34,796 nt of DNA from a virus. The notes beneath the pieces were generated by a model. That model was given only the letters and a program-made list of their open reading frames with translations, searched no databases and had not been told where the DNA came from. The translations under genes were made by a program, and so were the position numbers. Location of the stretch: positions 1 to 34,796 of the IMG/VR virus record IMGVR_UViG_3300008107_000257, one strand, 5' to 3'. Of the stretch, positions 1-34,796 are shown one piece after another. Positions within the stretch are counted from its first letter, which is position 1. Each line of letters opens with the position of its first letter.

Positions 1-1
1 A

Positions 2-29
2 TATTTATAAGGGATTCATTATATTTATA
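2..29 (+). promoter_or_regulatory. Pair of TATTTATA elements before the first giant fibre gene
   Basis: Two exact copies of TATTTATA lie at 2-9 and 22-29, and the second ends 20 nt before the ATG at 50. The same octamer recurs in most of the longer gaps of this window, so it is a candidate phage late-promoter -10 element. It is the reverse complement of the T4 late box TATAAATA, so equivalence to that box is not claimed. Promoter activity is inference. Confidence 0.35.
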
Positions 30-49
30 AAAAAGCTGGAAAGTAAAGA

Positions 50-3000
50 ATGGCAATTAGTAATCTATTAACAGGAAGGGTAAGGGTAGTTTCACCTAAA
101 AATGTAACATCAGATAGGTATCAGTTTTTGGATTTATCCCAAGCTGAACCAAATTTAGGTGTCCCTAATTTCTCCGCATCACTTTCTGGTTCTCCAGCTA
201 TCGTAGTTTCAGATGACCAGGGTAATAGAGGATTTGTAAGAAGTTTAGATTTAGATAGAGCAACTGGAGCATTCACAGGCTCATTTACTGGTTCATTTAC
301 TGGTTCTTATTTTGGAGATGGTAGAGATTTATTTAACCTACCAAATGCAACATTTATAGCAAGTGGTTCATCTACTGCATCTTTTGTAGAAGGTGATTTA
401 TTAATTAATACAAATGCTAGAGTTCAGGGTGATTTATATGTAGATGATACAATTTATGCCGAAAGTATAATTGTATCTTATATATCATCTTCAATAATTT
501 ATTCGTCTGGTTCTAATGTTTTTGGTGATAATTACGATGATACACAACAATTTACTGGTTCTGTATTAGTTAGTTCATCTATTATTGTAAATGATATTAC
601 AGCATCTCAATCAATTACTGGTTCATTTACAGGCTCTTTCTTTGGAGATGGTAGAGATTTATTTAATTTACCAGTTGCAACAAAACTAGCAACCGGTTCT
701 GTAACTGCATCTGTAACTCCAGAATTTGGATTTAAAGTTGAATCATTGGAAAGCGGGTCATCGTTTACGGGTTCTCTTTTTGTTAGTGGAAATGTTGAAA
801 TTCCATCTGGTAGTGGTTTCTTTAGTGGTAGTGGTGAGGGTTTATTTAACATTCCACTATCAGCACTAAATATAGATTCTTTAGTTGCAACTAAGATTGC
901 AACTGGTTCTGTGACTGCATCGGTAACACCACAAATAGGATTTCAAGTAATATCGGAACAAAGTGGTTCTGAATTTACTGGTTCGATTAATATTAGTGGT
1001 AGTTTATTTGTATCACCATTTAGTGGTTCTATACAATTAGCATCTGGTTCGAATTATTATGGTGAAGGACAATATTTAAGAAATATACCTCGTTCGGCAT
1101 TGACTGAAGATGCATTAATTTCAGCAGAAATAAAATCTGGTTCTGTAACGGCATCCGTATCTCCTAATTTTGGATTTGTAGTTAAATCACCTGATAGTGG
1201 TTCTGAATTTACTGGAAGTGTTGATGTTAGTGGTAGTGTAACTGCATTTGCATTTATAGGAGATGGTTCTCAATTAACAAACGTGCAAGCCGCAGCAGCT
1301 CCTAGAATTGAATCTGGTTCTGTAACTGCATCTGTTTCCCCTAACTTTGGATTTAAAGTAGAATCAATAGATAGTGGTTCTCAATTTACAGGCTCTATTA
1401 ATATAAGTGGTTCTGTATTTATTCCATCTGGTAGTGGTTTCTTTAGTGGTAGTGGTAAGGGGTTATTTGATATTCCTTTTACATCATTTACTGGAGATGC
1501 GTTTAGAATTGCAAGTGGTAGTGTAACTGCATCTGTAACTCCTGAATTTGGATTCAAAGTAGAATCAATTAGAAGTGGTTCTCAATTTACTGGTTCGGTG
1601 AATGTAACTGGTTCTATTTTTATACCAACTGGAAGTGGATTCTTTAGTGGTAGTGGTAAAGGGTTATTTGATATACCTCGTTCGGCACTTACCCCTGATG
1701 CATTATTATCAAATTTAATAGCAAGTGGTAGCGTTACTGCTTCTGTAACACCTGATGATGGGTTTAGGGTAAATTCTTTGGAAAGTGGTTCTAAATTTAC
1801 TGGTTCTCTTTTTGTTAGTGGAAATATTGAAATATTAACAGGTTCTTTTTCTGGTAGTGGTAAAAATTTAAGAGAAATTCCATTGACTGCTATACCTGAT
1901 TTGGATTTATCAAAGATTGGTAGCGGTTCTGTAACAGCATCTATTAGACCTAATGAAGGATTTAAAGTAAATACATTTTCTACCTTTACGGGTAGTATGA
2001 TTATATCAGCATCGGCGATATATTTGCCGAGTGAATCAATACAAACTGTATTTAATGTAACCAATAATGGAGTTAGTCAATATGTTTTTACTGGTGCAAT
2101 TAGTGGTAATAATCCAAGATTAACTTTAGTAAGAGGTATAACATATACATTTAATGTAAACGCACCTGGTCATCCTTTTTGGATTAAAACTTTAGAAACA
2201 ACTGGAACTGGGGATGCATACAATGATGGTGTAACTAATAATGGTGATGATGTTGGTGTAGTTACGTTTACACCACCAGCTGGTTCTCCTAATATATTAT
2301 ATTATATTTGTCAAAACCACTTCGCAATGAAGGGTATTATTGATATTGTTGATAATATTTTACAAAGAGGTCCTGATGTCATAATTAGTGGTAGTTTATT
2401 TGTAAGTGATAGAATTGTAGCAAGAGAAGTAACGGCATCAATTAGTGCATCATATATTCAGGGAGATGGAGCGGGATTATTTAACATTCCTCGTTCAGCG
2501 TTTACTGGAGATTCATTTAGAATTGCATCTGGTTCGGTAACTGCTTCTGTTTCACCTGCATTTGGATTTAGGGTAGAATCTACTGGAATTGGTTCTGAAT
2601 TCAGCGGAAGTATTAATGTGAGTGGTTCTATAACGGCATCGGCTGTAACCGCTGTATCTATGAGTGCATACGATATAAGTGGTTCTTTTGTTGGGGATGG
2701 TAGTAGACTTAGAAATATTGTAATACCACCATTGGAAACCACACAAATAGCAAGTGGTTCGGTAACGGCATCGGCAGCACCTAATACAGGACTTATAGTA
2801 AAATCACCTGATTTTGGTTCACAATTTACGGGTTCTATTTTTGTAAGTGGTAGTAGAGGTATAGAATTAACATCTGGTTCATCTTATTCTGGTAGTGGTG
2901 CTAGATTATTTGATATTCCTAGAACCGCATTAGCACCCGATGCATTAGATACAAATAGAATTCTTTCTGGTTCGGTAACTGCATCCGTTTCACCTACATT

Positions 3001-6000
3001 TGGATTTAGAGTTGAATCAACTCAAAGGGGTTCTCAATTTAGTGGTTCATTATTTTTGAGTGGTTCAGTATTTTTAAGAACTGGCTCGTTTAGTGGTAGT
3101 GGTAGACAATTATTTGATATTCCGGTAGCTGCACTTTCTGATTTAGATACATCAAAAATATTTAGTGGTTCGGTAACTGCATCTGTATCTCCTAATTTTG
3201 GATTTGTAGTAACATCAGTAGCAAGTGGTTCAACATTTAGTGGAAGTTTAATTGTTAGTGGAAGTACTAAATTTATAATGGGAGTATCCGCTTCTGTATT
3301 TAGTGGTAGTGGTGCTGGATTGACAGATATTCCGTTTTCAGCACTTTCTCAAGAATTATTTAGAATTGCATCTGGGTCAGTAACAGCTTCTGCATTACCA
3401 AATAGAGGGTTTGTAGTTGAATCCGCAGTTAGTGGTTCTACATTAACTGGTAGTGTATTTGTAAGTGGTAGTGTAACTATAAATGCTATCAGCGGAGCAT
3501 TAGTATTAGGTTCTTCATCTGCATATTATGGTGAGGGTACTTATTTAAGAAATATTCCTAGAAACGCTTTAAGTGAAGATGCACTTATATCAACTGAAAT
3601 TAAAAGTGGTTCTGTAACTGCATCCGTTTCCCCTAATTTTGGATTTGTAGTTAAATCGGCTGAAAGTGGTTCTGAATTTACTGGTTCGATTGATGTAAGT
3701 GGAAGTGTCACCGTAAAAAGTGGTTCATTCTTTGTTGGTGATGGTAGATTCCTTAATAATATCACACTAGCTAACTTAGCAATTGATTCTACAAAAATAT
3801 TTAGTGGAAGTGCAACTGCATCAATTTCACCAACGGAAGGATTTGAAGTAAATACTCACTCTAGATTTGATGGTAGCTTTATTGTATCATCTTCAGCAAG
3901 AAATACACCTGAATATGCAATAGATACTATATTTTTAGTAACAAATGATGGTAGTGGTGTTTATAATATAAGTAATGCATTGGTAAGTGGTTCAAACCCA
4001 ACCTTAACTTTGGTAAGAGGTATTGAATATACATTTAGTATAGATGCAAGTGGACATCCATTCTGGATTAAAACAGCTCCTGGTAGTGGAACTAATAATG
4101 CATACAATGATGGTGTAACTAATAATGGTGATGATAGTGGAGTTATTACATTTACACCAACATTAGATGCTCCTAATATTTTGTATTATAATTGTGAGTT
4201 GCATTCAGTAATGGGAGGTACTATCAATGTAATTGATGAAATAATAATACCTGCTGAAATTAAATTTATTGGAGATACTAAAATAGAAGGTAACTTAACT
4301 GCTTCAATGTATAGTGGAAGTGGTAGAGGTTTATTTGATATTCCAATCGCAGCAATATCTGGTGATACTGTTAGAATTGCAAGTGGTAGTGTAACTGCAT
4401 CGGTTTCTCCTGATTATGGACTTGTTGTAATTACTCCGTTTACTTCATCATTTGGTGAAGATGGTTCATTTACCGCATCAATTGCTTCACAATTTACTGG
4501 TTCTGTATCTATATCTGGTAGTTTATTTGTAAATGATATAAGTGGTGGTTTGTTTATTGAATCATCATCATTCGTTTATGCTGAAGGACAATTTTTAAGA
4601 AATATACCTCGTTCGGCACTAACTGAAGATGCTTTAATATCTACTGAAATTAAAAGTGGTAGTGTAACAGCATCAGTAGCACCTGATTATGGATTTAGAG
4701 TAATAACTGATTCAACTTCATCAATTGATGAATTGGGTGTATATACTACACAAATTGGTTCTAGATTTACTGGTTCAGTTGATATAAGTGGTAGTTTATT
4801 TATAAACGAAGTAAGTGGAGCAATATATCTTCAATCATCTTCAAATTATTATGGTGAAGGTAGGTATTTAAGAAACATACCTCGTTCAGCATTGACTGAA
4901 GATGCACTTATTAGTACTGAAATTAAATCAGGTTCAGTAACTGCATCTGTAACACCTGATGAAGGATTTAGAGTAATAACTCCATTCACACAATCGCAAG
5001 TTGGTTCTCAATTCACTGGTTCTTCAGAAATTGGTTCTGAATTTACTGGTTCGGTTAGTATTAGTGGGTCTATATCAGCATTTGATGTTACTTCTACTGG
5101 ATTTTTCTTTGGTGATGGTAGATTCATTACGAACGTTGTAGCAACGGCAGCACCATTTATCGCTAGTGGTTCTGCAACGGCATCGGTAGCAAATGGAGAA
5201 GAATTTAGAGTAATAACTGCAGCAACTGGTTCTCAAATCGGTTCTGAATTTACTGGTTCGATTGAAGTTAGTGGTTCATTAAAAGCTGATGATTTAACAG
5301 CAAGAGGATTTATATTTGGTGATGGTAGATTTATTACAAATGTACAAGCATCCGCAGCACCTTTAATAGCAAGTGGTTCAGCAACTGCATCGGTAGCAAG
5401 TGGTGATACCTTTAGAGTAATAACTGCACCATCGTCTGGTTCATTTAAATCTCAATTCACATCATCGGTAGCAATTAGTGGTTCGGTAACGGCATCATTA
5501 TTCATAGGTGATGGTGGTGGTTTATTTAATATCCCACCTGATGCGATTGAAAACTTAGAGTTAGCAAAAATTAACTCTGGTTCTGGTATAGCAATTATTG
5601 ACCCAACTAAATTAGATGTAAACGTACCAATCACAGCAGCACGTTATGATGGTGATGGTAGTGGATTATTTAACATCCCACCCGAAGCGTTAGATGACCT
5701 TAAAATTGATAGAATTCAGTCTGGTTCATTTGAAGCTGTAATTTCTCCAAATAGAGGTTTAGAAATTGGAGCTAGAACATTCGTATCTGGTAACTTAAGT
5801 GTTAGTGGTGGTTTGTTTGTAACTGGTGGTAACGTAATAATAGCAAGTGGTTCATCATTCGTTGGTGATGGTAGTGGAATAACTAATATCAATATTGCTA
5901 ACTTAGCATTTGAAACTTCTATATTAAAGAGTGGGTCATTCACAGCATCTATTTCACCTAATAACGGATTTGTAGTAAATACATCAGCAAGTATTTGGGG

Positions 6001-8740
6001 CGATGTTTATGCTGGGCATGATTTAATAGCCGCTAATAAAGTATTTGCTCCATTAGTTACTGGTTCGTTCTTAGGTACTTATAATTTCCAAGGAGTAGGA
6101 CCTACTGCATCTGCGGAATATGATATTTTAAGATTTGATGAATCTAGAGGATATTTTGTACCTCAACCTGAAACATCATTAACGGAAACTGTATCATTTA
6201 ATAGTGTAAGTGATTTAACTATTGTACACAATTTAGGTATAAGATACCCAATGGTACAGGTTTACGCAACTGGTTCTGAAGACCAAGTATTGCCTGGTCA
6301 AATTATTTCAATTGATGAAGATACAATACAAATTAAATTTGCTGGATTAACATCTGGACATGTTGTAATTGGTAGTGGTGGTTCTCTGATAAATGGTACA
6401 TTACCCGGTGATAGAGTATTTGGAGCAGTATTATCTGCATCATACGCTGTAACTGCAGAGTTTGCAAAAACTGTAGCAGGATTTGATTCCGCATCATTAG
6501 CATCTTTATCGGCATCACTAAGTGATACGGCTCAATATGTAAGAAATAATCAAACATCATCAATGGCTGTGTTTAGTGCCGTAAGTTCTTCATACGCATT
6601 AACCGCATCTTATGTTGAAAACTTAACTGGATTAAATCTAACTGAATATGTAAGAAACGATAGAACATCTTCAATGAGTGTTTTATCAGCATCATTTGCA
6701 TCAACTGCATCTTACGCATTATTTGCACAAAATGCATCAAATGTAGATACATCAAACTTTGTTCAGAATTCACAAACAGCATCAATGTTGGTTGGAACTG
6801 CTTCATTAGCATTCACCGCATCATACGCTCTTTACGCTTTAAATGCGGAAGGGGTAAATACGGCATCGTTCTTGCAGGTAAATAAAGATTCTACAATTAA
6901 CGCAAATTTAACTATAAGTGGAAGTTTAGGTGTAAGTGGTAGTTTGATATTACAAAACATACCATCTGGTTCATCGGAAGATGTAGTAATTTGGAATAGT
7001 GTAACAAAAAGATTAGAAAGAAGAAATATAGTAGCAGCGGTTGGTTCATCTGGAACTACTGGTACTGGTGGTTCATCTGGTTCAAGTGGGTCAAGCGGTT
7101 CATCGGGAACTTCTGGTACAAGTGGAAGTGCGGGTTCAAGCGGAAGTAGTGGTTCTTCAGGAACTTCTGGTAGTGATGGTTCTTCTGGTTCAAGTGGTTC
7201 AAGCGGAAGTAGTGGTTCATCTGGTTCAAGCGGAAGTAGTGGTTCATCTGGTTCAAGCGGTAGCGGAGGAACATCGGGTTCATCTGGTTCAAGCGGAAGT
7301 AGTGGTTCATCTGGCTCATCTGGTTCATCAGGAACTACTGGTTCAAGCGGAAGTAGTGGAAGTAGTGGGACAAGTGGAAGTAGTGGGACAAGCGGAAGTA
7401 GTGGAAGTAGCGGTACAAGTGGTACAACTGGTTCTGACGGTACTTCTGGTTCAAGCGGAAGTAGTGGAAGTAGCGGAACGTCTGGAACTTCTGGTACATC
7501 GGGTACTTCTGGAACGTCTGGTTCTTCTGGTACATCGGGAACTTCTGGTACAAGTGGTTCAAGCGGTAGTGGTGGTTCATCGGGAACTTCTGGAACTTCT
7601 GGTTCTTCTGGTTCTTCTGGAACTTCTGGTTCTTCTGGAACTTCTGGAACTTCTGGTACTAGTGGTAGTGGGGGTACTTCTGGAACTTCTGGTACTAGTG
7701 GTAGTGGGGGTTCAAGCGGTAGTGGAGGGTCATCTGGTACATCAGGAACAAGTGGTACAACTGGTACGGCAGGTAGTGGAGGTACATCAGGAACTTCTGG
7801 TACTTCTGGTTCATCAGCAACTGCTGGTACTGGGGGTAGTTCTGGTAGTAGCGGTAGTGGTGGTACATCTGGTTCATCAGGAACGTCTGGAACTGGTGGA
7901 ACATCGGGAACATCAGGAACTTCTGGTACTTCTGGAAGTGATGGTATAAGTGGTACTTCTGGTACAAGCGGAACTTCTGGCACAAGCGGAACTTCTGGTA
8001 CATCCGGTAGTACGGGTTCTTCTGGAACAAGTGGTACAAGCGGAAGTAGTGGTTCTTCTGGAACAAGTGGTACAAGTGGTGAAGATGGTTCTTCTGGAAC
8101 TTCTGGAAGTAGCGGTAGTAGTGGTTCTTCTGGTACAACAGGCTCTTCTGGAACAAGTGGTAGTGGTGGTACATCCGGAACTTCTGGTTCTAGTGGTAGT
8201 AGTGGGTCATCTGGTACATCTGGTTCTTCTGGTACAACAGGTTCTTCTGGAACAAGTGGTAGTAGTGGTAGCAGTGGAACATCTGGAACTGATGGTACAT
8301 CTGGCTCATCTGGTTCATCAGGAACTTCTGTACAAGTGGAAGTACAGGTTCTTCTGGAAGTAGTGGAAGTAGCGGTAGTAGTGGAACATCTGGAACTGAT
8401 GGTACGTCTGGTTCAGCTGGTTCAAGCGGTACATCTGGTTCGTCTGGTACAACGGGTTCATCTGGTACAACAGGTTCCGATGGTACGTCTGGAACAAGCG
8501 GAAGTGGTGGTTCTTCTGGAACTTCTGGTTCTGATGGTACTTCTGGCTCATCTGGTACAAGTGGTTCTACTGGAACTGATGGTACAAGTGGAAGTACAGG
8601 TTCTTCTGGAAGTAGTGGAACATCTGGAACTTCTGGTTCTGATGGTACAAGTGGAACTACGGGTTCTGCTGGTACAAGCGGCTCTACTGGAACTGATGGT
8701 ACGTCTGGTACAACTGGTAGTAGTGGTACGTCTGGAATAG
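50..8740 (+). CDS. Giant tail fibre protein, 5' part (beta-module repeats, two cupredoxin-like domains, Gly-X-Y rod)
   Basis: This is a structural, probably trimeric tail-fibre protein. Residues 1-210 hold a fibre-like N-terminus with GSFTGSFTGSYFGDGRDLFNL. Residues ~215-1980 hold about 22 copies of a 55-75-residue module reading roughly SGSVTASVSPNFGFVV, then FTGS, VSGS, GDG and LFNIP. Two inserted domains at ~664-772 and ~1290-1395 look cupredoxin-like: H708/C754/H757/M760 and H1336/C1382/H1385/M1388 match the type-1 copper ligand set. Residues ~2040-2110 carry a NLGIRYPMVQVY segment common in phage fibres, and ~2120-2290 are TASYA-rich. A Gly-X-Y rod of Ser and Thr begins at residue 2332. 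From ~8330 this frame turns into Val/Leu/Glu nonsense and stops at 8740, while the Gly-X-Y pattern continues in the -1 frame to 10920. The real product is therefore probably ~3,623 residues. The ATG at 50 follows an A-rich leader (AAGTAAAGA). Family assignment is firm; receptor and domain roles are inferred. Confidence 0.85.
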   Translation: MAISNLLTGRVRVVSPKNVTSDRYQFLDLSQAEPNLGVPNFSASLSGSPAIVVSDDQGNRGFVRSLDLDRATGAFTGSFTGSFTGSYFGDGRDLFNLPNATFIASGSSTASFVEGDLLINTNARVQGDLYVDDTIYAESIIVSYISSSIIYSSGSNVFGDNYDDTQQFTGSVLVSSSIIVNDITASQSITGSFTGSFFGDGRDLFNLPVATKLATGSVTASVTPEFGFKVESLESGSSFTGSLFVSGNVEIPSGSGFFSGSGEGLFNIPLSALNIDSLVATKIATGSVTASVTPQIGFQVISEQSGSEFTGSINISGSLFVSPFSGSIQLASGSNYYGEGQYLRNIPRSALTEDALISAEIKSGSVTASVSPNFGFVVKSPDSGSEFTGSVDVSGSVTAFAFIGDGSQLTNVQAAAAPRIESGSVTASVSPNFGFKVESIDSGSQFTGSINISGSVFIPSGSGFFSGSGKGLFDIPFTSFTGDAFRIASGSVTASVTPEFGFKVESIRSGSQFTGSVNVTGSIFIPTGSGFFSGSGKGLFDIPRSALTPDALLSNLIASGSVTASVTPDDGFRVNSLESGSKFTGSLFVSGNIEILTGSFSGSGKNLREIPLTAIPDLDLSKIGSGSVTASIRPNEGFKVNTFSTFTGSMIISASAIYLPSESIQTVFNVTNNGVSQYVFTGAISGNNPRLTLVRGITYTFNVNAPGHPFWIKTLETTGTGDAYNDGVTNNGDDVGVVTFTPPAGSPNILYYICQNHFAMKGIIDIVDNILQRGPDVIISGSLFVSDRIVAREVTASISASYIQGDGAGLFNIPRSAFTGDSFRIASGSVTASVSPAFGFRVESTGIGSEFSGSINVSGSITASAVTAVSMSAYDISGSFVGDGSRLRNIVIPPLETTQIASGSVTASAAPNTGLIVKSPDFGSQFTGSIFVSGSRGIELTSGSSYSGSGARLFDIPRTALAPDALDTNRILSGSVTASVSPTFGFRVESTQRGSQFSGSLFLSGSVFLRTGSFSGSGRQLFDIPVAALSDLDTSKIFSGSVTASVSPNFGFVVTSVASGSTFSGSLIVSGSTKFIMGVSASVFSGSGAGLTDIPFSALSQELFRIASGSVTASALPNRGFVVESAVSGSTLTGSVFVSGSVTINAISGALVLGSSSAYYGEGTYLRNIPRNALSEDALISTEIKSGSVTASVSPNFGFVVKSAESGSEFTGSIDVSGSVTVKSGSFFVGDGRFLNNITLANLAIDSTKIFSGSATASISPTEGFEVNTHSRFDGSFIVSSSARNTPEYAIDTIFLVTNDGSGVYNISNALVSGSNPTLTLVRGIEYTFSIDASGHPFWIKTAPGSGTNNAYNDGVTNNGDDSGVITFTPTLDAPNILYYNCELHSVMGGTINVIDEIIIPAEIKFIGDTKIEGNLTASMYSGSGRGLFDIPIAAISGDTVRIASGSVTASVSPDYGLVVITPFTSSFGEDGSFTASIASQFTGSVSISGSLFVNDISGGLFIESSSFVYAEGQFLRNIPRSALTEDALISTEIKSGSVTASVAPDYGFRVITDSTSSIDELGVYTTQIGSRFTGSVDISGSLFINEVSGAIYLQSSSNYYGEGRYLRNIPRSALTEDALISTEIKSGSVTASVTPDEGFRVITPFTQSQVGSQFTGSSEIGSEFTGSVSISGSISAFDVTSTGFFFGDGRFITNVVATAAPFIASGSATASVANGEEFRVITAATGSQIGSEFTGSIEVSGSLKADDLTARGFIFGDGRFITNVQASAAPLIASGSATASVASGDTFRVITAPSSGSFKSQFTSSVAISGSVTASLFIGDGGGLFNIPPDAIENLELAKINSGSGIAIIDPTKLDVNVPITAARYDGDGSGLFNIPPEALDDLKIDRIQSGSFEAVISPNRGLEIGARTFVSGNLSVSGGLFVTGGNVIIASGSSFVGDGSGITNINIANLAFETSILKSGSFTASISPNNGFVVNTSASIWGDVYAGHDLIAANKVFAPLVTGSFLGTYNFQGVGPTASAEYDILRFDESRGYFVPQPETSLTETVSFNSVSDLTIVHNLGIRYPMVQVYATGSEDQVLPGQIISIDEDTIQIKFAGLTSGHVVIGSGGSLINGTLPGDRVFGAVLSASYAVTAEFAKTVAGFDSASLASLSASLSDTAQYVRNNQTSSMAVFSAVSSSYALTASYVENLTGLNLTEYVRNDRTSSMSVLSASFASTASYALFAQNASNVDTSNFVQNSQTASMLVGTASLAFTASYALYALNAEGVNTASFLQVNKDSTINANLTISGSLGVSGSLILQNIPSGSSEDVVIWNSVTKRLERRNIVAAVGSSGTTGTGGSSGSSGSSGSSGTSGTSGSAGSSGSSGSSGTSGSDGSSGSSGSSGSSGSSGSSGSSGSSGSSGSGGTSGSSGSSGSSGSSGSSGSSGTTGSSGSSGSSGTSGSSGTSGSSGSSGTSGTTGSDGTSGSSGSSGSSGTSGTSGTSGTSGTSGSSGTSGTSGTSGSSGSGGSSGTSGTSGSSGSSGTSGSSGTSGTSGTSGSGGTSGTSGTSGSGGSSGSGGSSGTSGTSGTTGTAGSGGTSGTSGTSGSSATAGTGGSSGSSGSGGTSGSSGTSGTGGTSGTSGTSGTSGSDGISGTSGTSGTSGTSGTSGTSGSTGSSGTSGTSGSSGSSGTSGTSGEDGSSGTSGSSGSSGSSGTTGSSGTSGSGGTSGTSGSSGSSGSSGTSGSSGTTGSSGTSGSSGSSGTSGTDGTSGSSGSSGTSVQVEVQVLLEVVEVAVVVEHLELMVRLVQLVQAVHLVRLVQRVHLVQQVPMVRLEQAEVVVLLELLVLMVLLAHLVQVVLLELMVQVEVQVLLEVVEHLELLVLMVQVELRVLLVQAALLELMVRLVQLVVVVRLE
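698..5990 (+). repeat. About 22 degenerate fibre-module repeats (165-230 nt each)
   Basis: Tandem diverged coding repeats, each beginning near [IL]-x-SGS[VA]TAS[VI]-x-P and ending near GDGxxLxNIP. Some units are close copies: NIPRSALTEDALIS appears near 1080, 4600 and 4870, with a variant (NIPRNALSEDALIS) near 3550. The seventh and fourteenth units carry the cupredoxin-like inserts, so those two units are themselves about seven modules apart, which suggests block duplication. Later units (~5140-5990) are shorter and more diverged. Confidence 0.85.
8321..8340 (+). other. Frameshift point in the giant fibre gene (one missing G)
   Basis: The sequence reads TCT GTA CAA GTG at 8327-8338, whereas the surrounding repeat consistently reads TCT GGT ACA AGT. 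Restoring one G between 8330 and 8331 fuses the upstream frame (from 50) to the downstream frame (to 10920) in one Gly-X-Y series of ~3,623 codons. No slippery heptamer is evident, so this looks like a one-base deletion (natural, or a sequencing or assembly error) rather than a typical -1 ribosomal frameshift signal. Confidence 0.8.
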
Positions 8741-8859
8741 ATGGGACGAGTGGAACATCTGGTTCAGATGGTACAAGCGGAAGTAGTGGAAGTAGTGGAA
8801 CTTCAGGAACACAAGGTACATCTGGTTCTGATGGTACTTCTGGTTCAAGCGGAACTTCT

Positions 8860-10140
8860 GGATTAGATGGAACTTATTTTGGTTCAAGTGGGTCAAGTGG
8901 TACATCAGGAACAAGTGGCACATCAGGAACTTCTGGTTCATCTGGTAGTAGCGGTACTTCTGGATTAGATGGAACTTATTTTGGTAGTAGTGGTACGTCT
9001 GGTAGTTCTGGAACTACTGGGTCCGCAGGTACAACAGGAACTTCAGGAACTTCTGGTACAAATGGGTCTGCTGGTACATCTGGAACTTCAGGAACTTCTG
9101 GATTGGATGGAACTTATTTTGGTAGTAGTGGTACGTCTGGTAGTTCTGGAACTACTGGAACAGCTGGAACGTCTGGTACATCTGGTTCTTCTGGTACAAC
9201 AGGTACTTCAGGAACTTCTGGTTTAGATGGAACTTATTTTGGTAGTAGCGGTACTTCTGGGTCTGATGGAACGGCTGGAACTTCTGGAAGTTCTGGTTCT
9301 ACTGGAACGGATGGTACAAGTGGAACTAGTGGTACAAGCGGTTTAGATGGAACATTCTTTGGTTCAAGCGGAAGTAGTGGTTCTTCGGGAACTTCTGGAG
9401 CTGGAACATCAGGTTCAAGCGGAACTTCTGGTTCATCGGGAACTTCTGGTTTAGATGGAACTTATTTTGGTTCAAGCGGAAGTAGTGGTTCTTCGGGAAC
9501 TTCTGGAGCTGGAACATCTGGTTCAAGTGGAAGTACTGGTACGGCTGGTACAACTGGTAGTAGTGGTACATCTGGATTGGATGGTACATTCTTTGGTAGT
9601 AATGGTTCTTCTGGTTCAAGTGGAACAACTGGTACTTCTGGTACAAGCGGAAGTTCTGGTTCATCGGGAACTTCTGGTACATCTGGTTTAGATGGTACAT
9701 TCTTTGGAAGTAGTGGAACTTCAGGTTCTTCTGGAACAAGTGGTATTTCTGGTAGTGATGGTACATCAGGAACTTCTGGAACTTCAGGTTCTTCTGGAAC
9801 AAGTGGATTTGATGGAACTTACTTTGGTAGTAGTGGTACATCAGGAACTTCTGGTACATCGGGAAGTTCGGGTTCTACGGGTACTGATGGTACAAGTGGT
9901 ACGTCTGGTGTAAGCGGTACTTCTGGATTTGATGGAACTTATTTTGGAAGTAGTGGTACTTCTGGCACAAGTGGTAGCGATGGTACTTCTGGAACAACGG
10001 GTACATCTGGTTCAACTGGAACAAACGGAACTTCGGGAACGTCTGGATTTGATGGCACATTCTTTGGTAGTAGTGGTACTTCTGGTACAAGTGGTGCACA
10101 AGGTTCTACTGGTGCAGCTGGAACATCTGGTACGTCTGGA
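8860..10140 (+). repeat. 40-residue super-repeat marked by G[LF]DGT[YF]FGS
   Basis: Eleven copies of G[LF]DGT[YF]FGS start at 8860, 8962, 9100, 9220, 9340, 9448, 9574, 9685, 9805, 9925 and 10045. Spacings are 102, 138, 120, 120, 108, 126, 111, 120, 120 and 120 nt, centred on 120 nt or 40 residues. The extra aromatic residue in each copy breaks the Gly-X-Y phase by one residue, so these are regularly spaced interruptions of the rod. Confidence 0.9.
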
Positions 10141-10920
10141 ACAACTCCTCCAAACTTTACATCTGGTACAAGTGGTAGTGGTGGTACATCTGGTATAACT
10201 GGAACATCTGGTACGTCTGGAACAACTCCTCCAAACTTTACATCAGGAACAGCTGGTACATCGGGAGAAACTGGTACATCGGGAACATCTGGTACAACAC
10301 CTCCAAACTTTACATCTGGAACTGCTGGTTCGGCTGGTACATCTGGACAAACTGGTACATCTGGTACATCCGGTACAACTCCTCCAAATTTTACTTCTGG
10401 TACTTCTGGAACTAATGGATTTGGTTTAACTGGAACTACAAATGATGGATTATTAACATATTCAAATGCTCCTGTTGGCGCGAATGTAGAAACTAATTTA
10501 ACATTTGATGGTACTACATTGACTATTTCTGGTAATACAACTCAAACTGGTGATATAAATTTAACTGGAAATCTAAGTGTAACTGGTTTATCAACATCAA
10601 CTGTATTTAGAGAAACCTATTCAGATTTGGGAACTGGAACTGATGCTACACTAAACCTTTTAACAGCAAATAACTTTAGAAGACAATTTAGTGGTACATC
10701 AACAATAACTTTCTCAAATCCACCAGCATCTAATGCATTTGGATTTACATTCACAATGGTAAATGCTGGTGGTTATGCGATAACATGGCCTGCTAGTGTA
10801 GATTGGGTTAATGGAAGTGCACCAATATTAACATCCATTGGAACTGATGTATTATCATTCTTTACTTTTAATGGTGGTACAACATATTACGGATTTGTAG
10901 TTGGAAAAAATATGAGTTAA
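9103..10920 (+). CDS. Giant tail fibre protein, 3' part (Gly-X-Y rod end and C-terminal head)
   Basis: This is the downstream portion of the giant fibre gene that starts at 50. The frame carries meaningful Gly-X-Y repeats from 8332 onward. The first possible start is the TTG at 9103, which lies inside a repeat and has no leader, so independent translation is unlikely. The part contains G[LF]DGT[YF]FGS super-repeats, then four GTTPPNFTSG units (10138-10404), then a non-repetitive C-terminal region from ~10420. That region includes NLTFDGTTLTISGNTT, which is nearly shared with the second giant fibre after its own rod, and a Trp- and Phe-containing beta-rich head ending in GFVVGKNMS. No S74 chaperone is seen here. 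The head probably trimerises the rod or contacts the receptor (inference). Only 11 nt separate it from the next gene. Confidence 0.75.
   Translation: MDGTYFGSSGTSGSSGTTGTAGTSGTSGSSGTTGTSGTSGLDGTYFGSSGTSGSDGTAGTSGSSGSTGTDGTSGTSGTSGLDGTFFGSSGSSGSSGTSGAGTSGSSGTSGSSGTSGLDGTYFGSSGSSGSSGTSGAGTSGSSGSTGTAGTTGSSGTSGLDGTFFGSNGSSGSSGTTGTSGTSGSSGSSGTSGTSGLDGTFFGSSGTSGSSGTSGISGSDGTSGTSGTSGSSGTSGFDGTYFGSSGTSGTSGTSGSSGSTGTDGTSGTSGVSGTSGFDGTYFGSSGTSGTSGSDGTSGTTGTSGSTGTNGTSGTSGFDGTFFGSSGTSGTSGAQGSTGAAGTSGTSGTTPPNFTSGTSGSGGTSGITGTSGTSGTTPPNFTSGTAGTSGETGTSGTSGTTPPNFTSGTAGSAGTSGQTGTSGTSGTTPPNFTSGTSGTNGFGLTGTTNDGLLTYSNAPVGANVETNLTFDGTTLTISGNTTQTGDINLTGNLSVTGLSTSTVFRETYSDLGTGTDATLNLLTANNFRRQFSGTSTITFSNPPASNAFGFTFTMVNAGGYAITWPASVDWVNGSAPILTSIGTDVLSFFTFNGGTTYYGFVVGKNMS
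10138..10404 (+). repeat. Four GTTPPNFTSG repeats
   Basis: Four copies of TTPPNFTSG have their first proline codon at 10147, 10228, 10300 and 10381, with spacings of 81, 72 and 81 nt. They end the Gly-X-Y rod and are its only proline-containing part. They could act as a capping or trimer-registering segment (inference). Confidence 0.85.
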
Positions 10921-10931
10921 TAATTATAGTT

Positions 10932-11834
10932 ATGAGTATAGCAAGAAAATTAATACCATCGGATTCTGCAGAAGTATTTCCGTTTGTTTTTAAAGTAACA
11001 ACAACTTCAGTAAATACAGTGTTTACTGTACCTTTAGTTGATTTTGGATTATTAAAACCAAATCTTACAATAAGTTGGGGTGATGGTACATCATCACCAT
11101 TAATAACATCATCATCATCTACTGATAGAATTCATACATATTCGGCAACAGGTACATATACTATTACTATTAGCGGATTTATGCCAGGATTTTCAGTAAA
11201 TAATAATTTAAATATTAGAAATCTTATTACTGAATTGGTTCAATGGGGAATTGTTGGATTGAGAACTATAAATTTTTATGGTTGTCAAAATTTAACATCA
11301 ATACCTGGTAGTGCTTCTCTTGATGGTGTGGGTGGTTATACTGGATTAGCAGAAGTGGTAAACTTTAATTCGGCATTTCAAGCTACTAGATTATCAGCAA
11401 TACCTTCTGACCTTTTTGATTATTCACCAAATGCAACAACATTTTCAAACACATTTGCATCGATACTAACATTAACAACAGTTCCAAGTGGATTATTTGA
11501 TAATGTACCAGCTGCAACTACATTTGCATCGTGTTTCTTTGCATGTTCAGCACTTACATCAGTACCATCAACATTATTTGACCAAAATATAAATGTAACT
11601 AATTTTTCTGGTACTTTTAGAAATTGCAGAGCATTAACAAATGTATTACAATTTACAAATAATACTAATGCATTGATTTTTAATAACTGCTATAATATGA
11701 GTTCTACAACAAACGCATTAACTGGAACAGCTCCTGAATTGTGGTTACGAACTCCAACACCATCTGGAACTGATTGCTTTAACAATTGTATTAATTTAAC
11801 AAATTTCGCATCAATTCCTGCAAACTTTAAATAA
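10932..11834 (+). CDS. PKD-like plus BspA-type leucine-rich-repeat protein
   Basis: A probable virion surface adhesin of 300 residues. Residues ~45-90 show a PKD-like signature (ISWGDG, then HTYSATGTYTITISG). Residues ~110-300 show irregular leucine-rich repeats of the BspA/DUF285 kind: LTSIP, LTTVPSGLFDNV, CSALTSVPSTLFDQN, CRALTNV and CINLTNFASIP, with recurrent Phe, Asn and Cys. Such repeats occur in bacterial surface proteins that bind host or matrix ligands. No signal peptide is apparent, which fits a phage structural protein rather than a secreted one. It lies between the giant fibre and the fibre chaperone, so it may be a tip adhesin or attached receptor-binding subunit (inference). Fold class is fairly secure; function is not. 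Confidence 0.65.
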   Translation: MSIARKLIPSDSAEVFPFVFKVTTTSVNTVFTVPLVDFGLLKPNLTISWGDGTSSPLITSSSSTDRIHTYSATGTYTITISGFMPGFSVNNNLNIRNLITELVQWGIVGLRTINFYGCQNLTSIPGSASLDGVGGYTGLAEVVNFNSAFQATRLSAIPSDLFDYSPNATTFSNTFASILTLTTVPSGLFDNVPAATTFASCFFACSALTSVPSTLFDQNINVTNFSGTFRNCRALTNVLQFTNNTNALIFNNCYNMSSTTNALTGTAPELWLRTPTPSGTDCFNNCINLTNFASIPANFK

Positions 11835-11835
11835 T

Positions 11836-12279
11836 ATGTATTTAAGAATTATAGATGAAACAATAACGTATCCATATAGTATTCCTCAATTAAGAGAGGC
11901 GTATCCAAATGTAAGTTTACCTGCTGAATTATCCGATGAATCATTAGCTGATTGGGATATGTATGTAGTTACTCCAACTTCAATGCCAAATGATTATACA
12001 AAAAATATTACCGAAGGAACTCCTGTTCTAACTGATGGCGTATATTATCAGAATTGGATTCAAACCGATGCTTCTCAAAGTGATATAGATTATAGATTGG
12101 AAAATCAATGGTTTATTGTTAGAGAAATTAGAAATGAATTATTGGCAGAATGTGATTGGACTCAATTAAGTGATATTCCAACGGAAACTAAAAATATTTG
12201 GAGTAATTATAGACAACAATTGAGAGATGTAACGAATCAATCAAATCCGTTTAATATAGAATGGCCTGTAAAACCTTAA
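11836..12279 (+). CDS. Tail fibre assembly chaperone-like protein (Phage_tail_APC type)
   Basis: 147 residues, starting 1 nt after the preceding stop, so probably translationally coupled. The C-terminal half carries the hallmark of phage tail assembly chaperones: IRNELLAECDWTQLSDIP, then WSNYRQQLRDV and a closing NIEWPVKP. Proteins with this domain are usually encoded directly after a fibre gene and help the fibre fold or attach. The N-terminal half (LRIIDETITYPYSIPQLREAYPNVSLP) resembles the variable fibre-specific half of the family. It probably serves the giant fibre upstream, which has no visible self-chaperone. A promoter-like octamer follows it, suggesting the end of this transcription unit. 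Confidence 0.8.
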   Translation: MYLRIIDETITYPYSIPQLREAYPNVSLPAELSDESLADWDMYVVTPTSMPNDYTKNITEGTPVLTDGVYYQNWIQTDASQSDIDYRLENQWFIVREIRNELLAECDWTQLSDIPTETKNIWSNYRQQLRDVTNQSNPFNIEWPVKP

Positions 12280-12295
12280 AAGATATGGAAGTTTA

Positions 12296-12303
12296 TATTT
12301 ATA
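12296..12303 (+). promoter_or_regulatory. TATTTATA element upstream of the second fibre cluster
   Basis: An exact TATTTATA in the 49-nt gap after the fibre chaperone gene, 25 nt before the ATG at 12329. It is part of the recurrent intergenic octamer set. Confidence 0.35.
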
Positions 12304-12328
12304 CCTATAACAAAATGTTTAAGGTAAA

Positions 12329-12610
12329 ATGGTAATACACAATCCTATATTTTCTGGTTCTATAATTCAAGATAGAAATAATGCTTTTGCGGATTTAAGT
12401 GGGTCGTTTACAGGTTCTTTGACTGGTTCATTTAAAGGAACTATTGATGTACAACAAGCATCATTCGATAATCTTACTATAAATAATAGTTTATTGGTAA
12501 GTGGTTCTGTTAAGATGACCGGTTCTATGGATTTGACAGCAGGAGGATATTTGGTGGATGGGGTTAATGTATTGGATTCAGCTATCGCATTTGCAATAGC
12601 ATTGGGATAA
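12329..12610 (+). CDS. Small fibre-like structural protein
   Basis: 93 residues built from the same vocabulary as the giant fibres: DLSGSFTGSLTGSFKGTI, then LLVSGSVKMTGSMDL, ending in a hydrophobic AIAFAIALG. It looks like a single or minimal version of the repeated beta module and could be a fibre linker, adapter or remnant. It opens the second fibre cluster and lies 13 nt before the next gene. No closer function can be assigned. Confidence 0.6.
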   Translation: MVIHNPIFSGSIIQDRNNAFADLSGSFTGSLTGSFKGTIDVQQASFDNLTINNSLLVSGSVKMTGSMDLTAGGYLVDGVNVLDSAIAFAIALG

Positions 12611-12623
12611 AAAATAAAAAGAA

Positions 12624-12956
12624 ATGGCAAACGCATTTAAAAATAGTATAGCAAGTTCAATTGGAACAACAGGTGTTCCTGTTTACACAACACCGGCAAA
12701 TACATCAACAACTGTAATTGGTGTTGGTGTAGCTAATGTAAACACAAATAATATTTCAGTTAGTGTAATGGTAAGAGATGTATCTGCCAACAAAGTTGCA
12801 TACGTTGTTAAGGATGCGTTAATAGTGCCTGGTAGTTCTAATGTGTTAGTTGGTGGTGAGCAAAAGTTAGTTTTGGAAGCCGGAGATTTTCTTTCGGTAA
12901 CATCATCATTAGCTAATTCAGCAGATGTAATTGTTTCGGTATTGGAGATAACATAA
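12624..12956 (+). CDS. Conserved phage structural protein of unknown function
   Basis: 110 residues with a beta-rich pattern: FKNSIASSIGTTGVPVYTTP, TVIGVGVANV, ISVSVMVRDVS, VPGSSNVLVGGEQKLVLEAGD and VIVSVLEIT. From memory, small proteins with this layout (SIGT, VYT, GGxQKLVLExGD) are common next to fibre genes of marine and freshwater myoviruses. A role as fibre- or neck-attached beta-sandwich is inference. It sits 12 nt upstream of the second giant fibre, within the same cluster. Confidence 0.6.
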   Translation: MANAFKNSIASSIGTTGVPVYTTPANTSTTVIGVGVANVNTNNISVSVMVRDVSANKVAYVVKDALIVPGSSNVLVGGEQKLVLEAGDFLSVTSSLANSADVIVSVLEIT

Positions 12957-12968
12957 AAGTTTTAATGA

Positions 12969-15900
12969 ATGGAGTATTTAGGAGGTAACCCTAATGGTTT
13001 AAATCAACTAAGTTCAAGCTTAGTTGCTTTGTATGTAAGTGGAAGTAGAATAGTAGATTTCTCATCGGCATCATTAAATGTTGTTGGAAAAATTACTGCA
13101 TCTGGTGTTCAAACATACGAAATAGATTCTTTTGGAAATTTACCATTAGAAGTAAAGTCCAATACTCAAATAACTGGGTCTTTATCAATATCATCATCTA
13201 TAACTGCATCTTTATTTAGAGGTGATGGTAGTGGATTATTTAATATCAATGCAGATGCAATTGGAGATATTAATCAAATTAAATCTGGTTCGGCAACTGC
13301 AAATATTTCACCAAATAGAGGATTGGTAGTTAATGTACCAACTTCAATTAGTGGTGGGTTAGCGGTAAACGGAAATTCAAACATAACTGGTTCAGTTGTA
13401 ATAAGTCAAAACTTAAATGTGGCTGGAAAAATTACAGCTACTGAATTGCATACAACATTTATTTCATCATCAATAATATATGCTACTGGTTCAAACAAAT
13501 TCGGTGATAATGTAATTGATAGACAAGAAATTACTGGTTCACTAAATGTAAGTGGTTCTATTTCGGTAACAGGAGATTCTATACCAACTGATAATACAAC
13601 AAATGAGGTGTTGGTATTGAACATGACTACCGGTAGAATTAGTAGAAGATTTGCAGCAGCAACTTCTGGTACGTCTGGTACGTCTGGAACATCAGGAACA
13701 TCTGGAACTTCTGGTACAACTGGGTCGGCTGGTACATCAGGAACATCAGGAACTTCTGGAACAAGTGGTACATCGGGAACTTCTGGTAGTGGAGGTACTT
13801 CTGGTACTTCTGGTAGTGGCGGTACATCGGGAACTTCTGGTAGTGGTGGTACGTCTGGAACAAGCGGAAGTGGTGGTACTTCTGGTACTTCTGGTACAAG
13901 AGGAACTTCTGGAACTTCTGGTACTAGTGGTAGTGGCGGTACGTCTGGTTCAACCGGGTCTTCTGGTACATCGGGAAGCGGAGGTACATCAGGAACTTCT
14001 GGGACATCAGGAACTTCTGGAACTACTGGAACGGGTGGTTCTTCTGGTACTTCTGGAACAAGTGGAAGTACTGGTTCATCTGGTTCATCAGGAACTTCTG
14101 GAACATCAGGAACTTCTGGGACAAGCGGAAGTACTGGAACAGCTGGTACGTCTGGTTCAGCTGGTTCATCTGGAGTAAGTGGTACTTCTGGATTAACAGG
14201 AAGTTCTGGTACTGGTGGTTCTTCGGGAACTTCTGGAACATCAGGAACATCTGGTTCAAATGGTTCATCTGGAAGCGGTGGTACTTCTGGAACTTCTGGT
14301 AGTGGTGGTATAAGTGGGGCAGGTGGTTCGGCGGGTACAACTGGTAGTGCTGGTTCTTCTGGAACTTCTGGTACTAGTGGTTCTTCTGGAACTTCTGGCA
14401 CATCAGGAACTTCTGGAACAAGTGGTATTGGTGGAGCTAGTGGTTCTTCTGGAACGTCAGGAACATCTGGAACTTCTGGTTCTTCTGGAACATCTGGTAT
14501 AAACGGAACATCTGGAACTAGTGGTTCAACTGGTACGGCTGGTTCAACTGGAACTGGAGGTTCTTCTGGAACTTCTGGTACATCGGGAACTTCTGGTACA
14601 TCGGGAACTTCTGGTTCATCTGGAACTTCTGGTGCACAGGGTTCTTCTGGTTCTGCTGGAACTTCTGGAACAAGCGGAACTTCTGGAACAAGCGGACAAG
14701 CTGGTGGTGTAAAATATAATTTTAGTACATCAACAACTGATTCGGATCCTGGTGCTGGAACTTTAAGATATAACAACACATCAACTGGATTAATATCTCA
14801 AATATTCATTGATAATACAGACCAATCTGGTGTAACTCAAACTACATGGTTTGATACATGGGATGATTCTACAACAACTTCAGCTAGAGGATATATCGTA
14901 TTATCAAGCAGAGATAATGGTACAATAAACAATATATTTGTAGTAACAGGAGCAGTAACATCTGCAGCTGGATATTACAAAATACCTGTTTCTTATGTAA
15001 GTGGGGTAATTCCTTCTACAAATGGAGCACAATTAGTAATAGATTTCTCAAGAACAGGTAACACTGGTACTGCTGGTTCTTCTGGAACTTCTGGTACAAG
15101 TGGAAGTACGGGTTCTTCTGGAACTACTGGTTCTGCTGGTACAAGCGGAAGTGCTGGTACAAGCGGAAGTGCTGGTACAAGCGGAAGTGCAGGGACTTCT
15201 GGTTCTGCTGGTACTAGTGGTAGTGGTGGTTCTTCTGGAACATCTGGAACTAGTGGTAGTGGAGGTACTTCTGGAACATCTGGAACTGGAGGTACTGCTG
15301 GTAGTAGTGGTACATCTGGAACTTCTGGTACAAGCGGAAGTGGTGGTACATCGGGAACTTCTGGTACAAGCGGAAGTGGTGGAACAGCTGGAACTTCTGG
15401 TACAAGCGGAAGTGGAGGTACTTCTGGTACAAGCGGAAGTGGTGGTACTTCTGGAACAAGCGGAAGTGGTGGTACTTCTGGAACATCGGGTACTTCTGGA
15501 ACTAGAGGTACTGCTGGTAGTGGAGGTACTTCTGGTACATCGGGTACTTCTGGTACATCGGGTACTTCTGGAACAAGCGGAACAAGCGGTAGTGGTGGAA
15601 CTTCTGGTAGTGGTGGAACTGCAGGGACTTCTGGAAGTGGGGGAACTTCTGGATTATTAGCATTAACTGGTACAACTAATAATGGTGTAATCACATTAAA
15701 TGGAACTGCACCAAATGGTACAGTTGAAGCAAATTTAACATTCGATGGTACTACATTAGCAGTAACTGGTAACGCTACAATTAGTGGTGACCTTACTGTA
15801 AGTGGTACAACAACATATATTAATACAACAACTTTAAATGTAGGTGATAACATCATCACATTAAATGCAGATATTGGAGCATCAACTGCACCAACTGAAA

Positions 15901-18900
15901 ATGCTGGTATAGAAGTAAAGAGAGGTAACGCATCAACTGTTTCTTTCTATTGGAATGAATCAACTGATAGATGGTATGCCGATAATACATTACAAGTAAA
16001 TGGTAACGTTGTTCTTAGTGGTACAATTGATACGGGACAAGGCGCTACTGAAGTTTATTTAATGAATCAGAATCTTCGTACAACTGATAACGTAACGTTC
16101 AATCAGGTAACGGCGGGTTCTTTTTTAGGAAATGCAACATCAGCAACAACGGCAACTTATATAAACGTTCAAGATACAAGAGCAGCAGCTAGTACACCAC
16201 AAACTCAAAACGCTAATCAGGGTGTGAGATTTGATTTCAAACAAAACTCAACAAATGGTTTAAGTGATGGTGGTACTTACAATGGTGTAATGTATTTTAG
16301 AAAATATGGAGGTTCAAGTGACTGGAGTGGTGGTGGTGCAAATGAATTAGGATTTACCGATAATGGTAATATGTGGTTAAGATATGGTAGTGGAACTTCT
16401 TGGGGAGCTTGGAAGCGTATAATGGATACAACATCGTACGCATTTGCAGCTAATATGGACCAAAACGTTCGTACAACCGATTCACCTGTTTTTGCTTCAA
16501 TAAATACTGGACCCGGTGTTACCGATGTTCATCTAATGAATCAAAACATTCGTACAACAGACAATGTAACTTTTGCTAATATAACTGGTAATAACTTCAT
16601 TCTTCCACAAAACCCTGTTGGTACAACGTATGGTAATGGTGTATCAACTACTCCACCATATATGTTCTCACAAACTGTTGGTGATAACGATGGTTGGAGA
16701 TTATATGGTGAAACATCGGCAACCAATGCAGTTAGAATGGTTTTTGAATTGGTAGATGATTTGGAAACAGCATTTACAGACCAATGGGCATTTAGAAATA
16801 AATTAACATATGGTGGATATACGGCAAGAAATGAATTCCAAATTTCTGGAGATGGTGATGCGCAAGCTCGTACATCCTTAAGGGCACCAATATTTAGAGA
16901 TTCGGATGACACCGCATTTTATGTAAATCCAAGAAGTGATTCTAGAATGAGTGGACTTCGTTTGGATGGTATTGATAACCAAGCGTCTGGAACTGATGCA
17001 ATTCTTTGGATTAACAAACCAAACAATAATGACTGGGCAATGATTGTTACCGGTGATTTGGAGTATGGTATTGATATGAGGATGGCAAGTGGTCACTCAT
17101 ATGCATATAGAGCATTAAAAGCTGGGTCTGAGTATTATAGAGTTGGTACTGATATGGTATATCATGACTCTAGTATGAGAGCGCCTCTATTTATTGATTC
17201 AACTGATACAACATACAGAATTGATGGTAATGACCTTTCAACTCTTTATAGATTAAGAGTAGGTGGTGCAATATCTACAAACACTTCAAATGGCGCCAAT
17301 ATATTTGGTATGAAATCTGAAGGTGGTAAGTATATTACTCATAACGCATTCGGACAAGATGGTGGATATAATTGGTCATCTACAACTTATGTAACATCAA
17401 ATAGTAATTCCGCAGCAGGTAATACAACATTTAGAGGACCTGGTTCTTGGGAAGGGCATATCGAAGCTGGATATATTACAATTGATGCAACAAAAACTTA
17501 TAAAATATCAGCATGGATTAGAACTGTAAGTGGTAATCCATATTGTTTCTTATCATATAGACAATTTTATTGGGATTATTCAAATCCTGGTAATGGTGGT
17601 TGGGGTAATCCTTACTATTGGACTGGTGTACCACCAACATCTTGGACAGAATATACAATGACAATTGGTCCAGCTGGGTCTGGGGCAAGTTATACCCACA
17701 TGAGTGGTGTTAAATTTGCTCAAGTAGGTTGGTTGCACAATTATTTGTATAGTGGATATAGTGGGCAGGCTGAAATTCAAGGTTTTAGAATTGAAGAAGT
17801 TGATAATACATTAGCAAACAATACAACTGTATTGGGTGATTTATACGCTAGTAGATTTATTGATAATAATGATGGTAGTTTCTTAGCTGACCCTACCGGT
17901 ACTTCTAGATTTGTAAACTTAACTCTAACAGGTCAATTAAACATTCCTAATAATGCATTAATTAATGTTAATAATGAACCTGATGTTTGGGGAGCAAGAT
18001 TTAGAACTACAACATCTACATCAAATTTAGGTTCTGCATTAAAAAATATTATTTGGACTGGTGGTGGTACATCTGAAGGATTTGCTATAAGTGGAGTTGG
18101 TACTGGTGGTTATGCACTTGAAGTTAGAAACGATGGTATCGCTTGGGCTAGAAGTAGCTTCAGAGCACCAGAGCATTTTGGTGACCGATTTTATGATACT
18201 GGTGGAACATTCTTATTTAGAGTTGGAGCAAACAGTGGAAATACAAGACATATCAACTTGTCAAATAGTACATCGGACCCATCTGATGTAGGTTCATCAA
18301 CGGGTATTACATCTGGACAAAGAGGTGATGGACAACCATACTATATGTTCTATGTAAAATCTCCATATAATAACGGAAATTCTACACACACTAGAATGGT
18401 TGTGGGATGGCATACTGGTGTTGAAATAGGAGGTAACCCAGCGTATGGTGGTACTAGATTTATGAGTGATTCTCCTGGTGTAAGTACCAATGAGATAATG
18501 AGTATAGGTAGAGGTGACCAAAACGTAAGAATCACAAATACTTTATTTGCACCATATTTTGCTGATAGAGATAATACTGGATATTATTTGGATTTAGCTA
18601 CTGTTGGTACATCAATCAATATGGCTGGTTCTCTAAACGCAGCAACTTATTATAGACCGGCTATTTTAGTTAATGCGTCTGGAACATCATCTTCTGGTGG
18701 TGCATTAGGTATGCAGCAAGTAACCGGTGAAGGTTGGACAGGTATATTCGTAGATTATGAACCATACACTGGATGGGGATTATGGCATGATAATCCTAAT
18801 AATATGTTTGCGTTCACATCTGAAAGTTCAACTGGACAAATTCGTTCATTCACTGTTCCATCTCGTCAAAGTGGTAACCGAACTGCTTATGAGAAATTTA

Positions 18901-21089
18901 GAGTTGACCAAAATAATGGTGATGTAATTGTTGGTAGAGATGGATATGCTCAATCATCATTTAGAGCACCAATATTCTATGATTCCGCTGATACCACATA
19001 CTATGTTGACCTTAATAGTAGTGCATATTTAAGAGGTCCTGTTAATACCGCAGGTGGGCATAGTACTTCATTATTTAGAGTAATAGCTAGGGCAAGTGAA
19101 ATGGGAACGGGTCAACAATCTCAACTTCAAATGTGGGTATCTGAACCTGGAAACACTTGGAATGATGGCGGATTTGGATTCAATGTTGACAACTCATATC
19201 ATGATGGTTCGGCTGCATACCATTTTAGTAGACCTAATACAAACTATGGGCAGGCTTATATGAGATTTACCACAGCCGGTCATACATATTTTTATAACAC
19301 AAATACTAGTGGTGGTAGGAGTACAAATATGGAAATGTACTCAAGTGGATATGTTTATGTAAATAACTATCTACAAGGTGGTAACTCATTAAGAGCACCT
19401 ATATTTTATGATAGCGATAATACTGGATATTATGTAAATCCAGCTGGAACAACTCAATTAAGTTATGTATTAGCAAACGATTGGTTTAGAGCGCAAGGTG
19501 GTACTGGTTTATATACACAAGACTATGGTTCACACTGGAGAACATCACTTCAATCATCTTATGGTACTTGGGAAACTTATGGATATGCTAGAAATGGTTG
19601 GGCTGGTATCAATATTATAGACCCATCTGGATATTGGAATCACTATATGCATGAAAGTGGTAATGGTGGTTTGTATCAACAAAACGGAAATGGTTGGGTA
19701 TGGTATTATAGTAGAGGAAATGATTGTTTAGGAATTGGGGACTCTTCAACTGTAGGTGGATATGCAGCAAGAATAAATAACTCATTGTATGTAAACTCAA
19801 CTTTGTATACTGGTGGTCCTGTTTATGGTACTATTTTCTATGATTCAAATGATAGTGGATACTACTTAGACCCTAATGGTGTTGACAACCAAGGTTTAAG
19901 AATGAGAGGTGGTACACTTCACGGACCTAACTGGAGTTGGGGTAAATATTTAAGAGTTGGTACTAATGGTAGAATTGATGGAAATCCATCTGTTGTAACT
20001 ACAAATGGTAACTTACACTTAGATTGTGAAAACGGATATGAAACATATATCAATCACTATTCTGGAAATAGAACATATACTTACGAATTAAGAAGTACAT
20101 TTATATACGATTACAATAATACTGGATATTATTGGAATGGTGATGGCACATCCAGAATGCTTACTATTGATGTAAACAATGCGTATTTGGGATTTTTTGA
20201 ACCTTGGGGAGTTGGTGGTAACTCGGGACAGGGAACTCGTGCGTATTCTATCTTCCAAGAAGGTGGAGGGTGGGGTTATCCTTATCCTGATTTAAGAATT
20301 GCATATCACACAGGTATTAAATTAGGTGCAAACGGACCATCATACGAAGGTGTTAGACTATACTCGGATTATGATATGAGTGGTATTCTAATTCAATTGA
20401 GTGGACCTTCAAACTATTCATTCTGGCACACATGGCAGAGATTGGAAGGATACCATGGTATTTATTCTGGATTAAACTCTGCACACTTCTATCCAAATAA
20501 TTCAACTTATGGTACATGGAGAGTTGATGGTACTAGAAGCGGATATGGTGGTATATTATTTGATGTAGGAAACACACCTGTATTGATGTTTGATGGTGGT
20601 GGTAATGGTGGTATCTATTATCAATCTGGTAGATGGATGTTCTATCATTATTTCCCATACAATTGTGTGGGTGTAAATACATCATCAACATCACCTTCGT
20701 ATGGTATGTATGTTTACAGAGGTATTTACGCTACTGAAAATATTGTGGCATACTCTGATAGACGTGCAAAAGAAAACATTGTAACTATTGATTCAGCATT
20801 GGATAAACTACTTCAAATGAGAGGTGTTTATTATAATAGAATAGCAGATGAAAATAAAGTAAGACAAATTGGTGTAATTGCTCAAGAGGTTAATGAGGTT
20901 ATTCCTGAAGCTGTAACATATTGTGATGTTAATGATGAATATGGTGTTTCTTATGGTAATTTAGCAGGTTTATTTATTGAATCTATAAAAGACCAACAAC
21001 AAATTATTGATAAGCAAGCTGAAGAAATAAATTTATTAAAAGATGAATTACAAAAAATTAAAGATTTAATACTTAATATTAAAGGATAA
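12969..21089 (+). CDS. Giant tail fibre with two Gly-X-Y rods and C-terminal S74 self-cleaving chaperone
   Basis: A 2,706-residue fibre. Residues 1-230 are fibre modules related to the first giant (FRGDGSGLFNI, SSSIIYATGSNKFGD). Residues 234-577 are a Gly-X-Y rod. Residues 580-696 form a globular insert (GVKYNFSTSTTDSDPG). Residues 697-895 are a second rod. Then come NLTFDGTTLAVTGNAT and YINTTTLNVGDNIITLNADI, a knob-like domain at ~1100-1158 (GAWKRIMDTTSY), and a Trp/Tyr-rich jelly-roll, lectin-like segment at ~1473-1613. About nine RAPIFYDSxDTxYYV units run from ~1300 to ~2400. Residues 2596-2706 are a peptidase S74 intramolecular chaperone: SDRRAKENI gives the S2596/K2601 dyad, followed by IGVIAQEVNEV and a terminal coiled coil. 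Cleavage before S2596 would release the folded trimer (family knowledge). The ATG at 12969 is chosen because the one at 12965 hits a stop at once. Confidence 0.88.
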   Translation: MEYLGGNPNGLNQLSSSLVALYVSGSRIVDFSSASLNVVGKITASGVQTYEIDSFGNLPLEVKSNTQITGSLSISSSITASLFRGDGSGLFNINADAIGDINQIKSGSATANISPNRGLVVNVPTSISGGLAVNGNSNITGSVVISQNLNVAGKITATELHTTFISSSIIYATGSNKFGDNVIDRQEITGSLNVSGSISVTGDSIPTDNTTNEVLVLNMTTGRISRRFAAATSGTSGTSGTSGTSGTSGTTGSAGTSGTSGTSGTSGTSGTSGSGGTSGTSGSGGTSGTSGSGGTSGTSGSGGTSGTSGTRGTSGTSGTSGSGGTSGSTGSSGTSGSGGTSGTSGTSGTSGTTGTGGSSGTSGTSGSTGSSGSSGTSGTSGTSGTSGSTGTAGTSGSAGSSGVSGTSGLTGSSGTGGSSGTSGTSGTSGSNGSSGSGGTSGTSGSGGISGAGGSAGTTGSAGSSGTSGTSGSSGTSGTSGTSGTSGIGGASGSSGTSGTSGTSGSSGTSGINGTSGTSGSTGTAGSTGTGGSSGTSGTSGTSGTSGTSGSSGTSGAQGSSGSAGTSGTSGTSGTSGQAGGVKYNFSTSTTDSDPGAGTLRYNNTSTGLISQIFIDNTDQSGVTQTTWFDTWDDSTTTSARGYIVLSSRDNGTINNIFVVTGAVTSAAGYYKIPVSYVSGVIPSTNGAQLVIDFSRTGNTGTAGSSGTSGTSGSTGSSGTTGSAGTSGSAGTSGSAGTSGSAGTSGSAGTSGSGGSSGTSGTSGSGGTSGTSGTGGTAGSSGTSGTSGTSGSGGTSGTSGTSGSGGTAGTSGTSGSGGTSGTSGSGGTSGTSGSGGTSGTSGTSGTRGTAGSGGTSGTSGTSGTSGTSGTSGTSGSGGTSGSGGTAGTSGSGGTSGLLALTGTTNNGVITLNGTAPNGTVEANLTFDGTTLAVTGNATISGDLTVSGTTTYINTTTLNVGDNIITLNADIGASTAPTENAGIEVKRGNASTVSFYWNESTDRWYADNTLQVNGNVVLSGTIDTGQGATEVYLMNQNLRTTDNVTFNQVTAGSFLGNATSATTATYINVQDTRAAASTPQTQNANQGVRFDFKQNSTNGLSDGGTYNGVMYFRKYGGSSDWSGGGANELGFTDNGNMWLRYGSGTSWGAWKRIMDTTSYAFAANMDQNVRTTDSPVFASINTGPGVTDVHLMNQNIRTTDNVTFANITGNNFILPQNPVGTTYGNGVSTTPPYMFSQTVGDNDGWRLYGETSATNAVRMVFELVDDLETAFTDQWAFRNKLTYGGYTARNEFQISGDGDAQARTSLRAPIFRDSDDTAFYVNPRSDSRMSGLRLDGIDNQASGTDAILWINKPNNNDWAMIVTGDLEYGIDMRMASGHSYAYRALKAGSEYYRVGTDMVYHDSSMRAPLFIDSTDTTYRIDGNDLSTLYRLRVGGAISTNTSNGANIFGMKSEGGKYITHNAFGQDGGYNWSSTTYVTSNSNSAAGNTTFRGPGSWEGHIEAGYITIDATKTYKISAWIRTVSGNPYCFLSYRQFYWDYSNPGNGGWGNPYYWTGVPPTSWTEYTMTIGPAGSGASYTHMSGVKFAQVGWLHNYLYSGYSGQAEIQGFRIEEVDNTLANNTTVLGDLYASRFIDNNDGSFLADPTGTSRFVNLTLTGQLNIPNNALINVNNEPDVWGARFRTTTSTSNLGSALKNIIWTGGGTSEGFAISGVGTGGYALEVRNDGIAWARSSFRAPEHFGDRFYDTGGTFLFRVGANSGNTRHINLSNSTSDPSDVGSSTGITSGQRGDGQPYYMFYVKSPYNNGNSTHTRMVVGWHTGVEIGGNPAYGGTRFMSDSPGVSTNEIMSIGRGDQNVRITNTLFAPYFADRDNTGYYLDLATVGTSINMAGSLNAATYYRPAILVNASGTSSSGGALGMQQVTGEGWTGIFVDYEPYTGWGLWHDNPNNMFAFTSESSTGQIRSFTVPSRQSGNRTAYEKFRVDQNNGDVIVGRDGYAQSSFRAPIFYDSADTTYYVDLNSSAYLRGPVNTAGGHSTSLFRVIARASEMGTGQQSQLQMWVSEPGNTWNDGGFGFNVDNSYHDGSAAYHFSRPNTNYGQAYMRFTTAGHTYFYNTNTSGGRSTNMEMYSSGYVYVNNYLQGGNSLRAPIFYDSDNTGYYVNPAGTTQLSYVLANDWFRAQGGTGLYTQDYGSHWRTSLQSSYGTWETYGYARNGWAGINIIDPSGYWNHYMHESGNGGLYQQNGNGWVWYYSRGNDCLGIGDSSTVGGYAARINNSLYVNSTLYTGGPVYGTIFYDSNDSGYYLDPNGVDNQGLRMRGGTLHGPNWSWGKYLRVGTNGRIDGNPSVVTTNGNLHLDCENGYETYINHYSGNRTYTYELRSTFIYDYNNTGYYWNGDGTSRMLTIDVNNAYLGFFEPWGVGGNSGQGTRAYSIFQEGGGWGYPYPDLRIAYHTGIKLGANGPSYEGVRLYSDYDMSGILIQLSGPSNYSFWHTWQRLEGYHGIYSGLNSAHFYPNNSTYGTWRVDGTRSGYGGILFDVGNTPVLMFDGGGNGGIYYQSGRWMFYHYFPYNCVGVNTSSTSPSYGMYVYRGIYATENIVAYSDRRAKENIVTIDSALDKLLQMRGVYYNRIADENKVRQIGVIAQEVNEVIPEAVTYCDVNDEYGVSYGNLAGLFIESIKDQQQIIDKQAEEINLLKDELQKIKDLILNIKG
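13668..14700 (+). repeat. Gly-X-Y rod repeat 1 of the second giant fibre
   Basis: About 344 residues of G-T-S, G-S-S, G-S-G and G-T-A triplets with almost no proline. DNA is very similar in unit composition to the rod in the first giant fibre, so the two genes offer long stretches for recombination or slippage. The frame is intact throughout. Confidence 0.9.
15057..15653 (+). repeat. Gly-X-Y rod repeat 2 of the second giant fibre
   Basis: About 199 residues of the same Gly-X-Y composition, separated from rod 1 by a 117-residue globular insert. Sub-blocks recur, such as GTSGSGGTSGTSGSGG and repeated GSAGTSGSAGTS. Confidence 0.9.
16870..20160 (+). repeat. Nine 'RAPIFYDSxDTxYYV' fibre-shaft repeats
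   Basis: Diverged coding repeats near 16875, 17178, 17840, 18160, 18540, 18960, 19390, 19816 and 20098, with a core of LRAPIFYDSDNTGYYVNP. Each is followed by a distinct 80-200-residue segment, so the shaft alternates a conserved linker with variable, aromatic-rich domains. The linker type is known from other phage fibres. The last unit leads into the S74 domain. Confidence 0.8.
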
Positions 21090-21093
21090 TAAT

Positions 21094-21525
21094 ATGGCAC
21101 TAATAAAAGATTATGAATTAGCAGGAACGGGACTTATTGTACCAAATGCATATCATGTAGTTACGAATGTATCAATTGAAAAAAGAACAGCGGATTTACC
21201 ACCTCCACCTGATACATCTAGAGCAGATGGATTAACAGTTAGAGATGATTCACCCGGTACTGAAGTTTATTGGGCAGCTGGATATGTAGCTACTATATCT
21301 GTTACTGTTTGGAAAGATAAAGCAGCAAGAGATTCTGATGCTAGACCGATTGGATTTGTTGGTGTAAATGCGGGAGATAACAAATATGGTATTAATATAG
21401 GTACACAAGGTATGGACCATTATTGTAGATTTATGTTAGAAGTTCCATCTGAATTAAATCATATTGAGCAAGCATATAGGCATTTATTAACTACTGATTA
21501 TTATAGCGGTTCTTTGGAAGATTAA
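21094..21525 (+). CDS. Conserved phage protein of unknown function
   Basis: 143 residues, starting 4 nt after the second giant fibre and so probably co-translated. Visible features are AGTGLIVPNAYHVVTNVSIEK, a short proline run (LPPPPD), a beta-rich GYVATISVTVWKDKAARD segment, and a His/Tyr-rich C-terminus (MDHYCRFMLEVP, IEQAYRHLLTT). No catalytic motif is seen. Its place at the end of the fibre cluster, just before the sheath unit, suggests a small virion or fibre-attachment protein (inference). Confidence 0.55.
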   Translation: MALIKDYELAGTGLIVPNAYHVVTNVSIEKRTADLPPPPDTSRADGLTVRDDSPGTEVYWAAGYVATISVTVWKDKAARDSDARPIGFVGVNAGDNKYGINIGTQGMDHYCRFMLEVPSELNHIEQAYRHLLTTDYYSGSLED

Positions 21526-21540
21526 AATAAAAAAAGTAAA

Positions 21541-21548
21541 TATTTATT
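21541..21548 (+). promoter_or_regulatory. TATTTATT element
   Basis: A one-mismatch version of the recurrent TATTTATA octamer, in the 37-nt gap and 14 nt before the ATG at 21563. This is the weakest of the set because of its mismatch and short distance. Confidence 0.25.
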
Positions 21549-21562
21549 AAAAATAAAATATT

Positions 21563-21958
21563 ATGGGATATACATACGACTGGAAATTAACAGGTATAAG
21601 AAAACAAAATACAGATACATTAGATAATGTAATTGTGAATACATATTGGAGATTAACAGGTGTTGATGAGACAGGACATTCTGGTAGTTTTACTGGAGCA
21701 ACTCCGCTGAGTTTGGATTCTGTTGATACAGCATCATTTACCACATACGAAGAACTTAGTGAAAATCAAGTTTTAGGATGGGTAAAAGATATTGTTAGTG
21801 GGTCTGGTCCATCTAATTATTGGAGTCATATTCAATCTCAAATAGAGAAAGATATTAATGTACACAAATATAATAGAGTAATGGTAATGGAAAATGATTT
21901 ACCTTGGGCAGAAACTTCTGGTAGTAATTCATACGGAGTAAATCCATTACCAGTATAA
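21563..21958 (+). CDS. Conserved T4-like phage protein of unknown function
   Basis: 131 residues. The N-terminal half is beta-rich (YTYDWKLTGIRKQ, VIVNTYWRLTGVDETGHSG). The middle has FTTYEELSENQVLGWVKDIV, and the C-terminal part is helical (SHIQSQIEKDIN). The pattern of two W-[KR]-LTG strands followed by FxxYExLxExxVLGWVK is, from memory, conserved in T4-like phages of aquatic bacteria, where it remains uncharacterised. It lies between the fibre cluster and the sheath gene and is followed by a stem-loop terminator, so it may be a single-gene unit. Confidence 0.6.
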   Translation: MGYTYDWKLTGIRKQNTDTLDNVIVNTYWRLTGVDETGHSGSFTGATPLSLDSVDTASFTTYEELSENQVLGWVKDIVSGSGPSNYWSHIQSQIEKDINVHKYNRVMVMENDLPWAETSGSNSYGVNPLPV

Positions 21959-21984
21959 TAAAATACCTAAATTTTCAACTTTAT

Positions 21985-22022
21985 AAATATCCAAAGCATT
22001 ATATTATGTTTTGGATATTTTT
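21985..22022 (+). terminator. AT-rich stem-loop terminator before the sheath gene
   Basis: A perfect 11-bp inverted repeat AAATATCCAAA (21985-21995) and TTTGGATATTT (22010-22020) with a 14-nt loop, running into TTTTT at 22018-22022. GC is low, so strength is uncertain. An overlapping TATAAATA at 21982-21989 matches the T4 late box by sequence. Confidence 0.55.
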
Positions 22023-22026
22023 GTTA

Positions 22027-22034
22027 TATTTATA
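22027..22034 (+). promoter_or_regulatory. TATTTATA element upstream of the tail sheath gene
   Basis: An exact copy of the recurrent octamer directly after the stem-loop, 54 nt before the sheath ATG at 22089. The position between terminator and coding start fits a promoter with an A-rich untranslated leader. Confidence 0.4.
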
Positions 22035-22088
22035 TGTGTATTTCATAACTAGCAAATACAAACTTAAAATACAAATTGTAGAAATAAA

Positions 22089-24416
22089 ATGGCAGAAAGA
22101 ATCGTATCACCTGGCGTATTCACAAGAGAAAATGACCTTTCCTTCTTAGCGCAAGGAATTGGTGAAATTGGAGCAGCATTTATAGGACCTTTTAAGCAAG
22201 GACCTGCATTTGTTCCAACTATTGTTAGAACGCAATCAGAGTTTGAAGAAATCTTCGGAACTCCTGATGGAACTTATTATACTGAACACGCAGTTCAAAA
22301 CTATTTAAGAGAAGCTGGAACAGCAACAATCGTAAGGGTTGGTGGTATTGGTGGTTACACCCAAGCTGCACCTTTTGGTATTTTTGCATCTGGTTCATCT
22401 AACCAAAGTTTAGGTACTAAACTGATTGGAGTACTATACTCAACTCAAGTTGGAGATGAAGGTGTTGGATTTGCATCATCTACAATAACTAGCAACGATG
22501 CAGTTGATGGTTCATTTGTTATTAATGACCTAACTACTGGTGTTGATGTATCTGCATCGATTCTACCAACAGCTACTAATGATTTAGCAGATGTATTTGG
22601 AGAATCTCCGTTTGGAGCAAAAGCTGGTTATGCATACACTTACTTTGAAAACATTGCAGCTTTATATACTGGTTCTTTAGGAAACAACATTGTAGTATCT
22701 ACTAATGCATTACCATCTCAAGTATATGGTGATGTTAAAACTGCAAAAACTCCGTATGTTAAATCTCAATTAATTAGTGGTGAAAGATATGACCTTTTCC
22801 GTTTTGTAACTTTAGGGCATGGTACATTATATAATACTAAATTTAAAATTGGTATCTCTAATGTAAAAGCAGCTGGTGAAGATGGTTCAACTGATTATGC
22901 AACATTTACTGTAACAGTTCGTTCATTCGCTGATACTGATAAGAGAAAGAGTGTTATTGAGACATTTAACAATGTAAACTTAGACCCTGCTTCTCCTAAC
23001 TATATTGCTAAGAGAATTGGTGATAGATGGAATGAAATTGCAGCCGATGGTAAAATAACTGAAAATGGCGATTATACAAACAGATCAAAATTTGTAAGAG
23101 TTGAAATGGCTCAAAATAGTGTTGGAAATCCAATTTCAGCAGCACCATTTGGACATGGAGCATATACAAACCCAATTACTGCAACAGATGATACAGAAGC
23201 ACAACAAATACCAGCAGTAGTTTATCAAACTGGTTCATTGGGTAATACATCATCATCTCCATTATACTTTAGTGGATTTGATTTTGAAACAATTGGCGTA
23301 GCAGGTGATAATAGAGAATATTTAAAACCAATTCCTGAAAGTGCACAAATTGGAGCAAACCAAGTATTTGCGTTTGATTCTAATGGTGGATTAAGTGTAG
23401 GAGCTTTATCTGGTTCTACATCAAGTGATATGGTTAAAAGACAATTCGTTCTTGGATTCCAAGAAGGTTTTGATGGATTAAACCCAACGGTAAAGGCTAA
23501 CTTAGGTTTAGATATAGAAGCAGCAAACACACAAGGTTTTAACTGCGCAAATGCAGGAACAACAGGTACACAGGCATATACTAAAGCAATTAACGCTATA
23601 TCAAACGCAGATGAATATGATATTAACTTAGTTGTAACTCCTGGTATCATCCGTTCTTTACACCCAACTATCACCAATAGAGTAATTGATATGGTTGAGG
23701 ATAGACAAGATTGTTTCTATATCGCTGATTTTGTTGAAGCAGATGCATCTATAACTGAAGTAACTGAAAAAGCAAATGAAGTGGATTCTAACTATGTAGC
23801 AACTTACTACCCTTGGCTTAAGACAGTAGATGCTAATACAAACAAATTAATATCAGTTCCACCATCAGTATTGATGCCGGCTGTATTCGCTTCTAACGAT
23901 AGATTAGCAGCTGAATGGTTCGCACCTGCTGGTTTAAATAGAGGTGGTATCATTGGAGCAGTTAGTGTATTGAATAGATTAACACACTCTGAAAGAGATA
24001 CTTTATATGAGAACAAAGTAAACCCAATTGCAGCATTCCCTGGACAAGGTATTGTAGCATTCGGACAGAAGACATTACAAGATAAGGCTTCAGCATTAGA
24101 TAGAATCAACGTAAGAAGATTACTTATCACTGTTAAGAAGTTCATAGCTTCAACATCTCGTTTCTTAGTGTTCGAACAAAACACAGCAACAACTCGTTCA
24201 AGATTCTTAAATACTGTAAACCCTTACTTAGAAGCAATTCAACAAAGACAAGGACTTTACGCATTTAGAGTTGTAATGGATGAATCTAACAACACACCTG
24301 ATGTTATCGATAGAAACATTATGGCTGGACAGATTTTCTTACAACCGGCTAAGACAGCTGAATTCATCGTAATTGACTTCAACATCTTACCAACTGGAGC
24401 AAGTTTTAACGCTTAA
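22089..24416 (+). CDS. Contractile tail sheath protein (gp18-like)
   Basis: 775 residues, longer than T4 gp18 (about 660). The N-terminus MAERIVSPGVFTRENDLSFL is typical of sheath subunits, followed by GAAFIGPFKQGPAFVPTIVRTQSEFEEIFG. The C-terminal third has the conserved sheath core: WFAPAGLNRGGI, RDTLYENKVNPIAAFPGQGIV, FGQKTLQDKASALDRINVRR and a closing TAEFIVIDFNILPTGASF. The middle (~100-450) is the family's variable outer protrusion. Sheath subunits form the outer contractile cylinder round the tail tube, which establishes a myovirus-type tail. It sits behind its own candidate promoter and the tube gene follows 53 nt later, as in T4-like phages. Confidence 0.95.
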   Translation: MAERIVSPGVFTRENDLSFLAQGIGEIGAAFIGPFKQGPAFVPTIVRTQSEFEEIFGTPDGTYYTEHAVQNYLREAGTATIVRVGGIGGYTQAAPFGIFASGSSNQSLGTKLIGVLYSTQVGDEGVGFASSTITSNDAVDGSFVINDLTTGVDVSASILPTATNDLADVFGESPFGAKAGYAYTYFENIAALYTGSLGNNIVVSTNALPSQVYGDVKTAKTPYVKSQLISGERYDLFRFVTLGHGTLYNTKFKIGISNVKAAGEDGSTDYATFTVTVRSFADTDKRKSVIETFNNVNLDPASPNYIAKRIGDRWNEIAADGKITENGDYTNRSKFVRVEMAQNSVGNPISAAPFGHGAYTNPITATDDTEAQQIPAVVYQTGSLGNTSSSPLYFSGFDFETIGVAGDNREYLKPIPESAQIGANQVFAFDSNGGLSVGALSGSTSSDMVKRQFVLGFQEGFDGLNPTVKANLGLDIEAANTQGFNCANAGTTGTQAYTKAINAISNADEYDINLVVTPGIIRSLHPTITNRVIDMVEDRQDCFYIADFVEADASITEVTEKANEVDSNYVATYYPWLKTVDANTNKLISVPPSVLMPAVFASNDRLAAEWFAPAGLNRGGIIGAVSVLNRLTHSERDTLYENKVNPIAAFPGQGIVAFGQKTLQDKASALDRINVRRLLITVKKFIASTSRFLVFEQNTATTRSRFLNTVNPYLEAIQQRQGLYAFRVVMDESNNTPDVIDRNIMAGQIFLQPAKTAEFIVIDFNILPTGASFNA

Positions 24417-24437
24417 TACGAATTTAAGGTAACTTGA

Positions 24438-24445
24438 TATTTATT
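24438..24445 (+). promoter_or_regulatory. TATTTATT element upstream of the tail tube gene
   Basis: A one-mismatch copy of the recurrent octamer, 24 nt before the ATG at 24470. The gap also carries AAAAGGATAA, a weak Shine-Dalgarno-like AGGA about 8 nt before the start. Confidence 0.3.
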
Positions 24446-24469
24446 AATATAAAATAAAAGGATAATAAA

Positions 24470-24958
24470 ATGGCAGAAATACTAGAGTTTGATAAGATGT
24501 TCTATACGAACTTCGAACCTAAGATGAAAAATAGATATGTGATGGAAATCGATGGAATTCCTTCATATATGGTTAAAGCGGCAGCTAGACCTTCAATTAA
24601 CTTTGAACCAATTGTGTTAGACCACATTAACATTAAAAGAAAGTTACAAGGTAAGGGTGAGTGGCAAGATATAACTGTAACACTTTATGACCCAATTGTT
24701 CCTTCTGGAGCACAAGCGGTAATGGAGTGGGTACGTTTAGGACACGAATCAATTACTGGTAGACGTGGATACGCAGATTTCTATAAAAAAGATATTGATT
24801 TCTATATGCTAGGTCCTGTTGGTGATAAAATCGAACAATGGAAGTTGAAAGGTGCATTTATTGTATCTGCAAACTTTGGTGATGTTTCATTTGATTCAAA
24901 TGAAGTAGCAACTATTGAATTATCATTAGCTTACGATTACGCTATACTTGAATTCTAA
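24470..24958 (+). CDS. Tail tube protein (gp19-like)
   Basis: 162 residues, almost the same size as T4 gp19 (163). Features are KNRYVMEIDGIPSYMVKAAA, then INIKRKLQGKGEWQDITVTLYDPI, VMEWVRLGH and a C-terminal ANFGDVSFDSNEVATIELSL strand pair, all typical of phage tail tube subunits, whose hexameric rings stack inside the sheath. It directly follows the sheath gene and is closed by a strong stem-loop, which would allow independent high-level expression. Confidence 0.92.
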   Translation: MAEILEFDKMFYTNFEPKMKNRYVMEIDGIPSYMVKAAARPSINFEPIVLDHINIKRKLQGKGEWQDITVTLYDPIVPSGAQAVMEWVRLGHESITGRRGYADFYKKDIDFYMLGPVGDKIEQWKLKGAFIVSANFGDVSFDSNEVATIELSLAYDYAILEF

Positions 24959-24987
24959 AATATTCCTTACGGAAGCTACCGAAGGAC

Positions 24988-25019
24988 AACCCTCATCAGA
25001 AATGGTGGGGGTTTTTTTA
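24988..25019 (+). terminator. Rho-independent terminator after the tail tube gene
   Basis: A 10-bp stem AACCCTCATC (24988-24997) with GGTGGGGGTT (25004-25013), including two G-U pairs, with loop AGAAAT, followed by a T-run to 25019. It is among the most GC-rich non-coding segments in the window. Confidence 0.85.
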
Positions 25020-25042
25020 TTTCCAATTTTTTTATTTTTATG

Positions 25043-25050
25043 TATTTATA
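25043..25050 (+). promoter_or_regulatory. TATTTATA element upstream of the gp26-like gene
   Basis: An exact copy of the recurrent octamer between the tube terminator and the ATG at 25079, 28 nt before the start. Location after a terminator and before the next gene supports a promoter role. Confidence 0.4.
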
Positions 25051-25078
25051 TATACAAACTTAAAAAAGATATAAAGTT

Positions 25079-25888
25079 ATGGCAGAAGTTAATATTGCAA
25101 AAGAAACCCCTATACAGGGTGAAAGGAATAAATTTGATTTTCCTACGGAAGTAATTGAATTACCATCAAAAGGATTAGTATATCCAGAAGGACATCCTCT
25201 TAGAAAAGGTACTTGTGAGTTAAAGTATATGACAGCAAGAGAAGAAGATATTCTTGCAAACACAAACCTAATTAAGAAAGGTATTGTATTGGATAAATTA
25301 TTTGAATCAGTAGTTGTTGAATCTGGTGTTAATCCAAATGATATTTTAATTGGTGATAAAAACGCTATTTTAATGGCAACTCGTATTTTAGGATATGGCG
25401 CCGATTATAAAATAGAAATAACAGACCCATTTAGTGGACAAAAACAAGAAGTAGTTATTGATTTAGGTAAAGTACAAACTAAAGATTTTGATGAATCCAT
25501 TTTGAATTCAACAAATAGATATACTTTTAAGTTACCAACAATGGGTACTGAACTTGTTTTTAAATTACTAACACATGGTGATGAACAAGAAATAACTAGA
25601 GAAGTACAAGCTTTAGAAAAATTAAATAAGAATTCAGGCGCTTCATTTGATGTAACAACTCGTTTAAAATATATGATTGTTTCGGTTAATGGTAATGAAG
25701 ATAGAGGATTTGTAAACAAATGGATAACTAACTCATTTTTAGCAAAAGATACTAAATCATTTAGAGCTTATGTTAAACAACTTTCACCTGATTTGGATAT
25801 GAAATTCCAATTTGTATCAGATGCTACTGGCGAGACGGAGGCGCTGGACATACCATTTGGGATTAACTTTTTTTACCCTTCCAACTGA
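25079..25888 (+). CDS. gp26-like baseplate/tail assembly protein
   Basis: 269 residues. Near residue 23 it shows the pattern EVIELPSKGLVYPEGHPLRKG, followed by ELKYMTAREEDILANTNLIKKGIVLDKLFE. From memory this is the signature of the T4 gp26-type baseplate family (T4_baseplate). The rest is mixed alpha/beta: ILMATRILGYGADYKIEITDP, FKLPTMGTELVFKLLTHGDEQE and VTTRLKYMIVSVNG. It sits between tail tube and tape measure, the classical place of a tail assembly chaperone. The frame ends FFYPSN just after a T7 run, where an overlapping frame carries a further conserved-looking segment. It probably has a short form (this ORF) and a long form by frameshift. Confidence 0.75.
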   Translation: MAEVNIAKETPIQGERNKFDFPTEVIELPSKGLVYPEGHPLRKGTCELKYMTAREEDILANTNLIKKGIVLDKLFESVVVESGVNPNDILIGDKNAILMATRILGYGADYKIEITDPFSGQKQEVVIDLGKVQTKDFDESILNSTNRYTFKLPTMGTELVFKLLTHGDEQEITREVQALEKLNKNSGASFDVTTRLKYMIVSVNGNEDRGFVNKWITNSFLAKDTKSFRAYVKQLSPDLDMKFQFVSDATGETEALDIPFGINFFYPSN

Positions 25889-26087
25889 TTATAAAACGAT
25901 TCTTCATTCTCAAATTTGGGAAATGGTTCAATTCGGTAATGGATTTACTTGGTCAGAAGTTTATTACATGCCAACGTATCTTCGTAAATTTTATTTTAAT
26001 AAATTAATAGAACTAAAGAAAAAAGAAGCAGAAGAACATAAAAAAGCTCAAGCAAAAATGAAATCATCTAAGGTGAGGATACGATAA
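25812..26087 (+). CDS. Overlapping downstream frame: probable frameshift extension of the gp26-like protein
   Basis: The meaningful part begins at the T7 run (25868-25874) and reads FFTLPTDYKTILHSQIWEMV, then GNGFTWSEVYYMPTYLRKFYFNKLIELKKKEAEEHKKAQ. The upstream part of this frame, from a TTG at 25812, is an arginine-rich shadow of the gp26-like gene. Nothing upstream in this frame makes a credible start, and the first ATG after the run (25923) would lose the first conserved-looking segment. The simplest reading is a +1 (or -2) shift at the T-run, giving a ~335-residue fusion ending at 26087. Alternatives are a T7/T6 indel error or internal initiation at 25923. The charged C-terminal helix is typical of tail chaperone extensions. 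The stop codon lies in the loop of the following terminator. Confidence 0.65.
   Translation: MYQMLLARRRRWTYHLGLTFFTLPTDYKTILHSQIWEMVQFGNGFTWSEVYYMPTYLRKFYFNKLIELKKKEAEEHKKAQAKMKSSKVRIR
25868..25874 (+). other. Candidate programmed frameshift site (T7 run)
   Basis: AAC TTT TTT TAC ends the gp26-like frame four codons later (TAC CCT TCC AAC TGA). Slipping forward one base, with Phe-tRNA re-pairing TTT to TTT, gives TTT TTT ACC CTT CCA ACT GAT, opening a conserved-looking 70-codon extension. A -1 slip leads to a different frame without that extension. Confidence 0.55.
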
Positions 26088-26102
26088 TATCCTCACTTTT
26101 TT
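26073..26102 (+). terminator. Rho-independent terminator overlapping the stop codon of the gp26-like extension
   Basis: A perfect 9-bp stem GTGAGGATA (26073-26081) and TATCCTCAC (26088-26096) with loop CGATAA, followed by TTTTTT (26097-26102). The loop contains the TAA that ends the extension frame, so translation into the stem could modulate termination. Confidence 0.85.
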
Positions 26103-26111
26103 ATTTGCCGA

Positions 26112-26119
26112 TATTTATA
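26112..26119 (+). promoter_or_regulatory. TATTTATA element upstream of the tape measure/baseplate cluster
   Basis: An exact copy of the recurrent octamer right after a terminator and 19 nt before the ATG at 26139. It would drive the six tightly packed genes that run to 34651. Confidence 0.4.
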
Positions 26120-26138
26120 GAATATAAACACGCCGAAT

Positions 26139-26351
26139 ATGAAAAATAACAAACAAATTAAAAAAGAAGGTATATTCAGTTTAGCTGATAGATTTGTATC
26201 TAATTTCTTTAATGGGTTAAGTACTGGTGCAGCAAACACTATTATAAAAAAAGCTGAAAAAGCTGGAATCCCACCTCATTTGGTGAATGATATGAAAGAA
26301 ATTGAAAAAATGACTAGAGAATTTGAAGAAAAAATAAAAAAACTAAAATAA
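26139..26351 (+). CDS. Small helical protein of unknown function
   Basis: 70 residues and lysine-rich, with an amphipathic first half (FSLADRFVSNFFNGLSTGAA) and a coiled-coil-like second half (MKEIEKMTREFEEKIKKLK). It is the first gene of the tape measure cluster, 27 nt before the tape measure start. Small proteins in this position may assist tape measure folding or tail assembly, but nothing in the sequence proves this. Confidence 0.6.
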   Translation: MKNNKQIKKEGIFSLADRFVSNFFNGLSTGAANTIIKKAEKAGIPPHLVNDMKEIEKMTREFEEKIKKLK

Positions 26352-26378
26352 GTTTAATTTTAGAAAATTATTGAATAA

Positions 26379-29156
26379 ATGGCAGATAAGAAAGAAGAAT
26401 CAACTCCAAAGAAACCCGAAAAGGCAAAACCAATCGGAGAGAAGGTAAGTATTAAGAATATTGAAGAATTAAGAGCAGCCAGAGAGAAGTATAATAAACT
26501 TCTTGAAAAGGGTACTGAACTTACCGAACAAGAGGTTGCCGATATGCGAGAGTTGGGTAAGGCTATTAGTATAACTGAAAAGGCACAAAAGAAAAAAAAT
26601 GCTGAGCAGGAAAGGTCACGCAATATAGCAAGAGAAACAAAGAAAGAATTTGGTAGTATTCTTACTGGTATTGAATCAATAAGTAAAGTTTATTCAGGTT
26701 TAACAAGTGAACAAACACGAGCATTAACGGTTTCAAAACAAAGTCTTACAACACTTTTAGATTCAGGAAAGGTAACCGCTGAACAAGCGGAATATATGCA
26801 AGAAAGAGTATCTGATGTTGGTAAAATGGCAACTTTACAACAACAATTAGCAGAAACAGGACCTGAAGATGTAGAACGCCAAAAAGCAATATCTGAGGAG
26901 TATAAAGCTCAAAAGAAGGAAATTTTAGCTAAATTAGAAGCCGATTTTGATTCCGGCCTTATAACCAAAGAGCAATTTGTGGCGATGGGTAAGATGGTTA
27001 ATGAGATGGATAAGGGATATAGTATAGCCACAAAATTATCAACTGTAAGTAAGGAACAAAAAGAAATAGTAGAAGGGCAAATAGCAGCATACGAAGGTAT
27101 AAAGAAAACTTTAAAAGGTATAATTGCTACTGCACAATTATTTGCTAGTGGACCAGCTGGAATGCTTAGAATGACATTGGTGGGAGCTGGAGTAGCTATG
27201 ACAAAACTAGGAAAAACAACCAGAGAGATGGGTGGTTTCTTAGGAGGTGCAACTGTATCTGCTACTGCATTAGGAACTGTATTTGATTCCGCTAATGATG
27301 TTGCTAAAGGATTATCCGAAGAAATGGGTGGTTTGAATGATGTAACATTCCAGAACCAATTGAATACAAACCTTATGGCCACTAATATGGGTATAAGTGG
27401 AACTGAGGCCGCAAAATTAACTGGTAACCTTGCTCGTTTAAATGGTAATAGTATTGAAACTGCACAAAACTTAGCAAATGGAGCTAAGGAAATGGCAAAA
27501 ACAGCTGGAGTAGTACCAGCAGCTGTAATGGCTGATATGGCCGCATCTGCTGAAGAATTTGCATTATTTGGTAAAGATGGAGGAAAGAATATGCAACAAG
27601 CTGCAGTTCAAGCCGCTAAGATGGGTGTTAGTTTAAAAACCATGAGCGGAGTTGCTGATAACCTTTTAGATTTTGAAAATTCTATTAATAGTGAACTGGA
27701 ATTGGGTGCAATGCTTGGTAAAAATATTAATTTAGATAGAGCAAGAGCATTAGCATACGAAGGGGATATTGCAGGAGCTACTCAAGAGACATTAGATGCA
27801 TTAGGCGGTGTTGATGCGTTTAATAAAATGGATTATTTCCAAAAGAAAAAAACAGCCGAATTATTAGGTACTTCCGTTGAAGAATTACAAAAAATGGTTA
27901 CCCAACAGGAAGAAGCAGCAACAATAGGTGGGCAGATAAATGGAGCATTCAATTCGATGACGGAAGGATTAACTGCAATAACAACAGGTCCTTTGGGTGG
28001 GTTTGTAAGTGGATTAAGTGGTGCAATCGGACAAACATCAGAAATAGCAGGTAACTTTAAAACAGCTGGTGATTTTGCAAAAGATACTTTTGGTAAAGCA
28101 AAAGATTTTTTTGGAGGAAAAAAACCTGGTGCACCTGATTTACCATCAAATCCCACAGAATCCATAACAGATTCAGTTACACAATCTGATGATGCTGGTG
28201 GTAAAGTATCTGGTCCGGGAGAAAAAGCTGGAGATGGTTTAAAAAGTTTAGCAGAAGGTTTGGAAGCAATGGGTACTACAAAAGTATTATTTGGTGCATT
28301 GAACTTAATACCAACTGCATTGGGTTTACTTCTTATGGTAGTTGGTATCCCATCACTTTTGGGTATTGGTGCATTTGGTACTAATGCTGGAATTGCATTA
28401 TTATATCTTGCTGAAGGTTTGGAAGCAATGGGTACTACAAAAGTATTATTTGGTGCATTAACCTTAATACCAACTGCATTAGGATTTGCTTTAATGACAT
28501 TGGGTGTAATTGGATTGGCTGGTGTTGCACTTTTAGGAGCACCAGCTGGGGCAGGATTGATAGCATTAGGAGCAGGATTAGCATCATTTGGTGCAACTGC
28601 CGGAACTGTGGGTTGGTTGGGAGTTGCCGTAATTTTGGCATTAGGGGCCGCTTTTACATTATTTGCGTTTGGATTGAGTTTATTAGCACCATTAGTTGAA
28701 TCAATTGGAAATGCAATTGGTAGTGTGGTAGAATCAATAGCAGCCGGTATTGTTATGATTGTTGGAAGTATAAGTGATTTATTGGTTAATGTATTACCAT
28801 TACTCAATTTAGAAGCAGCAGCCGGAATCTTAGCAATGGCCGCTTCATTTACTGTATTAGCAGGTTCATTGGCATTGTTAAGTACTATGGGATTGGCAGC
28901 CATTCCTGTATTATTAGCAGTAGGTGCAGTAGGTGCTATTGGGGCTAGTTTATTTGGAGGTGGTGAGGGTGAAGGTGGAGCCGAAGGAGCCGAAGGCGGT
29001 GGTGATAGAACCGGTGAGTTAATTGATGAAATAAAAGGATTACGAGCAGACTTAATAGCTGGTAAAATAGCCGTAAATATAGATGGTCAAAAAGTTACTT
29101 CTAATATAGGGAAGGTAGTTGCTAGAAATAGTTCGAATTCATACGCTAAAGTATAA
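26379..29156 (+). CDS. Tail tape measure protein
   Basis: 925 residues. Residues 1-250 are charged and helical (KNAEQERSRNIARETKKEF, then long coiled-coil stretches). Residues ~250-560 are Ala/Gly-rich helices. Residues ~637-860 hold several hydrophobic segments (GLLLMVVGIPSLLGIGAFG, VAVILALGAAFTLFAFGLS) of the kind found in tape measures that insert into the host membrane during DNA entry. The C-terminus is a Gly/Glu-rich linker followed by ELIDEIKGLRADLIAGKIAV. Tape measures set tail length at about 0.15 nm per residue, which would suggest a tail near 140 nm (inference). The hydrophobic part contains an internal 53-codon duplication. The gene lies 2 nt before the next one. Confidence 0.88.
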   Translation: MADKKEESTPKKPEKAKPIGEKVSIKNIEELRAAREKYNKLLEKGTELTEQEVADMRELGKAISITEKAQKKKNAEQERSRNIARETKKEFGSILTGIESISKVYSGLTSEQTRALTVSKQSLTTLLDSGKVTAEQAEYMQERVSDVGKMATLQQQLAETGPEDVERQKAISEEYKAQKKEILAKLEADFDSGLITKEQFVAMGKMVNEMDKGYSIATKLSTVSKEQKEIVEGQIAAYEGIKKTLKGIIATAQLFASGPAGMLRMTLVGAGVAMTKLGKTTREMGGFLGGATVSATALGTVFDSANDVAKGLSEEMGGLNDVTFQNQLNTNLMATNMGISGTEAAKLTGNLARLNGNSIETAQNLANGAKEMAKTAGVVPAAVMADMAASAEEFALFGKDGGKNMQQAAVQAAKMGVSLKTMSGVADNLLDFENSINSELELGAMLGKNINLDRARALAYEGDIAGATQETLDALGGVDAFNKMDYFQKKKTAELLGTSVEELQKMVTQQEEAATIGGQINGAFNSMTEGLTAITTGPLGGFVSGLSGAIGQTSEIAGNFKTAGDFAKDTFGKAKDFFGGKKPGAPDLPSNPTESITDSVTQSDDAGGKVSGPGEKAGDGLKSLAEGLEAMGTTKVLFGALNLIPTALGLLLMVVGIPSLLGIGAFGTNAGIALLYLAEGLEAMGTTKVLFGALTLIPTALGFALMTLGVIGLAGVALLGAPAGAGLIALGAGLASFGATAGTVGWLGVAVILALGAAFTLFAFGLSLLAPLVESIGNAIGSVVESIAAGIVMIVGSISDLLVNVLPLLNLEAAAGILAMAASFTVLAGSLALLSTMGLAAIPVLLAVGAVGAIGASLFGGGEGEGGAEGAEGGGDRTGELIDEIKGLRADLIAGKIAVNIDGQKVTSNIGKVVARNSSNSYAKV
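28254..28459 (+). repeat. Direct repeat inside the tape measure gene
   Basis: A 47-nt perfect repeat occupies 28254-28300 and 28413-28459, offset by 159 nt (53 codons), and encodes EGLEAMGTTKVLFGAL twice. Similarity continues downstream (LIPTALG in both). The exact match suggests a recent in-frame duplication in the hydrophobic region. Confidence 0.9.
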
Positions 29157-29158
29157 CG

Positions 29159-31693
29159 ATGGGAAAAGCATTAATAGATTTATTTAAAACAAAACAATTA
29201 GTAGATGGTCAAACAGCTGCTGAAAAGTACGAAATTCGTAATAGTAAAGATATAGAATTACGTTCATCTACTGGTGCTATGAATTTGCCATTTAAAGGGG
29301 CCCAAATACTAAGAAGAAATTTATCATCAAGAACAAAAGAAACAAGAATTGAAGAAGAAGTAACTGGGTTAAGAATTATATCTAAGTTAGCAGGACCTAT
29401 TATATATGGTACTGATATTTTTAAATTAAGTACACAAAAAACCGAAATGGTTTCTGTAATGAAAGATTCGGTTAATCCAAACAATTCATCAGATAGTGGT
29501 CTTTTAGGAAACGCATTTGAAAAAGGAAAAGAAAAAGGATTAGAATTATTAAATAAAATAGGTGTACAACTTCCACAAAAACTAATACCAACCCGTATAT
29601 TTTTAAATAAAGAATTTAAAGCAGGTAAAGAACCGGATACTATGGTTACACTTGCTAAAATTAAAGGAGATGGTGCTGGTAATTTAGCTGGAAAGTTTTT
29701 AGCTCAAAATGCAAAAGGAACTCCAAAACAAATAGGTAACCAAATATTAGGTGGTGGTATTAATTTACTAAAAGGTGAAGTTAAGAAAAAACTATTTGGA
29801 GCACCAAAGCAAGGTGCACAAAACCTTGCGAAAAAAGGTGAAAATGATGTTCAATATGATAGCACGGCGAGATATTCAGATACGATTAATCCAATTGATG
29901 AGGATTATTTCAAAAGAAATGACCTTTCATCTATATTAGTTGCACAAGGTACAAAAGAAAATGCTGACCCAGCTGTTAAAAAAAGAGTAGATGAATTAGT
30001 TCCTAAAGGAAAATCTATAACTACTTCAAAAAATCCATTTGCTAAGTTAGGTGAAAAAATTGGTGATATTAAAAAAGAAAGTGAACAAAAATTATCGCAA
30101 GCAAAAAAAGTAGGACAACAACAATTATCAGCTGGTAAAAAAGTTGGTGATACTAAAGATGGCGGGTCATCAACTGGAGCAGATTCAATAATTAGATATT
30201 CCGATACTGTTGATGAAACACAGGATGATGCAAAGTTAAGAAATGACCTTTCCACTATACTTCTATCAAAAGTACAAAAAGAAACTCAAAATCCTGATAA
30301 TAAAAAGCAAATTGATGCAATAAAAGGTAATGTAGGCGCTTTAAATGTAAAACAAAACCCATTTGCAAAATCCGCCGATAAAGTTAAATCGGCAGATACT
30401 GAAACAAAACCCGGATTAGAATCTGGTAGAAAATTAGGGCAACAATCTATTGCAGCTGGTAAAAAAATTGGTGAGACAGCGGATACTGCTGGGGGTAAAA
30501 TTGTATATTCTAATACTGTAGATGAAACACAAGATGATGTAAAATTAAGAAATGATTTATCAACAAAATTACAAGCATTAGTACAAGCAAGCAGTGCGGT
30601 TACTTCGACCGGTGGTACTATTTCTGGATTGTCCAGGTCCGATGTGACAAAAAATATGTATTCAACGGAGAAAAATAGTAAAACCGGTAAAAAGGCAGTA
30701 TCTTTAAAAACAAAATATGGCATAGATAGTTCAGATAAGTTGGATTTCTTAAATGAAAAAACAGTATACACATCTGACCCTCTCCAATTAAGAGATGGTA
30801 CACTATTAGATGACCATGATTTTATAATTCTTAAATTCAAATCAATTCATACAGGAGAGGTTGTAAGTTTTAGAGCAACTGTAAGTGGTATATCGGAAAC
30901 AATATCACCATCATGGGATAGTGCAAAGTTTATAGGTTCTCCTTTTAATTATTACACATATTCAAGTATAGAAAGAAGTGTAAGTTTTAATTTTAAAGTA
31001 TATTCAACAACACCTACACAACACATAGCATGTTGGCAACGATTAAACTTTTTAACTGGATTAACATACCCACAGGGTTACTCCGGTCCATACGCAGTTC
31101 CTCCATTTGTAGAATTCACATTGGGTAGTTTATATAAACGTAGAGCTACTTATATTGAATCTCTATCATACGCTGTAGATGATAATGGTGGTTGGGAAAT
31201 TGGTTCTATTGGAGTATCCGAAAAGGTAAAGGTTAATGGTAAAGATGTTTCGATGAAAGATTACAAATTACCAATGGTTGTAGATGTTTCCATTACTTTA
31301 AAAATATTGGAAGCAAAAGGTACAACCGATGCTAAAAAGTTTTATGGATTTTCTAGATTGGGGGCAAATAATTCAGTTCCACCAATGAATGATAAACCAA
31401 CTACATCAACTAACGCACAAAAAGCAGGCGATTCTAACATATCAGCAGATTCAACCAAAGTTGAATCATCCGAAACTCTTAAACAAGGTAATTTAAAAAC
31501 TTTAAATAATAAAGAAGCTAATAAAGAAACGGACGGAAATAAATCCGCAATCTCTAGTTTTACGAAGAAAGATACAGGACCTCAATTTGATGCCTTTGGT
31601 AATATAACTAACGAAGGTAAATTTTCTAGAAAGTTTGTAAGCGGTCCTCAATTTGATGCCTTTGGTAATATAACTAACGAAGGGCAATTTTAA
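29159..31693 (+). CDS. Baseplate protein with tube-cap-like (gp48/gp54-type) C-terminal domain
   Basis: 844 residues. Residues 1-235 are basic and helical. Residues ~238-470 contain a repeat of about 105 residues: YSDTxxxxxDxxxxRNDLS followed by KNPFAK and KKVGQQQLSAGKK, seen about 2.5 times. Residues ~535-740 form a beta-rich domain (DFIILKFKSI, VVSFRATVSGISETISPSWD, YYTYSSIERSVSFNFKVYS, YKRRATYIESLSYAVDDNGGWEIG), which looks like tail-tube-fold baseplate proteins that cap or start the tube. The acidic C-terminus ends in two copies of GPQFDAFGNITNEG. The place directly after the tape measure fits T4 genes 48/54. The tube-cap role is inference from fold pattern and order. Confidence 0.65.
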   Translation: MGKALIDLFKTKQLVDGQTAAEKYEIRNSKDIELRSSTGAMNLPFKGAQILRRNLSSRTKETRIEEEVTGLRIISKLAGPIIYGTDIFKLSTQKTEMVSVMKDSVNPNNSSDSGLLGNAFEKGKEKGLELLNKIGVQLPQKLIPTRIFLNKEFKAGKEPDTMVTLAKIKGDGAGNLAGKFLAQNAKGTPKQIGNQILGGGINLLKGEVKKKLFGAPKQGAQNLAKKGENDVQYDSTARYSDTINPIDEDYFKRNDLSSILVAQGTKENADPAVKKRVDELVPKGKSITTSKNPFAKLGEKIGDIKKESEQKLSQAKKVGQQQLSAGKKVGDTKDGGSSTGADSIIRYSDTVDETQDDAKLRNDLSTILLSKVQKETQNPDNKKQIDAIKGNVGALNVKQNPFAKSADKVKSADTETKPGLESGRKLGQQSIAAGKKIGETADTAGGKIVYSNTVDETQDDVKLRNDLSTKLQALVQASSAVTSTGGTISGLSRSDVTKNMYSTEKNSKTGKKAVSLKTKYGIDSSDKLDFLNEKTVYTSDPLQLRDGTLLDDHDFIILKFKSIHTGEVVSFRATVSGISETISPSWDSAKFIGSPFNYYTYSSIERSVSFNFKVYSTTPTQHIACWQRLNFLTGLTYPQGYSGPYAVPPFVEFTLGSLYKRRATYIESLSYAVDDNGGWEIGSIGVSEKVKVNGKDVSMKDYKLPMVVDVSITLKILEAKGTTDAKKFYGFSRLGANNSVPPMNDKPTTSTNAQKAGDSNISADSTKVESSETLKQGNLKTLNNKEANKETDGNKSAISSFTKKDTGPQFDAFGNITNEGKFSRKFVSGPQFDAFGNITNEGQF
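29865..30560 (+). repeat. Internal ~105-residue repeats in the baseplate protein
   Basis: Units begin near 29869, 30189 and 30499 with YSDTINPIDEDYFKRNDLSS, YSDTVDETQDDAKLRNDLST and YSNTVDETQDDVKLRNDLST. The first two continue into similar NPFAK and KKVGQQQLSAGKKVG/RKLGQQSIAAGKKIG segments. The second and third headers are the closest pair. Confidence 0.8.
31580..31683 (+). repeat. 38-nt perfect direct repeat at the 3' end of the baseplate gene
   Basis: 31580-31617 equals 31646-31683, an offset of 66 nt (22 codons), encoding GPQFDAFGNITNEG twice at the extreme C-terminus. Perfect nucleotide identity indicates a recent duplication or active copy-number change of a C-terminal tail peptide. Confidence 0.92.
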
Positions 31694-31704
31694 ATATATA
31701 ACTT

Positions 31705-31992
31705 ATGAGCAGATATAGAAATAATCCTACTAAAAAAACTTTTGATGGCAGAGAAGTATATAGAACAAGAATATACCCAAATATTCCATTAAAGGATACG
31801 GATGTTTATGTAATGACCGAAACTGGTGACAGACTGGATACATTGGCATTTCAATATTACGAAGATTCATCATTGTGGTGGATAATCGCTGCGGCGAATA
31901 ATATACATGATGCACCAATGGGATTGCAAGATGGTACTATATTAAGAATACCATTAAACTACATTCAAATAAACAGTAATTTTATAAAATAA
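31705..31992 (+). CDS. LysM-type baseplate protein (gp53-like)
   Basis: 95 residues. TETGDRLDTLAFQYYEDSSLWWIIAAANNI followed by GLQDGTILRIPLNYIQI is the phage LysM-like pattern seen in baseplate wedge or hub proteins such as T4 gp53 and the P2 gpX family. The N-terminal 40 residues (KTFDGREVYRTRIYPNIPL) are a short beta extension. It probably helps lock baseplate components together. It is packed 11 nt after the preceding gene and 3 nt before the hub gene. Confidence 0.8.
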   Translation: MSRYRNNPTKKTFDGREVYRTRIYPNIPLKDTDVYVMTETGDRLDTLAFQYYEDSSLWWIIAAANNIHDAPMGLQDGTILRIPLNYIQINSNFIK

Positions 31993-31995
31993 TTT

Positions 31996-34278
31996 ATGTC
32001 AAGTTTTCCTAATTTATCAAATTTAGCGGGGTATGTAAAAAAGGCATTAGATAACAGAATTGGTAATATTCAAAACATATCGCAATTAAATGCTTGGGTT
32101 AGAGTATCCTCTGGTGTTGGCGGAGGGCTTATGTTGTTGTCTAATCCTAATTTTGGATTATTTAAAGCAGCTGGTGAAAATGGGTCTATATACGGAAATG
32201 GTACATCCAGTGGTACATTAGGAACTACCTGGGGAGGGGGCCCAGTTTATGCGGAAACAAATGATTCTGGATTTAGGCCTAAACCAAATATTACATCTAT
32301 TGAAATAGATGAAGGGGCTGGTACGTTAAGTAGAAAAGCATCGTTCACTATAACATGCTACACCAAAGGACAATTAGATACTTTGTGTGAATATTTTTTA
32401 GAACCTGGATATTCTATTTTTTTGGAATGGGGTTGGAATGTACCTGAATCGTTAAATTCATATAGTCCCACATTAGGTGCTGGTACAGTAGCAAATTTTC
32501 AAAGTTTTAAAAATGTAAATGCTGCAAGGGCAAACTCAAATGGTACTTATGATAACTATTTAGGATTTATAACTGGAGGTGGTATTTCATCTACCGCAGA
32601 TACTTATGAGATAAGTGTTAAGTGTACGGGATTTACCGAATTACCTGCTTATTTTATGGGAGCCGATAATTCAGAAGATTCAGAAAATGACGAAAAAATA
32701 ACAGAACCGGAATATAGTACTTCACAAATATCTGGTGAAACCAATTTGGGTAAAAAAAGATTTATGATGGCTTTTAATAGATTGCCATCAAATAGAAGAA
32801 CTACTAGAGTATCATCTTTAATAGTAAACCCATTGGTAGCAAATCCTTCTAATTTTATAAATGTTGATGAAACTGTAAAAGCAAAAGTAAATGAATGTGT
32901 GGGTGGAACTGAATTGTTTGGAATATCGTTAAATGATGAAGAAGCAAATGTAGGTGGAGTGACTCAAGAATTCCCATCAGGAACGGAAATTATAAAGGAT
33001 GAATCTTATATACGTTTTGGTACATTGATGGAAATACTTAACCAAATTGGTATTGAGGGGTTTATGATTGGGGGAAACATTGTAAAAACACAAATAAATA
33101 CAAAAACCACAGTTTGTTGTGCATTTCCAAAAATATTTAGTACTGATAAGAAAAAATTATTTATACCAAATAAAACCGCTCCTTTATTTGATTTAGTTAA
33201 AGCAGCAAATAGCCCAACCGATAATGGTGTAAGTGATAAAGCAATTGATGATTGTTCTGTGGTTAATGTAAATGATTCCGCTCGACCAATCATGTTCCCA
33301 GCGGCAGGAGAAATAGCAAATGGTGTTGCTGGTGGTAGAGTTATTGTTAGTCCTAAAGTAGATGGTACATTTGAAGCATTGAATAAAAAGAATGGCCAAT
33401 GGGGATTTTTAGATGACCTTTATGTGAATTTAGATTTTGCAAAGGGAATATTAGAGACCAAAAACTTTTCTATGAGAAATGCATTATATCAAATATTAAA
33501 TGGAATGTCAGCAGCCGCAGGTGGATTGTGGGATTTCCAAATAATGTCTGATGAGAATGATACTGAATTAAGAGTTGTTGATATGAATTTAACACCAACA
33601 GGTCCACAAGAACCATATCAATTCGTATTGGCTGGAGTTAATTCTATTTTTATAGATGCATCATTGGATATGGATATTGGTGGTGCAAAAATGAATCAGA
33701 TAATTGGAAATAGATTAGGACAGACAATCAATGGGAGTCAAAAGGATGTTAAATCAAAAGATAAAGTAGGATTATTTACTAATAAAGAGGACCAGATTTT
33801 AAAAGAAGTAAGAAGGAGAGAAGAACCACCACCACCAAAAGATGCTACACCACCTGAAGGTCCTACTGATGAGGAACTTGAGGAAGCAAAAATCAAAAAC
33901 TTACAATTGTTTTTGGATAAAGTTGGATTGATGCCCAGACCGCATTTTGATGATAAATATCCATTTGAGGCAGACTTGAAGGTAAGTACATTTACGGTCG
34001 CATACAATGACCAAGCAGTTTTTGAATTTTTCAAAAATCAAAACGATAAAACGGCAGTACAAACTGAACCGGGTGGGGTTGGTCCTATTATGCCAATTAA
34101 ATTTACATTTACAATACATGGGTTAAGTGGTATTAAAAGAGGCGATAAATTCAAAGTGTTGGGGTTACCTAAAAATTACGAAACAACAGGGTTTTTCCAA
34201 GTAACATCAGTTAAACATACTATAACCGATATGTTATGGAAAACTGATGTAGAGGGAAGCTTTAGACAATCAAGATAA
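31996..34278 (+). CDS. Baseplate hub protein (gp27-like)
   Basis: 760 residues. The N-terminal part shows NITSIEIDEGAGTLSRKASFTITCYTKGQLDTLCEYFLEPGYSIFLEWGW, typical of the first beta domain of hub proteins; the middle is mixed alpha/beta (TLMEILNQIGIEGFMIGG, FSMRNALYQILNGMSAAAGGLWDFQI). A proline/acid-rich linker begins near residue 610 (EEPPPPKDATPPEG). The C-terminus is a small beta domain (FTIHGLSGIKRGDKFKVLGLP, GFFQVTSVKHTI, WKTDVEGSFR), as in gp27 and late-control-D type hubs. It would form the trimeric channel connecting tube and spike. No lysozyme domain is seen, so a cell-wall enzyme must lie elsewhere if present. Confidence 0.8.
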   Translation: MSSFPNLSNLAGYVKKALDNRIGNIQNISQLNAWVRVSSGVGGGLMLLSNPNFGLFKAAGENGSIYGNGTSSGTLGTTWGGGPVYAETNDSGFRPKPNITSIEIDEGAGTLSRKASFTITCYTKGQLDTLCEYFLEPGYSIFLEWGWNVPESLNSYSPTLGAGTVANFQSFKNVNAARANSNGTYDNYLGFITGGGISSTADTYEISVKCTGFTELPAYFMGADNSEDSENDEKITEPEYSTSQISGETNLGKKRFMMAFNRLPSNRRTTRVSSLIVNPLVANPSNFINVDETVKAKVNECVGGTELFGISLNDEEANVGGVTQEFPSGTEIIKDESYIRFGTLMEILNQIGIEGFMIGGNIVKTQINTKTTVCCAFPKIFSTDKKKLFIPNKTAPLFDLVKAANSPTDNGVSDKAIDDCSVVNVNDSARPIMFPAAGEIANGVAGGRVIVSPKVDGTFEALNKKNGQWGFLDDLYVNLDFAKGILETKNFSMRNALYQILNGMSAAAGGLWDFQIMSDENDTELRVVDMNLTPTGPQEPYQFVLAGVNSIFIDASLDMDIGGAKMNQIIGNRLGQTINGSQKDVKSKDKVGLFTNKEDQILKEVRRREEPPPPKDATPPEGPTDEELEEAKIKNLQLFLDKVGLMPRPHFDDKYPFEADLKVSTFTVAYNDQAVFEFFKNQNDKTAVQTEPGGVGPIMPIKFTFTIHGLSGIKRGDKFKVLGLPKNYETTGFFQVTSVKHTITDMLWKTDVEGSFRQSR

Positions 34279-34279
34279 T

Positions 34280-34651
34280 ATGTTAGATATTAATCGATAT
34301 AAAAAAATAAATAGTCCTGATGTACTTTATAATAGTATAAAGATAAAAACTCATGTGGCAACACCAACTCAAACGGATTATAAAAGAGGATATATAACAA
34401 GATATTTTATACAAAAAGCAAACGATACTGAATCAACTATATATGAAGTGGATTATATAGGGTTTAGTAAATTTATAGATAATCCATTTTATACACATGT
34501 AAATTTAAATTGGAGATTGATTGGTACTGATGAGCAAATAAAGGATTCTAATTTTAAAGCAATACGTTTATTGGCTCCAAAAATACCAAAACTTCAATTG
34601 TATCTTCCAAACTTATTACAGTTTAAGCAAAAAAATGATTTGGAAGTTTAA
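34280..34651 (+). CDS. Small baseplate-cluster protein of unknown function
   Basis: 123 residues, starting 1 nt after the hub stop and so probably translationally coupled. Features include TDYKRGYITRYFIQKANDTE, NPFYTHVNLNWRLIGTDEQIKD and SNFKAIRLLAPKIPKLQLYL. The Lys/Leu-rich C-terminus and lack of catalytic motifs suggest a small structural or assembly protein. I recall similar small proteins after hub genes in aquatic T4-like phages but cannot name a function. The -33 box of the next promoter lies inside its last codons. Confidence 0.6.
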   Translation: MLDINRYKKINSPDVLYNSIKIKTHVATPTQTDYKRGYITRYFIQKANDTESTIYEVDYIGFSKFIDNPFYTHVNLNWRLIGTDEQIKDSNFKAIRLLAPKIPKLQLYLPNLLQFKQKNDLEV

Positions 34652-34670
34652 TTATTTTTTCGTATATTTG
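34639..34670 (+). promoter_or_regulatory. Bacteroidetes-type promoter before the tmRNA
   Basis: TTTG at 34639-34642, a 20-nt spacer, then TATATTTG at 34663-34670, matching the Bacteroidetes housekeeping consensus (-33 TTTG, -7 TAnnTTTG). Expected transcription start is about 34677, shortly before the tmRNA 5' GGGG at 34685. It would be read by the host RNA polymerase. Confidence 0.6.
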
Positions 34671-34678
34671 TATTTATA
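34671..34678 (+). promoter_or_regulatory. TATTTATA element before the tmRNA
   Basis: An exact copy of the recurrent octamer immediately after the host-type -7 box. It overlaps TATAAATA (34675-34682), which is identical to the T4 late box. This region may carry both host and phage promoter elements. Confidence 0.35.
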
Positions 34679-34684
34679 AATAAT

Positions 34685-34796
34685 GGGGATGTGATGGCAT
34701 TTGATTGCAATGCGAATAGTAGTATCACACGTAGTGGGATGGGTTCTCTCACCACTTTAATCTCGGAATCAAACAATAACCGACGTAGAATTATCT
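34685..34796 (+). ncRNA. ssrA: tmRNA (ssrA), 5' half, cut by the window end
   Basis: Starts with GGGGATG (acceptor stem 5' strand), then a D-arm-like GGCATTTGATTGC. A PK1-type pseudoknot follows: stem 1 AGTGG (34733-34737) with CCACT (34752-34756), stem 2 GGTTCT (34742-34747) with GGAATC (34765-34770). After 11 nt a tag frame may begin at GAC GTA GAA TTA TCT (34782-34796; D-V-E-L-S). The layout and the CACTTTAATCTC...ATCAAA segment closely resemble Bacteroides tmRNA as I remember it, with stem 2 changed on both sides. tmRNA rescues stalled ribosomes. The rest of the tag and the 3' tRNA-like half lie beyond the window. Alternative: another structured RNA, less likely. Confidence 0.82.

Follow-up and report, generated by a model that had tools for sequence, protein, structure and literature searches.

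A tmRNA releases stalled ribosomes and labels the incomplete protein; tmRNAs encoded by phages are already known. A 2014 survey lists ten phages with ssrA, mostly mycobacteriophages (PMC4131195), and of the 97,179 tmRNA sequences in a 2025 database, 79 come from bacteriophages, ten residues being the commonest tag length in that database (PMC11915505). Full tmRNAs exist in the Mycobacterium phages Bxz1, Cali, Catera, and Wildcat and in Bacillus phage G, often beside tRNA genes (PMC4131195). Huge phages encode tmRNAs and SmpB, and ribosome rescue during infection has been proposed for them (Al-Shayeb 2020, PMC7162821).

The locus that we analyze here resembles these systems in specifying a full phage tmRNA. 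It differs from those of Bxz1, Cali, Catera, Wildcat, and phage G in its hosts and in its sequence, which is unrelated. Specifically, the phage G tmRNA (67.6 bits) has a 13-residue tag according to ARAGORN, and lacks DVELST...DYAVAA, a tag that no record of the phage collection matches. Unlike the huge phages, the phages studied here yielded no SmpB, and the available portion of the huge-phage report (PMC7162821) makes no mention of a conserved long tag. That tag, a conserved phage peptide of 23-26 residues that we did not find in the literature searched (partial coverage), is what is new.

The 5′ part of a tmRNA at a contig end

The window, meaning the whole stretch of DNA that was analyzed, is IMG/VR record IMGVR_UViG_3300008107_000257, a virus fragment of 34,796 bases that encodes tail sheath, tail tube, and baseplate genes. 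Its best named tail-sheath relatives belong to Microcystis phage Mel-JY01 (47.5%), a 484-kb uncultured phage, and the Flavobacterium phages immuto; because these are the closest named sheaths, a T4-like myovirus is the most likely identity. The type of promoter, together with the tail-sheath relatives in Flavobacterium phages, leads us to infer a Bacteroidota host. Very long tail proteins with SGSSGTSG repeats are encoded at 50-10920 and 12969-21089. The reading frame of the first changes near 8300, and its composition recurs in an ORF that continues at 9103-10920, pointing to an indel or assembly error within the repeats.

The final segment of the window contains the following features:

34280-34651, + strand: 123-aa gene of the baseplate/tail region, directly upstream of the tmRNA; the last ORF in the window
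34639-34670, + strand: putative Bacteroidota-type promoter (-33 TTTG, 20 nt, -7 TATATTTG), overlapping the last codons of the 123-aa gene
34685-34796, + strand: 5′ part of a phage tmRNA, 112 nt, ended by the contig end; 90-bit model match and identity with L041
34685-34691, + strand: 5′ strand of the acceptor stem, GGGGATG; in relatives it pairs with CATCTCC, leaving G3.U70
34733-34756, + strand: PK1 stem 1, AGTGG (34733-34737) with CCACT (34752-34756); 100% of cells paired, one pair changed two-sidedly
34742-34770, + strand: PK1 stem 2, GGTTCT (34742-34747) with GGAATC (34765-34770); 93.9% of cells paired, one two-sided change
34782-34796, + strand: start of the tag frame, possible resume codon GAC, D-V-E-L-S and then the contig end; from the sequence and homologous tags

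A sequence-only reading of this DNA had described a promoter, an acceptor strand, PK1, a possible resume codon, and the tag start DVELS, and all of these are in the window. The acceptor strand GGGGATG begins after 33 nt that follow the end of the 123-aa ORF. The candidate resume codon, GAC at 34782, lies 11 nt past PK1, and the window holds the first 5 tag codons only. In the complete tmRNA of the viral contig L041, the tag frame reads DVELSTWNFEDAMAFVGAYDYAVAA and ends in a stop codon.

The central claim of that reading, a phage-encoded tmRNA, is borne out by a 112/112 identity with the complete L041 tmRNA. Because identity with a single record could hide an error, we also derived a sequence model from the 5′ parts of 11 tmRNAs of other phages, with no copy identical to the window included. 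This model matches the window once, at 34685-34796, with 90 bits and E=3e-27. When given the window alone, ARAGORN and Rfam report no tmRNA, and they are silent because the copy is truncated. Over 11 sequences, 96.7% of PK1 cells are paired, two pairs show two-sided changes, and, as a control, sliding the partner lowers whole-structure pairing to 33-53%. Stem 2 had been noted to differ on both strands from the Bacteroides version, GGTAAT/GTTATC; that two-sided change holds because the latter stem is actually present in the GETNYALAA-type tmRNA of viral contig L205. We regard the observation as confirmed: 34685-34796 is the start of a genuine tmRNA carried by a phage.

Complete relatives supply the remaining two thirds

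Relatives of the locus were located via the 123-aa gene. The 123-aa protein has no family in Pfam or PHROG, and 80 viral contigs encode a relative of it. In about 30 of the 80, ARAGORN finds complete tmRNAs directly behind the 123-aa gene. The 112 nt of the window are identical, letter for letter, to the tmRNA starts in L041, L043, L081, L085, L092, and L104. The 3′ two thirds of the gene are seen only in such relatives and are presumed for the window virus, which supplies the 5′ third.

L041 encodes a complete 395-nt tmRNA with a 3′ acceptor strand, a T-arm, G3.U70, and a tag stop. It scores 73.3 bits with Rfam RF00023, for which the cut-off is 47 bits. Other complete relatives score 67.7-115.2 bits, and the cut-off is exceeded in 12 of the 15 records searched. 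Among unique complete copies, the acceptor stem is paired at 7/7 positions, always with G3.U70 (3′ strand ...TCC), and the T-arm is present. The acceptor variants are compensatory: GGGGATG/CATCTCC, GGGGGTG/CACCTCC, GGGGCCG/CGGCTCC, and GGGGGAT/ATCCTCC. G3.U70 is the alanine identity pair read by AlaRS. The sequence-only reading had predicted, for the complete gene, a complementary 3′ strand and a T-arm within ~400 nt, an ALAA-like tag end plus stop, and a sound covariance score. In complete relatives, CATCTCC pairs with GGGGATG, the T-arm is present, and the tag ends in YAVAA plus stop; the L041 score lies above the RF00023 cut-off.

Promoter, neighborhood, and the contig end

With both a promoter motif of its own and a downstream terminator-like hairpin, the tmRNA seems to be transcribed as a separate unit. 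The motif had been proposed as a Bacteroidota-type promoter adjoining tail genes, and relatives agree. Specifically, in phages that carry the tmRNA gene behind the 123-aa gene (context A), TAnnTTT[G/A] occurs in all 30 distinct upstream stretches, and the full TTTG-N19-21-TAnnTTTG occurs in 19 of the 30 versus 0.15% of shuffles. Within the window, the promoter motif has 4 matches versus 1.24 expected, which is weak evidence taken alone. A terminator-like hairpin with a T-run lies downstream of the tmRNA gene (z=-5.9 in L041).

The tmRNA site is located between a baseplate-region gene upstream and, past the terminator, a gene matching PHROG DNA polymerases downstream. In 44 relatives, the contig reaches 700 nt or more past the 123-aa gene; 28 of these have the tmRNA and 16 lack it. 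In the distant relatives L066-L068, the next coding sequence follows the 123-aa gene directly, and the site is empty. The tmRNA is accessory. Other phages have this tmRNA family within tRNA arrays (context B).

It could be that the tmRNA is real and that its presence here is an assembly chimera, with the gene of a co-occurring phage such as L041 joined at the contig end. Several observations favor this: the 112 nt match L041 exactly although the flanking proteins share only 48% identity; L001 and L002 stop at the same base as the window; and 36 of the 80 related contigs end no more than 700 nt from the 123-aa gene. Furthermore, the tmRNA of the near relative L003 is 86% identical although its 123-aa gene is 94% identical (DNA). 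We nonetheless judge a chimera unlikely. The promoter runs on unbroken from the flank, transfer of the tmRNA gene among phages also explains the identity, and L003-L006 have a tmRNA of this family at the corresponding site, which means that this virus would have one in any case. The identity with L041 suggests either that phages have exchanged the gene or that the assemblies took a common path at the contig end. Among L001-L080, contig ends near the 123-aa gene lie mostly inside the tmRNA, indicating a systematic assembly break; ends at this site are expected when a conserved gene is common to co-occurring strains. Because many related contigs break inside the gene, phage tmRNAs are probably under-counted in metagenomes, hidden from ARAGORN and Rfam.

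A long and conserved tag

Complete relatives specify a tag of 23-26 aa with the consensus (D)VELST[W/M]TFEDAMAFVGADYAVAA. The tag takes the form DVELSTWNFEDAMAFVGAYDYAVAA in L041, DVELSTMTFEDAMAFVGADYAVAA in others, and DEMSTMTFDSMMEFIGASEYAYAA in the most distant relatives. Its C-terminus is A-(V/L/I/Y)-A-A-stop, and the resume codon is GAC, GCA, or AAC. The start DVELS had been predicted to be unusual, and it proves to open a conserved 23-26-residue peptide without a match among tmRNAs of the cellular genomes scanned.

The tag peptide appears to be under purifying selection because, over the first 14 tag codons, pN/pS is 0.32 (24 distinct sequences; the measure ignores RNA-level constraint) and differences are concentrated at third codon positions. 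Its conservation extends over tmRNAs with at least three distinct PK1 sequences. In the last tag codons, a swap between GCT-GTA-GCA and GCA-GTA-GCT preserves the amino acids and also a hairpin, the latter identified by inspection.

ARAGORN gives other tags, namely VNKPEHYLSAP, VNNPEHYLSAP, EQPQLYLSAV, and VNKTELYLSAL, and such misread frames occur in L006, L010, L014-L017, L023, and L041. We reject them as the wrong frame, since each of these tmRNAs has the conserved long-tag frame open. We also considered a resemblance to the capsid-targeting peptides of T4 and set it aside because no evidence supported it. A search for the tag core through 2.4 Mb of DNA gave a single match beyond the tags, which a stop codon immediately precedes; nearby phage proteins thus share no docking motif with the tag.

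The extension is dispensable in some phages. Viral contigs of 287 kb and 266 kb encode tmRNAs (L221:1511-1856 and L226:312-691, respectively) with the short, host-like tags GVNNYALAA and VNNYALAA and no extension. On the tree, both tmRNAs fall inside the long-tag part, and they have the same RNA body and PK1 type as some members of the long-tag family. Because these two share the RNA body yet carry short tags, the extension can be gained or lost.

Phage and host partners

SmpB was not found in 20 phage records, nor were ClpX-type and SspB proteins in 17; these records are fragments, so the absences are weak evidence, as for smpB in particular because phage contigs are incomplete. Since SmpB, SspB, and ClpX were all missing from the phage records, the phage tmRNA probably works via host SmpB and host proteases. 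In 3 of 17 records (L197:2362-2904, and also G013 and G020), all from closely related phages with tRNA arrays, the long-tag tmRNA has a ClpP-like protease gene 3-4 kb away. We do not use this proximity as main evidence: the 3 of 17 are closely related, and the PHROGs name also covers head maturation proteases. The proximity may be coincidence.

If no phage SmpB exists, that of the host must be shared, and the tmRNA could then be chiefly a decoy that competes with the host tmRNA for SmpB and AlaRS and whose tag has little importance. A comparable case is the form of mycobacteriophage DS6A that has only the tRNA-like domain (TLD-only), which is reported to inhibit tmRNA (PMC4131195, PMC11915505). 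We consider this role improbable: nothing is missing from the mRNA-like part, which has PK1, an open frame, a stop codon, and a tag conserved in its amino acids, all of which are needless for a decoy.

Distribution in viruses and cells

A tag scan of viral contigs confirmed 211 stretches. The sequence-only reading had presented the tmRNA as phage-encoded and phage tmRNAs as rare. The first part stands; given the 211 stretches, the tmRNA is no isolated oddity. The tag-bearing tmRNA is absent from the genomes of 84,980 bacterial and archaeal species, as judged by a single short-peptide-pattern scan of one genome per species. We discount as chance the lone cellular tag match, which lies inside a coding sequence of a WOR-3 genome. 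The named phages of INPHARED gave no tmRNA-wide DNA match and no tag match, the latter with an insensitive search (tblastn, 24-residue query).

Bacteroidota tmRNAs (L200, L205, L207, L214, L218, and L234) are similar in overall plan: they are ~390-400 nt long, have a G3.U70 acceptor, PK1 before the tag, a resume codon near position 95, and a tag end xYALAA. They differ in their downstream pseudoknot sequences, and they form a separate clade in the tree. Their tags differ as well. The tags seen in the viral contigs L200-L234, of the GENNYALAA and GETNYALAA type and with GESNYALAA and GEENYALAA as further forms, are Bacteroidota-type and have 9 residues versus 23-26 in the phage family. The long-tag family lies outside the short-tag pattern of host-type Bacteroidota tmRNAs (xxNNYALAA, 9 aa). 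It is scarcely credible that our gene came from the host, either as a tmRNA captured with an attachment site or as host DNA lying at the contig end: ssrA is often used by integrating elements, and host-type tmRNAs exist in some viral contigs (L200-L234), but the gene order is identical across dozens of independent contigs, the tag is in no cellular genome scanned, Bacteroidota-type tmRNAs are placed apart in the tree, and the family also occurs within phage tRNA arrays.

Other phage tmRNAs came to light in the course of the analysis. The 484-kb uncultured phage (LR756508.1) contains a 112-nt tmRNA-like gene (L179:205-316, 414804-414915; RF00023 58.2 bits) with acceptor GGGGGCG/CGCCTCC, G3.U70, a T-arm, and no tag region, like the TLD-only form of DS6A. 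The same genome also has a full tmRNA elsewhere (L178:135-581, 92434-92880), whose tag, read by eye, has ~36 residues (GVNNADYESAGFTAEDFAQMDG...KPAAV); ARAGORN gives a different frame. Huge phages may commonly have long tags. Mycobacterium phage Nanosmite (MW578836.1; L186:1501-1853 and 2740-3117) has a strong tmRNA (111.5 bits) and a GOLLD RNA (192 bits), and the tmRNA is missing from the record's annotation of the stretch viewed. Finally, Brevundimonas phage Kabachok (ON529852.1 270584-270715) has a sub-threshold tmRNA match of 132 nt and 32.1 bits, possibly a reduced tmRNA-like gene.

A proposed function for the tagged tmRNA

Very probably, the 112 nt at 34685-34796 form the 5′ third of a phage ssrA that is functional and carries out host-dependent rescue with a long tag, a function that we infer from the conserved parts. 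The own, host-type promoter would direct transcription from a few nucleotides upstream of the tmRNA. Host RNase P and the CCA enzyme would mature the RNA, and host AlaRS would presumably charge it via G3.U70. Together with host EF-Tu and, we presume, host SmpB, the phage tmRNA would enter ribosomes stalled on truncated mRNAs during infection, when rescue would be needed on broken messages as host transcription fails. The ribosome would switch to the tmRNA frame at GAC and add the 23-26-residue tag ending in A-(V/L/I/Y)-A-A. That end resembles known Clp degrons and should be recognized by host Clp-type proteases, with proteolysis as the presumed outcome.

The extra ~15 residues between the resume codon and DYAVAA are most likely a peptide signal selected by the phage, for example for docking to an adaptor or protease, and not filler. 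We tentatively raise the more specific, and doubtful, possibility that (D)VELST[W/M]TFEDAMAFVGA is a phage-specific address to an adaptor, a protease (perhaps the ClpP-like enzyme encoded nearby in three of these phages), or a site.

This one tag alone was confirmed in 211 viral stretches; no tmRNA in the cellular genomes scanned has it. It appears that phages own a rescue tag, one in which the peptide is conserved and the surrounding RNA body has diverged. The finding makes a question testable: why would a phage alter the label on unfinished proteins? If the tag is an address, stalled products would be delivered to a destination chosen by the phage, beyond routine disposal, and the phages with a short, host-like tag would dispense with that address.
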